A program made the translations under genes and the position numbers. A stretch of 64,000 nucleotides of DNA from Pseudomonas lijiangensis. Lineage in GTDB: Bacteria; Pseudomonadota; Gammaproteobacteria; Pseudomonadales; Pseudomonadaceae. Of the stretch, positions 1-64,000 are shown one piece after another (the first letter of the stretch is position 1; the number at the start of each line of letters is the position of its first letter). The notes beneath the pieces are model-generated. The model did not search any database and was not told where the DNA came from. It saw only the letters and a list, made by a program, of their open reading frames with translations. The stretch lies in contig NZ_CP076668.1 in assembly GCF_018968705.1 (NCBI RefSeq), positions 2,491,001-2,555,000 of the forward strand. Reading direction: 5' to 3'.

Positions 1-1
1 C

Positions 2-148
2 AAGACGCGCAAAGTGTCTTTCCAGCTGGTGTTCTGGCTGATCGTGCTGGGGCATCAGTTGTTCTGGATCGATCAGCTGTTTCTCGACAGTGGCTGGTTC
101 AAACCCTGGTTTTCACAGCTTGAGCGCCACTTGCAGGCGCTTCGGTAG
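2..148 (+). CDS. C-terminal fragment of an unidentified membrane protein
   Basis: The window opens inside a plus-strand gene whose last 48 codons are visible and end at TAG 146-148. The fragment is hydrophobic and rich in Trp and Phe (VFWLIVLGHQLFWIDQLF), consistent with a final membrane-spanning segment followed by a short amphipathic tail. Its 3' end overlaps the 3' end of the minus-strand MmcQ/YjbR gene by 36 bp. The start and most of the protein lie outside the window, and I do not recognise the family. Confidence 0.55.
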   Translation, partial: KTRKVSFQLVFWLIVLGHQLFWIDQLFLDSGWFKPWFSQLERHLQALR

Positions 149-457
149 CTTGCTGACCACCAGTTGATGGGAGCGGGTCAGCAAGTCCCTGATTTCTTCA
201 TCGCTCAAGGCATGGGGCTGCTGGACACTGATCCAGTGGGCCCGCGCCAGATAAGGTGCCGGGCGAATCCCCGGGCGATCCACATAGCCCAGGAACAGAT
301 CCGGATTGACCTTGAACGACAAGCCCTGGCCTGCAAGGTCCATCACCGCGAACATCTTTTTCTCGGCAATGGAGAACACGCGTACGCCACCCCATTTGTA
401 GTCTTCACGGGCTCCGGGCAGGCTCAGGCAGAAACGGGCGATATCTTCGGTTTGCAT
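113..457 (-). CDS. MmcQ/YjbR family protein
   Basis: A 114-residue protein of the MmcQ/YjbR family, whose fold resembles a double-wing DNA-binding domain; the cellular role is generally unknown. Family features visible are an N-terminal helical part (IARFCLSLPGAREDYKWGG), a strand pair around VFSIAEKKMFAVMDL, and the block LSFKVNPDLF ... PAPYLARAHWISV. The ATG at 457 is chosen because GGAGG lies about 11 bp upstream and the resulting length fits the family (110-120 residues). A longer reading from 589 would add 44 low-complexity residues. The gene stands alone between the partial membrane protein (convergent) and pcaD (divergent). Confidence 0.75.
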   Translation of the reverse strand: MQTEDIARFCLSLPGAREDYKWGGVRVFSIAEKKMFAVMDLAGQGLSFKVNPDLFLGYVDRPGIRPAPYLARAHWISVQQPHALSDEEIRDLLTRSHQLVVSKLPKRLQVALKL

Positions 458-574
458 GGTTCGGGCAGCCTCCATTTCTAAATTGTTCGATAGTCGCACG
501 AATAATCCCCGAGTGGATTGTCTGCCCGTGCGGCTGTGTCTACTGTGCATCTTTTGTCTTGTCGGGAGCCTGAA

Positions 575-1366
575 ATGTCTACTGTGCAACTCTCTGAAGG
601 TGAACTCAATTATCTGCTGGAAGGCCCGACCGATGCGCCCGTGCTGGTGTTGTCCAACTCACTGGGCACCGATCTGCACATGTGGGATGCGCAGATGCCG
701 GCATTCACCCGGCATTTTCGCGTACTGCGTTACGACACTCGCGGCCATGGCCGCTCTCTGGTCAGCGAAGGCCCTTACAGTATCGAACGCAATGGTCGTG
801 ATGTGCTGGCGTTGCTGGATGCGCTGCATATCGACAAGGTGTCTTTCTGCGGTCTGTCCATGGGCGGGCTGATCGGTCAATGGCTGGCGATCAATGCGCC
901 CGAGCGTCTTGAGCGTGTGGTGCTGTGCAACACCGCATCGAAGATCGGCACGCCTGAGGTGTGGAATCCACGCATCGAGACCGTACTGCGCGATGGCAAG
1001 AACGCCATGATCGCGCTGCGGGATGCCTCGATTGCGCGCTGGTTCACGCCTGAGTTCGCTGTGGCCGAGCCTGAAAAAGTCGAAAGCATCGTTGGCATGC
1101 TGGCGCAGACCTCGCCCCAGGGTTATGCCGCCAACTGCGCCGCTGTGCGCGATGCCGATTTCCGTGACCTGATTGCCTCCATCGGCCTGCCGGTTCTGGT
1201 GGTGTGCGGCACTCAGGATGCCGTGACCACACCGGCAGACGGGCGCTTCATGATCGAGCGTATTCAGGGCGCACAGATGATCGAGCTGCATGCGGCGCAT
1301 CTGTCGAACGTCGAGGCAGGGGAATTGTTCATGCAGCCCGTGCTGGCATTTCTGACTGGCGAATGA
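575..1366 (+). CDS. pcaD: 3-oxoadipate enol-lactonase (PcaD)
   Basis: A 263-residue alpha/beta hydrolase that hydrolyses beta-ketoadipate enol-lactone in the protocatechuate branch of the beta-ketoadipate pathway. The N-terminus (VLVLSNSLGTDLHMWD) and LRYDTRGHG are characteristic of PcaD. The nucleophile elbow GLSMGG puts Ser at about 95, Asp of GTQDAVTT is near 215, and the catalytic His is in AAHLSN near 242. Length fits the family. The start at 575 excludes 19 upstream codons of unlikely composition. No other pca gene is in view: the next gene is a LysR regulator, so this is an orphan or a dispersed pathway gene. Confidence 0.85.
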   Translation: MSTVQLSEGELNYLLEGPTDAPVLVLSNSLGTDLHMWDAQMPAFTRHFRVLRYDTRGHGRSLVSEGPYSIERNGRDVLALLDALHIDKVSFCGLSMGGLIGQWLAINAPERLERVVLCNTASKIGTPEVWNPRIETVLRDGKNAMIALRDASIARWFTPEFAVAEPEKVESIVGMLAQTSPQGYAANCAAVRDADFRDLIASIGLPVLVVCGTQDAVTTPADGRFMIERIQGAQMIELHAAHLSNVEAGELFMQPVLAFLTGE

Positions 1367-1429
1367 CTCACGCTGTCCCCACCCCCGTAGCGCTGCCATA
1401 ATCGCCACTCAGAATGCGAGGGTGGCGCG

Positions 1430-2389
1430 GTGTTTGATCTCAATGATCTGTTCTATTTCGTTCAGGTGGTCGAGTGCCAGGGATTTGCGGCGGCCAGTCG
1501 CAAGCTGGGTATTCCCAAGTCCAAGCTCAGTCGCCGGGTGGCAGGGCTTGAAGAGCGCCTTGGGGTCAGGCTGATTCAGCGCTCCACACGCAAGTTTGCC
1601 GTCACCGAAAGCGGCCGTGATTACTACGGCCACTGTGTCGCGATGATGGTCGAGGCCGAGGCTGCCGAAGAAGCCATCGCCCGTTCCAGGGCCGAGCCTC
1701 AAGGGCGAGTGAGCATCAGTTGCCCGCCGGGGCTGGCAGCCATGGGCGTCAGTGAAACCATTGCCCGTTTCATGGTGGCCCATCCCAAGGTTCAGGTGCA
1801 TGTCGAAAGCTCCAATCGGCGCGTCGATCCCTTGACCGAAAACATCGATATCGCCTTGCGCGTTCGCTTTCCGCCTCTGGAGGATGACGGGCTGGTGGTC
1901 AAGATTCTCGGGCACAGTGCCCAGCGTCTGGTTGCGCATCCGGCACTGGCCAGCCAGTTGTCCGCCACGCCCACTTTTGAAGAGCTGTCGGCCATGCCCA
2001 GCCTTGATTTTCCGTCATCGACTCACGAGCATCGCTGGGTGCTGATTACCGGGGCTGGCGAGTATGCCGAGGTGCGACACACGCCCAAACTGATCTGTTC
2101 CGACCTGACAACCATTCGCGAGGCTGCGTTGCATGGAGTAGGGGTTGCGCAACTTCCGGAGATTCTCGTACGGGAGGCTTTGCAGGATGGTCGGCTGGTG
2201 GAGCTGTTCGCCGGGTCCCCGCCCAAGTGTGGCATCGTGCATGCCGTATTCGCATCGCGTCGTGGCTTGCTGCCCGCAGTCAGAGGGTTGCTGGATGCGC
2301 TGGATGAGGATTTCAAGGTATTACAGGCCGACCTGGGAGATGCTCGCTGTCCTATAAGTGGAACGAAGCATCATGTTTTTGCCGACTAA
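1430..2389 (+). CDS. LysR-family transcriptional regulator
   Basis: A 319-residue LysR-type regulator with an N-terminal winged helix-turn-helix (residues 3-60: LNDLFYFVQVVECQGFAAASRKLGIPKSKLSRRVAGLEERLG) and a C-terminal effector-binding domain (about 90-300). It begins at GTG 1430 with GAGGGTGG just upstream. It is 63 bp downstream of pcaD and on the same strand, and 73 bp before the azoreductase gene. The usual LysR target is a neighbour, and the downstream azoreductase is the most likely one. The subgroup resembles the AaeR/DsdC-like regulators that often sit beside quinone or azoreductase genes, but the effector is not predictable from the sequence. Confidence 0.85.
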   Translation: MFDLNDLFYFVQVVECQGFAAASRKLGIPKSKLSRRVAGLEERLGVRLIQRSTRKFAVTESGRDYYGHCVAMMVEAEAAEEAIARSRAEPQGRVSISCPPGLAAMGVSETIARFMVAHPKVQVHVESSNRRVDPLTENIDIALRVRFPPLEDDGLVVKILGHSAQRLVAHPALASQLSATPTFEELSAMPSLDFPSSTHEHRWVLITGAGEYAEVRHTPKLICSDLTTIREAALHGVGVAQLPEILVREALQDGRLVELFAGSPPKCGIVHAVFASRRGLLPAVRGLLDALDEDFKVLQADLGDARCPISGTKHHVFAD

Positions 2390-2462
2390 TTGATAATTGG
2401 AATTGCATATAGGATGACCGCCATTGATCGCCCGATGGCGATTCTCATTAGGGAAGTCCGTT

Positions 2463-3074
2463 ATGACAATTCTGCACATCGATTCCAGCATTCTTGGCGA
2501 CCATTCCGCTTCACGTCAGCTCAGCCGTAGTGTTGTCCAGGCTTATCAGGCCATCAATGCCGATAGCCAGGTGATCTACCGCGACCTGGCCAGCGATGCC
2601 CTGAGCCATTTCTCGGCTGCCACTCTGGCTGCTGCAGGCACTCCGGCTGAAAGCCGTGATGCCGCACAACAGCAGGAAGTCGATGCAAACGAGGCGATCT
2701 TGCAGGAGTTTCTGGCTGCTGATGTGTTGATTCTGGGCGCACCGATGTACAACTTCACCATTCCCAGCCAGCTCAAGGCCTGGATCGACCGGATCACCGT
2801 TGCCGGTCGCACTTTCCGCTACAGCGAGGCTGGCCCCGAAGGCCTGTGCGCCGGCAAGAAAGTCATCGTCGTTTCCACCTCCGGTGGTTTGCATGTCGGC
2901 CAGCCAACGGGCGTCGGTCATGAAGAGCTGCTCAAGGCTTTGTTCGCCTTCATCGGTGTGACCGATCTGCAATTCGTACGCGCCCATGGCCTGGCTTATG
3001 GCGAAGAGCCCCGCGCCAATGCCATGAGTGCCGCACAACAGCATATTGAAGAGAGCCTGTTCGCAGCGGCCTGA
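2463..3074 (+). CDS. azoR: FMN-dependent NADH-azoreductase (AzoR/AcpD)
   Basis: A 203-residue flavodoxin-fold enzyme that reduces quinones and azo compounds with NAD(P)H and FMN. The N-terminus [20 protein letters not shown] is the phosphate-binding segment. [19 protein letters not shown] is the family signature around the flavin, and VVSTSGG the second FMN contact. Length matches AzoR (about 200). The ATG at 2463 follows GGGAAGT. It lies after the LysR gene on the same strand and is followed by a clear terminator at 3095-3140, so it is the last gene of its unit. Confidence 0.9.
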
Positions 3075-3094
3075 TCGCCACGATTTGCTCTTGA

Positions 3095-3140
3095 ACCCGA
3101 CAGCCCGGCGCATGGATTTGTGTCGGGCTGTCGGGTTTTT
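3095..3140 (+). terminator. Rho-independent terminator after azoR
   Basis: A 14-bp inverted repeat, AACCCGACAGCCCG and its complement, with arms at 3095-3108 and 3124-3137, a 15-nt loop and a run of five T. It starts about 20 bp after the azoR stop. Confidence 0.85.
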
Positions 3141-3378
3141 GCTGTCTATACGCTGCAACCCGAAACCTTGACAGCTTCCTTACAGGTAAGCGGAACTGTC
3201 CGGCAGTAATATGGCCCTCAGTCGGAACGCAGACGTCCGATAAAATAGTCTGGCCCGGCTTATGCACTATTTAGTGTTTAAAGACTCTCATTTCCTGTGA
3301 GAGCCGGGTGGCCGGGGCATGAAGCCCGATATCGGCGCAGAAACGGAATGTTCGGGACTACAAAGGATGAGTCTTCAA
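3141..3378 (+). other. Upstream region of hydrolase gene with possible structured leader
   Basis: Between the azoR terminator and the hydrolase start. Three nested pairings can be read by eye: CCCGG 3254-3258 with CCGGG 3304-3308, an internal hairpin CACT-attt-AGTG at 3265-3276, and CTCTCA 3285-3290 with TGAGAG 3298-3303. Together they would make a small three-way junction about 70 bases before the ATG at 3379. No known riboswitch consensus was recognised and no convincing sigma-70 promoter was found. Confidence 0.3.
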
Positions 3379-4458
3379 ATGGTACGTCTTTGTGCAGCGA
3401 TGCTGGTTATTCTGCTCAATGGCCTGATTTCAGTGCAGGCGCAGGCAGATGAGGAGTGGAGCGCAGGCTTTCATGAGCTGAGCTTTCCCGACCCTCTGGA
3501 TTCGCAACTGATGCAGGCTTTTGCTTTCTACCCGTCCACGGGGTCAGAGCAGGTGAGCGTGCTGCAGGGGTACAGGGTCGAAGCCGGTGAAGATGCACCG
3601 ATTGCCATGGGGCGTTTCCCCTTGCTGCTGTTGTCTCACGGCAACACCGGTAATCCGCTGGCACTGCATGATCTGGCGACGTCTCTGGCCCGTCAGGGTT
3701 TTGTGGTGGTGGCCGTGATGCATCCCGGCGATAACTATCGCGATCACAGCCGTCTTGGCAGCCTGAGCAACCTTTACGGTCGCCCGCTGCAGATTTCCGA
3801 AGCCATCAGCGCAGCCTTGCTTGATCCCATGCTGTCGCCTTATCTCAATTCCCGTCAGGTCGGTGTGATCGGTTATTCGGCCGGTGGCGAAACCGCGTTG
3901 ATCCTGGCCGGAGCCCAGCCCGACCTCAAGCGCCTGCGCCAGTACTGCGTGGAGCGCCCCGACGATCGCGATGCCTGCAAGACTCAAGGGGAACTGGTGG
4001 CTGATCGGGATGACCTGCATGCCCAGGCCGATCCGCGAGTGGGTGCGCTGATGCTCATGGCACCCCTTAGCCTGATGTTCGGTCGTCACACCCTGAGCGA
4101 TGTGCATGTGCCGGTGCTGATGTATGCCGGAGACGACGATCAATTGCTGCCCATCGACAAGAATGCCGAGGCGCTGGCGCGCAAACTGCCGCAAGTCTCG
4201 GATTACAAGTTGCTGGCGGGTGCAGGGCACTTCGTGTTCATGGCGCCGTGCAGCGATGAGCAGCGGGCAACCATGCCGCTGCTGTGCACCGACCGTGAAG
4301 GCGTGGATCGCGAAGATATCCATCGCACCCTCAGTGCCGAAGCGGTGCGGTTTTTCAGCAGCACGCTGGGCTCATCCGATGAGGATCGTTCCGGTATGCA
4401 GACAGCCCATCATCAATGGCCCGACTCGCTGCTGCCTTCTGCCAGCGATCTCAGGTAG
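3379..4458 (+). CDS. Exported alpha/beta hydrolase (dienelactone hydrolase-like)
   Basis: A 359-residue alpha/beta hydrolase with an N-terminal signal peptide (MVRLCAAMLVILLNGLISVQ, probable cleavage after AQA near residue 23), so it is probably periplasmic. SHGNTGNP (about 86-93) is the oxyanion region and GYSAGG (165-170) carries the nucleophile Ser167. Asp of YAGDDDQLLP and His of GAGHFVF complete the triad. It resembles the predicted dienelactone hydrolases of Proteobacteria, whose substrates are unknown. The ATG at 3379 is preferred over upstream ATGs because AAAGGATGA sits about 7 bp before it and it places the signal peptide at the N-terminus. The 3' end overlaps the convergent GT2 gene by 46 bp. 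Confidence 0.75.
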   Translation: MVRLCAAMLVILLNGLISVQAQADEEWSAGFHELSFPDPLDSQLMQAFAFYPSTGSEQVSVLQGYRVEAGEDAPIAMGRFPLLLLSHGNTGNPLALHDLATSLARQGFVVVAVMHPGDNYRDHSRLGSLSNLYGRPLQISEAISAALLDPMLSPYLNSRQVGVIGYSAGGETALILAGAQPDLKRLRQYCVERPDDRDACKTQGELVADRDDLHAQADPRVGALMLMAPLSLMFGRHTLSDVHVPVLMYAGDDDQLLPIDKNAEALARKLPQVSDYKLLAGAGHFVFMAPCSDEQRATMPLLCTDREGVDREDIHRTLSAEAVRFFSSTLGSSDEDRSGMQTAHHQWPDSLLPSASDLR

Positions 4459-5087
4459 TCGCCAAAACCGCCTCTGGCCCGTGGGTCGAGGCGGGTGCTG
4501 GTGGTGACTCTTGGTCTGCAACTCCAGGCGATGCGGGCACCGCTGAGTTCCAGCTGGCGGACAAGGTGAACATCCTCATGGCAGGCCAGCAAGGGAAAAC
4601 CTCCGGCCCGCAGATAGGCAGCGGCACTCACGCCCAGATTGGCACCATGAATGTGCCGATGCCCGTCGCGATGCTGATAGTGCTGCTCAAACAGCGTCTG
4701 CACGGCGGCTGACAGGCCATTTTCCTGCACGGGGAGTGTGATGGTGCCACAGACGGCGTCGGCATCCAGTGCCAGTTGTTCCACCAGCCAGTCGGCGGCC
4801 ACGTTGCTGTCGCCATCGGTGCTGGCCAGCCAGCGGGCACCTTTTTCCAGCAGATAGCCTGCGCCTGCCGCGCGTGCCTGCCCGACATTGCGTGCGGCCA
4901 GATCAAGGGTGATGACGCCATGCTTCAGGGCGATATCGGCCGAATGATCGGTGCAACTGTCCAGCACCACCAGGATGGTGACCTGCTCGCCATTCAAGCC
5001 CGGGTGCCTGCTGGCCTGGAGCAGGCTTTCAAGGCAGGCTCCGAGCAGTTTTTCTTCGTTGTGTACCGGGATCAGAATACCTATCAA
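4413..5087 (-). CDS. GT-A family 2 glycosyltransferase
   Basis: A 224-residue soluble family 2 glycosyltransferase. IGILIPVHNEE is the first nucleotide-binding strand, LVVLDSCTDHSADIA the second, DGDS at 91-94 is the DxD-like metal site, and HEDVHLVRQLE the acceptor-side acidic motif. There is no membrane segment, so it acts in the cytoplasm or at the membrane face. It starts with TTG at 5087, which overlaps the stop of the methyltransferase gene (TTGA), and it is the last gene of the glgA-to-GT2 run. The 3' end overlaps the convergent hydrolase gene by 46 bp. Donor and acceptor are unknown; the neighbours suggest an amino-sugar-containing product. Confidence 0.8.
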   Translation of the reverse strand: MIGILIPVHNEEKLLGACLESLLQASRHPGLNGEQVTILVVLDSCTDHSADIALKHGVITLDLAARNVGQARAAGAGYLLEKGARWLASTDGDSNVAADWLVEQLALDADAVCGTITLPVQENGLSAAVQTLFEQHYQHRDGHRHIHGANLGVSAAAYLRAGGFPLLACHEDVHLVRQLELSGARIAWSCRPRVTTSTRLDPRARGGFGDYLRSLAEGSSESGH

Positions 5088-5683
5088 CGGAGATTTTCCC
5101 GAGTGGCCACTGAGACTGGATCGTGACTCCAGAGGTCCAGCAGAAAGTCATCTTCGTGATGACTGAACAAGCGGTGCATCTTCAAGCGCTCGTCCAGCAC
5201 CTCATGAACCCGCTCGGCATTCAGGGGGCAGTCTTCTATGTCGGGTCGCCAGTGACAGGCCAGTAACTGGCCGCCGGACTTGAGTGAGGCCAGCGCGCAG
5301 TCGATCCAGCGCTGCAGGTCTTCGAGATCCAGGTAGTAGCCCAGTTCGCTGAATACGATCAGGTCGAACTGCCCCTCTGGCCATTGTTGCGGAAGCCTGG
5401 CGTGCAGCACCCGGGCGTGCTGGAAAGGTGCAAGGCGTTCACGGGCAAGGTCCACGGCCAGGGCCGAAGTATCGCAGCACAGTAAATGGTCGCAGCGCCC
5501 GGCCAGTCCGGCGCTCAGTTCGCCATTGGCGCAACCGGGTTCGAAAATCGCGGTATATCGCTCGCGGGGCAGGGCGGCCAGGGTCAGGGCGCGTTTGCGG
5601 CGCTCATACCAGCGTTGCCGGAAAGCCCATGGGTCGTTGTTGTCGCGGAAAATTTCATCGAAGTACTGCTCCGTGACACTCAT
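5084..5683 (-). CDS. NodS-family SAM-dependent methyltransferase
   Basis: A 199-residue class I methyltransferase. The N-terminal block DPWAFRQRWYERRKRALTLA, the SAM-binding loop FEPGCANGELSAGLA (47-61) and FDLIVFSELGYYLD (about 105-118) followed by HWRPD match my memory of the NodS family. NodS N-methylates the deacetylated glucosamine end of rhizobial Nod factors. A good Shine-Dalgarno (GAGGTGG) precedes ATG 5683, and the gene overlaps both its upstream PIG-L neighbour and the downstream GT2 gene by 4 bp. Pairing with a PIG-L deacetylase suggests the substrate is an amine freed by deacetylation; that is inference. Confidence 0.8.
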   Translation of the reverse strand: MSVTEQYFDEIFRDNNDPWAFRQRWYERRKRALTLAALPRERYTAIFEPGCANGELSAGLAGRCDHLLCCDTSALAVDLARERLAPFQHARVLHARLPQQWPEGQFDLIVFSELGYYLDLEDLQRWIDCALASLKSGGQLLACHWRPDIEDCPLNAERVHEVLDERLKMHRLFSHHEDDFLLDLWSHDPVSVATRENLR

Positions 5684-6438
5684 ATGAAAACCACCTCGAA
5701 GGGTTGCAACAATCGTTCAAGAATCCCGGCAGGCAGTATCGGCGAGAGGCCGATGTCCGGGTCGCCCTGCAACTGGCTGGCAAAGGCATGGGCCGCATGA
5801 CGCTTACGGGCAATGGTCATGGGGTCAAGCAAGACCTTGCGGGCGCGATCCCAGGGCAGGCGGTCATCCTCGGGACTTGCCCAGTGCCAGGCCCAGACCG
5901 GTACTTCATTGAGGCTGGCGCCGACCGTGGCGCAGGCACGTGCGCAGGCCCGACCGACCGCCTCATGATCGGGGTGACCATCTTCGGCCCAGGTGGTGAA
6001 CACCACATCGGTGGGCAACAGATAGCGCTCGATGAACTTCTCCAGTTTTTCCTCCTGGATGGCGACAGCACCGTCAGGGAAGCCGCCACGAATCCATTGC
6101 AGGCGATGCAGTGGCAGGTCGAGACGGCGCAAGGCTTCGGCGCTTTCCTGAGGACGGATTACACTCAGGCGCTCGCTGGGCCACAGTTGCGAGCCGGGAT
6201 GGCTGGCACTGCCGTCGGTGACTGACAGCAGCTTCAGACTCCGCTCCAGTTGCGCCAGCTGGCACATCAGGCCACCGCAGCCCAGGACTTCATCATCCGG
6301 GTGAGGAGCGACAATGACGGCCCGTGAGTGGGGCGGTACCAGCAAGTCGGCACTGATGACGGGTACTGCGGCCAGTTTCTGTGAGGCATTCCAGGCTTTG
6401 AGGCTGGTGCCGCGACCGGCTATCAGTTTTTTCTTCAT
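5680..6438 (-). CDS. PIG-L family N-deacetylase
   Basis: A 252-residue zinc-dependent deacetylase of the PIG-L/LmbE family, whose members remove acetyl groups from GlcNAc-type substrates (PIG-L, MshB, BshB). Metal and catalytic motifs are visible: PHPDDE at 45-50, and GHPDHEAVG, which supplies the third zinc histidine. A 40-residue basic N-terminal stretch (MKKKLIAGRGTSLKAW) precedes the first strand. ATG 6438 is preferred because it falls 2 bp after the stop of the acyl-CoA dehydrogenase gene; an in-frame ATG at 6459 would add 7 residues. No signal peptide is seen, so it is cytoplasmic. Confidence 0.85.
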   Translation of the reverse strand: MKKKLIAGRGTSLKAWNASQKLAAVPVISADLLVPPHSRAVIVAPHPDDEVLGCGGLMCQLAQLERSLKLLSVTDGSASHPGSQLWPSERLSVIRPQESAEALRRLDLPLHRLQWIRGGFPDGAVAIQEEKLEKFIERYLLPTDVVFTTWAEDGHPDHEAVGRACARACATVGASLNEVPVWAWHWASPEDDRLPWDRARKVLLDPMTIARKRHAAHAFASQLQGDPDIGLSPILPAGILERLLQPFEVVFI

Positions 6439-6440
6439 GG

Positions 6441-7451
6441 TTACCAGGCTGCACCCCATGGGCTGTTCAATGTCTTGCCTGCCAGTTGCCCGAGCACCGC
6501 CAGGTCTTTCTCGGCGTGGCTCTGGCGCAGGAAGACCGGAAGGTCGGCCATCAGGCGGGCGAAATGGGCGTCCTTGCAGTAAGGCGTTGCTCCCAGCGCA
6601 CGCCCTACATGATGGATGACCTGTTCGGCGGTGTTTTCAACATGGGCACGGCAACGTCGGGCCAGTTGTTCGGCATTCTCGGCTGGTGCCCGATCCAGAC
6701 TTGCAGCGGCTGCCTCGAGAAGTTGGCCAGCACTGTACAAAGCCACATCCACTGCACCCAGATGGGCGAGGGCATGGGGTTCTTCCTTGCCGGCCTGTGA
6801 TAAAAGCCGCTGCGCCAGTGCGCCCGAAGCGCCATACCAGCAAGCTGCAATGCCGATGCCTCCCTGCCAGAAGCCTGGACGTGACAGGTACGCACCGGGC
6901 GTGCCGACCAGCGAGACCCTGGCATGCTCGAATTGAACGTCGATACTGCCCGTTGCTCCCATGCCGACGGCGCGCCATCCGGCGGCCGCGATATGAATGC
7001 CGGGTTGGTCGAGAGCAACGGCAACCAGTTGCTGTCGATTGTCCTCATCCCAGGCGGTGATCAGAGCGTGGCTCAAGACTGCTGCGCCCGAACACCAGGC
7101 CTTGCGTCCATCGAGTCGCAACGAATCGGCCTTGCCGCTGAGGTTGACCCTGGCATTCGGTGGCTCTGCAGCCCACATGCCCCAGGTGGTGCCGGGACCG
7201 GGCGGCTCGGCACCCAGTTCCTGCATGATCGCCAGTGCATCGGTATGGCCTTCGTAGAGTTTGCACAACCCCAGATCATGAGCGGCTACACACGCCAGCG
7301 CCTGCCAGCGCTCCAGGGTCCTGCCACTGGCGGGCATCGGCAGACGATCGAGACCTTCGTTCACCAATGCCCGCAGGCACTCGCCCAGCGCCTGCGTATC
7401 GGCATAGCCGTGCCTGCGCCAGTCGAGAAACTCCTTGAGTGCCTGGGTCAT
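6441..7451 (-). CDS. Acyl-CoA dehydrogenase-like flavoprotein
   Basis: A 336-residue protein with the layout of the acyl-CoA dehydrogenase family but shorter than the usual 380-400. There is a helical N-terminal part, a middle beta-domain (TTWGMWAAEPPNARVNLSG ... LRLDGRKAWCSGAAVLSHALITA, about 88-136) typical of the FAD contact region, and a C-terminal helical domain. The C-terminal domain looks cut down and I cannot place the catalytic glutamate by eye. The ATG overlaps the glgX stop (ATGA, 7448-7451), so it is probably translated by coupling to the glycogen debranching enzyme. It is followed 2 bp later by the PIG-L gene. Possible roles are oxidising or binding an acyl group for an amino-sugar product; the substrate is unknown. 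Confidence 0.7.
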   Translation of the reverse strand: MTQALKEFLDWRRHGYADTQALGECLRALVNEGLDRLPMPASGRTLERWQALACVAAHDLGLCKLYEGHTDALAIMQELGAEPPGPGTTWGMWAAEPPNARVNLSGKADSLRLDGRKAWCSGAAVLSHALITAWDEDNRQQLVAVALDQPGIHIAAAGWRAVGMGATGSIDVQFEHARVSLVGTPGAYLSRPGFWQGGIGIAACWYGASGALAQRLLSQAGKEEPHALAHLGAVDVALYSAGQLLEAAAASLDRAPAENAEQLARRCRAHVENTAEQVIHHVGRALGATPYCKDAHFARLMADLPVFLRQSHAEKDLAVLGQLAGKTLNSPWGAAW

Positions 7452-9631
7452 GACTGATCTTCACGTTGCAGCTCGAACAGCAGCAGCGAGCGTGGGGTCA
7501 CGGTGTAGCGGGAACCGAAGTCGAATTGCTCCTTGCTGCGCAGGTCCTCCTGATTGGTATCGATCAGGCAGGTGAAGTGCGTGCCTTCCGGGACTTGCGG
7601 GAAGGTGAAGTCCACACCTTCATGGTGAGCGTTGACCATCAGCAGCAGGGTGGCATCGGCACCCGGGCGACGAATGCCGGTTTCCTGGGCGCGACCATCC
7701 ATCAGCATGCCCAGGCAGCGGGCGTTGCTGTCATGCCATTGCTCGACGCTCATTTCATTGCCGTCCGGTGCCAGCCAGGTGACATCCTTGACCCCGATTT
7801 CCTCGTTGTAGTCACCCACCAGGAAGCGACTGCGGCGCAGGATCGGGTAGCTCTGGCGAAGCTTGATCACACGCTTGACGAACTTGAGCAGCGCCTTGCC
7901 ATCGGAATCCAGGTCCCAGTTGACCCAGCCGATCTCGCTGTCCTGGCAGTAGGCATTGTTGTTGCCATGCTGGGTGCGGGCGAATTCGTCGCCGGCCACC
8001 ATCATCGGCGTGCCCTGGGCCAGCAGCAGCGTGGCGAAGAAGTTGCGCATCTGGCGCAGGCGCAACTGGTTGATTTCAACGTTGTCCGTCGGGCCTTCGA
8101 CACCGTGGTTCCAGGACAGGTTGTTATTGCTGCCGTCCTGATTGTTCTCGTCGTTGGCTTCGTTGTGCTTGTCGTTGTAGGACACCAGGTCATGCAGGGT
8201 GAAGCCGTCGTGGGCAGTGATGAAGTTCACCGAGGCCTGAGGGCGACGTCCGCGCTGATTGAACATGTTGCCCGAGGCGGTCATACGCCCGGCAAAGTCG
8301 GCAAGCTGATTGTCGTCGCCTTTCCAGAAAGCGCGCACGGTGTCGCGGAACTTGTCGTTCCATTCCATCCAGCCCGGCGGGAAGCCACCGACCTGATAAC
8401 CGCCGGGGCCGCAGTCCCAAGGCTCGGCAATGAGTTTGACCTGACGCAGGACCGGGTCCTGGCGACAGGCGACCAGGAAGCTGTGGCGCTCATCGAAACC
8501 GTCGTGGTAGCGGCCCAGAATGGTCGCCAGGTCGAAACGGAAACCGTCGACATGCATCTCCGACGCCCAGTAGCGCAAGGAGTCGGTGACCATCTGCAAA
8601 ACGCAAGGGTGGCTCAGGTCCAGAGTGTTGCCTGTGCCTGAATCGTTGATATAGAAGCGCTTGTCGTCCGGCATCAACCGGTAATACGAGGCGTTATCGA
8701 TGCCGCGCATGGACAGGGTCGGCCCCAGCTCGTTGCCTTCTGCGGTGTGGTTGTAGACCACATCGAGAATGACCTCCAGCCCGGCATGGTGCATGTGGGC
8801 GATCATTTCCTTGAACTCGGCGATCTTGCCGTGTGCCAGGTATCGCGGGTCCGGGGCGAAGAAGGCGATGCTGTTGTAGCCCCAGTAGTTGGTCATGCCT
8901 TTTTGCAGCAGGTGCTGGTCATTGACGAAGGCATGCACCGGCAGCAGCTCGACCGCAGTCACCCCCAGCTTGCGCACGTGATCGATGACTTCCTCGACCA
9001 TCAGCCCGGAGAAGGTGCCGCGCAATTCTTCCGGTACGGCAGGGTGGCGCATGGTGAAACCGCGTACGTGGGTTTCATAGAGAATGGTCTTGTCCCAGGG
9101 CGTGCCGACCCGCTGGTCGCGGCCCCAAGTGTAGGCCGGGTCGATGACTTTGCTCTTGGGCACGAAGGGTGCACTGTCACGCTCATCGAAACTCAGGTCG
9201 CCATCCGGGTGGCCGATGGTGTAGCCGAACAAGGCTTCCGACCATTTCAATTCGCCGACCAGTTGTTTGGCATAGGGGTCGATGAGCAGTTTGTTATGGT
9301 TGAAGCGATGGCCATTCTTCGGGTCGTAAGGGCCATAGACCCTGTAGCCGTAGATCAGGCCGGGATGCGCGTCGGGAAGGTAGCCGTGAAAGATTTCATC
9401 GGTGTACTCCGGCAGCTCGATACGCTCCAGCTCCACCTCGCCGCTGGAGTCGAACAGGCACAGTTCTACCTTGGTCGCGTTGGCGGAGAACAACGCAAAG
9501 TTGACCCCCAGACCGTCCCAGCTGGCGCCGAGGGGGAAGGGCAGTCCTTCACGAATGCGTGAGGTCGAGCCGGCCGGTGTTTCGTGAGTCGTCGAAGTAT
9601 CGCTTTTCACGGTTTTGGACTTTGTATTCAT
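7448..9631 (-). CDS. glgX: Glycogen debranching enzyme GlgX
   Basis: A 727-residue GH13 isoamylase-type debranching enzyme that cuts alpha-1,6 branches of phosphorylase-limited glycogen. An N-terminal CBM48-like domain (FPLGASWDGLGVNFALFS) precedes the barrel. GH13 regions visible are DVVYNHTAEGNE, DGFRFDLATILGR (nucleophile Asp), LIAEPWDCGPGG (acid Glu) and FITAHDGFTLHDL (transition-state Asp). Start ATG 9631 has AAGGAATC upstream. It follows the DUF2934 gene after a 161-bp gap that could hold its own promoter, and its stop overlaps the next gene. The first 20 or so residues are a low-complexity Ser/Thr-rich extension. Confidence 0.93.
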   Translation of the reverse strand: MNTKSKTVKSDTSTTHETPAGSTSRIREGLPFPLGASWDGLGVNFALFSANATKVELCLFDSSGEVELERIELPEYTDEIFHGYLPDAHPGLIYGYRVYGPYDPKNGHRFNHNKLLIDPYAKQLVGELKWSEALFGYTIGHPDGDLSFDERDSAPFVPKSKVIDPAYTWGRDQRVGTPWDKTILYETHVRGFTMRHPAVPEELRGTFSGLMVEEVIDHVRKLGVTAVELLPVHAFVNDQHLLQKGMTNYWGYNSIAFFAPDPRYLAHGKIAEFKEMIAHMHHAGLEVILDVVYNHTAEGNELGPTLSMRGIDNASYYRLMPDDKRFYINDSGTGNTLDLSHPCVLQMVTDSLRYWASEMHVDGFRFDLATILGRYHDGFDERHSFLVACRQDPVLRQVKLIAEPWDCGPGGYQVGGFPPGWMEWNDKFRDTVRAFWKGDDNQLADFAGRMTASGNMFNQRGRRPQASVNFITAHDGFTLHDLVSYNDKHNEANDENNQDGSNNNLSWNHGVEGPTDNVEINQLRLRQMRNFFATLLLAQGTPMMVAGDEFARTQHGNNNAYCQDSEIGWVNWDLDSDGKALLKFVKRVIKLRQSYPILRRSRFLVGDYNEEIGVKDVTWLAPDGNEMSVEQWHDSNARCLGMLMDGRAQETGIRRPGADATLLLMVNAHHEGVDFTFPQVPEGTHFTCLIDTNQEDLRSKEQFDFGSRYTVTPRSLLLFELQREDQS

Positions 9632-9792
9632 GATTCCTTCCTGACTCGATGATGACTTTGCAGGCAGCCGAAACCGCTATCGAAACCTGACAGCTTCAAT
9701 ACTGCTGAAGAGAGATGCCGGGGTTGCCGCAGGTCACGTCTCGATCTGGCGCGACATCTGCGGCAGTGGGCAGGTACTGGACCTGTAGGGTT

Positions 9793-10146
9793 TCAGGTTG
9801 TCGGTGGCTTGCGGGGTTTCTTCGCCGCAGGCTTGGGCGGTTGCTCTGCCTGTGCGGGGGTGGACTTGGGTTTTGCAGCGGGTTTTGGCTTGGGTGCTGC
9901 TGCCGGCTTGGCTGCAGGTGCTGCCTTGGCGGCCGGTTTGGAAGGCGCAGTCTTCGGTGCTGCGTCTACCTTGGGCAGCTTGGGCTTGTTGGCTTTGCTG
10001 GCACTGGTTTTATCCGGAGCCAGAGCTTCGGCTTCTGCCAGTTTGCGTGCCATTTCCCAATGGCGCTGCTCATGCCCAACAGGCTTACCTTCCGATTCCC
10101 ATATCTGATAGGCAAATTCGCGGATTCTTTTTTCGTCGGCACTCAT
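9793..10146 (-). CDS. DUF2934 protein with Ala/Pro/Lys-rich tail
   Basis: A 117-residue protein with two parts. Residues 1-40 (MSADEKRIREFAYQIWESEG, then HEQRHWEMARKLAEAE) are the DUF2934 helical motif found in many soil and rhizobial proteins. The remaining ~75 residues are a disordered, highly basic Ala/Pro/Lys tail made of repeated APAAKPAA/KPKPAAKPK-like units. ATG 10146 has GGGAG about 8 bp upstream. It lies between treY (17 bp away) and glgX, a position I recall as conserved in Pseudomonas glycogen operons. The tail resembles nucleoid-binding tails, but the function is unknown. Confidence 0.75.
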   Translation of the reverse strand: MSADEKRIREFAYQIWESEGKPVGHEQRHWEMARKLAEAEALAPDKTSASKANKPKLPKVDAAPKTAPSKPAAKAAPAAKPAAAPKPKPAAKPKSTPAQAEQPPKPAAKKPRKPPTT

Positions 10147-10163
10147 CTCGACACTCCCAGGTA

Positions 10164-12947
10164 TCACATAGTTTGAATAAGCAGGTTTACAGAAAATTCC
10201 TTGAGCGCTGCACTGAGCTGTATTTCCCTGTCATTTATGGCTACGACGTCAGAAAAGAGGCCCTTCCAGTCTGGATGTGAATCAGCGAATGGCAGAATGA
10301 TTCGTGTATCGCCCCAATTGGCAGCATTAATGAATGGAGTTTGCGCAGTGCCCAATAGTTCACTGCTTGTGCGTGGAACAACAACGATGGCGCGCTCGCC
10401 CTCCCATACACGAGCGAAAGCCACTACATGCTCTGCCTGACTGCCCGTTACTTTCAGGGGCAGATACTCCCCGTGACTGAACAGCTCCGAATGTCCGGCG
10501 CGCAGATTCAGCACCTGCGCGATCAATGCCTGTTTGACTCTGCCGTCCTGCCAGTCGCTCAGCAGGTCGCTGGCTTTTGCAGACTCGGCCAGTGCCTGTT
10601 CGCGGGCCTTGTAGTCCACCGGACGACGGTTGTCCGGGTCCACGAGGCTGAAATCCCAGAACTCGGTGCCCTGATACAGATCCGGCACGCCTGGCACGGT
10701 CATGCGCAGCAAGGTTTGCGCCAGGCTGTTGAGGGCTCCGGCGGCTGCGATACGATTGGCAGTGGCGCCCAGAGACTGGCGCAGCGCCAGGGCTTCGGGT
10801 GCCAGCAGCAGGCGTTGCAGGAATTCCCGGCAGGCACTTTCGTAGGCCTGATTGGGTGCGCCCCAACTGCTTTGCAGTTTGGCTTCGCGCAGGGCTTTTT
10901 CCTGCCACTGAACCATACGCCGGGCATAGGCTTCGTGAGCTTCTTCGCCTTCCAGTTCCAGCGGCCAACTGCCCAGCAGGGCTTGATAGAGCATCAGCTC
11001 GTCGCCCGCGCTGATGGTCGGATCCTCACCCTTGAGTGGCACCGCCAGTTGCCGCCAGCGCTCCACCTGTTCGGCATACCAGCCCGCACATTCACTGAGC
11101 ACGGCCAGTCGTGTGCGGGTATCTTCCCCACGTTTGTGGTCGTGGGTCGCGGTCGCCAGCAGGTTGTTGGCGAACTTCTCATGGCGTTGCTGGCAGGCCT
11201 GATGGAAGGCTTCCACCGGGGCACTGAAGTGTTGGGGATGAAAGCCCACGTCGTTACGCGACAGCAGCACTGCCGAGCGATAGAACGCAGTGTCCTCCAC
11301 GGACTTGGCAGCCACGGGGGAGGTGAGTTGCTGAAAGCGTACGCAGGCCTTGCGGTGCAGATCGCGCAGGCGTCCGCGTGGCAGCTTGCGCCAGGGTTCG
11401 CCACCCAGCCAGCGTTGCAGGTAATCCAGCACTGGCCAGTCGCCTTCGTTGAGGCTGGTGCGTGCGCCCTGCATGGCTTGCTGGAAGAAACGATCGTCTT
11501 CTGCCGAGCGCCCGCAGGCGCTGATGTAGGTCCGGTAGATCGGGAAGTTCACCACCAGCGCCAGCAGCGCACGGCGAATGGCTCCCAGCGTCAGGTCGCG
11601 ACTCATCAGGTCGCTGCGCGCCACCTGTAGCAGTGCCTGGGCAAGATTCTCGAAATCTCCGGCAAGGGTGCCATGCAACACAAGATCACGGGCCACCAGG
11701 ACTTCCTGATCGAAGTCGGCCGTGCGCTCCGTCAGCCGGTTCCAGAGCTCGGCCAGAGGGGCCTGACCCTTGGGATCGTGCTGGAGCAGAGACACCTGAT
11801 TCATGAACTCGTAACCAGTGGTCCCGTCCACGCTCCAGTCGTCGCGCAATGGTTCATCGGGGCCGAGGATTTTCTCGACGAAAATCGGCAGGTGTTCCAG
11901 TTGCGCATGGGCAGGGCGATGTTTGAGCAGCCCTTGCACCCGGCGATGGAGTTTTCGGCCATAGCCGCGAGGGTCGGCGAGCCCGTCGATATGGTCGATA
12001 CGCAGGCCGTCCACCAGACCTTCTTCGATCAACTGGAAAATCTTGCCGTGGGTGGCCTCGAAAACCATGGGCCGCTCGACCCGCAGGCCGCCCAGTTCAT
12101 TGATGTCGAAAAAGCGCCGCCAGTTGATGTCATCGGCAGCGGTGCGCCAGCTTGCCAGTCGGTAATGCTGACGCTCCAGCAAGTGATGCAGACGCTCGAA
12201 GCCTTCTTGCTCTTTTGAATCGAACCGGGCAATCCCTTGTTCGATGGCTTGAAGGATCTCCGGGACTCTGGCCAGTTCCGCCAGTTCGGCCTTGGCCTGC
12301 CGGGCGCGTTCGTAGGCCTGGGGGTATTGATTCAGTGCGCCGAAGCGCTGGCCCAGTTCGGTCAGTTGCGGGTGGCCGCTGGCATGCAGCAGTGGACCGT
12401 AGGTGGTGGGTGTCACCGGAAAATGATGCTGATAGTGTTCGATGTGAAACGAGCCGTGCTTCGCATCGAAGCGCAACGGAATCTCACCGGCCTGTAGCAC
12501 CGCGCCATAATCGCTGCTCAGGAAAGGCAGCAGCAACTGGCCTTCCAGCAACGGGTCGGGAGAGTTCCACTGAATATCGAAGAAGCTGGCATAAGGGCTG
12601 CCGCGTCCCCATTCCAGAAGGTCGAGCCACCAGGGATTGTCGGCGCCACCGACGGCCATGTGGTTGGAAACGATATCGAGGATCAGGCCCATGCCGTGGG
12701 CGCGCAGGGCTTCCACCAGACGGCGCAGCGCCGGTTCTCCACCCAGTTGCGGGTTGATGATCGTCGGGTCGACCACGTCGTAGCCATGCATGGAATCGGC
12801 ACGTGCCTTGAGCAGTGGCGAGGCGTAGATATGGCTGATGCCCAGGCTGGCAAAGTAGGGCACCAATGGCACGGCGTCGTCGAGGGTGAAGTCCTTGTGG
12901 AATTGCAGGCGCTGGGTGGCGCGCAAGGGTTGAAGGGTCATGCTCAT
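10164..12947 (-). CDS. treY: Maltooligosyltrehalose synthase TreY
   Basis: A 927-residue GH13 enzyme that isomerises the reducing-end alpha-1,4 bond of maltodextrin to alpha-1,1, giving maltooligosyltrehalose. The opening block (RLQFHKDFTLDDAVPLVPYF ... HIYASPLLKARADSMHGYD) is diagnostic of TreY. GH13 motifs include LDIVSNHMAVGG (90-101), DGLRIDHIDGL (nucleophile), FVEKILGPDE and TATHDHKRGEDTRTR. The start overlaps the malQ stop by 4 bp (ATGA). It provides the substrate cut by TreZ, so maltodextrin from MalQ and GlgX can be turned into trehalose. Length is slightly above some family members but within the TreY range. Confidence 0.93.
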   Translation of the reverse strand: MSMTLQPLRATQRLQFHKDFTLDDAVPLVPYFASLGISHIYASPLLKARADSMHGYDVVDPTIINPQLGGEPALRRLVEALRAHGMGLILDIVSNHMAVGGADNPWWLDLLEWGRGSPYASFFDIQWNSPDPLLEGQLLLPFLSSDYGAVLQAGEIPLRFDAKHGSFHIEHYQHHFPVTPTTYGPLLHASGHPQLTELGQRFGALNQYPQAYERARQAKAELAELARVPEILQAIEQGIARFDSKEQEGFERLHHLLERQHYRLASWRTAADDINWRRFFDINELGGLRVERPMVFEATHGKIFQLIEEGLVDGLRIDHIDGLADPRGYGRKLHRRVQGLLKHRPAHAQLEHLPIFVEKILGPDEPLRDDWSVDGTTGYEFMNQVSLLQHDPKGQAPLAELWNRLTERTADFDQEVLVARDLVLHGTLAGDFENLAQALLQVARSDLMSRDLTLGAIRRALLALVVNFPIYRTYISACGRSAEDDRFFQQAMQGARTSLNEGDWPVLDYLQRWLGGEPWRKLPRGRLRDLHRKACVRFQQLTSPVAAKSVEDTAFYRSAVLLSRNDVGFHPQHFSAPVEAFHQACQQRHEKFANNLLATATHDHKRGEDTRTRLAVLSECAGWYAEQVERWRQLAVPLKGEDPTISAGDELMLYQALLGSWPLELEGEEAHEAYARRMVQWQEKALREAKLQSSWGAPNQAYESACREFLQRLLLAPEALALRQSLGATANRIAAAGALNSLAQTLLRMTVPGVPDLYQGTEFWDFSLVDPDNRRPVDYKAREQALAESAKASDLLSDWQDGRVKQALIAQVLNLRAGHSELFSHGEYLPLKVTGSQAEHVVAFARVWEGERAIVVVPRTSSELLGTAQTPFINAANWGDTRIILPFADSHPDWKGLFSDVVAINDREIQLSAALKEFSVNLLIQTM

Positions 12948-15022
12948 CGGTCACGCTCCGCAGCTTGCAGCCGGGATTGGGACAGCAATTCCAGTCGTCG
13001 TGCAGCGTCTTCATTGTCGAGCAGGGCGGCGCTTTCTGCATTGAAGCGGCGCCGCCAGTTTGGATGACTGTCGATGGTGCCAGGCAGATTGGCCTGTTCA
13101 TGAACGCCCAGTGCATCTTCCATGGGCAACAGCACCAGCGGCGCCCGGGTATGACCCAGATAACGGATCCCGGCATCGATGATGCGGGTGAAGTCCTCGG
13201 TATCGGCAGGCAGGTTGTCGTTGTTCTGGCTCAGGGCGCGGCGCAGGCCGTCATATTCACGGGCGCGCTCTTCACGCCAATGCCGCTCGCTCTGCTCGTC
13301 GAGATGACCGAGGCGCGAATGCCACTCGATGTCCAGTTCGCTCAGCCAGCCTGACAGGGTTGGCAGGTCGTGGGTGCTGGTGGTTGCCAGTGCTTCATCC
13401 GACCAGTCGAGGATAGGCTTGAAATGGCCGTTATTCTGCTCGAACAGCAGGACGCGCATGCCCAGAATCGCCCGGGCCGAGAGTTTTTCATGCAGGCCTT
13501 CAGGGACCGTGCCCAGGTCTTCTCCGAGTACGATTGCCTTGTGCCGCCAGGATTCCAGGCTCAGCAGGCGCAGCATGTCGTCCAGGGGATAATTAAGGTA
13601 GGCACCTTCGCTGGGAGGCGAGCCCAATGGCACGACCCACAGGCGTTGCAGGCCCATCACGTGGTCGATTCGCAGGCCGCCGGCATGGGCGAAGTTGGCC
13701 CGCAGCATCTCGATGAAGGCCCGGAAGCCGTTGCGCTTCAGCCCTTCGGGAGAAAAGGCCGAGATGCCCCAGCTTTGTCCCGAGCGATTGAGAATATCCG
13801 GTGGTGCGCCAACGGTCAGCGCCGACAGCAGTTCGTCCTGGCGACTCCAGGCCTGACTGCCGGCGCCGTCCGCGCCCACTGCCAGGTCCGCGATCAGGCC
13901 GACACGCATGCCGCTGCTGCGTGCAGCCACCTGCGCACGTTCCAGGCTGCGCGCAATCAGCCACTGCGCGAAGGCATGAAAGCTGATCAGCGGACCATGG
14001 GCGGCAGCGAACAGGGCAATGGCTTCACTGCGCGGCTCTTTCAGCTCGTCCGGCCATTCATGCCAGTTGTCACTGATGCCCATGTTCTGGCTTTCAGCGC
14101 GCAGGGCTTCGAAGCGGCAATGGTTTTCCAGGGCTTCACCGCCGGTATGGCGGAAACTGTTGAAGTCTTCATGCAGCGGATGCGCACCGGTGCTGAACGC
14201 TTCATAGAGTGCGTGAAGGGCTTTCCATTTGGCACTGGCGGCGGCAGGCCAGTCGATCAATTGCAGATCTTCCAGGCGCTTGAATTCATCGCTCACACCG
14301 GCGTCTTCAATAGCCTGTCGCCAGGCCCGTTCGCCAAGGATCATGCCTGGCGAAGCGTAAAGACTGTTGAGGAACAGGCGGCTGGAAGGGGAATAAGGAC
14401 TGTAGCGTTGCGGGTCGCTGGCGAACATGGCGTGGATGGGGCTGATCGCCAGGGCATCGGCGCCTCTTTCGCCCGCCGAACGCACCAGGGCTTCAAGCGC
14501 CTGGGTGTCGCCGAATCCGCCATCACCTTCACGACGCAGACCGTACAGCTGTACCGTCAGGCCCCAGGTGCGAGGCGTCTTGACATCGGTGGCCATGGAC
14601 ATGCTGAAGCAAGTGTCTGGCGCGACAGCAATGGTCAGGTGCTGACCGGCTATCTCCAGTTGTTGATAGCCGACGGTTGCCAGGGCCGGTAGTTCGGCGT
14701 TGGAGGTGAGTCTGGCGGCCAGTCGCGAACCGTCTTCCAGGTGCAGGACAAAAGGTGTCTCGGGCTCGAACCACTCCGACAGGTCCAGATTCTTGCCATG
14801 ATCCACAGTCAGCAGCGGCGGGGCGCTGGCACCGTGGCGGGCGGTCTGCAACTGCAGCATGCTGGCGTCGATGGCTTCGCTGCTGTCTGCCCGATAACCG
14901 AGGGCTTCAAGAACCTTGCGCAAGACCTGAGGGCTGACCGTCTGCGGGCGAGCGTTGGCATCGACCCAGTGCACCGACAAGCCTGCTTCAGTGGCAAGTC
15001 TCTCCAATTGCTCATTGCTCAT
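12944..15022 (-). CDS. malQ: 4-alpha-glucanotransferase MalQ
   Basis: A 692-residue GH77 amylomaltase that transfers maltosyl or longer units between alpha-1,4 glucans. Diagnostic regions are FGDTQALEALVRSAGERGADALAISPIHAMFA, LRIDHVMGLQRLWVVPLG (nucleophile region), VLGEDLGTVPEG (acid Glu) and TSTHDLPTLSGWLS. An N-terminal ~150-residue extension precedes the barrel, as in enterobacterial MalQ. ATG 15022 is chosen because GGAGG lies 7 bp upstream and the start overlaps the treZ stop. It sits between treZ and treY, a linkage that recycles short maltodextrins into substrates for TreY/TreZ. Confidence 0.92.
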   Translation of the reverse strand: MSNEQLERLATEAGLSVHWVDANARPQTVSPQVLRKVLEALGYRADSSEAIDASMLQLQTARHGASAPPLLTVDHGKNLDLSEWFEPETPFVLHLEDGSRLAARLTSNAELPALATVGYQQLEIAGQHLTIAVAPDTCFSMSMATDVKTPRTWGLTVQLYGLRREGDGGFGDTQALEALVRSAGERGADALAISPIHAMFASDPQRYSPYSPSSRLFLNSLYASPGMILGERAWRQAIEDAGVSDEFKRLEDLQLIDWPAAASAKWKALHALYEAFSTGAHPLHEDFNSFRHTGGEALENHCRFEALRAESQNMGISDNWHEWPDELKEPRSEAIALFAAAHGPLISFHAFAQWLIARSLERAQVAARSSGMRVGLIADLAVGADGAGSQAWSRQDELLSALTVGAPPDILNRSGQSWGISAFSPEGLKRNGFRAFIEMLRANFAHAGGLRIDHVMGLQRLWVVPLGSPPSEGAYLNYPLDDMLRLLSLESWRHKAIVLGEDLGTVPEGLHEKLSARAILGMRVLLFEQNNGHFKPILDWSDEALATTSTHDLPTLSGWLSELDIEWHSRLGHLDEQSERHWREERAREYDGLRRALSQNNDNLPADTEDFTRIIDAGIRYLGHTRAPLVLLPMEDALGVHEQANLPGTIDSHPNWRRRFNAESAALLDNEDAARRLELLSQSRLQAAERDR

Positions 15023-16826
15023 CCTGTTCCTCCAGAACATCACTTGCTGTCAGGCTGACAATGGCCATGTAAGGATTGAGGGTGCCCTGTGGGGAAAGTT
15101 CTACCGGATGTGACTGAGTGGTAAAGAGAATCGTAGCGCTCTTCTGTTCAGGCGCCAGTACCGGGTGTTTGCCCAGATTCAGATCGATGCGCAGGACACT
15201 GCCGTCGCCCATTCGCCACCGGGCACTGACTGCACCATCGCCCAGCACTTCGCAGCCCAATGGGCGTGTGCCCGGCAGGCGAGGAACGATCTCGCGATGG
15301 CGGATGCTCAGCAATTGCCTGTAGAGCTGCAGCCAGTTTCGGTGCTCGCTGCCTTTATCGGTTTGCGGTTCGATGGCCTCGAAGTCGGGACGCGAGGCCA
15401 TGAAGGTCTGCGGATCGTTGGGATCGGGGATGTGCTCGCGGCGTTCTTCATCGGCAAAGGCTGCGAAAGCGGCGAACTCTTTTCGTCGTCCTTCGCGAAC
15501 GGCGTCGGCCAGTTCGCCATGGTGGCTGGTGAAGAACAGAAAAGGCTCGCTGGCTCCCCATTCATCGCCCATGAACATCAACGGGATCATCGGGGACAAC
15601 AACAGCAGTGCGGTTGCCGCCTTGAGCGCTGGGGCAGGGCAGAGCTGAGTCAGTCGCTCGCCCAGGGCGCGATTGCCGATCTGGTCGTGATTCTGCAGAA
15701 ACAGGACGAAGGCGCTGGGTTCGAGGTGCCCGCTGGGCTCGCCACGGTTGTGGCCATGCTGGGTCGCTTCGCCCTGATAGACGAAACCTTCGCTCAGCAG
15801 GCGCGCCAGCTTGCGGGTCGGTTCCTGGGCGAAATCCGCATAATAGGCATCGGTTTCGCCGGTCAGCAGGACATGCAGCGTATTGTGCCCGTCATCGTTC
15901 CACTGGGCATCGAAGCCTTGTTGAAGCAGCTGTGCCTGATTGAATTCGTTTTCCAGATTCAGCCAGACATGCCGGTCCTTGCTGATCTGCTGGCGTACAC
16001 GACGGGCAAATTCGGGCAGAAAGGTGTCGTCCTTGATGGCATGCACCGCATCCAGTCGTAGCCCGTCGAAACGGTAGTCGAGCAGCCACATCAAGGCGTT
16101 ATCGATGAAGAAGTCGCGAACTTGTGGCCGACGAAAATCGATGGCATCGCCCCATGGCGTCTTTACATCGCTGCGAAAGAAGCTTTTGGCGTAGCTGCCC
16201 AGATAATTACCGTCCGGGCCGAAATGGTTGTAGACCACATCAAGAATCACCATCAGACCAAGGCCGTGGGCCGTGTCTATCAGGTGCTTGAGTTGGTCCG
16301 GGGTGCCATAGGACGACTGGGGTGCATAAGGCAGTACGCCGTCGTATCCCCAGTTGCGATCACCGGGAAACTGCGCCAGCGGCATCAGCTCGATGGCGGT
16401 GACACCCAGCTCTGCAAGACGTGCCAGATGGCTCTCTGCTGCGGCATAGCCGCCCAGTGCGCCCACATGAACTTCCTGGATGACGGCTTCATGCCAAGGC
16501 CGACCCTGCCAGTGGTTGTGTTGCCACTGGTAGGCCTGATGGTCGATCACGATGCTCCGGGAGTGCACATCATCGACCTGGGCGCGGGAGGCCGGGTCGG
16601 GCACCTCCAGCTTCCTGTCGATCCTGTAGAGGTACCGAGTGCCCGCTGTACAGCGGGCCTCGACGGCAAACCAGCCGTCCTCCTGTGCTTCCATGCTCAA
16701 GGATCGCCCATCACCCAGTTCGACACTTACATCCTGGGCATCCGGTGCCCAAATGGCGAACCGGGTGTGTTCGGGGTTCAACAAAACGGCGCCGTGGCGC
16801 CCGCTATCGTCTGTACGCACAGGCAT
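15012..16826 (-). CDS. treZ: Maltooligosyltrehalose trehalohydrolase TreZ
   Basis: A 604-residue GH13 enzyme that releases trehalose from maltooligosyltrehalose. An N-terminal E-set/CBM48-like domain (FAIWAPDAQDVSVEL) is followed by the barrel, with ELMPLAQFPGDRNWGYDGVLPYAP, LDVVYNHFGPDGNYLG, FDGLRLDAVHAI (nucleophile), LNLENEFNQAQLLQ (acid) and FLQNHDQIGNR. ATG 16826 follows GGAGAAGGGG. An alternative longer reading back to 16952 adds 42 residues of atypical Cys/Arg-rich sequence overlapping glgA and is rejected. It lies 17 bp after glgA and overlaps malQ. Confidence 0.93.
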   Translation of the reverse strand: MPVRTDDSGRHGAVLLNPEHTRFAIWAPDAQDVSVELGDGRSLSMEAQEDGWFAVEARCTAGTRYLYRIDRKLEVPDPASRAQVDDVHSRSIVIDHQAYQWQHNHWQGRPWHEAVIQEVHVGALGGYAAAESHLARLAELGVTAIELMPLAQFPGDRNWGYDGVLPYAPQSSYGTPDQLKHLIDTAHGLGLMVILDVVYNHFGPDGNYLGSYAKSFFRSDVKTPWGDAIDFRRPQVRDFFIDNALMWLLDYRFDGLRLDAVHAIKDDTFLPEFARRVRQQISKDRHVWLNLENEFNQAQLLQQGFDAQWNDDGHNTLHVLLTGETDAYYADFAQEPTRKLARLLSEGFVYQGEATQHGHNRGEPSGHLEPSAFVLFLQNHDQIGNRALGERLTQLCPAPALKAATALLLLSPMIPLMFMGDEWGASEPFLFFTSHHGELADAVREGRRKEFAAFAAFADEERREHIPDPNDPQTFMASRPDFEAIEPQTDKGSEHRNWLQLYRQLLSIRHREIVPRLPGTRPLGCEVLGDGAVSARWRMGDGSVLRIDLNLGKHPVLAPEQKSATILFTTQSHPVELSPQGTLNPYMAIVSLTASDVLEEQDEQ

Positions 16827-16843
16827 CCAGTAACCCCTTCTCC

Positions 16844-18436
16844 TCAATAATAAGTTGCAACACCTGCATTCTTTTTCAGCAGGTCCTGATAAAGCTCCGC
16901 ATAGGGTTCCACAGCCTGTTGCCAGTTGAACGGCGCTGCCATGGCACGGCAACGCATGGCATTGAGCAGTGCTGTGTTGGCGAACACCTTGAAGGCACGA
17001 TTCAGGGCTTCGGTGTAGCTTTCTACGGTGGAATCATCGAAGAGGAAGCCGGTCACTCCGTCTTCAATCGTGTCCGCCAGACCGCCGGTATTGCGTGCGA
17101 CCGGCAGTGAACCGAAACGCTGGGCGTACATCTGGCTCAGGCCGCAAGGCTCGTAGCGGGATGGCATCAGCAGGAAGTCGCTCCCGGCGAACATGCGGCG
17201 GGCGTCGGTTTCATTGAAGCCGATACGTACACTGATCCGGCCGGGGAAACGTGCCGCCAGGGCGCGCATGGCTTCCTCTTCCTCAGGCTCGCCACGACCG
17301 ATGATCGCGATTTGCCCACCCTTATTGACGATGTGCTCGGCCACGCCAATGGTCAGGTCCAGTCCCTTCTGGTACACCAGCCGCGAAACCACGGCGAACA
17401 GCGGACCTGTAGACGGGTCGAGCTCGAACAGCTCGCGAACGTAGTCGGCGTTGATTTCCTTGCGCAGCCATTCATTGGGTGCGAAATGGCAGATCAGGTG
17501 CTCGTCGGTGCTGGCATCCCAGCTGGCGTCGATGCCGTTGGGGATCCCGCTGAGCTGACCTTTGTCGGCCTTGCTTTGCAGGAAGCCTTCCAGGCCGCAG
17601 CCGAAGTCGGCGGTGGTGATTTCCTTGGCGTAGGTGGCGCTGACCGTCGTGATATGGCTGGCGTAGGCCATACCGGCCTTGATGAAGGACAGCTTGCCGT
17701 AGAACTCCATGCCGTTGCTGCTCAAGGCTTCGTCCGGAATCCCCAGTTCACGACTCGACGCAGTACTCACGGTGCCTTGGTAAGCCAGGTTGTGAATGGT
17801 GAAAATGCTTGGCGTGGTCTGTCCGCGCCAGCGCATATAGGCTGGAGCCAGACCGGCAGGCCAGTCGTGGGCATGGACCAGTTCCGGGCTCCACTGGCTT
17901 TTTACTGCGCCAGCGGCGAAATCGGCTGCTGCCAGGCCCAGGCGGGCGAAACGGATGTGGTTGTCGGACCAGTCGCGGCCGTTGGCGTCACCGTAAGGGG
18001 TGCCTTCGCGTTCGTACAGTTCGGGGCAGATCAGTACATAAATGACCAGACCGTCCTTCATGTCCATGCGACCGATCTTGCAGGCTGGCAGGGCGGCATA
18101 GCCTCCCAGTTCGCTGATGACGTGGATCGGGTTGCCACTATTGAGCACTTGCGGGTAGCCCGGGATCAGCACGCGCACATCATGAAGATGACGCATGGCC
18201 CGTGGCAGGGCAGCAGATACATCGCCCAGGCCGCCGGTTTTTACCAGATCAGCCAGTTCAGAGGTCACGAACAGCACTTTGCGTCTGTTGACCGGGGAGA
18301 TCATGGGCTGTGCGGTTGAAGTGGGTAGTTGGAGCTGAGGAACAGTGGTTGTAGCAAATGATGGTAGATGAGTCAGCTCGTTGGCCAGCTGATTAAAACT
18401 CTCTCCCTTCTGGGTTTTGACCGCGGCGCTAATCAT
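16844..18436 (-). CDS. glgA: Glycogen synthase GlgA
   Basis: A 530-residue GT5 starch/glycogen synthase that adds glucose to alpha-1,4 glucan, classically from ADP-glucose. The KTGGLGD donor-binding motif is at 66-72 after RRKVLFVTSELADLV. The C-terminal catalytic loop SRYEPCGLSQMYAQRFGSLPVARNTGGLADT is intact. About 50 residues precede the Rossmann start, longer than the E. coli enzyme. ATG 18436 has GGGAG about 9 bp upstream. It is the first gene of the minus-strand run; its upstream region (18437-18600) carries paired ATTGG/CCAAT palindromes that could be operators. No glgC or glgB is in the window. Confidence 0.93.
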   Translation of the reverse strand: MISAAVKTQKGESFNQLANELTHLPSFATTTVPQLQLPTSTAQPMISPVNRRKVLFVTSELADLVKTGGLGDVSAALPRAMRHLHDVRVLIPGYPQVLNSGNPIHVISELGGYAALPACKIGRMDMKDGLVIYVLICPELYEREGTPYGDANGRDWSDNHIRFARLGLAAADFAAGAVKSQWSPELVHAHDWPAGLAPAYMRWRGQTTPSIFTIHNLAYQGTVSTASSRELGIPDEALSSNGMEFYGKLSFIKAGMAYASHITTVSATYAKEITTADFGCGLEGFLQSKADKGQLSGIPNGIDASWDASTDEHLICHFAPNEWLRKEINADYVRELFELDPSTGPLFAVVSRLVYQKGLDLTIGVAEHIVNKGGQIAIIGRGEPEEEEAMRALAARFPGRISVRIGFNETDARRMFAGSDFLLMPSRYEPCGLSQMYAQRFGSLPVARNTGGLADTIEDGVTGFLFDDSTVESYTEALNRAFKVFANTALLNAMRCRAMAAPFNWQQAVEPYAELYQDLLKKNAGVATYY

Positions 18437-19036
18437 CGTTTTCTCCCATTCAACACAGTGTTGGTACGGCATTGGCGTTTTATGAGCCATTTCCTATGGC
18501 TGGCGTTATTGCACTACGCAAAATCAGTACCTGTTTTGCAGCTTGCGCAGTGATGGAGCATTGGAAGCAGGCCCAATGCTTATTGGTCAGCCAATAGCAT
18601 AGGCGCTCTAAGCAGATGACCCGGCCGTTTTGGAGAAGTTTCGACTTTTTTATGGCGAAATGTCTGGCATGGGCGTCAGGCGTAGATAACGCTCGTGTCT
18701 TGGGAGCCCGCAAAGGCAGGGGTGCGTCTTTATGGTGCGGATTCTGGAGGGAAAAAAGCCCTGATGACCGGTCGTCGGATAGCCTGATGGCGGGTGCAGA
18801 ATCGAGCGAATTCAATGACAGATGCCATTATTTTGCGCAATTTTCCGGCAGCAAACAGGTTGTATGCCTCTTCCGGGTGCGTCAGGCGTTTTATCTTTGG
18901 GCGTCTGAAGAAATTTCCTACGTTAAGGCTGGAACATTTTGGGGTGATGCGCGATAGAATCTGCCCTCTTTGGCTTGCCTTCCTGCGTGCTCGCCATATG
19001 GAATCAAACTGTGTTGTCGTAATGAAGAGGTTGGAA
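18437..19036. other. 600-bp divergent intergenic region, glgA to GNAT gene
   Basis: No convincing gene. Short readings on both strands have no good start signal and unlikely composition. The half nearest glgA holds the paired ATTGG/CCAAT palindromes listed separately. Both the glgA promoter (minus) and the promoter of the GNAT gene (plus) should be here, but I cannot place either with confidence. Confidence 0.6.
18557..18600. promoter_or_regulatory. Two adjacent palindromes upstream of glgA (candidate operator)
   Basis: AGCATTGG (18557-18564), an 8-bp spacer and CCAATGCT (18573-18580) form a perfect 8-bp inverted repeat. It is followed at once by TATTGG (18581-18586), TCAG and CCAATA (18591-18596), the second palindrome extending to GCAT on its outer side. 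A further GCATTGG is at 18469-18475. This gives five ATTGG/CCAAT words in about 130 bp. The sites lie 120-165 bp upstream of the glgA start. They could bind a dimeric regulator in tandem; no known consensus was matched. Confidence 0.4.
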
Positions 19037-19528
19037 ATGGAAGCCCCAGAGGTGCTGGTACTGCAAGCGAGCTACACCAATCCTGTGCATGCCGAAGCGA
19101 TTGGGTTCGTCTTGAATCACTATGCCGAAGATGTCATGGGCGGTGGCGAGTCACTATCGGTCGATACTCGTCAGCAACTGGCAATCGAACTGGCCAAGCG
19201 ACCTCATGCTTTCAGTGTGCTGGCTTTTATCGCTGGGGAGCCGGTAGGACTGATCAACTGCTTTGAGGGTTTTTCGACTTTCGCCTGCCGCCCGCTGGTC
19301 AACATCCATGACGTGGTCGTGCTTGCCCAATACCGTGGCCGAGGCATCTGCCAGAAAATGCTCGCCAAGGTCGAAGAAATCGCTCGTCAGCGTGGCTGCT
19401 GCAAGCTGACACTCGAAGTGCTGGAAGGTAACGCGGCGGCGCAGGCCGTCTATGCAAGGCAGGGATTTGGCAGCTATGAGCTGGATCCGAAAATGGGACG
19501 TGCCATGTTCTGGCAGAAAACGCTTTAA
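19037..19528 (+). CDS. GNAT-family N-acetyltransferase
   Basis: A 163-residue single-domain GNAT acetyltransferase. The acetyl-CoA pyrophosphate loop VVVLAQYRGRGICQKMLAKVEEIARQRGC (motif A, Q/RxxGxG/A form as YRGRGI) and the C-terminal LEVLEGNAAAQAVYARQGF (motif B) are clear. ATG 19037 is chosen for AGAGG about 8 bp upstream; an ATG at 19022 lacks one, and a far longer reading from 18794 is not supported. It is monocistronic between the glgA promoter region and a hairpin at 19544. The substrate is unknown. Confidence 0.85.
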   Translation: MEAPEVLVLQASYTNPVHAEAIGFVLNHYAEDVMGGGESLSVDTRQQLAIELAKRPHAFSVLAFIAGEPVGLINCFEGFSTFACRPLVNIHDVVVLAQYRGRGICQKMLAKVEEIARQRGCCKLTLEVLEGNAAAQAVYARQGFGSYELDPKMGRAMFWQKTL

Positions 19529-19543
19529 GCTACGCTCATCGCG

Positions 19544-19567
19544 GGCAAGCCGGATATCAGGCTTGCC
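19544..19567. other. Hairpin between convergent GNAT gene and small CDS
   Basis: GGCAAGCC (19544-19551), an 8-nt loop, GGCTTGCC (19560-19567). It lies between the stop of the GNAT gene and the stop of the convergent 57-residue gene. There is no T-run on either side, so it is a weak terminator candidate or an RNA-stabilising hairpin. Confidence 0.4.
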
Positions 19568-19594
19568 ACTGAGCGTTGGGGCGGGGTATGCAGG

Positions 19595-19768
19595 TCAGGC
19601 TTGCAGGGCTGTGCCAGGACCGGCCAGTTGTGCTTGCTGCAGAAGCAGGCTCAAGTGGGCTACCTTGCTGAGCAATTGTTCACGCTCTTCTTTGAGGGCG
19701 CGCAGTTCGTCGCGACGGATAGTGACGTACAGGGTTTGTGGTGCAAGTGCTGGTAGTACAGTGCCCAT
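19595..19768 (-). CDS. Small conserved-looking protein, 57 residues
   Basis: A 57-residue protein beginning MGTVLPALAPQTLYVTIRRD and continuing as a charged helix (ELRALKEEREQLLSKVAHLS, then LLLQQAQLAG) that reads as a short coiled coil with a leucine heptad. ATG 19768 has GAGGTGAGC directly upstream, a strong Shine-Dalgarno that supports translation despite the small size. It is divergent from gnd (317 bp between starts) and convergent with the GNAT gene. I believe similar short proteins occur at this position in other Pseudomonas genomes, but no function is known to me. It may be a dimeric small regulator. Confidence 0.65.
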   Translation of the reverse strand: MGTVLPALAPQTLYVTIRRDELRALKEEREQLLSKVAHLSLLLQQAQLAGPGTALQA

Positions 19769-20085
19769 TGCTCACCTCGCAAATGGCGGATTCAACGTCG
19801 GAAAGACCTCTGCATTGACAATCACTCCTTGAATCGCCACTGCTTATCTCTCTATCGGCTCCGATTTTGATTTCTTTTGCACGAAATTGGAACTTTTTTA
19901 TTTTTAATTGTCGCGAACCTTTCGCGTTAACGCCAAAATGCAGTACCGGGCGGATGTAAATGCTGCTGTCCCTACCTTGGGGAACCGATGCCAGAGCTTT
20001 CTTGACTAACCAGCATGTGTCACTGAATCAAGTGCTGGAACCGAGAAAGTGAGGCACCTTTTTACAGATTGAGGAGCACCTTTTC
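19769..20085. other. Divergent promoter region between the 57-residue gene and gnd
   Basis: A 317-bp stretch with an AT-rich block at about 19865-19915 (runs of T and TTTTTAATTG) where a promoter could lie. Further on it is ordinary sequence. GAGGAGC precedes the gnd start. No specific operator or RNA was recognised. Confidence 0.5.
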
Positions 20086-21060
20086 ATGCAACTTGGGATT
20101 GTTGGACTGGGCCGCATGGGCGGCAATATTGCACGGCGACTGATGCTCGATGGCCACAGCACTGTGGTCTATGACCGCGATGAAGCCTCTCGCAATACCC
20201 TGGCCAACGAAGGTTCGACGGCTGCCGACGACCTCGCGTCACTGGTCGCCGCGCTCGAAAAACCACGTGCTGTCTGGGTCATGCTCCCGGCCGGTGCTCC
20301 GACCGAAGACACCATTCAGGTGCTGAGCCAGTTGCTGGAAGCCGACGATGTGATCATCGATGGCGGCAACACCTTCTACAAGGACGACATCCGTCGCGCC
20401 AAGGAGCTGACCGAAAAAGGTCTGCACTACATCGATGTCGGCACTTCCGGCGGTGTGTGGGGCCTGGAACGCGGCTATTGCATGATGATCGGTGGTGAAA
20501 GCGCCATCGTAGAGCGTCTGGACCCGCTGTTCGCCACTCTGGCTCCGGGCTATGGCTCCATCGAGCGCACCAGGGACCGCAAATCCAGCGATGATCGTGC
20601 CGAGCGCGGCTATATCCACTCGGGCCCGGCCGGTTCCGGTCACTTCGTGAAGATGATTCACAACGGCATCGAGTACGGAATGATGCAGGCCTTTGCCGAG
20701 GGCTTCGATCTGCTCAAGCAGAAGAACTCCGAGCACCTGCCGCCCGAGCAGCGTTTCGACCTCAACACTGCCGACATCGCCGAAGTCTGGCGTCGTGGCA
20801 GCGTGGTTTCGTCCTGGCTGCTGGACCTGACCGCCGATGCCCTGGCAACTGATCCTGATCTTGATGCATTCTCCGGTTCCGTGGCCGACAGTGGCGAAGG
20901 CCGCTGGACCATCGAAGCCGCCATCGAGCAGGCCGTGCCGGTTCCGGTGTTGTCCAGCGCGCTGTTTGCCCGCTTCCGTTCGCGTCAGACCAGTTCTTAC
21001 GCTGACAAGATGCTTTCCGCCATGCGCTTCGGGTTCGGTGGTCACAAGGAACCCAAGTAA
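20086..21060 (+). CDS. gnd: 6-phosphogluconate dehydrogenase (short, GndA type)
   Basis: A 324-residue decarboxylating 6-phosphogluconate dehydrogenase giving ribulose 5-phosphate. The Rossmann loop GLGRMGGN is at 7-14, the conserved substrate-site segments are [10 protein letters not shown] and [14 protein letters not shown], and the catalytic helix is [21 protein letters not shown]. It belongs to the short (about 300-330) class rather than the 470-residue E. coli type. ATG 20086 has GAGGAGC 9-10 bp upstream. The stop shares one base with the zwf start, so the two are translationally coupled. Confidence 0.92.
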
Positions 21061-22592
21061 TGGGCCTGTCACGCGGCAAGGCCGCACACAAGGCTGAGGT
21101 TGCTCCTGCTACGACATTGTTTCTGTTCGGTGCTCACGGTGACCTGGTAAAGCGTTTGTTGATGCCGGCGCTCTACAACCTGGCGCGTGACGGACTGTTG
21201 GATGAGGGGCTGCATATTGTCGGTGTCGATCACAATGCGATCAGTGACACCGACTTTGCCCTCAAGCTGGAAAACTTCATCCGCCAGGAGGCCTCCAGCA
21301 AGGTCTCCGAGGCGGGTGGGGAAGCCCTGGACCCTGAGCTCTGGGGCAAGCTGGCCAAGCGCATCAGCTATGTGCAAGGCGACTTTCTCGACGATTCGAC
21401 CTATCAGGACATTGCCAGCAAGATCGAGGGCAGCGGCACGGCCAATGCCGTTTTCTATCTTGCTACGGCGCCACGCTTCTTCAGTGAAGTGGTTTCGCGA
21501 CTCGGTTCCTCGGGCCTGTTGACGGAGGCCGAGGGCAGCTTTCGCCGGGTGGTGATCGAAAAACCGTTCGGTTCGGATCTGGCCAGTGCGGTTGAGCTCA
21601 ATGCCTGCCTGCTCAAGGTCATGACCGAAAAGCAGATTTATCGCATCGACCATTATCTGGGCAAGGAAACGGTACAGAACATTCTGGTCACCCGTTTCTC
21701 CAACGCCTTTTTCGAGTCGTTCTGGAACAACCACTACATCGACCACATCCAGATTACGGCAGCTGAAACCGTGGGTGTCGAAACCCGTGGCAGCTTTTAT
21801 GAGAATACCGGGGCATTGCGCGACATGGTGCCCAATCACCTGTTTCAGTTGCTGGCCATGGTCGCCATGGAACCACCGGCAGCGTTCGGCGCCGATGCGG
21901 TGCGTGGCGAGAAGGCCAAGGTCATCGGCGCGATTCGGCCGTGGAGCAAGGAAGAGGCACTGAGTAACTCGGTGCGCGGCCAGTACACCAAAGGCCGGTC
22001 GGGTGATCGTGACGTTGTCGGCTATCGCGACGAAGAGCGCGTTGATGCTGACAGCACGACCGAAACCTATGTGGCCCTCAAGGTGCTGGTGGATAACTGG
22101 CGTTGGGTCGGGGTGCCGTTCTATCTGCGCACCGGCAAGCGCATGAGCTCCCGTGATACCGAAATCGCTATCTGCTTCAAACCGGCGCCTTATGCCCAGT
22201 TCCGGGATACCGAGGTCGACCGGCTCAAGCCCAATTACCTGCGAATCCAGATTCAGCCCAATGAGGGCGTCTGGTTCGATCTGTTTGCCAAGCGTCCGGG
22301 GCCGACCCTGGACATGGAAGACATCGAACTGGGTTTTGCTTACAAGGACTTTTTCGAGATGCAGCCATCGACCGGCTACGAAACCCTGATCTACGACTGC
22401 CTGACGGGCGACCAGACGCTGTTCCAGCGCGCCGACAATATCGAGAATGGCTGGCGCGCCGTGCAGCCGTTTCTGGATGCCTGGGCCGACAAGCCCGAAG
22501 TGCAGTTTTACAAGGCCGGTGAAGACGGGCCTGAGGCTGCGCAAGACCTGCTGATCCGTGATGGCCGCGAGTGGCGCCAGATCGATGACTGA
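21060..22592 (+). CDS. zwf: Glucose-6-phosphate dehydrogenase Zwf
   Basis: A 510-residue enzyme oxidising glucose 6-phosphate to 6-phosphogluconolactone. The substrate signature RIDHYLGKE is present at about 197-205. The nucleotide-binding loop reads GAHGDLVKR (24-32), where the canonical form is GASGDLA: Ser is replaced by His. The start overlaps the gnd stop (TAATG). It probably encodes one of several Zwf isoenzymes, as pseudomonads usually carry another copy beside edd/glk. Linked with gnd it forms an oxidative pentose phosphate unit. No pgl (6-phosphogluconolactonase) is adjacent. Confidence 0.92.
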   Translation: MGLSRGKAAHKAEVAPATTLFLFGAHGDLVKRLLMPALYNLARDGLLDEGLHIVGVDHNAISDTDFALKLENFIRQEASSKVSEAGGEALDPELWGKLAKRISYVQGDFLDDSTYQDIASKIEGSGTANAVFYLATAPRFFSEVVSRLGSSGLLTEAEGSFRRVVIEKPFGSDLASAVELNACLLKVMTEKQIYRIDHYLGKETVQNILVTRFSNAFFESFWNNHYIDHIQITAAETVGVETRGSFYENTGALRDMVPNHLFQLLAMVAMEPPAAFGADAVRGEKAKVIGAIRPWSKEEALSNSVRGQYTKGRSGDRDVVGYRDEERVDADSTTETYVALKVLVDNWRWVGVPFYLRTGKRMSSRDTEIAICFKPAPYAQFRDTEVDRLKPNYLRIQIQPNEGVWFDLFAKRPGPTLDMEDIELGFAYKDFFEMQPSTGYETLIYDCLTGDQTLFQRADNIENGWRAVQPFLDAWADKPEVQFYKAGEDGPEAAQDLLIRDGREWRQIDD

Positions 22593-23403
22593 GCGCTCGA
22601 AGTTACTCATCCGCTTCCTGTTGTCCGATATCGATGGCACCTTGCTGCTCCCCGATCACAGCCTCACTTCGGCTACTGTCGAGGCCGTGGGGCGGCTGCG
22701 CGATGCCGGGATTCACTTCACCCTGGCCAGCAGTCGGCCGCCACGGGCCATGGGGCAGATCATCGAAGCATTGGGCGTCGATCTGCCGACCGTCTCTTTC
22801 AACGGCGGCACTATCACTCATCCCGATGGCAGCCTGCTGGCGGCCCATCGAATCGAGCCAGAGGCTGCGCGCACTTGCCTGGAGCTGTTCGCCACTGAAG
22901 AGGTCGCGGTCTGGGTCTTTGCCGATGACCAATGGCTTCTGCTCGATCCTCACAGCGCTTATGTCGATCACGAGCGTCATGCGCTGGGTTATGAGCCGCT
23001 GCTGGTGGACAGCTTCGAGCCGTATCTGGATCGCATCGACAAGATCGTGGCCTCCAGCACTGACTTCGATTTGCTCGAAACCCTGGAAAACCGGCTCAAC
23101 CCCTTGATTGAAGGGCAGGCCCTGGCGGCGCGTTCGCAATCCTATTACCTCGATGTCACGGCTTTGGCGGCCAACAAGGGCACGGCCCTGATGACGCTTG
23201 CCGAGTATCTGGGTGTCGAACTGGTGAATACGGCTGCCATTGGCGATGGTGGCAACGATGTCGCCATGTTCCAGGTGGCTGGGCTCTCCATTGCCATGGG
23301 TCAGGCCGATGCGAGTGTGCGAGGGCAAGCCTATATCGTCACCGAAAGCAACCTTCAGGACGGTGTGGCTCAGGCCATCGACCGTTATATCCTGCCGCGC
23401 TGA
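22585..23403 (+). CDS. Cof-type HAD-superfamily phosphatase
   Basis: A 272-residue HAD phosphatase of the Cof/type IIB class. Motif I is LLSDIDGTLL (Asp nucleophile near residue 14), motif II is in FTLASSRPPRAM, Lys of NKGTALMTL is motif III, and GDGGNDVAMFQVAG is motif IV. A C2B cap lies between (about 85-190). Such enzymes dephosphorylate sugar phosphates. The start overlaps the zwf stop by 8 bp, so it is expressed with gnd-zwf and may clear an excess sugar phosphate of that pathway; this is inference. Confidence 0.87.
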   Translation: MTERSKLLIRFLLSDIDGTLLLPDHSLTSATVEAVGRLRDAGIHFTLASSRPPRAMGQIIEALGVDLPTVSFNGGTITHPDGSLLAAHRIEPEAARTCLELFATEEVAVWVFADDQWLLLDPHSAYVDHERHALGYEPLLVDSFEPYLDRIDKIVASSTDFDLLETLENRLNPLIEGQALAARSQSYYLDVTALAANKGTALMTLAEYLGVELVNTAAIGDGGNDVAMFQVAGLSIAMGQADASVRGQAYIVTESNLQDGVAQAIDRYILPR

Positions 23404-23451
23404 GGTCTGCTGTTCCCGGCGCGGCTTCACGATAGGGACGGACATTCTCGA

Positions 23452-25275
23452 ATGGCTGCACTGATTGAAGACTACGCATTGCTGGGTAATTGCCGGACTG
23501 CCGCTCTGGTTGCCCGGGATGGTTCACTGGATTGGCTGTGTTTTCCGCGTTTCGATGCACCTGCCTGTTTCGCGGCCTTGCTGGGCGACAGTGATAATGG
23601 TCGCTGGAAGATTGCACCGGCAGAAGAGGTCATATCGGTCGAGCGTAGCTATCGCGACGGCACTCTGATTCTGGAAACCCTGTTCAGGACAGCGAGCGGC
23701 CGTGCAATGCTGATCGACTTCATGCCCATGGGGGCTGACAATCAGGTGGTGCGGATCGTGGTCGGCCTTGAAGGGAAGGTCCGGTTCAGCATGGACCTTG
23801 CCATTCGTTTCGATTACGGCAGTACGGTGCCGTGGGTCGAGAGAAAAGACCCTCATACCCTGACCGCTGTTGCCGGACCTGAAATGCTGGTGCTGCGCAG
23901 CCCGGTTTCCCTGCAAGCTCATGATCACCACACCGGCAGTGACTTTGATGTGGCTGCTGGCGAACGCAAGGTCTTTACCCTGGCTTACCAGCCTTCCTAC
24001 GAGCCGATACTTCCCGAAACCGATGCCGGGCAGGCGATGGTCCGCACCGAAGCTTTCTGGCGAGCATTTTCCGATCGCTGTCCTGATGTCGGGCCGTGGA
24101 CGGCACAGGTCAAGCGCTCGCTGATTACCCTCAAGGCCATGACTTACCAGCCTACGGGCGGCATCGTTGCCGCAGTGACGACTTCGTTGCCCGAGCAGTT
24201 GGGAGGTGAGCGCAATTGGGATTACCGCTATTGCTGGCTACGGGATGCGACCATGACGCTGCTGGCGTTCATGAACTTGGGCTATTTCGAGGAAGCGACA
24301 GAATGGCGTGACTGGCTGCTGCGTTCGGTGGCGGGTAATCCCGACCAGATACAGATCATGTACGGGCTGGGCGGTGAGCGGCGGCTGCTGGAGTATGAAT
24401 TGCCCTGGCTGAGCGGTTACAAGGGATCGCAACCGGTGCGCATCGGCAACGGTGCCGCAACCCAGATGCAGCTGGATGTCTACGGCGAAGTGGCCGATGC
24501 CATGATCCAGGCCCTCAAGGGCGGCATGCCGCGACACCCGCGCAGCATTGCCATTTCCAAGGTGGTGATGCCGTTTCTGGAGACGGTCTGGCATTTGCCG
24601 GATGCCGGTATCTGGGAGATTCGTTCCGAACCCCGGCACTTTACCCATTCCAAGGTCATGGCCTGGGTGGCGTTCGATCGCAATGCCACGCAGATTGCCC
24701 AGGCTGCGGACAACGACGAAGACCGGGCGCTGGCGCGGCACTATCGGGATGTGGCGGATCGCATCCATGCCGATGTCTGCCTCAATGGCTTCAATGAGCA
24801 ACTGGGCTGTTTCGTGCAGACCTATGGCGCCACCGAAATGGATGCCAGCCTGTTACAGATTGCCCTGACCGGATTCCTGCCTGCCACCGATCCCCGGGTG
24901 GTCGCTACCGTGGACAGGATCGAGCGCACCCTGATGCAGGACGGCCTGTTGTTGCGTTATGACAATGAACGCAGTGTCGACGGCTTGTCGGGAACCGAAG
25001 GGACTTTCCTGGTGTGTTCGTTCTGGCTCGCCGATGTGTACGTCCTGCAGGGCCGTGCGCGGGAGGCCAGAGAACTGTTCGACCGCTTGTGCGGCCTGTG
25101 CAACGACGTAGGACTGCTGGCCGAGCAATACGAGCCCCAGGGCAAGCACATGCTGGGTAACTTCCCCCAGGCGTTCAGCCATATCGGCATCATCAATACC
25201 GCGCTGAACCTGCACCGTGCGGAGTGCCCGCTCAAGGCGCGTACATCGGCTGGTTTTGAAAGCATTGCGGGGTAG
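23452..25275 (+). CDS. Glycoside hydrolase family 15 protein (glucoamylase/trehalase-like)
   Basis: A 607-residue GH15 protein. The N-terminal beta-sandwich begins IEDYALLGNCRTAALVARDG, and the (alpha/alpha)6 barrel contains NWDYRYCWLRDA, PDAGIWEIRSEPRHFTHSK (acid region) and LGNFPQAFSHIG near the C-terminal catalytic base. No signal peptide is seen, so it is cytoplasmic. Bacterial members of this type include glucoamylases and trehalases, and the nearby glycogen/trehalose genes make either plausible. It starts 48 bp after the HAD gene with GGGACGG upstream and ends the gnd-zwf-HAD-GH15 unit; a REP element follows immediately. Confidence 0.88.
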   Translation: MAALIEDYALLGNCRTAALVARDGSLDWLCFPRFDAPACFAALLGDSDNGRWKIAPAEEVISVERSYRDGTLILETLFRTASGRAMLIDFMPMGADNQVVRIVVGLEGKVRFSMDLAIRFDYGSTVPWVERKDPHTLTAVAGPEMLVLRSPVSLQAHDHHTGSDFDVAAGERKVFTLAYQPSYEPILPETDAGQAMVRTEAFWRAFSDRCPDVGPWTAQVKRSLITLKAMTYQPTGGIVAAVTTSLPEQLGGERNWDYRYCWLRDATMTLLAFMNLGYFEEATEWRDWLLRSVAGNPDQIQIMYGLGGERRLLEYELPWLSGYKGSQPVRIGNGAATQMQLDVYGEVADAMIQALKGGMPRHPRSIAISKVVMPFLETVWHLPDAGIWEIRSEPRHFTHSKVMAWVAFDRNATQIAQAADNDEDRALARHYRDVADRIHADVCLNGFNEQLGCFVQTYGATEMDASLLQIALTGFLPATDPRVVATVDRIERTLMQDGLLLRYDNERSVDGLSGTEGTFLVCSFWLADVYVLQGRAREARELFDRLCGLCNDVGLLAEQYEPQGKHMLGNFPQAFSHIGIINTALNLHRAECPLKARTSAGFESIAG

Positions 25276-25336
25276 CTTGTTCGCGAATAAATTCGCTCCC
25301 ACAGGATGGCTGTGTGCGAATTCATTCGCGAAAAGG
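25275..25336. repeat. REP pair (REPIN-like) after the GH15 gene
   Basis: Two inverted copies of a Pseudomonas REP with core TTCGCGAATnAATTCGC: left copy 25275-25302 ending GCTCCCAC, right copy about 25312-25336 with GCGAATTCATTCGCGAA. The two are separated by roughly 10 bp and can fold into one hairpin. It begins at the last base of the GH15 stop codon. Confidence 0.7.
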
Positions 25337-25382
25337 AAGTGAGCGATGGCTGGCAATCGATCCCGCAAAGAGGCTGCTACGG

Positions 25383-25562
25383 TTAAAGAGCCTTGCTGAC
25401 TTTCACATCGCTGATCTGGTCATCGCTCTGGCCGTGCATTTTTTCCAGTGCAGCCCTGGCTTCTTCTACCGAGGCCGATTGCAGTTGTGCGAATTCGAAG
25501 CGGCGCTCGCCATTGAGTTTGTAGCTGACGGCGTACTTGGTGGTGCTGGCAGGGTTGTTCAC
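25383..25562 (-). CDS. Small hypothetical protein, 59 residues
   Basis: A 59-residue protein starting with GTG at 25562 (VNNPASTTKYAVSYKLNGER) and ending SDVKVSKAL. AAGGAGCC lies 5-6 bp upstream, strong support for this start, and an in-frame stop just above excludes a longer form. Sequence alternates beta-prone and helical segments (RFEFAQLQSASVEEARAALE). It lies 16 bp after the DUF1883 gene on the same strand and is probably co-transcribed. No function recognised. Confidence 0.6.
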   Translation of the reverse strand: MNNPASTTKYAVSYKLNGERRFEFAQLQSASVEEARAALEKMHGQSDDQISDVKVSKAL

Positions 25563-25578
25563 ATTGGCTCCTTGGGCA

Positions 25579-25884
25579 TCAGCTCAGGCGAGAGGTCGAA
25601 CGGCGGACGATCTTGATCGAGTGGGTGAACTGCGGTTTTCGGCCAGGAGTCGCGCTCGGCTTGCGGCCGGTGGTATCGATGGTGATATTCCAGAAACCGG
25701 TGCTGGGCGCTGCGATCTTGGCCGGGAACTTGTCGAAAGCACCGCCGTGGTAGGTATGGCGTCCGCCGTTCTTGAAGCTGCGAAAGTTGGCATCGTTCAT
25801 CAGGCGAATATTGCACGTTTGCGAGCATTCGATGACGACCAGATCGTCCTCGTTCAAGTGCTCACGCTGGTGTACGAATTTCAT
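25579..25884 (-). CDS. DUF1883 domain protein
   Basis: A 101-residue protein made almost entirely of a DUF1883 domain: EDDLVVIECSQTCNIRLMND, then FRSFKNGGRHTYHGGAFDKFPAKIAAPSTGFWNIT. The domain is best known to me as the N-terminal part of some TIR or toxin-like proteins and also occurs alone. ATG 25884 has GGAG about 9 bp upstream. The C-terminal ~25 residues are basic and Ser/Thr-rich (TTGRKPSATPGRKPQF). It is followed by a 59-residue gene. Role unknown. Confidence 0.75.
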   Translation of the reverse strand: MKFVHQREHLNEDDLVVIECSQTCNIRLMNDANFRSFKNGGRHTYHGGAFDKFPAKIAAPSTGFWNITIDTTGRKPSATPGRKPQFTHSIKIVRRSTSRLS

Positions 25885-26055
25885 GGGTGTCTCCGAAAGC
25901 AGTGGCTTTTTCTGAAAAATCAAAACGATAGCATGCGGGGCGTGCCATTTGCCGTTGTTTGGGCGTCAATTGCGCTCTTTCTGGTAAAAAGTGTCCCGTT
26001 CGGGATCTAATTGCGCCTGTGCTTGTCGTAGCACCTTTAAATTGGAGGGGATTGT

Positions 26056-26406
26056 ATGAAACTGGCCGTTGTAGTCATGGCTTTGGCGATGAGCGGATGT
26101 GCGACCGTTGCTGATATCGAGCACTCGCCTGCAACCCTGAACGTGATTTCCGGCAAGACGCCTCAGCAGTATGCCGACTGTTTCGCCGGCAAGATCAGCG
26201 AGAGTCGCAAGCCCCCGCTCATCGAGCCTCATCGTGACGGCCTGCGCCTGATCGTTGCGCAAAGTTTCAGCAGTGACCCCGCAGCGGTGATTTATGTCGA
26301 GAATCGCTCCGGAGGCAGCACGATCAAGGTCCATGAACGTCTTTCCAACCTGCCTTTGCGTTTCAAGGATGTGCGCAACGCTGCCGAGGCCTGCATTTCA
26401 GGCTGA
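26056..26406 (+). CDS. Small lipoprotein, 116 residues
   Basis: A 116-residue protein with a lipoprotein signal: MKLAVVVMALAMSGCATV, lipobox AMSGC with lipidation at Cys15. The mature part contains two further Cys (YADCFAGK and AEACISG) that could form a disulphide. TTGGAGGGG lies upstream of ATG 26056. It is convergent with another small lipoprotein gene only 7 bp away. I recognise no named domain. Confidence 0.8.
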   Translation: MKLAVVVMALAMSGCATVADIEHSPATLNVISGKTPQQYADCFAGKISESRKPPLIEPHRDGLRLIVAQSFSSDPAAVIYVENRSGGSTIKVHERLSNLPLRFKDVRNAAEACISG

Positions 26407-26413
26407 TCGCCCT

Positions 26414-26695
26414 CTATTTGCACACCACCAGAACGCTACGGCTCTTGTAGTTGCCCACGTCCAGGCCAAGGGTTTTCTCGCTCTCGGCGGGGCGGGGCGT
26501 GCCATCGGTGCCGACGATCTCGTAACCGGTGCCCGCACAGGAAGCATCGGCCTTTTCATAGCAGCTGGCCCATGACATCGCTTCACCCGAGCAATCGATG
26601 CTCAGGCCTTGCTTGCCATTTTTCAGGTAGGTGTTGGAGGCGGTGGCGCAGCCAGTCAGGCCCAGTACAGCAATAATGGACAGAACTCTGATCAT
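26414..26695 (-). CDS. Small lipoprotein, 93 residues
   Basis: A 93-residue lipoprotein: MIRVLSIIAVLGLTGCATAS with lipobox LTGC and acylated Cys at about 16. The mature region carries four Cys (SIDCSG, ASCYEK, ASCAG, VVCK), suggesting two disulphides in the periplasm. ATG 26695 is preferred over a reading from 26800 because it puts the signal sequence at the N-terminus; the Shine-Dalgarno is weak (GAAG). Convergent with the 116-residue lipoprotein. Function unknown. Confidence 0.75.
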   Translation of the reverse strand: MIRVLSIIAVLGLTGCATASNTYLKNGKQGLSIDCSGEAMSWASCYEKADASCAGTGYEIVGTDGTPRPAESEKTLGLDVGNYKSRSVLVVCK

Positions 26696-26878
26696 GTTTT
26701 TCGCTTCAAGATAAGGCCGGGGGAAGTTTGCAATACGAGGCTTGGACTGATCGCCGGTGCCATCGTTCCGCCATGTGATCCATGATAATTCTTCTGTCAT
26801 GTGTCTGTCGTCATGTCATCACCGTGCTGCAATCGGTTTGCGTTGCAATCGTCGCAAATCCGAATGGAGAGGCGACTC

Positions 26879-28240
26879 ATGCGACTGTGCATAATCGGTG
26901 CCGGATACGTGGGGCTGGTAACGGCGGCCTGCTTTGCCGAAATGGGCAATCAGGTGCTGTGTGTCGAAACCCGCCTGCAGAGAATCGCCGCCTTGCGGCG
27001 TGGTGAGTGTCCCATTTACGAGCCAGGTCTTGAGCCCATGCTCAAGGAACATCAGGCCAGCGGGTTGCTCAGGTTTACCTCAAGCCTGGAGGAGGGCGTA
27101 CGCCAGGCCGAGATCATTTTCATTGCCGTGGGCACGCCGGGCAACGAGGACGGTGCGGCGGACCTGTCCCAGGTACTGAAAGTCGCCGATCAGTTGGGGC
27201 AATACCTGAATCGGGCTTGTCTGGTGGTCAACAAGTCAACCGTACCGGTGGGCACTGCCGAAGCGTTGTCCCTGCGCATCAACGGGCATCTTTCGCGACG
27301 CGGTCTGACAGCTCGTGCAAGGGTGGCGAGCAACCCCGAGTTTCTCAAGGAAGGCGCGGCCATCGAGGACTTCATGAGGCCGGACCGGGTGATTCTGGGC
27401 TGTGCGGAGGCTGAGTCCGCGCAACTGTTGCAACGTTTGTACGGGCCGTTTCTGCGCAACCGCGAGCGCGCGCTGGTCATGGACATACGCGCCGCAGAGT
27501 TCAGCAAATACGCCGCCAATGCCTTCCTGGCGACAAAGGTTTCCTTCATCAACGAAATGGCCGGCCTGTGTGCTCATCTGGGCGTGGATATCGAGCAGGT
27601 GCGGCGCGGTATCGGCAGTGATAAACGCATCGGTACGCATTTCATCTACGCCGGTTGCGGCTATGGCGGTTCGTGTTTCCCCAAGGATGTGCGGGCACTG
27701 ATTCGAACGGCCGAGCAGCAGGGGTTCGATCCGCAGATTCTGCGTGCCGTTCAGCAGCGCAATGCAACCCAGAAGACCTTGCTGTTCGAGGCCTTGCACC
27801 AGCATTTTGGCGGTTATATGCAGGGGCGGGTGGTTGCGTTGTGGGGGCTGGCCTTCAAGCCCGGCACGGACGACATTCGTGAAGCGCCAAGCCTGGTGCT
27901 GATCGATGCCTTGCTGGCGGCGGGTGTCAAAGTGCAGGCCACGGACCCGGCGGCCATGGGACCGGTGGCCGAATATTATTGCGGCGCAGTGCAAAGTGGT
28001 CAGCTACGCTTGAGCGAGTCGCTGTACAACTGTGTCGAAGGCGCAGATGCAGTGGTTCTGCTGACCGAATGGAAGCAGTTTCGTCAGCCGGATTTCATCC
28101 GCGTACGGGGCCTTATGCGCATGCCCGTGATTTTCGATGGGCGCAATATCTATGATTTTGCGGAACTATCTGCTCATGGATTCCTCTACCATGGCATCGG
28201 ACGGCCAGTGGCGGGGCATTGTAAGGTGACCGCCGCCTGA
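26879..28240 (+). CDS. ugd: UDP-glucose 6-dehydrogenase
   Basis: A 453-residue UDP-glucose/GDP-mannose dehydrogenase family enzyme making UDP-glucuronate. NAD loop GAGYVGLV (7-14), catalytic Cys266 in GYGGSCFPKD, and the C-terminal UDP-binding segment ALWGLAFKPGTDDIREAPS. ATG 26879 follows GGAGAGG. The next gene is galU, 44 bp downstream, which supplies UDP-glucose; the pair therefore encodes UDP-glucose and UDP-glucuronate supply for exopolysaccharide or lipopolysaccharide. A GDP-mannose dehydrogenase role is less likely given the galU linkage. Confidence 0.9.
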   Translation: MRLCIIGAGYVGLVTAACFAEMGNQVLCVETRLQRIAALRRGECPIYEPGLEPMLKEHQASGLLRFTSSLEEGVRQAEIIFIAVGTPGNEDGAADLSQVLKVADQLGQYLNRACLVVNKSTVPVGTAEALSLRINGHLSRRGLTARARVASNPEFLKEGAAIEDFMRPDRVILGCAEAESAQLLQRLYGPFLRNRERALVMDIRAAEFSKYAANAFLATKVSFINEMAGLCAHLGVDIEQVRRGIGSDKRIGTHFIYAGCGYGGSCFPKDVRALIRTAEQQGFDPQILRAVQQRNATQKTLLFEALHQHFGGYMQGRVVALWGLAFKPGTDDIREAPSLVLIDALLAAGVKVQATDPAAMGPVAEYYCGAVQSGQLRLSESLYNCVEGADAVVLLTEWKQFRQPDFIRVRGLMRMPVIFDGRNIYDFAELSAHGFLYHGIGRPVAGHCKVTAA

Positions 28241-28284
28241 TTAGACTGCGCCGCTAACACCAACAGCCCTTACCAAGGACTTTT

Positions 28285-29124
28285 ATGATCAAGAAATGCT
28301 TGTTCCCAGCAGCCGGTTACGGCACTCGCTTTTTGCCAGCGACCAAGGCCATGCCCAAGGAAATGCTGCCGGTGGTCAACAAGCCACTGATCCAATACGG
28401 TGTGGAAGAAGCGCTTGCAGCTGGTCTGAATGAGATCTCCATCGTCACCGGTCGCGGCAAGCGCGCACTGGAAGACCATTTCGACATCAGCTACGAGCTG
28501 GAACACCAGATCAAGGGTACGGATAAAGAGAAGTACCTGGTTGGTATTCGCAAGCTGATCGACGAGTGCAGCTTCTCCTACACTCGCCAGACCGAAATGA
28601 AAGGCCTGGGTCACGCGATCCTCAGCGGTCGTCCTCTGATCGGCAAGGAAGCGTTCGCCGTTGTTCTGGCGGACGACCTGTGTGTGAACCTCGATGGCGA
28701 CGGCGTACTGGCCCAGATGGTCAAGCTGCACAACCATTACGGCTGCTCGATCATCGCGATCCAGGAAGTCGATCCGCAGGAAACCAACAAGTACGGCGTC
28801 ATTGCCGGTGACGAAATCAAGCCGGGCCTGTTCCGTGTCACCGACATGGTCGAGAAGCCGAAGCCTGAAGACGCTCCATCGAACATGGCGATCATCGGTC
28901 GTTACATTCTGACGCCGGACATCTTCGAGAAAATCGAACAGACCGCTCCAGGCAAAGGCGGCGAGATCCAGATCACCGACGCCCTGATGAAGCAGGCTGC
29001 CGAAGGCAACGTGCTGGCCTACAAGTTCAAGGGCCAGCGTTTCGACTGCGGCGGCGCAGAAGGCTATATCGAAGCAACCAACTTCTGCTTCGAGCACTTC
29101 TACAAAACGGGCAAGGCTTACTGA
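28285..29124 (+). CDS. galU: UTP-glucose-1-phosphate uridylyltransferase GalU
   Basis: A 279-residue nucleotidyltransferase forming UDP-glucose from UTP and glucose 1-phosphate. The N-terminal loop FPAAGYGTRFLPATKAMPKE with the activating Lys and the downstream VVNKPLIQYGVEEA are diagnostic, as are GLGHAILSG and RFDCGGAEGYIEA. AAGGA precedes ATG 28285. It is the second gene of ugd-galU and is followed by a strong terminator at 29145-29177. Codon choice is more biased than in neighbours, consistent with high expression. Confidence 0.95.
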   Translation: MIKKCLFPAAGYGTRFLPATKAMPKEMLPVVNKPLIQYGVEEALAAGLNEISIVTGRGKRALEDHFDISYELEHQIKGTDKEKYLVGIRKLIDECSFSYTRQTEMKGLGHAILSGRPLIGKEAFAVVLADDLCVNLDGDGVLAQMVKLHNHYGCSIIAIQEVDPQETNKYGVIAGDEIKPGLFRVTDMVEKPKPEDAPSNMAIIGRYILTPDIFEKIEQTAPGKGGEIQITDALMKQAAEGNVLAYKFKGQRFDCGGAEGYIEATNFCFEHFYKTGKAY

Positions 29125-29144
29125 TTCACGCTCGCACGCTTCAA

Positions 29145-29177
29145 GACAAGGCCACCTTCGGGTGGCCTTGTCGTTTT
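29145..29177 (+). terminator. Rho-independent terminator after galU
   Basis: A perfect 12-bp stem GACAAGGCCACC with a TTCG tetraloop (29157-29160) followed by GTTTT. It separates ugd-galU from gor. Confidence 0.9.
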
Positions 29178-29226
29178 CTGACTGACCGTTTAGCGGTTAT
29201 GCTGGCCCATCGCTAAGGAGACAGTA

Positions 29227-30591
29227 ATGGCTTACGACTTCGATCTTTTTGTAATTGGTGCCGGTTCCGGCGGTGTCAGGGCGGCGCGTTTTGCCGCCGG
29301 TTTCGGTGCGCGAGTGGCCGTGGCCGAAAGTCGCTATCTGGGCGGCACATGCGTCAATGTGGGCTGCGTGCCCAAGAAGCTTCTGGTGTACGGTGCGCAT
29401 TACTCCGAAGATTTCGAGCAGGCCAAAGGCTTTGGCTGGTCGCTGGGCGAGGCGCAATTCGACTGGGCCACGCTGATCGCCAACAAGGACCGCGAAATCA
29501 ATCGCCTCAACGGCATCTACCGCAATCTGCTGGTCAACAGCGGCGTCACGCTGCTGGAAGGTCATGCCCGTATCACCGGGCCGCAGCGCGTTGAAATAAA
29601 CGGCCAGAGCTACAGTGCCGAACGCATTCTGATTGCGACCGGTGGCTGGCCACAGGTGCCTGACGTGCCGGGGCGCGAGCATGCCATTACCTCCAATGAA
29701 GCCTTCTATCTCAAGGAACTGCCCAAGCGCGTGACCGTGGTCGGCGGTGGCTACATTGCTGTCGAGTTCGCTTCGATCTTCAACGGTCTGGGTGCCGACA
29801 CCACGCTGCTCTATCGCGGCGATCTGTTCCTGCGCGGTTTCGATGGCGGCGTGCGTGCTCACCTGCATGAAGAGCTGGTGAAGCGAGACATGAATGTGCG
29901 TTTCAACAGCGATATCGAGGGTATCGAAAAGCAGGCCGATGGCAGCCTGTTGTTGTCCCTCAAGGATGGCAGCAGCCTGGAGACGGACTGTGTGTTCTAC
30001 GCCACGGGTCGCCGCCCCATGCTCGACAATCTCGGGCTGGAAAGCGTCAACATCAAGCTGGACGAGCGCGGCTACATTGAAGTCGACGAGCATTATCAGA
30101 GCAGCGAGCCTTCGATCCTGGCCATTGGCGATGTAATCGGTGGCGTGCAACTGACGCCGGTTGCGCTGGCCGAAGGCATGGCCGTGGCCCGTCGCCTGTT
30201 CAAGCCTGAGCAATATCGCCCGGTGGATTACAACCATATTCCGACGGCGGTCTTCAGCCTGCCGAACATTGGTACTGTTGGCCTGACCGAAGAAGACGCC
30301 ATCAAGGCCGGGCATCAGGTGCAGATTTTCGAGAGCCGTTTCCGCCCCATGAAACTGACCCTGACCGACGTTCAGGAGAAGACGTTCATGAAACTGGTGG
30401 TCGACGCCCAGACCGACCGCGTGCTGGGTTGCCACATGGTAGGGCCGGATGCTGGCGAGATCGTTCAGAGCCTGGCAATCGCCCTGAAGGCAGGCGCGAC
30501 CAAGCAGATCTTCGACGATACCATCGGCGTACACCCGACCGCCGCGGAAGAGTTTGTGACGATGAGGACGCCGGTTTCGCGGGCGCTGTAA
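29227..30591 (+). CDS. gor: Glutathione-disulfide reductase
   Basis: A 454-residue flavoprotein that reduces glutathione disulphide with NADPH. FAD loop [16 protein letters not shown], redox disulphide [13 protein letters not shown] (Cys42 and Cys47), NADPH loop [14 protein letters not shown] and the catalytic C-terminal [19 protein letters not shown] lies just before ATG 29227. It stands as its own unit, between the galU terminator and a REP element at 30600. Length and motifs fit Gor rather than lipoamide dehydrogenase. Confidence 0.94.
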
Positions 30592-30599
30592 CACCTCTT

Positions 30600-30665
30600 G
30601 CAGCTTGGAGCTTGTAGCTTGGCGCCCGCTACAAGCCGCAAGCTTCAAGCTGCAAGCTGCAAGCG
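30600..30665. repeat. AAGCTTGCAGCTTG-type REP/inverted repeat after gor
   Basis: A 65-bp element made of repeated AGCTTG/CAAGCT units: GCAGCTTGGAGCTTGTAGCTT on one side (30600-30620) and CTACAAGCCGCAAGCTTCAAG then CTGCAAGCTGCAAG on the other. It folds as a long imperfect hairpin and belongs to a different REP family from the GTGGGAG elements in this window. Confidence 0.65.
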
Positions 30666-30788
30666 ATTTTGCGGCGCGCCTAATATTCGCATTTTTCATA
30701 ATTAGCTTATAAGAAAATGTGCTTTTTAATGATTTTGTTATGCGCTTAGTCTTGTCTGACAGGTTTCAAGTCATTCAGGAGCAATACC

Positions 30789-31607
30789 ATGAGCAACGTC
30801 AGCGCTTTGCCAGTCCAGCAAGGGACTCCAGGCCCGGAAAAGTCAGGCAGTGTCCGGGATCGGGTTTCGCCAGAGGAGTGGGAAGTGCGGGTCAAGCTGG
30901 CGGCGGCTTATCGTCTGGCAGCCCTCAAGCGCTGGACCGATCACATCTACACCCATTTCTCCGCACGGGTTCCAGGCCCGGACGAGCACTTTCTGATCAA
31001 TGCATTCGGTCTGTTGTTCGATGAAATCACGGCCTCGAATCTGGTCAAGGTCGATCTCGATGGCACCATCGTCGACGATCCCACAGGACTCGGCATCAAC
31101 TACGCCGGTTACGTGATTCACAGCGCAATCCATGGCGCACGCCCCGATCTTCAGGCGGTGCTGCATACCCATACCCGTGACGGCATTGCGGTGTCTGCAC
31201 AGAAGGACGGCCTGTTGCTGATTTCCCAGCATTCGCTGGCTTTCTCGGGTCGAGTGGCTTATCACGGTTATGAAGGCATCGCCTTGAACCTGGACGAGCG
31301 TGAGCGGCTGGTGGGCGACCTGGGCGACAAGAGCGTGATGATCCTGCGCAACCACGGTTTGCTGACGGCCGGGGTGAGTGTCGAGCATGCCTTTCAGCAA
31401 CTGCACTCCCTGGAATACGCCTGCAATATTCAGATCGCCGCCCAGGCCGCAGGCAATGCGGAACTGGTCTTCCCGCCCGCAGAAGTGATCGCCACCGTCG
31501 AGAGTCAGGCCAAGGCCATCAAGGATGGTAACGGGCCGGGTGTGGCCAGGCACTGGAATGCGCTTATCCGTCAGCTTGAGCGCACCGATACCGACTACAA
31601 GACCTGA
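30789..31607 (+). CDS. Class II aldolase/adducin domain protein
   Basis: A 272-residue protein of the class II aldolase/adducin family, the fold of fuculose-phosphate aldolase and ribulose-5-phosphate epimerase. Zinc-binding positions are visible: HTHTRD (two His, about 119-122) and a later His in RNHGLLTAG; ALKRWTDHIYTHFSARVPG is the conserved N-terminal region. Members of this length without a clear tetrose-binding loop are often of unknown substrate. TCAGGAGC precedes ATG 30789. It is preceded by an AT-rich upstream region (30665-30740) that probably holds its promoter, and followed 101 bp later by glutaminase. Confidence 0.82.
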   Translation: MSNVSALPVQQGTPGPEKSGSVRDRVSPEEWEVRVKLAAAYRLAALKRWTDHIYTHFSARVPGPDEHFLINAFGLLFDEITASNLVKVDLDGTIVDDPTGLGINYAGYVIHSAIHGARPDLQAVLHTHTRDGIAVSAQKDGLLLISQHSLAFSGRVAYHGYEGIALNLDERERLVGDLGDKSVMILRNHGLLTAGVSVEHAFQQLHSLEYACNIQIAAQAAGNAELVFPPAEVIATVESQAKAIKDGNGPGVARHWNALIRQLERTDTDYKT

Positions 31608-31708
31608 TGTCGTGTGCTGACTGCAAATCACGGGACATTGCCCCTCTTGGGTGATGCTCGTTTTCAATTGTTGGTGTAGTGTGCGCACCCAAAACAAGGG
31701 GCGCATGC

Positions 31709-32617
31709 ATGCAAAACCTGCTGAACGAAATTCTTGATGAAGTCAGACCCTTGCTCGGCCAGGGCAAGGTCGCCAATTACATTCCTGCGCTGGGTGAAGT
31801 TCGCCCCGATCAATTGGGTATCGCGGTCTATAGCAACAGCGGCGAAGTGTTCCATGCCGGTGATGCTGCCACGCCGTTTTCGATCCAGAGTATCTCCAAG
31901 GTCTTCAGCCTGGTGCAGGCCATCGGACATTCCGGCGAGGACATCTGGAAGCGCCTGGGGCATGAGCCTTCCGGTCAGCCTTTCAACTCGCTGGTCCAGC
32001 TGGAGTTCGAGCGGGGCAGGCCGCGCAACCCGTTCATCAACGCCGGGGCGCTGGTGATCTGCGATATCAATCAGGCGCGCTTCGCTGCCCCCGCGCTGTC
32101 CATGCGTGACTTCGTGCGACGTCTGTGCGGCAACCCGACCATCATTTCCGATGCCAAGGTCGCGGAGTCCGAATACCAGCACCGTTCCCGCAATGCGGCT
32201 GCGGCCTACCTGATGAAGTCCTTCGACAACTTCAATGGCGACGTCGAAGACGTGCTGCGCAGTTATTTCCATCATTGCGCCCTGAGCATGAACTGCATCG
32301 ATCTGGCGCGTGCCTTCGGTTTTCTGGCCAATCAGGGTTTCTGTACCCACAGCGGCGAGCAGATTCTGACGGCACGCCAGGCCACGCAACTGAACTCGAT
32401 CATGGCCACCAGCGGTCTTTACGACGAAGCCGGCAACTTTGCCTATCGGGTCGGCCTGCCGGGCAAGAGTGGCGTGGGTGGTGGTATTGTTGCCGTGGTG
32501 CCGGGACGTTTTTCTGTTTGTGTCTGGTCCCCGGAATTGAACGCGGCGGGCAATTCGCTGGTCGGTATGGCAGCGCTGGAAAAGCTGAGTGCGAGGATTG
32601 AATGGTCTGTGTTCTAG
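31709..32617 (+). CDS. glsB: Glutaminase
   Basis: A 302-residue bacterial glutaminase of the serine-dependent beta-lactamase-like fold, which hydrolyses glutamine to glutamate and ammonia. Catalytic Ser61 and Lys64 are in SIQSISKVF, and the family blocks [18 protein letters not shown] and [13 protein letters not shown] are all present. ATG 31709 follows AAGGGGC. Length matches E. coli YbaS/YneH (about 308-310). It precedes a DUF1615 lipoprotein by 24 bp and is possibly co-transcribed with it. Confidence 0.93.
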
Positions 32618-32641
32618 ACCTGTATCGAGAGAGGTAAGCAA

Positions 32642-33742
32642 TTGAAGGGAGTGAAGTCTGGAACGCTCATGATGAGCCTTGCATTGGCGCTTGCCGGATG
32701 CAGCAGCCAGCGGGTTCAAGAGCCGGAATTGAGCCCTGATCAGGCGCGGGCGCAGATCGTGCGCCTGATGCCGCCCAAGACTCCGGATCGTCAGGAGTGG
32801 GCAGGCGATATCTATGCCGCGTTCGTGGCGCAGAGAATCGATCTGACCCCCGAGAACCTGTGTTCCGTGCTGGCGGTGACCGAGCAGGAATCCACTTATC
32901 AGGTTGATCCGACAGTGCCGGGAATGGCGAAGATCGCCCGTGCCGAGATCGATCGGCGTGCCTCGCGGCTGCATATTCCGGCGGCGCTGGTCAACGCAGC
33001 CCTGCGGATCCGTTCGCCCAGTGGCAAAACCTATGGCGCGCGGCTGGATGCGGCTCGTACCGAGAAGGAACTGAGCGCCATTTTCGATGACTTCATCGGC
33101 ATGGTGCCCCTTGGGCAGACCCTGTTCGGCAATTTCAATCCGGTGCGCACGGGCGGGCCGATGCAGGTCAGCATTGCCTTCGCCGAAAAGCAGGCGGCCA
33201 ATTATCCCTATGCGGTCGATGGTTCCATTCGCCGGGAAGTCTTCACCCGTCGCGGCGGCATGTACTTCGGTATCGCCCATCTGCTGGGTTACCCGGCCAG
33301 CTACACGCAGTCGATCTACCGTTTCGCGGATTTCAATGCCGGCTGGTACGCCAGCCGCAATGCCGCTTTCCAGAATGCGGTCAGCCGTGCCACGGGGATC
33401 GAGCTGGCGCTGGATGGCGACCTGATTCGCTATGATTCGACGTCTCCGGGCGCTACGGAGCTTGCGGTTCGCACGTTGGGTGATCGCCTGGACATGAGCA
33501 ATTCGGCCATCTGGAATCAGCTCAAGCAGGGCGACACGTTCGAGTTCGAGGAAACCCGGCTTTATACCCGTGTCTTCGAGCTGGCCCAGAAGACTCAGGG
33601 CAAGCCGCTGCCCCGCGCCGTATTGCCCGGCATTGTCCTGAAAAGTCCGAAGATTACCCGCAAGCTGACAACGGCCTGGTTTGCCGAGCGCGTCGATGAG
33701 CGACGCGAACGCTGCATGCAGCGTTCTTCGGCAGGCGTTTGA
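32642..33742 (+). CDS. DUF1615 family lipoprotein
   Basis: A 366-residue lipoprotein: signal MKGVKSGTLMMSLALALAGC with lipobox LAGC (Cys20), then a long periplasmic domain matching DUF1615 as I remember it (about 360 residues, several Proteobacteria). The start is TTG 32642 with GAGAGG about 6 bp upstream; an internal GTG is too close to that site. A glutamate near SVLAVTEQESTYQVDP resembles lysozyme-like lytic transglycosylase sites, and GGMYFGIAHLLGYPASYTQSIYRFADF is similar in style. A peptidoglycan role is only a suggestion. Confidence 0.75.
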   Translation: MKGVKSGTLMMSLALALAGCSSQRVQEPELSPDQARAQIVRLMPPKTPDRQEWAGDIYAAFVAQRIDLTPENLCSVLAVTEQESTYQVDPTVPGMAKIARAEIDRRASRLHIPAALVNAALRIRSPSGKTYGARLDAARTEKELSAIFDDFIGMVPLGQTLFGNFNPVRTGGPMQVSIAFAEKQAANYPYAVDGSIRREVFTRRGGMYFGIAHLLGYPASYTQSIYRFADFNAGWYASRNAAFQNAVSRATGIELALDGDLIRYDSTSPGATELAVRTLGDRLDMSNSAIWNQLKQGDTFEFEETRLYTRVFELAQKTQGKPLPRAVLPGIVLKSPKITRKLTTAWFAERVDERRERCMQRSSAGV

Positions 33743-33747
33743 AGCGT

Positions 33748-34179
33748 TCAGGGAAAGGCTTGCAGTTTCTCAATGGTCATGGCGTCCGGCTCACCCTCGA
33801 AGAAGGTGTCCAGCACCTCCTGGAACAAGGGATGTTCCGGTGCCGCGGCTGCAAACAGGGTCATGCTTGAATGCAGCTTGAGATCATCCGGGGAGCCGAA
33901 AATCTGTCGGGCCGAACGCTGCACCTGAGGTGCGATGGTTTTTGCACACAGCTCCAGACGCGGCCCCAGCAGCGGGTGCCGCAAATAGGCCCGGGCTTCA
34001 TCGAGGCCGCTGATGGCATAGCGCTGCGCCATGGCGCTGTGTCCAAGGCCCCTGATCTGCGGAAATACAAACCACATCCAGTGACTGCGCTTTCTGCCGG
34101 CTTCGAGTTCGGCCAGTGCCTGCCGGAAAACCGGCTCCTGAGCGTCGACGAAGCGTTGCAGGTCGTAAGCATCGTGCAT
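33748..34179 (-). CDS. DUF1810 family protein
   Basis: A 143-residue DUF1810 protein: YDLQRFVDAQEPVFRQALAELEAGRKRSHWMWFVFPQIRGLG is the family hallmark, followed by RHPLLGPRLELC and IFGSPDDLKLHSSMTLF. ATG 34179 has AGAGGCAC upstream. The family is small, cytoplasmic and of unknown function. It is divergent from the ABC transporter gene (89 bp between starts), and its 3' end is 5 bp from the end of the DUF1615 gene. Confidence 0.85.
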   Translation of the reverse strand: MHDAYDLQRFVDAQEPVFRQALAELEAGRKRSHWMWFVFPQIRGLGHSAMAQRYAISGLDEARAYLRHPLLGPRLELCAKTIAPQVQRSARQIFGSPDDLKLHSSMTLFAAAAPEHPLFQEVLDTFFEGEPDAMTIEKLQAFP

Positions 34180-34268
34180 GATGTGCCTCTTTTTCACGTT
34201 GGGCCGGGGCCGTTTTGTGATATCAGGCCTGCTCTCAATCCATTCCTGTTTCAAGAGTTCCTGTACGC

Positions 34269-36080
34269 ATGTCCCTTGTCCCTCGTTTGACTTCCTTCCT
34301 GCAACAGGCCGTCCGTGCCATGCAACTAGTCTGGACCACTTCACGAGCCTTGTCCCTCGGGCTGGTGCTGGCGACTCTGATTGCCGGTCTGCTGCCTGCA
34401 CTGGCCGCCTGGCTGGGCCAGCGCATCGTCGACTCGGTGCTGGCTGCCATCGAACTCAATACGGCCACCGGCGATGCGCCGCTGTGGCCGGTCTTGCGTT
34501 ATGTCTTGCTTGAGGCGGGCGTGCTGGCGCTGCTGGCCGCTGCTCAACGGGCGTTATCGGTTCAGCAGGCCTTGTTGCGGGTGCAGCTTGGGCAGAAGGT
34601 CAACACCCTGATTCTGGAGAAGGCCCAGACCCTTTCGTTGTTGCAGTTCGAGGATTCGGAGTTTTACGACAAGCTGGTGCGGGTCCGGCGCGAGGCGTCG
34701 GTGAGGCCGCTGGCGCTGGTTACCAAATCCCTCGGGTTGATGCAGAACCTGATTGCCCTGATGGGCTTCGCTGTGTTGCTGGTGCATTTCTCGCCCTGGG
34801 CTCTGTTGATTCTGGTGCTGGGCGCATTGCCGGTGTTCTTTGCCGAGGCGCATTTTTCGGGCAATGCCTTCCGGCTGTTTGCGCGCCGCGCCCCTGAAAC
34901 CCGCAAGCAGAATTACATCGAAGCGCTGCTCTCCAATGAGGTTCACATCAAGGAGGTCAAGCTGTTCGGTTTTGCGCCGCTGCTGCTCAAGCGCTACCGG
35001 GATACCTTCGAGCGCCTGTATGCCGAAGACCGACAACTGACCATCCGCCGCGATGGCTGGGGTTTCCTGCTGGGATTACTGGGCACCGCAGCTTTTTACC
35101 TGACGTATGCCTGGGTGATTGTCGATGCCGTGCACGGGCGTATCACGCTTGGGCAAATGACCATGTATCTGGTGCTGTTCAAGCAGGGCCAGACTGCTGT
35201 GAGCAGCAGCCTGATGGCAATCAGCGGTCTGTACGAGGATGGGCTGTATCTGGCGGACCTCTACGAATACCTGGGGCAGCCGGTCCAGCCAGCTTCCGGC
35301 AGCCTGACCCAGGGCGTTTTGCCCGGCGATGGCCTGCGTTTCGAAGCGGTGAGCTTCAGCTATCCGGGTGCAAGTCAGGCGGCGCTGGAGAATATCGATC
35401 TGCACCTGGCGCCCGGTCGCAGCGTTGCGCTGGTGGGGGCCAATGGTTCGGGCAAGACTACGTTGATCAAGCTGCTGACTCGCCTTTATCGACCGGATCA
35501 GGGCCGCATCCTGCTCGATGGCAGCGATTTGCAGGAGTGGGACGAAGATGCCTTGCGTACCCGTATCGGGGTGATCTTTCAGGATTTCATCCGTTATCAG
35601 TTTCTGGTGGGCGAAAACCTTGGCGTGGGCGATATCACGGCCTTCGATGACGAGAGTCGCTGGAAGGAGGCGGCCTCTCAGGGAATGGCGGCCTCTTTCA
35701 TTGCGCAGCTCGACAAGGGGTATGCCACCCAGTTGGGTCGCTGGTTCAAGGGCGGTCAGGAGCTGTCCGGAGGGCAATGGCAGAAGATCGCCTTGTCCCG
35801 CGCTTACATGCGGCGCGATGCCGACATTCTGATTCTCGATGAGCCGACCGCCGCACTGGATGCCGGAGCGGAAGCCGCGGTATTCGATCGTTTTCGCGAG
35901 TACGCCAAAGGGCGCATGACGCTGTTGATCTCCCATCGTTTTTCCAGCGTGCGCAACGCCGAGCATATCGTGGTGCTGGAGCAGGGGCGTGTGCTGGAAC
36001 GTGGCGATCACGACAGTCTGATGGCGGCCGGTGGTCACTACGCAACGCTGTTCGATCTGCAGGCCGAAGGCTATCGCTAA
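34269..36080 (+). CDS. ABC exporter, fused permease and ATPase
   Basis: A 603-residue ABC half-transporter: a six-helix membrane domain (about 1-330) and a C-terminal nucleotide-binding domain. Walker A is ALVGANGSGKTT (387-398), the signature is ELSGGQWQK, Walker B is ILILDEPTAALDA and the H-loop is LLISHRFSS. It is a type IV (B-family) exporter that should work as a homodimer. The substrate is unknown; it resembles solo exporters next to hypothetical genes. The Shine-Dalgarno is weak (AAGAG). It is divergent from the DUF1810 gene and followed 135 bp later by an aldo-keto reductase. Confidence 0.85.
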   Translation: MSLVPRLTSFLQQAVRAMQLVWTTSRALSLGLVLATLIAGLLPALAAWLGQRIVDSVLAAIELNTATGDAPLWPVLRYVLLEAGVLALLAAAQRALSVQQALLRVQLGQKVNTLILEKAQTLSLLQFEDSEFYDKLVRVRREASVRPLALVTKSLGLMQNLIALMGFAVLLVHFSPWALLILVLGALPVFFAEAHFSGNAFRLFARRAPETRKQNYIEALLSNEVHIKEVKLFGFAPLLLKRYRDTFERLYAEDRQLTIRRDGWGFLLGLLGTAAFYLTYAWVIVDAVHGRITLGQMTMYLVLFKQGQTAVSSSLMAISGLYEDGLYLADLYEYLGQPVQPASGSLTQGVLPGDGLRFEAVSFSYPGASQAALENIDLHLAPGRSVALVGANGSGKTTLIKLLTRLYRPDQGRILLDGSDLQEWDEDALRTRIGVIFQDFIRYQFLVGENLGVGDITAFDDESRWKEAASQGMAASFIAQLDKGYATQLGRWFKGGQELSGGQWQKIALSRAYMRRDADILILDEPTAALDAGAEAAVFDRFREYAKGRMTLLISHRFSSVRNAEHIVVLEQGRVLERGDHDSLMAAGGHYATLFDLQAEGYR

Positions 36081-36215
36081 GCGCTCTGCCATGCAGGTGT
36101 TGGCCGGCGGACACCAACAAAACACTTGCAGCGCCTGGGCTGAGGGCGTTTTATAGGGCCTCTTTGCCAGGCGCCGGAGCGCGCTCGTTTTTATCTGAAC
36201 CAGACGGAGACATCG

Positions 36216-37253
36216 ATGCAATTTCGTTCATTGGGCAAGACCGATATCTCGGTCAGCGCCATCGCGCTGGGCACCATGACCTGGGGCGAGCAAAACACCG
36301 AAGCCCAGGCTTTCGAGCAGATTCAGCTGGCCAAAAAGGCTGGCGTCAACTTCATCGACACCGCCGAGATGTACCCGGTGCCGCCACGCGGGGAAACCTA
36401 CACCAAGACCGAAAGCATCATCGGCGAATACTTCAAGAAGTACGGTGATCGCAAGGATTGGGTGCTGGCCAGCAAGGTGGCCGGTCCTGGCCGCATGGAG
36501 CATATCCGCAATGGCAACCCGCGCCTGGATCGCGCCAATATCACCGCAGCGCTGGAGGGCAGCCTCAAGCGTCTGAACACCGATTATCTGGATCTGTACC
36601 AACTGCACTGGCCGGATCGCAAGACCAATTTCTTCGGCGTGCTGGGCTATCAGCATGACCCGGACGATTCGGCGGTGGAAATCGAAGAAACCCTGTCGGT
36701 GCTGAACGACCTGGTCAAGGCTGGCAAGATCCGTCATTTCGGTCTGTCCAACGAAACCCCGTGGGGCACCCAGCGGTTCCTGCATCTGGCCGAAACCCAT
36801 GGTCTGCCGCGTGCCGTTTCCATCCAGAACCCGTACAACCTGCTTAATCGCAGCTTCGAAATCGGCCTGGCGGAAATCGCGATTCGCGAGCAGATCGGTC
36901 TGCTGGCCTATTCGCCACTGGCGTTTGGTGTGCTTGCAGGCAAATACCTCGACGGCGCGCGTCCGGCTGATGGTCGTCTGACGCTGTTCGAGCGTTTCCA
37001 GCGTTACAACAATCCGCAGGCCGTGGGTGCTACCGCGCAGTACGTGGCACTGGCTCGCCAGCATGGCCTGGACCCGGCACAAATGGCCCTGGCCTATGTC
37101 ACCAGCCGCCCGTTCGTGACCAGCAACATCATCGGTGCGACCACGCTTGAGCAACTGGCCGTCAACCTGGCGAGCATCGATGTCTCGTTGTCCGATGAGG
37201 TTGTTGCCGGTATCGAAGCTATTCATGTCGGGCAACCCAACCCGGCACCGTAA
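36216..37253 (+). CDS. tas: NADP(H)-dependent aldo-keto reductase (Tas-like)
   Basis: A 345-residue aldo-keto reductase. Catalytic tetrad regions: FIDTAEMYPVPPRGETY (Asp and Tyr), VLASKVAG (Lys) and LYQLHWPDRKTNFFG (His). The family-specific insert DRKTNFFGVLGYQHD and the length agree with E. coli Tas (346). NADP-binding IGATTLEQLAVNL is near the C-terminus. CGGAGAC precedes ATG 36216. It is alone between the ABC exporter and a REP pair. Confidence 0.85.
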   Translation: MQFRSLGKTDISVSAIALGTMTWGEQNTEAQAFEQIQLAKKAGVNFIDTAEMYPVPPRGETYTKTESIIGEYFKKYGDRKDWVLASKVAGPGRMEHIRNGNPRLDRANITAALEGSLKRLNTDYLDLYQLHWPDRKTNFFGVLGYQHDPDDSAVEIEETLSVLNDLVKAGKIRHFGLSNETPWGTQRFLHLAETHGLPRAVSIQNPYNLLNRSFEIGLAEIAIREQIGLLAYSPLAFGVLAGKYLDGARPADGRLTLFERFQRYNNPQAVGATAQYVALARQHGLDPAQMALAYVTSRPFVTSNIIGATTLEQLAVNLASIDVSLSDEVVAGIEAIHVGQPNPAP

Positions 37254-37314
37254 CATTCAGCCCCCTCCCGGCCTGTGGAAGTAATGCCGATCAGTTAAGG
37301 CAATAAATCACTTT

Positions 37315-37403
37315 GTGGGAGGCAGCTTGCTGGCGACTTCAGCGTATAGACGCAGAATATCTGCCGGTTTTCAGGCCTTTTTCGCCAGCAAGCTGCCTCC
37401 TAC
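37315..37403. repeat. Inverted REP pair (REPIN)
   Basis: Two 22-bp arms, 37315-37336 (GTGGGAGGCAGCTTGCTGGC and two more bases) and 37382-37403, near-perfect reverse complements, with a 45-bp centre. The GTGGGAG head is shared with the elements at 25275, 45884 and 55839, but the core differs. Confidence 0.85.
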
Positions 37404-37480
37404 AAGTTTGTGTGCGCCTTAACAGATCAGCATTGACGATTCGCTTGTGCGCGTGAAAACGCATTTGTAGCTTCTTATGC

Positions 37481-37515
37481 ATTAATGGTATTTAAAAACT
37501 TACAGTTAATGGCAT
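37481..37515 (+). promoter_or_regulatory. TTAATGG direct repeats in receptor promoter region
   Basis: TTAATGGTATT (37481-37491) and TTAATGGCATT (37505-37515) are direct repeats, 10 of 11 bases identical, 24 bp apart start to start. A TATAAG word follows at about 37520 and could be a -10 element. The spacing is near two helical turns plus a few bases, so a dimeric activator could bind them. Confidence 0.35.
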
Positions 37516-37598
37516 TAAGCTATAAGGCATCGGACCACCGGAGAACCTAATTACGTATCGATGAACGCTACCGTCCGCCGCACGGATCGCTCGTTGTT

Positions 37599-37620
37599 AC
37601 CCGGGCAGAGAGGCCCGGGT
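37599..37620 (+). other. GC-rich leader hairpin before the TonB receptor start
   Basis: A perfect 8-bp stem ACCCGGGC / GCCCGGGT with loop AGAGAG. It ends 23 bp before ATG 37644 and just ahead of the Shine-Dalgarno AAAAGGGGAG. There is no T-run, so it is not a terminator; it could affect translation or mRNA stability. Confidence 0.5.
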
Positions 37621-37643
37621 CAGGGATTTAAAAGGGGAGCGGT

Positions 37644-40031
37644 ATGGGGAGCTTTAAACGACACGTGCTGGGGACGGCCATTTTGTCAGCCAATTTGCTG
37701 ACTGCCGGAACCTGGAGCGCCGCAGCACTGGCCGAGGAGGCCAAGGAAGAAAGCAAGACGCTCGATGCCGTCATCGTGACCGGTACGCGGGCTCAGGAGC
37801 GTACTGCAAGCGCTTCGTTGTCACCCATCGATGTCATTTCCGGCGACAGCCTGCGCAATTCCGGTTCTGGAGAGCTGGGTGCGGTACTGGCTCGTCTTAT
37901 TCCTTCGATCAACTTTCCACGTCCCAGTCTGGTGGATGGCGCCGAGCTGACGCGTCCTGCGCAATTGCGTGGCCTGTCGCCTGATCAGGTGCTGGTGCTG
38001 GTCAATGGCAAGCGTCGTCATACATCGGCCTTCGTCAACCTGGGTGGCGCGGTCGGGCGCGGTTCGGCGCCGGCCGATCTGAACGCTATTCCTTTGTCGG
38101 CCATCGATCACATCGAAGTGCTGCGTGACGGTGCCTCGGCACGTTATGGCTCGGATGCCATCGCCGGGGTTATCAACGTCATCCTCAAGGAAGGCGACCA
38201 TGGCGGTTCGATTTCCACTCAGTACGGCCAGTACAAGAAGGGTGACGGGATCAAGCGCAATATCTCGGGTAACACGGGTTTCGCCCTGGGCAGCAATGGC
38301 TTCCTCAACCTTTCCGGTGAGGGCGCAAACAACGACTATACCGACCGTGCCGGCAATGACCTTCGCCCTGCAAGCGTCGGCTCTACCACCTACGGCCAGC
38401 ATGTCTTCCGTCAGGGTGAGCCGGAAACCGAAGAGGGCAAGATCCAGTTCAATGGCGGCTACAGCTTCAGCGATGCTGCCGAGTTCTACAGCTTTGGTGG
38501 TTACAGCAAGCGTCGCGGAGAAACAGCGGCGTTCTACCGGGCCAGTAACGCCTCGAACAACATCCCTGCCATTTTCCCCAATGGTTACCTGCCGCTGATT
38601 CACGGCACTCTGGAGGACACTTCTCTGGTGGCGGGCCTGCGTGGCGAGCTTGCCAATAACTGGCATTACGACCTGTCCGCCAACTACGGCAAGAACTCCT
38701 ACGAGTTGCGCACCAAGACCATCAACACCTCTCTGGGTCTGGCCACTCCTCGATCGTTCTACAACGGCACGCTGACCAATGACCAGAAGCAGCTCAGCCT
38801 GGATCTGTCCCGTGAGTTCAGTGCGGCTTGGTTGCCATATCCGGTGTCGGTGGCATTCGGTGCCGAGTATCTGCATCAGGGTTATCAGATCGAGGCGGGG
38901 CAGGCCGAGTCCTATTTCCAGACCGGCAGTTCCGGGCTTGGCGGTTTCCGTGCGGCGGATGCGGGCAGCTATTCGCGGCATAACTTTGCCCAGTACCTGG
39001 ACCTGGAAACCAATATCACCGAGAAGCTTGGCGTTTCGGCGGCCGTACGTCGCGAGGACTACAGCGACTTCGGCTCCAATACCAGCGGTTCGGTTTCGGC
39101 GCGTTATGATTTCACGCCGCAGGTCGCATTGCGCGGCAGTATTTCGACAGGGTTCCGTGCGCCGTCGCTGGCTCAGCAGAACTTTACCTACACGTCGTCA
39201 CAACTGATCGGTAACACCATTCAGGAGGCGGGAACATTCCCGGCCAGCAGCAATGTGGCGCAACTTCTGGGTGCCGAAGACCTCAAGGCCGAGAAGTCCC
39301 GCAACTACAGCCTGGGGTTGGTGCTCAAGCCGCTGGACAACCTGACCGTGACGGCGGACGTCTACCGTATCGACATCCGTGACCGTATCTCGCTGTCCTC
39401 AAACCTGGTCCTCAACAACGCTGCAACCAGCTATTTGCAGGCCAATGGCGTCACTGACATCAATTACACCAGCGTTCGCTACTTCACCAATGCCACCGAC
39501 ACCAGCACCGATGGTGTCGATCTGGTTGCCAACTACCGCTACCAATTCGATAACGGTGTGGATTGGAACAGCACCCTGGGCTACAACTACAACCACACCA
39601 AGGTCACCAGCGTAAAAGCCAACCCTTCGGTGCTGGACCAGTTGGGTGTCAACCTGGTGCGTGTAGACCGTCGCGAGCGAATCGGTCTGCTGGGGGATAC
39701 CACGCCGGAGCACAAACTCACCCTGGCCAACGATTTCACGATCGGCAACTGGACGCTGCACTCCAACCTGGTGCGTTATGGCGAGTTCACCAGCTATCAG
39801 GCTGCTGAAGTCAACGACCAGACCTTCAAGGCGGCCTGGCTGCTGGATCTGGCAGTGGATTACAAGCTCAAGAACTGGGTCTTCACAGTGGGTGGCGACA
39901 ATGTTACCGATGAATACCCCGAGAAGCTGAACGAGTTTGCGTCCAGTGGCGGCAACCTGGCTTACAGCACCTTTTCACCTTATGGGTATAGCGGCGCGTT
40001 TTACTACGCACGTGCCACCTACAACTGGTAA
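37644..40031 (+). CDS. TonB-dependent outer-membrane receptor
   Basis: A 795-residue TonB-dependent receptor. The signal peptide ends near AALAEEAK; TLDAVIVTGTRAQE is the TonB-box/plug start. The plug (about 45-170) contains RGLSPDQVLVLVNGKRRH and IEVLRDGASARYGSDAIAGVINVI. The barrel follows and ends in ...YYARATYNW with the C-terminal aromatic. There is no obvious siderophore-class signature. A binding protein of the sulfonate/nitrate class lies downstream and convergent, so an organic nutrient is as likely as iron; this is inference. Start ATG 37644 has AAAAGGGGAG upstream. Confidence 0.9.
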   Translation: MGSFKRHVLGTAILSANLLTAGTWSAAALAEEAKEESKTLDAVIVTGTRAQERTASASLSPIDVISGDSLRNSGSGELGAVLARLIPSINFPRPSLVDGAELTRPAQLRGLSPDQVLVLVNGKRRHTSAFVNLGGAVGRGSAPADLNAIPLSAIDHIEVLRDGASARYGSDAIAGVINVILKEGDHGGSISTQYGQYKKGDGIKRNISGNTGFALGSNGFLNLSGEGANNDYTDRAGNDLRPASVGSTTYGQHVFRQGEPETEEGKIQFNGGYSFSDAAEFYSFGGYSKRRGETAAFYRASNASNNIPAIFPNGYLPLIHGTLEDTSLVAGLRGELANNWHYDLSANYGKNSYELRTKTINTSLGLATPRSFYNGTLTNDQKQLSLDLSREFSAAWLPYPVSVAFGAEYLHQGYQIEAGQAESYFQTGSSGLGGFRAADAGSYSRHNFAQYLDLETNITEKLGVSAAVRREDYSDFGSNTSGSVSARYDFTPQVALRGSISTGFRAPSLAQQNFTYTSSQLIGNTIQEAGTFPASSNVAQLLGAEDLKAEKSRNYSLGLVLKPLDNLTVTADVYRIDIRDRISLSSNLVLNNAATSYLQANGVTDINYTSVRYFTNATDTSTDGVDLVANYRYQFDNGVDWNSTLGYNYNHTKVTSVKANPSVLDQLGVNLVRVDRRERIGLLGDTTPEHKLTLANDFTIGNWTLHSNLVRYGEFTSYQAAEVNDQTFKAAWLLDLAVDYKLKNWVFTVGGDNVTDEYPEKLNEFASSGGNLAYSTFSPYGYSGAFYYARATYNW

Positions 40032-40043
40032 CAGTTGAGTTGT

Positions 40044-40081
40044 AAAAAAAACGCTCCCGCTTATGGCGGGAGCGTTTTTTT
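40044..40081. terminator. Bidirectional Rho-independent terminator
   Basis: ACGCTCCCGC, a short loop and GCGGGAGCGT, with seven A before and seven T after. It can end both the receptor gene (plus) and the convergent binding-protein gene (minus). Confidence 0.92.
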
Positions 40082-40126
40082 GTAAGGGATTTACCCCTGC
40101 CGGACGACAGGGGAACGTGAAGGCTG

Positions 40127-41155
40127 TCAGCTACCTTGAAGCGGCTTGGCATCCTGGAAGAAGTAGTCTTTCCACGACTCCGGCTTGTTCTTGATCGCAC
40201 CGACGCGATACAGGAATTCGGCCAGCGGATACGTGTTCTTCGGGGTGATGGTGAACTGGAATTCCGGTTTGTCGATGATCTGCAGCAGTTCTGCACGATC
40301 GATCTTTGCCTTGGTGACGCGGATGTAGGTATCGGCCGCAGCGCCGATGTCCTTGCGAACGAATGCTTCGGCTTCCGACAGGGCTTCAATGAAGGCCTTG
40401 TAGGTCTTCGGGTTTTCCTTGCGGAATTTCTCGGTGGCGAACAGTACGGTCGGCGAGTTGGGCCCCAGCAGGTCGTAGGTGTTGAGTACGACATGCACGC
40501 CGGGGTTTTTCAGTTCCTGTTCCTGGAAGGGCGGGTTCGAGAAGTGTCCGGTCAGTTCGGTGCCTCCGGCAATCAGGCTGGCAGCGGCGTCTGGATGCGG
40601 CAGGCTGACGGTGTATTTGTCCAGGCGGGCGTATTCCTTGTCACCCCATTGTTTGGCGGCTGCATATTGCAGGTAGCGCGACTGTACGGAAACGCTCACG
40701 GCCGGCACGGCAATGCGGTCCTTCTCCGTGAAGTCGGCGATGGTCTTGACTTTGGGATTGTTGCTGACCAGGTAATACGGGAAGTTACCTAGCGAAGCGA
40801 CGGCCTTGACGTTCTGTTTGTCTTTGGTGCGGTCCCAGATGGTCAGCAGCGGGCCGACACCGGCACCTGCGATATCGATGGAGCCTGACAGCAAGGCATC
40901 GTTTACCGCCGAGCCACCGGAGAGCTGGGTCCAGTCGACCTTGATCTCCAGACCTTCTTCCTTGCCGTGCTTCTCGATCAGGTTCTGGTCGCGCACGACG
41001 TTGAGCAGCAGATAGACGATGCCGAACTGCTCGGCGATCCGTATTTCACCTTCGGCCTGCGCGGTGGCAGGCATTATCAATGCGCCGGACATCAGTGCTG
41101 CACCCAGGCCGATGGCGGTTGCCAGGCGAGACAGGCGTTTCGTGGGTTTGTGCAT
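40127..41155 (-). CDS. SsuA/NMT1-type ABC substrate-binding protein
   Basis: A 342-residue periplasmic binding protein with a signal peptide (MHKPTKRLSRLATAIGLGAA ... cleavage probably at AQA-EGE). The mature fold is of the sulfonate/nitrate/taurine class: EIRIAEQFGIVYLLLNVVRD, ALLSGSIDIAGAGVGPLL, and NPKTYKAFIEAL. No permease or ATPase gene is adjacent on either side. ATG 41155 has GGAG about 8-10 bp upstream. It is convergent with the TonB receptor; both could serve uptake of the same organosulfur or similar compound. The ligand cannot be read from the sequence. Confidence 0.85.
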   Translation of the reverse strand: MHKPTKRLSRLATAIGLGAALMSGALIMPATAQAEGEIRIAEQFGIVYLLLNVVRDQNLIEKHGKEEGLEIKVDWTQLSGGSAVNDALLSGSIDIAGAGVGPLLTIWDRTKDKQNVKAVASLGNFPYYLVSNNPKVKTIADFTEKDRIAVPAVSVSVQSRYLQYAAAKQWGDKEYARLDKYTVSLPHPDAAASLIAGGTELTGHFSNPPFQEQELKNPGVHVVLNTYDLLGPNSPTVLFATEKFRKENPKTYKAFIEALSEAEAFVRKDIGAAADTYIRVTKAKIDRAELLQIIDKPEFQFTITPKNTYPLAEFLYRVGAIKNKPESWKDYFFQDAKPLQGS

Positions 41156-41212
41156 ACAAGGCTCCAGCTTCCAGGGATTTATTCGGATGTGGAGTGAGCT
41201 TATATGCATAAA

Positions 41213-41234
41213 AAATGTTAATTAAATAACATTT
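41213..41234. promoter_or_regulatory. AAATGTTA palindrome upstream of binding-protein gene
   Basis: AAATGTTA (41213-41220), spacer ATTAAA, TAACATTT (41227-41234): 8-bp perfect arms, about 58 bp upstream of the start at 41155 on the minus strand. It lies in an AT-rich stretch that probably includes the promoter. Candidate operator; no consensus recognised. Confidence 0.35.
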
Positions 41235-41300
41235 AAGAATAATTATATGATGAATAAATAGTGGCTATTTATAATCGTTGCGCATGTGGTCCGGTGTTTT

Positions 41301-42308
41301 TCATTGACCTGGCGACGGCTTGCCCGAAGCCTTCTTCGGCTTTGGTTTTTCGCCGGGCTCGCGCAGATGTTCCAGCGCCGCTTCCTTCTTTATCAGCAGC
41401 AATTCCAGCATGCGGTTCTGTTGGCGAGTGTCCGTGAGGCTTTGCTTGAGTTCGGTGTTCTCGTCCTGACTGGTGCGCAGCCGTTCTTCGAGCAGGGCGC
41501 ATTGGGTGTGTGAGTGTCGGTACTGCTCGCTGGTGCTGGCAACTTGTTGGGTGGCCTGGCTCAACAGGTCCTTCTGGTCGTTCAGTGCCCTGGTCACGTT
41601 GCGGCTTTCTGTCAGCAGCCTTTCGTTGTCCCGGTTCAACAGGGTGATTTCTTCCTGACGCATTGCCAGGCTCTGCTGGGCCTGGCGCAGCTCCATCTGG
41701 ACCTGTTGGAGCTGGCCTTCGTGGCGTTGTTGCTCGCGGGTGCGCTGCTCCATGATCGAGTTGCGATAGTGCTCCAGCGCTTCCCGGGCGTGCCGGTGTT
41801 TTTCTTCCAGTGACTGAATCTGCGCGTCCTTGTCTTGCAGGCGCGCTTCCAGATCGCTGTTGGCCTGTTGCAGCCTGGCATTTTCCGTCTGCTCGCCTTG
41901 CAGCGCTTGTTGGGTGTGGAGCAGGGCGGCGCTCTGTTGTTCGAAGGCTTCGGTCTGGCGTGTCAGTCGCTCTTGCAGCTCATCGATGCGCTGCTGCGCT
42001 GTGGCGAGGTCCTGCTGCATGGCGTTGCGATGAGCGTCGTGCTCGTCGCGGGCCAGATCGATACGTTCCTGGGCCTGTTCCTGCAGGCGCTGGGCAAGCC
42101 TGCTTACCAGATCCGTCAGTTCATCGTTGATGGCGGGCGGCGCGGTGTCGGTCTCATCCAGCTCCCTGAGATAGCGGTGGATGGTGGTTTTCGAGCCGGT
42201 ATTGCCCATTTCAACCCGTACAGCATCGATGCTGGGGTTTTCCCCGCGAGAGAGCAGGGCAAGCCGTGCCTTGTTCACCAGCGCTTTGTTTACACCGCCG
42301 CGAGCCAT
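41301..42308 (-). CDS. KfrA-like coiled-coil DNA-binding protein
   Basis: A 335-residue protein with an N-terminal KfrA-type DNA-binding domain (ARGGVNKALVNKARLALLSRGENPSIDAVRVEMGNTGSKTTIHRYLRELDE, 1-52, helix-turn-helix around TGSKTTIHRYL) and a very long Gln/Glu/Arg-rich coiled coil (about 60-315), ending in a Pro/Lys tail. KfrA of plasmid RK2 is an alpha-helical DNA-binding protein that regulates its own gene. ATG 42308 has GGAGACAGC upstream. It is divergent from a tyrosine recombinase, and a palindrome lies between them. It could be an autorepressor or an accessory factor for the recombinase. Confidence 0.8.
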   Translation of the reverse strand: MARGGVNKALVNKARLALLSRGENPSIDAVRVEMGNTGSKTTIHRYLRELDETDTAPPAINDELTDLVSRLAQRLQEQAQERIDLARDEHDAHRNAMQQDLATAQQRIDELQERLTRQTEAFEQQSAALLHTQQALQGEQTENARLQQANSDLEARLQDKDAQIQSLEEKHRHAREALEHYRNSIMEQRTREQQRHEGQLQQVQMELRQAQQSLAMRQEEITLLNRDNERLLTESRNVTRALNDQKDLLSQATQQVASTSEQYRHSHTQCALLEERLRTSQDENTELKQSLTDTRQQNRMLELLLIKKEAALEHLREPGEKPKPKKASGKPSPGQ

Positions 42309-42334
42309 GCTGTCTCCTACGATTTCGTACTGTG

Positions 42335-42357
42335 GTATGTATCCTGTAATTACATAC
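42335..42357. promoter_or_regulatory. Palindrome between KfrA-like and recombinase genes
   Basis: GTATGTA (42335-42341), 9-bp spacer, TACATAC (42351-42357). The 10-bp palindrome TGTAATTACA at 42345-42354 overlaps its right half. The site is about 27 bp upstream of the KfrA-like start and 127 bp upstream of the recombinase start. It is a likely binding site for the KfrA-like protein. Confidence 0.5.
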
Positions 42358-42483
42358 TATATGAGATTGAAAATCAGCGTTGAATTTGTAATCAATTAAC
42401 CCGTGATATTGGCGTATTATCCCTTGTCATACGCTTTTCTGGCCGGAAAAGGCAGCATGCGCAGTACACAAGGGGGTAAAGCC

Positions 42484-43443
42484 ATGAATGACGTTGATCG
42501 CTACATCGAGGCGGCGACCCGGGACAACACCCGGCGCAGCTATCGAGCGGCCATCGAGCATTTCGAGGTGACCTGGGGCGGGTTTCTGCCGGCCACCAGT
42601 GAGAGCGTGGCCCGTTATCTGGCGGCCTATGCCGCGACCCTGTCGGTCAATACCCTGAAGCTGCGCATGTCGGCACTGGCGCAATGGCATAACAGCCAGG
42701 GTTTTGCCGACCCGACCAAGTCCGCGATGGTGCGCAAGGTGCTCAAGGGCATACGCGCCTTGCATCCCGTTCAGGAGAAGCAGGCCGAGCCTTTGCAGTT
42801 GCAGGATCTGGAGCGTGTGGTTGCCTGGCTTGAAGCACAGGCGAATGAGGCGCTGGCCCGGCACGATCAGGCGCAGTTGCTGCGCTGTCGTCGCGATGCG
42901 GCGCTGATCCTGCTGGGATTCTGGCGAGGGTTTCGCAGTGACGAGCTGTGCCGCCTGCAAGTCGAAGACATCAAGGCGATCCCCGAATCCGGGATCAGTC
43001 TCTATCTGCCGCGCAGCAAGGGTGACCGGGATAATATCGGCAAGACTTACCAGACCCCGGCCCTGCAGCGCCTGTGCCCGGTGCAGGCTTACATCGAGTG
43101 GGTCAATTGCTCGGCGCTGGCACGTGGCCCGGTGTTTCGCTCCATCGATCGCTGGGGCAATCTGGGCGAGGAGGGCCTGCATGTCAGCAGTGTCATTCCC
43201 TTGTTGCGTCAGGCCTTCGAGCGTGCCGGCATCAGCGCCGATCAATACACCAGTCACTCGTTGCGCCGCGGGTTTGCCACCTGGGCGCATCGCAACGGAT
43301 GGGACCTCAAGTCGCTCATGGCTTACGTGGGGTGGCGGGACATGAAGTCTGCGATGCGTTACATTGAGCCGGTTTCGTTCAGCAGTCCTTCCGGGGACCT
43401 GAGCGACGTGAAGGTTTCTTCTATTAATAAGCTTCGCCGATAG
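42484..43443 (+). CDS. Tyrosine site-specific recombinase
   Basis: A 319-residue tyrosine recombinase. N-terminal SAM-like core-binding domain (10-100, TRRSYRAAIEHFEVTW). Catalytic positions: Arg151 in GFRSDELCRL, Lys near 179 in PRSKG, His258 and Arg261 in SHSLRRG, Trp284 in VGWRD in place of the usual His, and nucleophile Tyr293 in SAMRYIEP. ATG 42484 has AGGGGG about 9 bp upstream; ATG 42457 is a possible alternative. No integrase neighbours, cargo or clear att repeats are visible. The stop overlaps an OxyR-like site for ahpC. Confidence 0.85.
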   Translation: MNDVDRYIEAATRDNTRRSYRAAIEHFEVTWGGFLPATSESVARYLAAYAATLSVNTLKLRMSALAQWHNSQGFADPTKSAMVRKVLKGIRALHPVQEKQAEPLQLQDLERVVAWLEAQANEALARHDQAQLLRCRRDAALILLGFWRGFRSDELCRLQVEDIKAIPESGISLYLPRSKGDRDNIGKTYQTPALQRLCPVQAYIEWVNCSALARGPVFRSIDRWGNLGEEGLHVSSVIPLLRQAFERAGISADQYTSHSLRRGFATWAHRNGWDLKSLMAYVGWRDMKSAMRYIEPVSFSSPSGDLSDVKVSSINKLRR

Positions 43444-43476
43444 GCAAAACTAATAAGCAACATCAGGTTTGCCAAT
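43440..43476 (+). promoter_or_regulatory. OxyR-like site upstream of ahpC
   Basis: Four tetranucleotides spaced by exactly 7 bp: ATAG (43440), TAAT (43451), ATCA (43462) and CAAT (43473), compared with the OxyR consensus ATAG-N7-CTAT-N7-ATAG-N7-CTAT. Eleven of 16 positions match. The first half-site contains the last bases of the recombinase stop codon. About 70 bp lie between the site and the ahpC start. Confidence 0.4.
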
Positions 43477-43544
43477 GAGCCTTTGTCATCAATCGTGCGT
43501 AAGCTTCACTCCATCGAATTCACAACCCATCAGGAGATTCACCG

Positions 43545-44108
43545 ATGCCTATTATCAACAGCCAAGTAAAACCGTTCAAAGCAACCGCATTCAAGAACGG
43601 TGCTTTCGTCGACGTTTCGGAAGCTGACTTCAAAGGTAAATGGTCTGTCGTATTCTTCTACCCAGCCGACTTCACCTTTGTCTGCCCAACCGAGCTGGAA
43701 GACCTGGCTGACAACTACGCCGAGTTCCAGAAGCTGGGCGTCGAAATCTACAGCGTTTCCACCGACACCCACTTTGCCCACGCTGCATGGCACAACACTT
43801 CGCCAGCAATCGGCAAAATCCAGTACACCATGATCGGCGACCCGACTCTGCAGATCTCCCGCAACTTCGACGTGCTGATCGAAGAAGCCGGTCTGGCTGA
43901 CCGCGGTACTTTCGTGGTCAACCCTGAAGGCCAGATCAAAATCGTTGAACTGAACGATGGCGGCGTTGGCCGTGACGCTTCCGAGCTGCTGCGCAAGATC
44001 AAGGCTGCTCAGTACGTTGCTGCTCACCCGGGCGAAGTCTGCCCAGCCAAGTGGAAAGAAGGCGAGGCTACTCTGGCTCCGTCTCTGGACCTGGTCGGCA
44101 AGATCTGA
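43545..44108 (+). CDS. ahpC: Alkyl hydroperoxide reductase subunit C (AhpC)
   Basis: A 187-residue typical 2-Cys peroxiredoxin reducing hydrogen peroxide and organic peroxides. The peroxidatic Cys47 is in FTFVCPTE and the resolving Cys166 in GEVCPAKW. It is close to E. coli AhpC in length and sequence. CAGGAG precedes ATG 43545. Codon use is strongly biased, as expected for a highly expressed protein. A terminator at 44169-44205 separates it from ahpF, so some attenuation between the two is likely. Confidence 0.97.
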
Positions 44109-44168
44109 GTCGTATGAAACGGCTAGGGGCTTTGAGCTCTTGAGCAAGTAAACCGCATCGCCCCAAAA

Positions 44169-44205
44169 AACGCCCGGGCGGTCATCGCCTGGGCGTTGTT
44201 TTTTC
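44169..44205 (+). terminator. Terminator between ahpC and ahpF
   Basis: AACGCCCGGGCG and CGCCTGGGCGTT form a stem with one mismatch, loop GTCAT, then a T-rich run. Because ahpF follows 28 bp later, it could reduce read-through rather than fully separate the genes. Confidence 0.8.
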
Positions 44206-44232
44206 TACCTTCGTAAAATAGGAAGTCGCCAC

Positions 44233-45795
44233 ATGTTGGACGCCAATCTTAAAGCCCAGTTGAAATCCTACCTGGAGCGGGTTACTCGCCCCATCGAGAT
44301 CGTTGCGTCCCTTGATGACGGCGCCAAATCCCAGGAAATGCTGGCTCTGCTGAACGATGTACTCAGTGTTTCCAAAGACATCACCCTGCAGGACAACGGC
44401 ACCGATGCACGCAAGCCATCGTTCTCGTTGAACAGCCCTGGCCAGAATATCAGCCTGACTTTTGCCGGTATTCCCATGGGGCACGAATTCACCTCGCTGG
44501 TCCTGGCGTTGCTGCAAACAGGCGGCTACCCACCCAAGGTCAGCGCGGAAACCATCGAACAGGTTCGCGCCCTGCAAGGCGAGTTCCATTTCGAAACCTA
44601 TTTCTCGCAGTCTTGCCAGAACTGTCCGGACGTCGTTCAGGCCCTGAACCTGATGGCGGTCCTCAATCCGAACATCAAGCACGTCGCCATCGACGGTGCG
44701 CTGTTCCAGGATGAAGTGACTGACCGCAAGATCATGTCGGTACCGAGCATCTACCTCAATGGCGAACTGTTCGGCCAGGGCCGCATGGGCCTGGAAGAAA
44801 TCCTCGCCAAGATCGACACCGGCGCCAGCGCTCGTCAGGCTGAAAAACTCAATGCCAAGGACGCCTTCGACGTTCTGGTCGTCGGCGGTGGTCCAGCCGG
44901 TTCGGCCGCTGCGGTCTACGCAGCCCGTAAAGGCATTCGTACCGGTGTTGCGGCAGAGCGCTTCGGCGGTCAGGTGCTGGACACCATGGCGATCGAGAAC
45001 TTCATCTCGGTACAGCACACCGAAGGCCCTAAACTGGCCGTTGCGCTTGAAGAGCACGTCAAGCAATACGACGTCGACATCATGAACCTGCAGCGCGCCG
45101 ACAAGCTGATTCCCGGCAAAGAGGGCGAGCTGCATGAAGTGAAGTTCGCCAGCGGTGCGAGCCTCAAGGCCAGGACCGTGATTCTGGCCACCGGTGCCCG
45201 CTGGAGGGAGATGAATGTCCCTGGCGAGCAGCAATACCGCAACAAGGGTGTTGCCTACTGCCCGCACTGCGATGGCCCGCTGTTCAAAGGCAAGCGCGTT
45301 GCAGTGATCGGTGGTGGTAACTCGGGCGTTGAGGCAGCCATTGACCTGGCGGGTATCGTGTCCCACGTGACCCTGCTGGAATTCGATGTGCAATTGCGTG
45401 CCGACGCAGTCCTGCAGCGCAAGCTGCACAGCCTGCCGAACGTCACCGTGATCACCAGCGCCCAGACCACTGAAGTGACTGGCGACGAGCAGAAGGTCAA
45501 TGGCCTGCGCTACAAGAACCGTGTGAATGGCGAAGAAGTGACTGTCGAGCTGGAAGGTATCTTCGTACAGATCGGCCTGCTGCCTAACAGCGAATGGCTC
45601 AAGGGCGCCATCGAGTTGTCACCACGTGGCGAGATCATCGTCGATGCACGCGGCGAGACTTCGGTTCCAGGTATCTTCGGTGCCGGTGACGTGACGATTG
45701 CTCCTTACAAGCAGATCATCATCGCCCTGGGCGAAGGTGCCAAGGCTTCCCTGAGCGCCTTCGATCACCTGATCCGCACATCTGCTCCGGCCTGA
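44233..45795 (+). CDS. ahpF: Alkyl hydroperoxide reductase subunit F (AhpF)
   Basis: A 520-residue flavoprotein that passes electrons from NADH to AhpC. The N-terminal double thioredoxin-like domain (about 1-200) has CxxC at Cys128/Cys131 in [12 protein letters not shown] loop [20 protein letters not shown]-terminal thioredoxin-reductase-like domain with redox CxxC at Cys343/Cys346 in [10 protein letters not shown] and NAD loop [12 protein letters not shown]. The length equals the family norm (about 520). It is followed by a clear terminator at 45811-45845. Confidence 0.97.
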
Positions 45796-45810
45796 TTGGC
45801 GGTCGGATAC

Positions 45811-45845
45811 AAAAAAGCCCCATGAGTGATCATGGGGCTTTTTAT
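45811..45845 (+). terminator. Terminator after ahpF
   Basis: AGCCCCATGA, loop GTGA, TCATGGGGCT, flanked by A-run and T-run. Confidence 0.92.
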
Positions 45846-45883
45846 TGTGCTTGCGGGTCAATGCCAAGGCATACCTGTCACTT

Positions 45884-45973
45884 GTGGGAGGGGCCTTGGC
45901 CGCGACGACTTACTTACAGGCAACCCATTTTCAGCGTCTGTGAGCTTGCTGTCGCGGCCAAGGCCCCTCCCAC
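45884..45973. repeat. REPIN: inverted 23-bp REP arms
   Basis: Left arm 45884-45906 begins GTGGGAGGGGCCTTGGCCGC; right arm 45951-45973 is its exact reverse complement, with a 44-bp centre. The same 23-bp arm appears at 55839. It lies between the ahpF terminator and the convergent gloA end. Confidence 0.93.
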
Positions 45974-46001
45974 GGATAGGGTGCAGCCAAATGGTTGTAG
46001 G

Positions 46002-46523
46002 TTACAGCGGCGTCGGCTGGATGATTTCCACCCAGTAGCCATCCGGGTCCTTGATGAAGGCCAGGTTGTTCATGCGGCCATCGGCCAGGCGTTTCTGGAA
46101 GTCCACACCGAGCTTTTCAAAACGTTCGCAGGCTGCATGCACATCCGGTACGGAGATGCAGATATGTCCGAAGCCACGCGGGTCGCTGTTGCCGTTGTGG
46201 TAGCTGAAAGCCGGATCTTTTTCAGTGCCGTGGTTGTGGGTCAGTTCCAGGATGCCGGGGATGGATTTCATCCACTCGTGGCGAGCCTTGTCGTCGGCAG
46301 GGATCTGGGACTTGTCCACCAGTGCCAGGAAGTACAGGCTGAACTCGGCTTCCGGGAAGTCGCGCTTTTCTACCAGGCTGAAACCCAGTACACGGGTGTA
46401 GAAGTCCAGCGAGGCGGTGACGTCCTTGACGCGCAGCATGGTGTGGTTGAACACGAAGCGCTGGGTGGCCGCTTCGGGTTCAGCGGTCACGCCAGGGAAG
46501 GTATTGAGTTCTTGCAGGCTCAT
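46002..46523 (-). CDS. gloA: Lactoylglutathione lyase (glyoxalase I)
   Basis: A 173-residue glyoxalase I converting the methylglyoxal-glutathione hemithioacetal to S-lactoylglutathione. The single chain and the residues NHTMLRVKDVTASLDFYTRVLGF and ILELTHNHGTEKD, then FGHICISVPDVHAACE (metal ligands His and Glu) match the eukaryote-like GloA group (about 170-185 residues), longer than E. coli GloA (135). ATG 46523 has GGAG about 8 bp upstream. It is monocistronic and divergent from the DUF4946-like gene. Confidence 0.92.
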   Translation of the reverse strand: MSLQELNTFPGVTAEPEAATQRFVFNHTMLRVKDVTASLDFYTRVLGFSLVEKRDFPEAEFSLYFLALVDKSQIPADDKARHEWMKSIPGILELTHNHGTEKDPAFSYHNGNSDPRGFGHICISVPDVHAACERFEKLGVDFQKRLADGRMNNLAFIKDPDGYWVEIIQPTPL

Positions 46524-46677
46524 GGGGATCTCCAACAGAGTGTTCAAAAATTGCCAAATGATACGGGGCAGGGCGGCCAGTGCCAAACCTTGCGCTGATC
46601 AAAAAGTGCTTCGGCCCTTGCTCGTGGCGGGCGACAGGCTCAGAATTTCCAGTTTCCTGTACTGAGTAGCTCCGATC

Positions 46678-47220
46678 ATGACGTTCTTGCCATGCAGATC
46701 CTTGTTCATCAGCCTGTGCCTGGCTGCAGCAGGTGCACATGCCGCCGATGCAATGATCATCTGGCCGGCGGGCTGGGAGGTGGAATCGCTGCCGGCAGCG
46801 GACCCCGCCACTCAACCGTCCGTGCAAGTCAGACAACGCGCAGTCAAAAACGATCAGGCCGGTAATCCGAGCATGGTGATGGAGCTGACCCAGTCACGTC
46901 TGGTGCCTGGCCATGAGGTCAATGTTCAGGCTGTTTTGCTGGAGATGCGCAAGTCGATTCAGGTCAATTTCGCTCGTAGCGGCATGCAGAGTGTGTGCAC
47001 CCATGTGCGCGAAGGGCAGCTTAGTGTGATTCCGTCGCTGGAAACCACCTGCACGGTGACCCAGAACGGCGTGCATGTGATGACCCAGACCCTGGTGGCA
47101 GCAGCGAACAAGGAGATGGCATGGTCGTTGTCCTATGCCGGATCGGTTGATGGTTATGCGGCTAACAAGGATGAGGTTTTGCGTATCAGGGAAGGGCTGA
47201 AGCTCGACTCTGCGCCTTGA
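46678..47220 (+). CDS. Exported DUF4946-like protein
   Basis: A 180-residue protein with a signal peptide (MTFLPCRSLFISLCLAAAGA, probable cleavage after AHA, near residue 22). The mature part is beta-rich (IIWPAGWEVESLP, MVMELTQSRLVPG, then VCTHVREG and ETTCTVTQ with two Cys that may pair), matching my memory of the Pseudomonas DUF4946 family. Function unknown. The Shine-Dalgarno is weak. An inverted repeat follows at 47244-47259. Confidence 0.65.
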   Translation: MTFLPCRSLFISLCLAAAGAHAADAMIIWPAGWEVESLPAADPATQPSVQVRQRAVKNDQAGNPSMVMELTQSRLVPGHEVNVQAVLLEMRKSIQVNFARSGMQSVCTHVREGQLSVIPSLETTCTVTQNGVHVMTQTLVAAANKEMAWSLSYAGSVDGYAANKDEVLRIREGLKLDSAP

Positions 47221-47243
47221 TGCTTTCCTGCAGGCAAAAAGAA

Positions 47244-47259
47244 GCCCGCCGAGGCGGGC
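47244..47259 (-). terminator. Inverted repeat, terminator-like on minus strand
   Basis: GCCCGCC-GA-GGCGGGC. On the minus strand it is followed by TTCTTTTTGCC, so it reads as a minus-strand terminator. No minus-strand gene is known nearby other than mvaU, 530 bp away and having its own terminator. On the plus strand it follows the DUF4946-like gene without a T-run. Confidence 0.45.
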
Positions 47260-47746
47260 ATGGGGCGCTATTCCTTTAGCGGCCTTCATCTTGTAAGAAG
47301 ACGTGTGAAAAAAATGTGAAGTCCTGACTTGATGCTTATTGCCTCGAGGGCAGGGTGCAAATCATTTGAACCGGTCTTTTGCACAATCCTGTCGGACACT
47401 ATTCGCGACTCGTCAAAAAGTTAGCGTTTTTGCGTGGTCACTGCTGAAAAGGGGCATGACTCTTCGGTGAAACGCAGGTGTAGTGGTGCGAGCAAAATGA
47501 TGCACTTCATATTGAGTTACACATCGTAATGAAGCTGTCGGAATGCTGAACGAGGGTGTGGATTTCTCAAGTTGCAAGAGTGACTGCTATGTTGGGTTGC
47601 GGAGATTTTATTGGCGTCATTATTTTAACGTGAGCAGGGTCTGCGGTATGTCATCAGGTGTTATATGCAAATCGTGCCGAAGTAGGCGCCTTGTATATGA
47701 ATTACTCATGCTTCCCTATTCATATATATGAGTGGTGCCTGTGCAA
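47260..47746. other. AT-rich intergenic region before mvaU terminator
   Basis: About 490 bp with no supported gene, more AT-rich than its neighbours, especially 47500-47740. A 62-codon plus-strand reading at 47543-47731 has no clear Shine-Dalgarno and unlikely composition. A direct structural or regulatory role is not evident. Confidence 0.5.
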
Positions 47747-47772
47747 TAAAAAGCCCTGCAGATGCAGGGCTT
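47747..47772 (-). terminator. Terminator of mvaU
   Basis: AAGCCCTGCA-GA-TGCAGGGCTT, read on the minus strand with TTTTTATT after it. It begins 20 bp past the mvaU stop. Confidence 0.88.
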
Positions 47773-47792
47773 GCCTTGACGACAAAGTACGA

Positions 47793-48158
47793 TCAGGCGC
47801 GCAGCCAGGAATCGACAGTCTCGACGCCGTATTGCTCTTTCCAGGCTTTGAGGCCGCGGTGGTTACCGCCTTTGGTTTCAATCAGCTCGCCTGTGTGCGG
47901 GTTCTGATAGACCTTTACAACCCGCGCGCGACGGCGTTTCGGGCCGGGGGCCGGGGCAACCAGGGACGTGGAACTGACAGGGTCGAGGATGGCAATGATG
48001 TCGCGCAGGCTTTTGCCGTAGCTGCCCATCAGGTCCTGAAGCTTCTGCTCGAATTCAATCTCTTTTTTCAGTCCGGCATCATTCTTCAGGGATTCCAGCT
48101 GTGCAAGCTGTTCTTGAAGGGCTTTCTCTGCTGCGCGGAACTCGGCAAGTCTGGACAA
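47793..48158 (-). CDS. mvaU: MvaU-type H-NS-family xenogeneic silencer
   Basis: A 121-residue MvaT/MvaU protein, the Pseudomonas H-NS functional analogue that coats AT-rich DNA and silences genes. N-terminal coiled-coil SRLAEFRAAEKALQEQLAQL, a central linker, and the C-terminal AT-hook-like domain RRRARVVKVYQNPHTGELIETKGGNHRGLKAWKEQYG. The N-terminus is closer to the MvaU than to the MvaT form from memory. The start is TTG 48158 with GGAG about 9 bp upstream. It is flanked on both sides by AT-rich intergenic DNA, so self-binding is likely. Confidence 0.92.
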   Translation of the reverse strand: MSRLAEFRAAEKALQEQLAQLESLKNDAGLKKEIEFEQKLQDLMGSYGKSLRDIIAILDPVSSTSLVAPAPGPKRRRARVVKVYQNPHTGELIETKGGNHRGLKAWKEQYGVETVDSWLRA

Positions 48159-48532
48159 ATAAAATACTCCAACGGTGTAGTGGCTGTTGATAGCCCGATA
48201 AAGCGATATGACAAAAACGTTAGGCCGACTCGCTCATTTGGTTTCCTACCCGGCCCCGCATTTTGAATGATGAAACTAAAGGTTCCGTCAGGCGTGCGGG
48301 AGTAGTGGGTAGTTATAATCAGTTGCCCGTAAATAATGCACGTTTTTTACGAGTTAGAAAATAGTAATCTTGAAAATGATTAAATGAAACTGCGTTCATC
48401 AGTTGGCGGTTTCTATCACTGCTTGTGATATCGGACGAAGCACGTTGTAAGTTATTTCCGATATTAGGGTTGGCGTGAAGAAGTGTGAAATATGTCGGAA
48501 CAGGTTAAAAAAAGACGCGAAATGCTTACTTT
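48159..48532. other. AT-rich region upstream of mvaU
   Basis: About 370 bp with no supported gene. TTTTGAATGATGAA, GTTATAATC and other AT blocks are present; the mvaU promoter (minus strand) should lie in its first 100 bp. A 60-codon plus-strand reading (48492-48674) overlaps the TPR gene on the other strand and is not supported. Confidence 0.5.
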
Positions 48533-48555
48533 CAGGCAGGTAAAAAGCCTGCCTG
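48533..48555 (-). other. Hairpin after the TPR gene
   Basis: CAGGCAGG (48533-48540), 7-nt loop, CCTGCCTG (48548-48555). It lies 9 bp past the TPR gene stop. No T-run follows on the minus strand, so a weak terminator at most. Confidence 0.45.
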
Positions 48556-48563
48556 CCAAGCGT

Positions 48564-49664
48564 CTAGAGCCCCTGCTGAAGGGCTGGATCATCGGGATTC
48601 TGCTGCTCCAGCTCAGCCAGCAATACCTGTACGTTCTGCAATTGGCCGTTTTCTTTCCAGTACTGGATCAGTAAAACCCGGGCCCGTCGGTTGGCAGGCT
48701 GATTCTGGAGTATCTGGGCCAATTGTTTTTGCGCGGCTTCCAGTTGATCCAGATCATGCAGCGCTACTGCCAGGTCATAGCGGTAATCATTGTTCCCCGG
48801 TTCAAGTTCTACCGCTTTGGCCAGGCTGAGCAGTGCGTACTCGCTCTGTCCATGGTGCAGCAGCCACATGCCTAACGCGTGTTGCAGCACGGAGGAGTCC
48901 GGGTTGCGTTCCAGTAACTTCGCGAAAAGGCTGCGGGCCTGATCCGCCTGGCCCTTCTTGTCCAGCAGTTCGATATGCGCCAGGGCGGCTTCGATGTTAT
49001 CCGGGTCCAGGGCAATGGCGTTCTTCAGGGCTGAAAGCGCAGGCTCCAGATCTCCGGTCTGCAGATAGAGCTTTGCCAGTTGTAACTGGTTCTGCGCTGT
49101 CTGTGGCTGGGTTTTCAGGGCTTCCTGCCAGGTTTCGGCGCTTTGTTGCAGAACAGCGAAATACAGGCCCAGATCATCCGCAGAGAGCCCCAGCAATGCG
49201 CGGGTGGCGCTGAATCTCACGGATTGTTCGGCATCTTCCAGCAGGGGGCCCAGCAACAGGCTGCGCTTGTTGTCGGGTATCAGATCCACACTGGCTTCGA
49301 TAGCTGCCTGACGCACCTGGGGTGATGAGTCCTTGAGGCTGGCATTGAGTAACTTGAGTGCCTGAGGGCTCGGATAATTGCCCAGTTCGGCCAGCAGGGC
49401 CATGCGATGGGTGGGTGAAAGGTCCGTACGCGCCAGTTGCTGATAAAGCATGCGCGCTGCGCCGGGCTTGCCGTCATGGGCCTGTTGCATTGCCTGAGCG
49501 TAGGTGTGATTCAGTTTTGCGGCGGGTTGGGCAGGTGGACTGCGCCATGACCACACGACCAATGACAGCGCCACCAGCATGGCTGATGCAACTGCGATAC
49601 CGACCAGCCTGCGGCGTCGGGTGCCAGGGTGGGGCGATGAGCCCTGTAAAGGCATTTTGGGCAT
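48564..49664 (-). CDS. Membrane-anchored TPR/HEAT-repeat protein
   Basis: A 366-residue protein. A basic stretch (TRRRRL) is followed by one membrane helix (VGIAVASAMLVALSLVVWSW, about 25-44), so the rest faces the periplasm. HEAT-like repeats follow (SPQALKLLNASLKDSSPQVRQAAIEASVDL, and SVRFSATRALLGL), then several TPR units (GDLEPALSALKNAIALDPDNIEA, and later copies). ATG 49664 is chosen because it brings the anchor near the N-terminus; ATG 49655 is an alternative. The upstream sequence contains the terminator of the efflux operon, so it is expressed separately or by read-through. Confidence 0.72.
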   Translation of the reverse strand: MPKMPLQGSSPHPGTRRRRLVGIAVASAMLVALSLVVWSWRSPPAQPAAKLNHTYAQAMQQAHDGKPGAARMLYQQLARTDLSPTHRMALLAELGNYPSPQALKLLNASLKDSSPQVRQAAIEASVDLIPDNKRSLLLGPLLEDAEQSVRFSATRALLGLSADDLGLYFAVLQQSAETWQEALKTQPQTAQNQLQLAKLYLQTGDLEPALSALKNAIALDPDNIEAALAHIELLDKKGQADQARSLFAKLLERNPDSSVLQHALGMWLLHHGQSEYALLSLAKAVELEPGNNDYRYDLAVALHDLDQLEAAQKQLAQILQNQPANRRARVLLIQYWKENGQLQNVQVLLAELEQQNPDDPALQQGL

Positions 49665-49754
49665 ACCGTGTTCCAGTTCCAGACGGCATGAAGCTTCGGG
49701 CAGTGACTGGCTGCTGTCAAACCTCAATCGTGTATAGCCTGTAAATACGGGACG

Positions 49755-49788
49755 GAAAAAAGCCCCGCGCTCAGAGAACGCAGGGCTT
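49755..49788 (-). terminator. Terminator after oprN
   Basis: AAGCCCCGCG and CGCAGGGCTT with one mismatch, loop of 9, then TTTTTTCC on the minus strand. It starts about 19 bp past the oprN stop and closes the efflux operon. Confidence 0.85.
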
Positions 49789-49806
49789 TCAGGGCTTGTC
49801 AGGCGA

Positions 49807-51204
49807 TCAGGCCTGGGGTTGCCACCCGCCGCCCAATGCCTTGTAGATGGCCACGATTCCGCGATAGGTCTCGATTTCTGCCTGGGCCTGGGAGTCTTCG
49901 GCTGCCAGGCGCTCCCGCTCGGCATCCAGCAGAACCAGGAAGTCTGCCGTACCTTCGCGGTACTGGATGGACGCCAGCCTCGCTGCGGCACGACTCGATT
50001 CACTCTGGCGAATCAGGGCCAGCAGGCGTTGCTGGCGTTTGTCGTAGTCGCTGAAAGCGTTTTCCGATTCTTCGAGGGCCAGCAGTACTTGCTGTTCATA
50101 GTTGGCCAGCGCGCCTTCGGCATCGGCATCGGCGCTGCGGATCCGGGCACGGACGCTGCCCAGATCGAAAGCGGCCCATGTGATGTTCGGGCCCAGCGCC
50201 CAGGCTCGGGCAGCCGAGGAGCCTATCTGCGAGCCACGTCCGGCCGTAAAGCCCAGGAAGCCGCTGAGGCTGACCCGTGGGAACAGATCGGCGGTCGCCA
50301 CCCCGATACGGGCGGTGGAGGCGGCCAGTTGCCGTTCGGCTGCACGGATGTCAGGACGTTGGCGCAAGACCTGCGCCGGATCGCCAATCGGCAAAGCCTT
50401 GGCAATGGCGGGCAGTTTTGCCGGACTCAGGTCCACGCTGAGACTTTCGGGGCGTTCGCCCAGCAAAGTCGCGATGCGGTTGCGCTGACGCACCTGCTCG
50501 GCCTGCAATTGCGGCACGCTGGCTTCGACAGCGGCGAGGCGGGCGTCGGCGCGTACCACGTCCAGTTCGTTGCCGACACCGGCATCGCGCAACTGGGTGG
50601 TCACGCCTCGGGAGTCCTGCTGGTTTTTCAGGTTGTCCCGGGCAATGGCCTCACGCAACTGAGCGCCACGCAACTGGCCATAGGCATCGACCACTTCGGC
50701 AATCAGCGTCACCTGAAGCTGATACAGGTCGGCTTCGGCGGCTTCCTGATCGGCTTCGCTGGCTTCCAGTTGCCGTTGAATGCGTCCGAACAGATCCAGC
50801 TCCCAGGCCATGTCCAGACCCAGGTCATAGCGTTCCGTGTTGACCCGGCGCTCGGTGGTGCCTGGTTGCTGGCCTTTGCCCAGATCGCTGCTGGCACGGC
50901 TGGTGATCACGGGCATGGCGTCGTTGCTGACGTCATCGCGAATCGCCCGTGCCGATTTCAGGCGGGCAAAGGCGACGCGCAGGTCACGGTTGCCTTCCAG
51001 GGAGCGGCTGACCAGCGTGTTGAGGGTCGGGTCGTCGAACTGCTGCCACCACAGGGTATCCACCTTGCTGCGGTCGTGGTTGCCCAGTGATGCCGAAGCG
51101 AGTTTTGCCGGGGCCGTTTCGGGGGCCTTGTAGTCCGGGCCGACGGCACAAGCCGCCAGCGCCAGAACCAGCAGGCTCGGAGCGAAAAGTTTAAGCGCGC
51201 TCAT
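49807..51204 (-). CDS. oprN: RND efflux outer-membrane factor (OprN-type)
   Basis: A 465-residue outer-membrane channel of the OprM/NodT family. Lipoprotein signal SLLVLALAACAVGPDY with lipobox LAAC. Two OEP repeats, including ELDLFGRIQRQLEASEADQEAAEADL and SARAWALGPNITWAAFDLG. It begins at ATG 51204, one base inside the mexF stop codon (TGATG). It completes a tripartite pump with the two upstream genes. The terminator at 49755-49788 follows. Confidence 0.88.
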   Translation of the reverse strand: MSALKLFAPSLLVLALAACAVGPDYKAPETAPAKLASASLGNHDRSKVDTLWWQQFDDPTLNTLVSRSLEGNRDLRVAFARLKSARAIRDDVSNDAMPVITSRASSDLGKGQQPGTTERRVNTERYDLGLDMAWELDLFGRIQRQLEASEADQEAAEADLYQLQVTLIAEVVDAYGQLRGAQLREAIARDNLKNQQDSRGVTTQLRDAGVGNELDVVRADARLAAVEASVPQLQAEQVRQRNRIATLLGERPESLSVDLSPAKLPAIAKALPIGDPAQVLRQRPDIRAAERQLAASTARIGVATADLFPRVSLSGFLGFTAGRGSQIGSSAARAWALGPNITWAAFDLGSVRARIRSADADAEGALANYEQQVLLALEESENAFSDYDKRQQRLLALIRQSESSRAAARLASIQYREGTADFLVLLDAERERLAAEDSQAQAEIETYRGIVAIYKALGGGWQPQA

Positions 51205-54200
51205 CAATGCATCTCCGCAGGCAAGGTGTTCAGTTTCTGTGCCCTGGCTGCCTTGCGGGCTTCCTGGCGCTCGACATAGTTACGGATCAGCACATAGAAC
51301 ACCGGCGTCAGCAGCAGACCGAAGAAGGTCACCCCGAGCATGCCGGAGAACACCGCCACGCCCATGGCATGACGCATCTCGGCACCGGCACCGCTGGACA
51401 ACACCAGTGGCACGACACCCATGATGAAGGCGAACGAGGTCATCAGGATCGGGCGCAGACGCAGGCGGCAGGCTTCCAGTACCGCATCCAGCGGGCTCAT
51501 GCCTTCTTCCTGTTTATCCTTGGCGAACTCGACGATCAGAATCGCGTTCTTGCATGCCAGGCCCACCAGTACGATGAGTCCGATCTGGGTAAAGATGTTG
51601 TTGTCGCTACCGGCAATGATGACCCCGGCGATGGCCGACAGCAGCGTCATCGGTACGATCAGGATCACGGCCAGTGGCAGGCTCCAGCTTTCGTATTGGG
51701 CCGCCAGTACCAGGAAGGCCAGCAGTACGCAGAGCGGGAAGACAAAGAGCGCAGTATTACCCGAAAGAATTTGCTGGTACGTCAGGTCTGTCCACTCGTA
51801 GACCATGCCGTTGGGCAGTTCTTCCTTGAGCAGTTTCTCGATGGCAGCCTGGGCTTGACCGGAGCTGTAGCCCGGCGCAGCAGCACCATTGATCTCGGCG
51901 GTGATGAAACCGTTGTAGTGCATCACACGGTCGGGGCCGGCGGTGTCGCTGATCTTGACGAAAGTCGCCAGCGGGATCATTTCACCCAGATTGTTGCGCA
52001 CCTTGAGTTGCCCGATCTGGTCAGACTCCTGACGGAACTGCTGCTCGGCCTGGACGTTGACCTGGTAGGTACGACCGAAGCGGTTGAAGTCGTTGGCATA
52101 CAGCGAACCCAGGTAAACCTGCAGGGTGTCGAATATGTCGCTGATTGCAACGCCGTGTGTCTTGGCTTTTTCACGGTCGATGGCAGCATCGACCTGCGGC
52201 ACGTTCACGGTGTAACTGGTGAACAGGCCTGCCAGTTCCGGCACGCTGCGGCTCTTGGCGATGACGTTCTGGGTTTCCTTGTACAGCTCGTCATAACCCA
52301 GGTTGCCACGGTCTTCGACCTGCAGACGGAAGCCGCCGATGGTGCCCAGCCCCTGTACCGGCGGTGGCGGGAAGATCGCCATGTAAGCATCCTGAATGGA
52401 GGCGAACTTGCCGTTCAGTGCGCCAGCGATGGCATTGGCCGACTGACTCGGATCCTTGCGCTGGTCGAAGTCCTTGAGGGCAACGAATACCACGCCATTG
52501 TTGGGGCTGTTGGTGAAACCGTTGATCGACAAGCCCGGGAAGGCGATGGCGTTTTCCACGCCTGGCTGTTGCAACGCCAGATCGGACATACGCTTGATGA
52601 CATCTTCGGTGCGATCCAGGCTGGCGGCGTCCGGCAACTGAGCGAAGGCGACCAGATACTGCTTGTCCTGGCTCGGTACGAAACCGGTCGGCGTGCTGGA
52701 GAAGCCCATCCAGGTCATGACCATCAGACCGGCGTAAACCACCAGTGCGATACCGCTGCTGCGGATGACGCGGGCGACGGTGCCGACATAGCCATGGCTG
52801 GCTTTCTCGAAGAAGCGGTTGAACGGACGGAACAGCCAGCCACCGAGTATCCGGTCCAGGAACAGTGAGAACCTGTCTTTTGGCGCACCATGAGCCTTGA
52901 GCAGGACAGCTGCCAGAGCGGGCGACAGGGTCAGGGAGTTGAATGCCGAGATCACCGTCGAGATGGCAATGGTCAGGGCGAACTGTTTATAGAACTGACC
53001 TGTCAGCCCGGAAATGAACGCCGCCGGTACGAAGACCGCACACAGCACCAGCGCCGTGGCGATGATCGGCCCGGTCACTTCGCCCATGGCCTTGTGGGTC
53101 GCCTCCATGGGCGACAGTCCCAGCTCGATATTTCGCTCGACGTTTTCCACCACGACGATGGCATCGTCCACCACGATCCCGATGGCCAGTACCAACCCGA
53201 ACAGCGACAGGGCGTTCAGGGAGAAACCGAACATGTGCATGACCGCGAATGTACCGATCAGCGAAACCGGTACGGCCACCAGCGGGATGATAGAGGCGCG
53301 CCAGGTCTGCAGGAACAGGATCACCACCAGAACGACCAGGATGAGCGCTTCGAACAGGGTATGGATGACCGCTTCGATGGAGCCGCGCACGAAAATGGTC
53401 GGGTCATAGACGATGCTGTAGTCCATGCCTTCGGGGAAGCCTTTTTTCAGCTCGGCCATTTTGCTGCGCACGTCATTCGAGATATCGATGGCGTTGGAGC
53501 CTGGGCGCTGAAAGATCGGCAGGGCGACCGCGGGCTTGTTGTTGAGCAGCGAGCGCAATGCGTACTGGTTGGAGCCCAGCTCTACACGGGCGACATCCTT
53601 GAGGCGAGTGATTTCACCATCGGCGCCAGCGCGAATGACGACGTTTTCGAACTCTTCTTCACTGACCAGACGGCCCTGAGTGTTGATCGACATCTGGAAG
53701 CTGGTGGCGCTCGGGGAGGGCGGTGCACCCAGTTGGCCGGCCGCAACCTGGCGGTTCTGCTCACGAATGGCATTGACCACATCGGTGGCGGTCAGATTGC
53801 GTGAAGCAGTCTTGTTCGGGTCCAGCCAGACACGCAGCGAGTAGTCGCCCATGCCGAACAGTTGCACATCACCGACACCGCCCAGTCGTGCCAGCTCATC
53901 CTTGATGTTGAGCACAGCATAGTTGGACAGATACAGCATGTCGTAGCGGTTGTCCGGTGAGGTCAAGTGCACAACCATGGTCAGGTCGGGAGACGCCTTG
54001 TCCACGGTGATACCGATGCGCGTCACTTCCTCGGGAAGCTTGGGTTCGGTACGGGTCACGCGGTTCTGTACCTGCACCTGAGCGTTGTCCAGGTCAGTGC
54101 CCAGTGCAAAGGTGATGGTCAGGGTCAGCTTGCCGTCGGCCGTGGACTGCGAGGACATGTACAGCATGTTCTCGACGCCGGTGATGGCCTGTTCCAGTGG

Positions 54201-54395
54201 TGAGGCAACGGTTTCACCGATGACCTTGGGGTTGGCGCCGGGGAAGCTGGCACGTACCACGACTGTGGGCGGAACCACTTCTGGGTATTCGCTGATCGGC
54301 AACTGGAACAGCGAGATGGCACCGGCGATCAGGATCAGCAGTGACAGCACTGCCGCGAAGATCGGCCGCGTGATAAAGAATTTGGAGAAGTTCAT
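51204..54395 (-). CDS. mexF: RND multidrug efflux transporter (MexF-type)
   Basis: A 1063-residue HAE1-family RND proton antiporter with the usual 12-helix layout and two large periplasmic loops. The N-terminus FFITRPIFAAVLSLLILIAG and PTVVVRASFPGANPKVIGET resemble MexF in memory, and DDAIVVVENVERN in the fourth helix carries the conserved Asp pair of the proton relay. It is 12 bp after mexE and overlaps oprN by one base. Known MexF substrates are chloramphenicol, quinolones and trimethoprim. The regulator mexT is not adjacent. Confidence 0.9.
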   Translation of the reverse strand: MNFSKFFITRPIFAAVLSLLILIAGAISLFQLPISEYPEVVPPTVVVRASFPGANPKVIGETVASPLEQAITGVENMLYMSSQSTADGKLTLTITFALGTDLDNAQVQVQNRVTRTEPKLPEEVTRIGITVDKASPDLTMVVHLTSPDNRYDMLYLSNYAVLNIKDELARLGGVGDVQLFGMGDYSLRVWLDPNKTASRNLTATDVVNAIREQNRQVAAGQLGAPPSPSATSFQMSINTQGRLVSEEEFENVVIRAGADGEITRLKDVARVELGSNQYALRSLLNNKPAVALPIFQRPGSNAIDISNDVRSKMAELKKGFPEGMDYSIVYDPTIFVRGSIEAVIHTLFEALILVVLVVILFLQTWRASIIPLVAVPVSLIGTFAVMHMFGFSLNALSLFGLVLAIGIVVDDAIVVVENVERNIELGLSPMEATHKAMGEVTGPIIATALVLCAVFVPAAFISGLTGQFYKQFALTIAISTVISAFNSLTLSPALAAVLLKAHGAPKDRFSLFLDRILGGWLFRPFNRFFEKASHGYVGTVARVIRSSGIALVVYAGLMVMTWMGFSSTPTGFVPSQDKQYLVAFAQLPDAASLDRTEDVIKRMSDLALQQPGVENAIAFPGLSINGFTNSPNNGVVFVALKDFDQRKDPSQSANAIAGALNGKFASIQDAYMAIFPPPPVQGLGTIGGFRLQVEDRGNLGYDELYKETQNVIAKSRSVPELAGLFTSYTVNVPQVDAAIDREKAKTHGVAISDIFDTLQVYLGSLYANDFNRFGRTYQVNVQAEQQFRQESDQIGQLKVRNNLGEMIPLATFVKISDTAGPDRVMHYNGFITAEINGAAAPGYSSGQAQAAIEKLLKEELPNGMVYEWTDLTYQQILSGNTALFVFPLCVLLAFLVLAAQYESWSLPLAVILIVPMTLLSAIAGVIIAGSDNNIFTQIGLIVLVGLACKNAILIVEFAKDKQEEGMSPLDAVLEACRLRLRPILMTSFAFIMGVVPLVLSSGAGAEMRHAMGVAVFSGMLGVTFFGLLLTPVFYVLIRNYVERQEARKAARAQKLNTLPAEMH

Positions 54396-54407
54396 CGGAC
54401 GAGTCCC

Positions 54408-55649
54408 TTAGCCACGAGGCGCAGTTGCGCTGGCGATTTTGACGGCCGCCTTGGGCGCCACTTGTGACAGATTGCTGGCTTCGAGGGCCTGGCGTTGTTT
54501 GAGCAGTGCAGCCAGTGTTTCGCTGGAGGCCATTGGCGTCACTTCAGGGTCTACAGGCTGTCCAGGGCGAACGCGCTGCAAGCCTTTGACGATGATGGTG
54601 TCGTCCTTGCCCAGGCCGCTGCGCACGATGCGCAGACCTTCAACCTTGGGGCCCAGCTCGACGAAGCGATAGGTCGGCTTGTTGTCCTTGTCCATCACCA
54701 GTACGAATTTCTTGCCCAGATCGGTGCCCACGGCTTCGTCGTTGATCAGCACGGCCGAATAGGTGCCGCTGCCCACCAGCTTGAGGCGTGCGTACAGGCC
54801 TGGAGTGAAGCTGCCGTCGGTGTTGTCGAACACGGCGCGACCGCGAATGGTGCCGGTACGCGGGTTGACCTGGTTATCGACGAAGTTCATCTGGCCCAGG
54901 TGAGGGTTGCCCGCTTCGTTGGACAGCCCCAGATAGACCGGAGTGGTCTGGCCACGCTGGCCCTTGCGTGCCAGTTCGGTGTACTTGAGGAATACGCGCT
55001 CGTCGGCGTCGAAGTAGGCGTAGACCTTGTCGGTGGAAACCACACTGGTCAGCGGCGTGACATCGGCAGTCACGATGTTCCCGGCAGTGATCTCGGCACG
55101 GCTGACGCGCCCGCTGATGGGCGCAGTGACGCGGGTGAAGCTCAGGTTGAGCCTGGCCACGTCCAGTTGCGCCTGAATCGCCGCGACGCCGGCTTTTGCT
55201 TCCTGGGCCGAGGTGGTGCGCGAGTCGGCCAGTTCGGCGGAAATCGCATTGTTGGTGCGCAGGCGCTCACCGCGTTCGGCTTCGTTTTCACTGCGGTTGG
55301 CCACGGCGCGAGCCTGTTGCAGTTGAGCTTCAAGACGACGGACTTCGGCCTGGAAAGGACGTGGGTCGATCTGGAACAGCAGGTCGCCTTTCTTGACCAG
55401 TGAGCCATCGGTAAAGGCCACCTGATCGATCTGGCCGGAAACCCGTGGACGAACTTCGACGGTTTCCGGCGCTTCGAGGCGACCCGTGAATTCATCCCAT
55501 TCGTTGATCGGTTGTTCCAGCACTTTGGCGACGCTGACTTTGGCCGCTGCTGGAGCCATGATGGCCTCTGGTGCGCGTCCGCAGGCACTTATCAGGACCA
55601 GTGCCAGGGCGGTTAGGGGATAGCGCAAATGAGAGAGAGACTGAGACAT
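54408..55649 (-). CDS. mexE: RND efflux periplasmic adaptor (MexE-type)
   Basis: A 413-residue membrane-fusion lipoprotein: signal ALALVLISACGRAPE with Cys23 at the lipobox. The HlyD/lipoyl domain is visible around EVRPRVSGQIDQVAFTDGSLVKKGDLLFQIDPRP, with a coiled-coil hairpin (about 100-160) and beta-barrel/MP domains after it. First gene of mexE-mexF-oprN. The promoter should lie at 55650-55840; no nod-box-like MexT site was found by eye. Confidence 0.88.
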   Translation of the reverse strand: MSQSLSHLRYPLTALALVLISACGRAPEAIMAPAAAKVSVAKVLEQPINEWDEFTGRLEAPETVEVRPRVSGQIDQVAFTDGSLVKKGDLLFQIDPRPFQAEVRRLEAQLQQARAVANRSENEAERGERLRTNNAISAELADSRTTSAQEAKAGVAAIQAQLDVARLNLSFTRVTAPISGRVSRAEITAGNIVTADVTPLTSVVSTDKVYAYFDADERVFLKYTELARKGQRGQTTPVYLGLSNEAGNPHLGQMNFVDNQVNPRTGTIRGRAVFDNTDGSFTPGLYARLKLVGSGTYSAVLINDEAVGTDLGKKFVLVMDKDNKPTYRFVELGPKVEGLRIVRSGLGKDDTIIVKGLQRVRPGQPVDPEVTPMASSETLAALLKQRQALEASNLSQVAPKAAVKIASATAPRG

Positions 55650-55838
55650 GGGAAATCCGCCGATAGTGTGAGATGGACGGATTCTGTTGCGAGGGGGTTC
55701 TATTAACGAATCGAATAAACCGAAGGTTATTATCAGCAGGAATGATAAATGGAACCTTTGCCTCTTTCAGGGTTCGTTCCATTCGTTGCAGGAGCCGTGG
55801 AGAGGGGGCTGCGGGGTAATGTTTATCAGTGAAGTCTT

Positions 55839-55892
55839 GTGGGAGGGGCCTTGGCCGCGACAATTGACTGTCGCGGCCAAGGCCCCTCCCAC
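55839..55892. repeat. REPIN: inverted 24-bp REP arms
   Basis: Left arm 55839-55862 begins GTGGGAGGGGCCTTGGCCGC; right arm 55869-55892 is its perfect reverse complement; loop ATTGAC. It shares the 23-bp arm with the element at 45884 but has a much shorter centre. It sits between the mexE promoter and the end of the chemoreceptor gene. Confidence 0.95.
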
Positions 55893-55902
55893 GGATTGTC
55901 TA

Positions 55903-57843
55903 TCAGGTCTTGAACTTGCGTACCAGGGCATCCAGCTCGTTGGAGAGGGTAGCCAGGCTGTGGGAGTCATTGCGGGCAGAGTCGGACAGTTCGGCAATCA
56001 GTTGCGCATCGCCATGGATCTGGCTGATGTGGCGGTTGATGTCTTCTGCCACCTGATGCTGTTCTTCGGCCGCCGTGGCGATCTGGGTGTTCATGTCGCG
56101 GATCACGTCCACCGATTCGCGGATCTGCCCGAAGCTGCTGCGAGCCTGACCGATCTTGGTGACCGATTGCTGCGAGACATCCAGGCTGGCGTGCATCTGT
56201 TGCGCCACGGACGCGGTGCGTCTGGCCAGGTTGCCCAGCAGCGTATCGATCTCGGCCGTTGAGTCGGCCGTGCGTTTGGCCAGGGCGCGAACTTCGTCGG
56301 CTACTACCGCAAAGCCACGACCCTGTTCGCCGGCACGAGCGGCTTCGATGGCGGCGTTGAGCGCCAGCAGGTTGGTCTGTTCGGCGATGGAGCGAATGGT
56401 GTCGAGGATCGACTGAATGTCGTTGCTGTCTTTTTCCAGGTCCGACATGTCCTTGGCCGAGCGGGCGATTTCCGAACTCAGCTTGTCAACGCTGCTCACC
56501 GCGTCGTCGATCTGCCGCTGGCCTTCGCGGGCCTGCTGTTGACCGTTGTCGGCCGATTCCGCGGCCTGGCTGCAGGAGCGGGCGACTTCGTTGGCAGTGG
56601 CAACCATTTCATGGAACGCCGTTGACACCATATCCACCGCTTCACGCTGACGGCCTGCCGCTTCGGCCATGTCATTGGAGACACGGGTAGAGCTTTGCGA
56701 GGTGTCGAGAATCTTGTGAGCGGCTTGCCCGATATGCTGGATCAGGTTGCGGATCGCGGTCAGGAACTGGTTGAACCAGCCAGCCAGTTGAGCCGTTTCG
56801 TCCTTGCCACGTACCGCCAGGGTTTGCGTCAGGTCGCCTTCGCCCTGGGCAATGCCTTCAAGGCCGCTGGACACGCTATGGATCGGACGCACGATCACGC
56901 TGGCGAAGCTGGCGCCGACGATGGCGAAGACGATGGCCAGTACCGCAGCGATGATGCCTATCAACCAGGTCAGGCGAGTGGCCGAGGCCATGACTTCATC
57001 CTGTTTGATCAGGCCGATGAAGTTCCAGCCCAGTTCTGGCGACGGATAAACGTTGGCCATGTAGCGCTCACCGTTGAGCTGCACTTCAACCAGGCCTTTT
57101 TCGGTCTTGGCCAGTTGCGCGAAGCCATCGCCCAGGTCACCGAGCTTCTTGAAGTTATGCTCCGGCTGCTTGGGATCGACCAGCACGTTGCCGTTCTTCT
57201 CCATCAGGATCAGGTAGCCGCTTTCACCCAGCTTGATTTCCTTGACGATGCTGGTCAGTTGCTTGAGCGATACGTCGATGTTCACGACACCGCCGGGGTT
57301 GCCCAGGGTGTTGGGGATCGCTCGGATGGTACTGACCAGCACGGCGTCATCGTTGGCCCAATAATAGGCATCGCTGCGCACGGTCTTGCCCGGATTAGCC
57401 ATCGCGGTCTTGTACCAGGGGCGAACGCGGGGGTCGTAGTTGCTCATCTTCGGGTCTTCCGGCGTCATGACGTAGCTGCCGTTGATCAGACCGTAGGAGA
57501 CGTAGGAGTAGGCGGGATGGCTCTTGGCAATGCTGGCAAAGAGAGCGGTGGCCTGTTTGTCGTTTTCCGACTGTGGCGTAGGGGCGGCACCCATGTAGTT
57601 TCTCAGGTCGTCACCGGCCCCGGCGATCAGCGGATGCGAGGCGATATAGTTGACGTTCTGGGTGATGCCATCAAAGAACAACTGCATGGCGTTGTCGACC
57701 TGACGAATTTCGCGGCTGCTGCTGTTCACGAAGTTGTCAGTCGCATTTTCTCGCAGGTTCACGATAACGATAATTGCAACGACGACGATGGGCAGGCATG
57801 CAATGACTGCAAAAGCCCATGTCAGTTTTTGTTTGATGTTCAT
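55903..57843 (-). CDS. Methyl-accepting chemotaxis protein with dCache domain
   Basis: A 646-residue chemoreceptor. First membrane helix at about 8-30, periplasmic dCache_1 domain to about 290, second helix ([20 protein letters not shown]), HAMP, and the cytoplasmic signalling hairpin [20 protein letters not shown]. In the dCache domain [13 protein letters not shown] ... YYWANDD ... NIDVSLKQL has the R-x-W-Y then Y and D pattern known from amino-acid and amine-binding dCache receptors. Adjacent sarcosine-oxidase genes make a methylated glycine or amine ligand worth testing. ATG 57843 has GGAGCATGG upstream. Confidence 0.88.
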
Positions 57844-57994
57844 CCATGCTCCAGATTTTTTTATAAATCGTTATCTGACGACAGCACGCACAAGCAGAAC
57901 CCGCGCTAAAAACCAGCCGCAACTCCTGTCTCATGGCATACCGAGACTTTCGGCCGTCCCGGGATAATCTTTAGCAAACGCAATGCCATCATTT

Positions 57995-58789
57995 TCATGA
58001 GGGGTCTGTGTCACTTTTATGACCGAGTTCGCGGCTGATGGTGGAACTGCACTCAAGCAACAAGGCCTGAAAACGCTCTTTTGCACCTTCCGGGTCCATG
58101 ACTGCATCCGGACCTGAGAGGTTGATCGCGGCGGTGACTTGCCCCGTGTGATCCTTGATCGAAGTGGCAATTGCTGTCGAATAATCGGAGCGATGCAACA
58201 CCCAGCCACGCTCCCGATCGCTCTGGATCAGGGCTTGCAGCTCGGGCAATGTGCGCGGGGCAGGTGACGGGTAATCGTCCAGGCGGATGTGCTGATAGAG
58301 TGCGCCCAGTTGCGCTTCGTTCAGGGCTGTGAGCAACATGCGCCCCATTGCGGTGCAGTGGCAGGCGATGCGGGTACCCACCGGGATATTCACCGACAGG
58401 CGTTGCGCCGCGAAGGCGCGGTACAGGTACAGGCTGTCGGTCTGTTCGCGAATGCTCAGGTGACACGACAGCGAAGTACGGTCGCGCAACTCGTTCAGGT
58501 GCGGCATGGCGACCTCGACGATATCGCGGCTGGCCAGGTAGCTGAAACCGTCGCTAATGACCCTGGCGCCCAGCTCGTACTGGCTGTTGACCTTGTTCAG
58601 GTACCCCATGTCGGTCAGGGTAAACAGGATTCTGTAGACCGCCGAAGTGCTCACTTCCAGGCGTTCGGCGATCTCATTGATGCTGAGCGAGCGCGTCCTT
58701 GCGTTGAACATGCCCAGTACACTCAGGCCCCGGGCGAGAGCCGGGACGTTGTAGTCGGTGTCCTTATTAAGGGGGGCAAGATTCTTCAT
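57995..58789 (-). CDS. IclR-family transcriptional regulator
   Basis: A 264-residue IclR-type regulator: N-terminal winged helix-turn-helix (LSVLGMFNARTRSLSINEIAERLEVSTSAVYRILFTL, about 20-60) and a C-terminal GAF-like effector domain (SLSCHLSIREQTDSLYLYRA ... INLSGPDAVMD). The start is 6 bp after the soxG stop, with only a weak Shine-Dalgarno, which suggests translational coupling at the end of the folD-sox operon. It probably controls this operon, with a methylated glycine or intermediate as effector; that is inference. Confidence 0.85.
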   Translation of the reverse strand: MKNLAPLNKDTDYNVPALARGLSVLGMFNARTRSLSINEIAERLEVSTSAVYRILFTLTDMGYLNKVNSQYELGARVISDGFSYLASRDIVEVAMPHLNELRDRTSLSCHLSIREQTDSLYLYRAFAAQRLSVNIPVGTRIACHCTAMGRMLLTALNEAQLGALYQHIRLDDYPSPAPRTLPELQALIQSDRERGWVLHRSDYSTAIATSIKDHTGQVTAAINLSGPDAVMDPEGAKERFQALLLECSSTISRELGHKSDTDPS

Positions 58790-58795
58790 GAAAGG

Positions 58796-59347
58796 TTAAC
58801 CATTGAACTCGTTCATGGCATCCAGCACTGCGCCCTTGAAATATTCCAGTGAAGCGCGGTCGCAGAGAATCTGGAAACAGGGCGTCGTGCCCAGGCCGGT
58901 ATTGATCACGATCACGTTGATACGCGCCGCCGACGTCTGGGCCACCGCACCCTGGCCGAAGGCCTGAGTGCGCAGGTCAACACCACACAGTTTGGCCATC
59001 ACCTCTGCAATGCAGGCGCCGCTCAGTTGCAGCCAGGCGTGGCTGTCCTGGCGCGGCAGCAGGTAATTGGCGCTATGGTCCAGTTCCCAGCGGGCTTCTT
59101 CGTCGGCAATCCGTTCGCCCCGATCGTTGAGGCTGCCCAGGATCAGGTATTCGGTCTGCGACAGGCGTGCGACATGGCTGCCGTCCGCCTGGGGTACTGC
59201 CCGGTTCGGTACATCCGGCAACGTGAAGCCACGGGCCTGAAGGTACTCGGCGCTTTGGGTTCCGCGAAAGCCCACACGCGGGGTATCGGTCAGGTCCACC
59301 AGCGTGCACAACTGGACAGGGGGATTTTCGATGTTGAGGCTGGACAT
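58796..59347 (-). CDS. soxG: Sarcosine oxidase gamma subunit-like protein
   Basis: A 183-residue SoxG family protein, the small GcvT-like subunit of heterotetrameric sarcosine oxidase (LVDLTDTPRVGFRGTQSAEYLQARG ... ARLSQTEYLILGS). ATG 59347 is preferred to the TTG two codons upstream and has AGGAG about 9 bp before it; it lies 2 bp past the soxA stop. It is followed 6 bp later by the IclR gene. The sequence is fairly divergent, and without its neighbours it would be hard to name. Confidence 0.8.
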   Translation of the reverse strand: MSSLNIENPPVQLCTLVDLTDTPRVGFRGTQSAEYLQARGFTLPDVPNRAVPQADGSHVARLSQTEYLILGSLNDRGERIADEEARWELDHSANYLLPRQDSHAWLQLSGACIAEVMAKLCGVDLRTQAFGQGAVAQTSAARINVIVINTGLGTTPCFQILCDRASLEYFKGAVLDAMNEFNG

Positions 59348-59349
59348 GA

Positions 59350-62256
59350 TCAAAGCTCCTGGCGCTGGTTTTCAGGATCGAAGAAAGGCAGTTTCACCAC
59401 GGTGGCCTGGACCACGACGCCGTCCTCGACCCGGATCGGAATCTGCTGGCCGGGCGTGCTCTGATCAAAGGCGGCGTAGGCCAGGCCAATAATCTTGCCC
59501 AGGCTCTGTGAGTATTCGCAGGAGGTCACGTTGCCGCTGATGTCCGGCCCCTTGAGTACCAGATGGCCTTCCAGTGGTTGCGGGCTGGCCTTGGGCAGGG
59601 TGAAACCCACCAGCTTGCGGGTCTGTGGCTGGGCTTCAAGGATGTCCACCGAGCGGCGGCCGACAAAGAATGGCTTGGTACGGCTCACCGCCCAGCCCAT
59701 GTCGATCTCGCCGGGATGGGTCATGCCGTCGGTGTCCTGGCTGATGATCACGTGGCCTTTTTCCAGACGCAGCAGGCGCTGGGTTTCGACCCCGAAAGGA
59801 CGTATGTCGTAAGCCTTGCCGGCCTCTATCAGGGCGTCCCAGAGTTGCAGGGCATGGCGCGCCGGAACGTGGATTTCATAACCCAGCTCACCCACGAAAC
59901 CCACTCGCAACAGACGGGCCTTGATCCCGGCCACAGTGCCTTGACGCACTGCCAGATACGGGAAGCCTTCGGCGGAAAGATCCAGGTCGGAGCAGACTTT
60001 TTCCAGGACCTTGCGCGAGTCCGGCCCGGCCACGTTGACGGCTGAAATCGCCGCAGTGACGTTGGCGATATCAACGTTCAGACGCCATTGGGCGTTCCAC
60101 TTCAGCATCTGCTGATAGATACGATCCACGCCGCTGGTGGTGGCGGTGACGTAGAAATGGTTGTCGGCGAAACGTGCACAGACGCCATCGTCGATGACCA
60201 CGCCATGCTCGTTGGTCATCAATGCATAACGCGAACGGCCCACCGGCTGCTTGAGAAAGGCAAAGGTGTACATGCGATTGAGCAGTTCGGCGGCGTCCGG
60301 GCCGCGTACATCCAGCCCGCCGAGCGTCGAGACGTCGATGATGCCGACCTTGTTACGCACGTGCAGGGCTTCTGCCTGCATGCAGGTGTCACGTTCGTTC
60401 GGCTTGCCGTAGTACGCGGGACGCTGCCAGATGCCAGCGGGCATCATCTTCGCTCCCGCTTCTACGTGCCGTTTGTGCATCGGTGTCTGCCGGTACGGAT
60501 CGAAAGCCCGCCCTGCGACGTGGGCCAGCTTTTCGGCCTCGAAAGGCGGGCGGGCAGTGGTGACGCCGGTTTCGCTGATACTGCGTTGTGTCGAAGACGC
60601 GACCAGACGGGCTGTCGGCAACGCCGAGTGCCGACCTTGGGACGGCCCCATGCCGACCGTGGAATAGCGCTTGACCAGTTGCACATCGCGGTAGCCGATG
60701 CGCGTGGCATTGATGATGTCGCGCACTTGCAGGTCTTCGTCGAAGTCGACGAAATCCTTGCCCTTTGGATGAGGAAAGATAGGCCAGGCAAAGTTGACGC
60801 GGGCTTCGGTGCGCAGAGGCTGCGGGCTGGTGTCGAGTTCCAGGCCCAGCGCGGCAACCACTTCGGCGCTGGCATGGATGGCATCGGCCAGCACGTTGTC
60901 CAGCGCATGATAGCCATGCACCGAACCGGCGACATTCAGGTTTTTCGGCAGGCCGCTCAGGGTGAATTCCGACAGTTGATCGTCATAGCTCAACTTGCCG
61001 CCTGCCTGGCACAGCAACTGATAGACCGGCATGTAGCCGCCGGACATGCACAGCAGATCGCACTCGACGGTCAGGCCGTTATTGGCGACCTGACCCTGGC
61101 CGGTGATTTTGCGCAGATCCGCGCCGCTTACATGGCGCATGCCTTTTTCATGCAGCGCTTCATAAACAGTTGTGCTGGGGTGGCAAGGGATACCGCGTTT
61201 TTTCAAGGCATCGAGAAGGGCTCTGTCTACAGGGTTGGCGCGCATGTCGGCCACGGCGACGACTTCCACGCCCTGATCATGCAAGTCCAGAGCAGCCAGA
61301 TAACCGTCATCGTTACCGGTCAGGATCACGGCGCGTTTGCCGGGTTTGACGGCATACAGCTTCATCAGGCGCTGGGCGGCGCTGGTCAGCATCACGCCGG
61401 GCAGGTCGTTGTTGCGGAAAATCACCGGCTGGTCGAACGAGCCGCTGCACACCAGGCAGTGGGTCGCCCGTACTTTGTACATGCGCTTGCCCTGAATGAC
61501 CGGCAGGTAGTTATCGGTGAACCAGGCGTTGCAGGTGGCTTGCTTGAGCACGTGAATATTGGCGTGACCTTCCACCGCATCGACCAGGTTGCGCCGCAGC
61601 TTTTCGCCACGCTGGCCTTCGATGTCAAAGCGGGCATAGGTCAGCGAGCCACCGAGAATAGGCTGCTGTTCGATCAGCAGGACTTTGGCACCGGCATTGG
61701 CGGCAGTCAGTGCCGCCTGCAGGCCAGCCGGACCCGCGCCGATAATGGCCAGATCGGTGAACAGGTAAGCCTTGTCGTAATACTCGGGCTGGAATTCAAG
61801 GTCCAGCACACCCAGCCCGGCTTTCTTGCGGATGATCGGCTCCCAGACCTTCCACATGCCCCTGGGCTTGTAGAACGAACGGTAATAGAAGCCCACCGGC
61901 ATGAATTTCGAGAACTTGCCCAGATAGGCGTCCTTGTCGTTGTCCAGCGAGCCGTTGAAATTCTGCCCGGTCACTTGCAGGCCGGCTTCGAGTGCATGGG
62001 TATCGGCCAGCACGTTGGGTTCGCTGGGCAACTGGATCAGCGTATTGGCATCTTGGCCGGCCATGGTCAGCGGGCCACGCGGGCGGTGGTATTTGAACGA
62101 GCGCGACAGCAGGAAGCGACCGTTGGCGAGGAGGGCGCTGGCGATGCTGTCGCCTTGCAGGCCCTGATAGGACTTGCCGTCAAAGCTGAAGGTCAGCGGC
62201 TGATTGCGATCGATCAACAGGCCCATGGGGGCCGGCAGGCGGGTCAGGGTGCTCAT
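59350..62256 (-). CDS. soxA: Sarcosine oxidase alpha subunit-like protein
   Basis: A 968-residue SoxA-family subunit: an N-terminal ferredoxin-like domain without cluster Cys (LTFSFDGKSYQGLQGDSIAS ... SFKYHRPRG), an NAD/FAD domain with GAGPAGLQAA from 173, and a C-terminal aminomethyltransferase (GcvT-like) domain of about 370 residues ending in KLPFFDPENQ. This subunit binds tetrahydrofolate and FAD/NAD in the heterotetramer. It overlaps soxD by 4 bp. A role in oxidising sarcosine or a related N-methyl amine and passing the one-carbon unit to folate fits with folD upstream. Confidence 0.88.
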   Translation of the reverse strand: MSTLTRLPAPMGLLIDRNQPLTFSFDGKSYQGLQGDSIASALLANGRFLLSRSFKYHRPRGPLTMAGQDANTLIQLPSEPNVLADTHALEAGLQVTGQNFNGSLDNDKDAYLGKFSKFMPVGFYYRSFYKPRGMWKVWEPIIRKKAGLGVLDLEFQPEYYDKAYLFTDLAIIGAGPAGLQAALTAANAGAKVLLIEQQPILGGSLTYARFDIEGQRGEKLRRNLVDAVEGHANIHVLKQATCNAWFTDNYLPVIQGKRMYKVRATHCLVCSGSFDQPVIFRNNDLPGVMLTSAAQRLMKLYAVKPGKRAVILTGNDDGYLAALDLHDQGVEVVAVADMRANPVDRALLDALKKRGIPCHPSTTVYEALHEKGMRHVSGADLRKITGQGQVANNGLTVECDLLCMSGGYMPVYQLLCQAGGKLSYDDQLSEFTLSGLPKNLNVAGSVHGYHALDNVLADAIHASAEVVAALGLELDTSPQPLRTEARVNFAWPIFPHPKGKDFVDFDEDLQVRDIINATRIGYRDVQLVKRYSTVGMGPSQGRHSALPTARLVASSTQRSISETGVTTARPPFEAEKLAHVAGRAFDPYRQTPMHKRHVEAGAKMMPAGIWQRPAYYGKPNERDTCMQAEALHVRNKVGIIDVSTLGGLDVRGPDAAELLNRMYTFAFLKQPVGRSRYALMTNEHGVVIDDGVCARFADNHFYVTATTSGVDRIYQQMLKWNAQWRLNVDIANVTAAISAVNVAGPDSRKVLEKVCSDLDLSAEGFPYLAVRQGTVAGIKARLLRVGFVGELGYEIHVPARHALQLWDALIEAGKAYDIRPFGVETQRLLRLEKGHVIISQDTDGMTHPGEIDMGWAVSRTKPFFVGRRSVDILEAQPQTRKLVGFTLPKASPQPLEGHLVLKGPDISGNVTSCEYSQSLGKIIGLAYAAFDQSTPGQQIPIRVEDGVVVQATVVKLPFFDPENQRQEL

Positions 62257-62558
62257 CCTGCGATCTCCTTGGACGGGGCCGGTGTGAAATCGACACGGGC
62301 AGTAAAGATTTCCCGTGGGTCGAAGGTGCGGATGATTTCGTCACTGGCGGTATGGCGCTCGGCCAGGAACCAGTAGCTGGACGGATTGTGCATCCACCAT
62401 TCGCGTACCACGCCCAGGGTGTCCTCGCTGTTGAAGACGTAATCGGCCCATTCGGCATCGGTGCAGGTCTGGGGATCGGGCATGAGCTTGAACTCGCCAC
62501 CGTAAGTGAATTCGCTGATATTGCGTGGCCCGTTGAGCGGGCATGTCATGACTTTCAT
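62253..62558 (-). CDS. soxD: Sarcosine oxidase delta subunit, zinc site incomplete
   Basis: A 101-residue SoxD-family subunit. Canonical SoxD binds one zinc through CPxCG near residues 6-9 and a His/Cys pair near 59 and 63 (from memory of the crystal structures). Here the first motif is TCPLNGPRN (Cys6 kept, position 9 is Asn) and the second is WMHNPSSYWF (His57 kept, position 61 is Ser). GPRNISEFTYGGE and DAEWADYVFN confirm the family. ATG 62558 has a weak Shine-Dalgarno. It overlaps soxA by 4 bp and follows soxB by 13 bp. Confidence 0.8.
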   Translation of the reverse strand: MKVMTCPLNGPRNISEFTYGGEFKLMPDPQTCTDAEWADYVFNSEDTLGVVREWWMHNPSSYWFLAERHTASDEIIRTFDPREIFTARVDFTPAPSKEIAG

Positions 62559-62571
62559 GTATCGCTCTCCG

Positions 62572-63813
62572 TCAGTGGCTGGCCGCTGTCGCGCCCATTT
62601 CGTTGACTTGCCGGAAGGTCGAAAAACGTTCCAGGCCAAAGGGTTTGATCAGGTCCGGCACCTTGCCGCCGCTGGCCACGAGTTCGGCCATGGTCTTGCC
62701 GCAGATGGGCGTGGCCTTGAAACCCCAAGTGCCCCAGCCTGCATCCAGGTAATAATTTTTTACCGGCGAAAGGCCCATGATCGGGCTGTAGTCCGGGGTC
62801 ATGTCGGTGATCCCGGCCCATTGGCGCATCAACTTGGCATTGGCCAGGAACGGGAACATCTCGATGGCGTGGGCCAGCAGGCTTTCCTTGAGGTCCAGGG
62901 TGGAACGGGTGTTGAACAGCGGATAAGGATCGGAGCCGCCGCCAAACACCACTTCGCCGCGACTGGTCTGCTGCACGTAACAGTGCAGGGCCGAAGAACT
63001 CACCAGCGGGTCGAGGAAGGGTTTGAACGGTTGGGTCACCATGGCTTGCAGCGGAAAGGTCTGGATCGGCGAGCGAATCCCGGCCTTTTTCATCAGTTGC
63101 GAACTCATGCCCGCCACCGCCTGCACCGCGCAGCCGCATTTGATGGTGCCGCGATTGGTCTTCACGGCAGTAATGGTGCCGTTTTCGATGACCAGTTCCT
63201 GAACCTCGGTGAGCTGATGGATCTCCACGCCGCGCTTGGCCGCCTGCTTGGCGTAACCCCAGGCCACAGCGTCGTGCCGGGCGGTGGCGCCGTCGATGTG
63301 CCACAGACCGGCGATCACCGGCAGATGGCCCGGATCGAGGTTGAGGGAAGGCACCAGCTCGCGGATCTGCTGGCGGTCGATCATCTCGGTACGACCGCCG
63401 AAGTGCTTGTTGACCTCGGCGCGCTGGCGGAACGAACGCACGGTCGCGTCGGTATGCGCCAGGGTCAGTTGCCCGCGATGGGAGTACATGATGTTGAAGT
63501 CGAATTCGTTGGACAGGCCTTCGAACATCCGCACCGATTCGGCGTAGAAACGCACGCCTTCGCTGGTGAGGTAATTGGAGCGGATGACGGCTGTGTTGCG
63601 CGCGGTATTGCCGCCGCCCAGGTAGCCTTTTTCCAGCACGGCGATATTGGTGATGCCGTGGTACTTCGACAGGTAGTACGCAGTGGCCAGACCGTGCCCG
63701 CCACCGCCGATGATCACCACGTCATAAGAGGGCTTGAGTTCCTTGGGGGCGGGCAGATCCACCTCGACCGGATACTCCGAGCTGAGCCCGTACTTCAATA
63801 GATTGAAAGGCAT
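62572..63813 (-). CDS. soxB: Sarcosine oxidase beta subunit-like protein
   Basis: A 413-residue DAO-family flavoprotein subunit that carries the catalytic oxidation site. FAD loop [16 protein letters not shown] (33-48), [20 protein letters not shown] (63-82), and [10 protein letters not shown] with His180, the position equivalent to the covalent-FMN His of SoxB, and the C-terminal [14 protein letters not shown]. Length matches SoxB (about 405-415). The start lies 19 bp inside the folD gene. A good match for the catalytic subunit although the substrate could be another N-methyl glycine or amine. Confidence 0.9.
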
Positions 63814-64000
63814 ACGGCCTCCGATTGGCTACGTTGCGCTTGGGCCTGCTGACGGGCAGCGGTCACGGTGTTTTTCATGAGAAAAGCAATGGTCATGGGG
63901 CCGACGCCACCCGGCACGGGCGTAATGGCCGAGACTCTGGACAGCGCGCTGTCGAAATCCACATCGCCGACCAGGCGGCTGCGGTCGTTGTCCTGGATGC
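63795..64000 (-). CDS. folD: FolD, methylene-THF dehydrogenase/cyclohydrolase (C-terminal part)
   Basis: The last 67 codons of a gene continuing beyond the window. The sequence [36 protein letters not shown] contains the FolD signature PGGVGPMT and the typical C-terminal helix. The stop TGA 63797-63795 overlaps the soxB start by 19 bp. FolD interconverts methylene-, methenyl- and formyl-THF, so it fits as the gene handling the one-carbon unit released by sarcosine oxidase. A variable, Gln-rich C-terminal tail ([19 protein letters not shown]) is unusual. Confidence 0.88.

Follow-up and report, generated by a model that had tools for sequence, protein, structure and literature searches.

A recurrent four-gene cassette next to trehalose synthesis genes in Pseudomonas and beyond may act on a non-reducing disaccharide

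Introduction

To which pathway do the four small genes that follow the debranching gene glgX in Pseudomonas lijiangensis belong, and what might they make? We addressed this question in a window of 64,000 nucleotides (contig NZ_CP076668.1, positions 2,491,001 to 2,555,000). An initial annotation had read the four genes, which encode an acyl-CoA dehydrogenase-fold protein (ACAD), a PIG-L deacetylase, a NodS-related methyltransferase (MT) and a family 2 glycosyltransferase (GT2), as one module that parallels Nod-factor synthesis and is coupled to glycogen debranching. A search limited to open-licence PMC papers found no description of the module. Trehalose is currently viewed as the end product of the operons to which glgX belongs in Pseudomonas. 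In Pseudomonas syringae, deletion of the TreYZ operon is reported to abolish trehalose (PMC8982409).

Results

The four open reading frames are read on the minus strand and occupy positions 4413-7451, downstream of glgX (Table 1). The gene order and spacing described in the initial annotation were confirmed. glgX and ACAD have an ATGA in common, as do PIG-L and MT, and MT and GT2 similarly have a TTGA in common, each giving a 4-bp overlap. ACAD stops at 6441 and PIG-L has a possible start at 6438, which leaves a 2-bp gap, although a longer start at 6459 is also possible. We further found, as a feature new to this analysis, that glgX closes a longer series of genes on the same strand (glgA-treZ-malQ-treY-DUF2934-glgX, 18304 to 7448); this order followed by the module is the Pseudomonas layout, and the DUF2934 gene was also found in the Pseudomonas loci with treY. 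The gene order is identical, as far as glgX, to that of the Pseudomonas TreY/TreZ operon, whose description in the relevant sections of the two published accounts ends at glgX and mentions no later genes (PMC8982409; PMC8084333), whereas the window continues into the module. A scan of positions 3300-19100 was uninformative, since it returned zero sigma-70-like promoter sites against 4.1 in shuffled sequences and 15 terminator-like sites against 13.2 (sd 3.7).

Table 1. Genes of the module and of the upstream glg/tre run in the window
Feature	Coordinates	Strand	Remarks
Small GT2 glycosyltransferase	4413..5087	-	224 aa; TTG start
NodS-related SAM methyltransferase (MT)	5084..5683	-	199 aa
PIG-L/LmbE-type N-deacetylase	5680..6438	-	252 aa; alternative start 6459
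ACAD-fold flavoprotein-like protein	6441..7451	-	336 aa; heads the module
glgX	7448..9631	-	TIGR02100, 1096.6 bits (cut-off 640.9); directly upstream of the module
DUF2934 small protein	9793..10143	-	PF11154, 46.8 bits; between treY and glgX
treY, maltooligosyltrehalose synthase	10164..12947	-	TIGR02401, 959.9 bits (cut-off 498.65)
malQ, 4-alpha-glucanotransferase	12944..15022	-	TIGR00217, 305 bits (cut-off 205.65)
treZ, maltooligosyltrehalose trehalohydrolase	15012..16826	-	TIGR02402, 692.7 bits (cut-off 538.8)
glgA, glycogen synthase	16844..18304	-	TIGR02095, 480.8 bits (cut-off 328.45); head of the run

The four genes form a real unit, which is more than a chance adjacency. Using a profile built from eight closer rows, we scanned the collection and took the best 80 named loci, mostly from Pseudomonas. 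ACAD and MT were present in all 80, PIG-L in 79 and GT2 in 69. Junctions of exactly -4 were seen in 71/79 loci for ACAD/PIG-L, 75/79 for PIG-L/MT and 59/69 for MT/GT2, counts that are favoured because we chose, at each junction, whichever start came closest to an overlap of -4, and that include one ACAD/PIG-L value (5514) attributable to a pairing artefact. The glgX/ACAD junction was +1 in 51/68 of these loci and -4, the spacing of the window, in 14/68. Among 59 loci outside the genome of the window, MT lies near ACAD in 57, and PIG-L was not found in four: L029, L033, L035 (where 12,000 bases are masked) and L168, in which ACAD has no partner gene at all. All four genes are present in three Streptomycetaceae plasmid records; ten of the 34 plasmid records, picked for diversity, were read, and two of these carry no annotation in the stretch concerned. 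The module is partly plasmid-borne and ranges from Pseudomonadota to Streptomycetaceae. Within the genus of the window, the first gene of the module was found in 124 of the 199 sampled genomes.

The association with trehalose synthesis genes takes several forms. An otsB-otsA-module layout occurs in L024, L025, L138-149 and L152-154, and the ots pair faces the module in L133, L150, L155-157 and L159. The layout is treY-glgA-module in L026 and L136, and a divergent glgX-treZ-malQ-treY run lies beside the module in L128. On two Comamonas plasmids the module is embedded in the ots pair as otsA-[ACAD-PIGL-MT-GT2]-otsB, with successive gaps of -4, +1/+2, -11, -4 and +4/-17. Overall, 30 of the 59 loci outside the genome of the window have OtsA, TreY/TreZ or a sucrose-phosphate-synthase-like (SPS-like) gene in the stretch. 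The other 29, and 12 of the best 80 named loci, have no linked trehalose gene, but in all 29 of the former (including G1156) GT20, the OtsA family, was found elsewhere in the genome, as fragments in G329 and G447. An OtsA-family gene was present in 26/26 module genomes against 6/93 others in one family (Fisher 7.6e-21) and in 14/14 against 44/136 in a second (Fisher 5.7e-7), values that count related genomes as independent and take the GT20 base rate from these two families only. Three genomes that lack GT20 carry an SPS-like gene near the module (L029, L167 and L036; 445, 455 and 421 bits, TIGR02472 cut-off 576), the L036 copy ending at the edge of the stretch. The linked GT20 genes exceed the PF00982 cut-off, and five that were tested scored 548, 419, 502, 527 and 545 bits against the OtsA model TIGR02400 (cut-off 564.85). 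The products of the linked GT20 and SPS-like genes are therefore putative, since their scores fall below the respective cut-offs. The five linked OtsB phosphatases tested exceed theirs (TIGR00685, 111-146 bits, cut-off 68.05).

In an ACAD tree the linkage label switches 15 times, and well-supported branches force at least three changes for Ots, two for TreYZ and two for SPS. The tree comprised 21 rows chosen from the best 80 named loci (minus L111), 59 others and the window; L134 (misframed) and L168 (a lone ACAD) were left out.

The expectation that the four families would also occur together outside Pseudomonas held, but they are not always near glgX. GlgX is held by 68 of the best 80 named loci and by only three of the 58 stretches outside the genus of the window (L128, L137 and L165), and glgX was kept in 14 of 20 module-less genomes sampled from the 75 in that genus. 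As a general rule, the proposed link to glycogen debranching is overturned by the scarcity of GlgX outside the genus, by these retained glgX genes and by the recurrence of trehalose synthesis as the partner. There is strong evidence that the constant partner of the module is instead trehalose synthesis, through TreYZ or OtsAB, linked or unlinked.

We analyzed the four proteins of the window for the chemistry they might perform. The first has an ACAD fold, with a weak PF02770 match (29.0 bits, cut-off 33.3) and no PF00441 or PF02771 in Pfam at E <= 0.01; for its alphaproteobacterial relatives the dehydrogenase-type domain PF00441 is listed. Its profile is nearest to the methanesulfinate and dibenzothiophene monooxygenases MsuC, DszC and TdsC. 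In closest sequence relatives and fold it agrees with the group D flavin monooxygenases, the fold comparison itself not separating monooxygenases from dehydrogenases. Sugar nitrososynthases (DnmZ 4zxv, 3mxl) rank further off, their scores interleaved with those of acyl-CoA dehydrogenases, and structures deposited as acyl-CoA dehydrogenase-type (5z8t/5gj7, 6u1v) rank above or among them. The protein differs from MsuC, DszC and TdsC in length (336 against about 400 aa), and of what we take to be the DszC active-site residues only S163 has a like residue; the presumed His92 and Tyr96 correspond to Lys64 and Gly68. An acyl-CoA dehydrogenase role is disfavoured by the sequence ranking, while the fold comparison leaves both options.

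The deacetylase belongs to PIG-L (PF02585, 92.5 bits, cut-off 28.2), the only Pfam family found at E <= 0.01, and its HPDDE and distal DH motifs are identical in 79/79 first PIG-L copies of the best 80 named loci. These features are common to the BshB1/MshB and LmbE-type deacetylases, whose partner genes, however, are unlike those of the module; the BshB1 score (46.5 bits) is below the cut-off of 182.5, and that of BshB2 was also missed. The methyltransferase matches PF05401 NodS (41.8 bits, cut-off 24), and its profile A2 aligns with NodS (PDB 3ofj/3ofk) over nearly the whole length (3ofj: E 1.5e-29 over 18-194), sharing the E-GC-G SAM motif, DPW and YYL; its match to 4isc, named only ‘Methyltransferase’, reaches 2e-70. 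With 50.1 bits against an equivalog cut-off of 300, it is related to NodS but is not its equivalog. GT2 matches PF00535 (48.4 bits, cut-off 23.3), with a GT-A fold and a DxD motif. It is far from the PgaC/IcaA-type synthases (17.7 bits, cut-off 422.3), and no membrane-helix-like stretch was found in its 224 residues.

The best reading remains that the four genes tailor a sugar, by N-deacetylation and by methylation with a NodS-related enzyme, while the Nod-factor parallel fails. Nod-factor synthesis has NodA, NodB and NodC, and the module has an equivalent of none of them: no NodC model was among the matches of the four proteins, the deacetylase is PIG-L rather than NodB-type (CE4), and no NodA match was found. 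The ‘acyl handling’ once assigned to ACAD is likewise unsupported, given the profile ranking above, and there is no acyltransferase among the four. A defence role was also considered but is not favoured; PADLOC offers only a partial match of MT to mad2 of the MADS anti-phage system (positions 255-430 of 492, 71.6 bits) and none for ACAD, PIG-L or GT2.

Discussion

Our preferred reading, to which we would give an even chance, is that a transferable four-gene stress cassette acts on a non-reducing disaccharide (trehalose, or a different one such as sucrose) and not in glycogen breakdown. We favour it because of the adjacency to trehalose genes by several routes, the co-occurrence with GT20, the switches in the tree and the PIG-L, NodS and GT-A motifs. 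We infer the chemistry from protein families. A soluble GT2 would attach an N-acetylated sugar to the disaccharide or its phosphate, PIG-L would strip the acetyl group, and MT would methylate the freed amine or an adjoining hydroxyl; the ACAD-fold enzyme, as a flavin monooxygenase, might oxidise the amine or the ring. The cassette would then yield a small and polar solute or signal, an amino-sugar derivative built on trehalose that cells produce in response to drying or osmotic stress. Such a product is probably a decorated form of trehalose that is so far undescribed. Trehalosamine and other amino-sugar derivatives of trehalose would be the nearest known chemistry.

It is also conceivable, if rather unlikely, that the product of the cassette, an amino sugar or a glycan, has nothing to do with trehalose, and that the module and the trehalose genes are simply both induced by drying and osmotic stress. 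A shared stress regulon could place the module beside trehalose genes, and the glg/tre operon of P. fluorescens is reported to be RpoS-dependent (PMC6372562). The plasmid neighbours are also of stress type (catalase, DUF421, DUF2171, CsbD and ferritin-like), and DUF892 adjoins the Kushneria module. Co-regulation, however, does not need a module embedded between otsA and otsB, and GT20 co-occurs even when unlinked (28/28 genomes searched together); in the three genomes that lack GT20, an SPS-like gene lies close to the module.

The idea of the initial annotation that the module caps or decorates an alpha-glucan, whether a glycogen-like polymer or a maltooligosaccharide, we regard as very unlikely. 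Its appeal lies in the position directly after glgX and the prevalence of GlgX in the Pseudomonas-rich set, and in the GlgA or GlgX that adjoins the module in L026, L136, L137, L128 and L165, but Ots- and SPS-linked modules are mostly free of glucan genes in the stretch, and GT20 accompanies every module genome of one family. A small-molecule pathway for a thiol- or redox-cofactor-like product, akin to those for mycothiol and bacillithiol with their glycosyltransferase and PIG-L deacetylase, seems highly improbable; in it the ACAD-fold enzyme would oxygenate S or N. Such a pathway would accommodate the sub-cut-off BshB1 match and the nearest solved ACAD-fold relatives, which are sulfur-compound monooxygenases, yet the annotated plasmid neighbourhoods read list no cysteine ligase, GT2 has no MshA or BshA match, and the trehalose link would be left unexplained.

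Returning to a cassette that acts on trehalose, we tentatively propose that this pathway, which is widespread in bacteria from Pseudomonadota to Streptomycetaceae and in part carried on plasmids, yields a new class of N-methylated or N-oxygenated amino-sugar stress solutes derived from trehalose, or in some lineages from sucrose, and that the substrate of its enzymes may be trehalose-6-phosphate, ahead of the OtsB step. The published operon deletion (PMC8982409) stops at glgX and so says nothing on the contribution of the cassette. If our reading is true, the osmotic and drying survival and the leaf colonisation that are credited to trehalose may in part be due to a derivative that has gone unnoticed.

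Results

The coordinates and strand reading bear out the initial annotation's placement of glgX and the four module genes, which encode an acyl-CoA-dehydrogenase-fold protein (ACAD), a PIG-L deacetylase, a NodS-related methyltransferase (MT) and a GT2 glycosyltransferase. In the window, glgX and ACAD share a common ATGA, ACAD and PIG-L are 2 bases apart if the possible PIG-L start is used, and MT overlaps PIG-L through ATGA and GT2 through TTGA. The same strand carries glgA, treZ, malQ, treY and a DUF2934 gene upstream of glgX, in a genome of 5.87 Mb that forms a single contig. Among the matches listed, P. cichorii has the closest ACAD protein (92%) and P. capsici the closest PIG-L (95%).

Coordinates of module genes and associated features
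Feature	Location	Strand
glgX	window 9631-7448	minus
ACAD-like gene	window 7451-6441	minus
PIG-L	window 6438 (possible start) to 5680	minus
MT	window 5683-5084	minus
GT2	window 5087-4413	minus
Alpha/beta-hydrolase ORF	window 3319-4458	
Second PIG-L domain of the genome (488-aa frame, outside the window)	G000:C1:580450-580959	
Second PIG-L copy, relative	L021:10362-11123	
Maltose-acetyltransferase-type hexapeptide protein, after module	L027:11151-11711	

The module is a real, widespread unit. A profile search of genome contigs gave at least 550 relatives, and the best 80, kept as named loci, carry ACAD in 80, MT in 80, PIG-L in 79 and GT2 in 69; their module junctions are mostly 4-bp overlaps, a value favoured by the method of start choice. 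ACAD was present in 124 of 199 genomes of the window's genus. When 249 Pseudomonadota genomes were searched with ACAD, it was present in 17, with MT nearby in all 17 and PIG-L in 14; of the three loci without a PIG-L match, L035 consists mostly of masked sequence. A 59-locus set that excludes the window's genome was assembled from this search (16), further members of the families of genomes G196 (11) and G074 (25), and other searches (2 + 4 + 1 genomes); MT was found in 57 and PIG-L in 55, with L165 truncated by the stretch boundary and L168 a lone ACAD match. ACAD occurs in 26 of 119 genomes of the G074 family, every time with PIG-L, MT and GT2. The complete set of four genes also recurs, with its order unchanged, in three Streptomycetaceae plasmid records, where identity to the panel is 35-49%, so the module crosses phyla.

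The recurrent companion of the module is trehalose-type disaccharide synthesis. The initial annotation had proposed coupling to glycogen debranching through glgX; the four families do occur together across Pseudomonas and Streptomycetaceae, but not always near glgX, which is not the key partner, since only 4 of the 59 stretches contain it while trehalose-gene layouts recur. The arrangements in this set place the module downstream of otsB-otsA or of treY-glgA, or opposite an ots pair or glgX-treZ-malQ-treY. OtsA, TreY/TreZ or a sucrose-phosphate-synthase-like (SPS-like) gene lies within the stretch at 30 loci; 17 of these are otsB-otsA operons, 16 of them from one family. All five linked OtsB neighbours tested exceeded the NCBI model cut-off, and five OtsA neighbours scored 419-548 bits, below the NCBI cut-off of 564.85. 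On two Comamonas plasmids otsA and otsB flank the module, and neighbouring genes there either overlap or are separated by no more than 4 bases. Among the best 80 of at least 550 relatives, GlgX is found in 68 and TreY in 66; the 12 without glgX are from Kushneria (2), Halomonas (2), Salinicola (3), P. matsuisoli, Variovorax, Burkholderia and Caballeronia (2), and the panel search found an OtsA-family (GT20) or SPS-like gene at none of them. glgX was present in 14 of 20 module-less genomes tested (of 75) from the window's genus, so the glg operon also occurs where the module is absent.

Genome-wide, GT20 base rates were taken from the G074 and G196 families. In the former, GT20 exceeded the cut-off in 32 of 119 genomes, comprising 26/26 module genomes versus 6/93 others (Fisher 7.6e-21), and in the latter it occurred in 14/14 versus 44/136 (Fisher 5.7e-7); both values overstate independence because genomes share ancestry. 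All 29 genomes of the 59-locus set without a linked trehalose or SPS-like gene have GT20 elsewhere (as fragments only in G329 and G447). In the GT20-less module genomes G138, G409 and G208, an SPS-like gene below the curated cut-off lies 2.1, 2.4 and 5.2 kb from the module. The linkage label switches 15 times on a quickly built ACAD tree (78 rows), and well-supported branches require a minimum of 3 (Ots), 2 (TreYZ) and 2 (SPS) such gains or losses.

Several further genes were observed around the module. The alpha/beta-hydrolase ORF is convergent with GT2, and overlaps its 3' end by 46 bp; at 11 of the 80 named loci a relative of this ORF comes after the module. The window's MT aligns with part of PADLOC mad2 of the MADS anti-phage system (71.6 bits, above the NodS models), which likely reflects shared methyltransferase ancestry. 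A second PIG-L copy, absent from the window, lies downstream in many Pseudomonas operons (L021 and 50 of the 80 loci L044-L123). HPGDE replaces HPDDE in 50/50 of these copies and the distal DH is retained in 48/50; the Asp replaced by Gly is presumably catalytic, and such copies may be pseudoenzymes. The L027 hexapeptide protein is a possible extra tailoring step. SPS-like genes lie near the module at L029, L167 and L036, in GT20-less genomes; L029 and L167 also have in common a second GT2 and a GT28 protein resembling MurG. At plasmid loci L170-L176 and L179 the module lies amid stress-type genes, including catalase (L170, L174, L176), DUF421 and DUF2171 (L170, L176), a ferritin-like gene (L172, L173, L175) and CsbD (L171, L179); Cupriavidus basilensis L174 also has GlgE and a separate PIG-L close by.

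Discussion

Deletion of glgA to glgX (PSPTO3125-3130) in P. syringae is reported to abolish trehalose (PMC8982409), and gene order suggests that the module there corresponds to PSPTO3131-3134, locus tags that a search of open-licence PMC papers did not find. The glg/tre operon of P. fluorescens is reported to be RpoS-dependent (PMC6372562), and trehalose to be lost in otsA mutants of Acinetobacter oleivorans (PMC5658608). The text of the latter paper contains none of 'LmbE', 'deacetylase' and 'acyl-CoA dehydrogenase', and the main text of the PAO1 pathway paper mentions neither a deacetylase nor a methyltransferase (PMC8084333). The enzyme families of the four genes are already known; for their combination and its link to trehalose, we found no description in open-licence PMC papers. 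The most likely candidate for the product of the module is a trehalose-derived amino-sugar compound.
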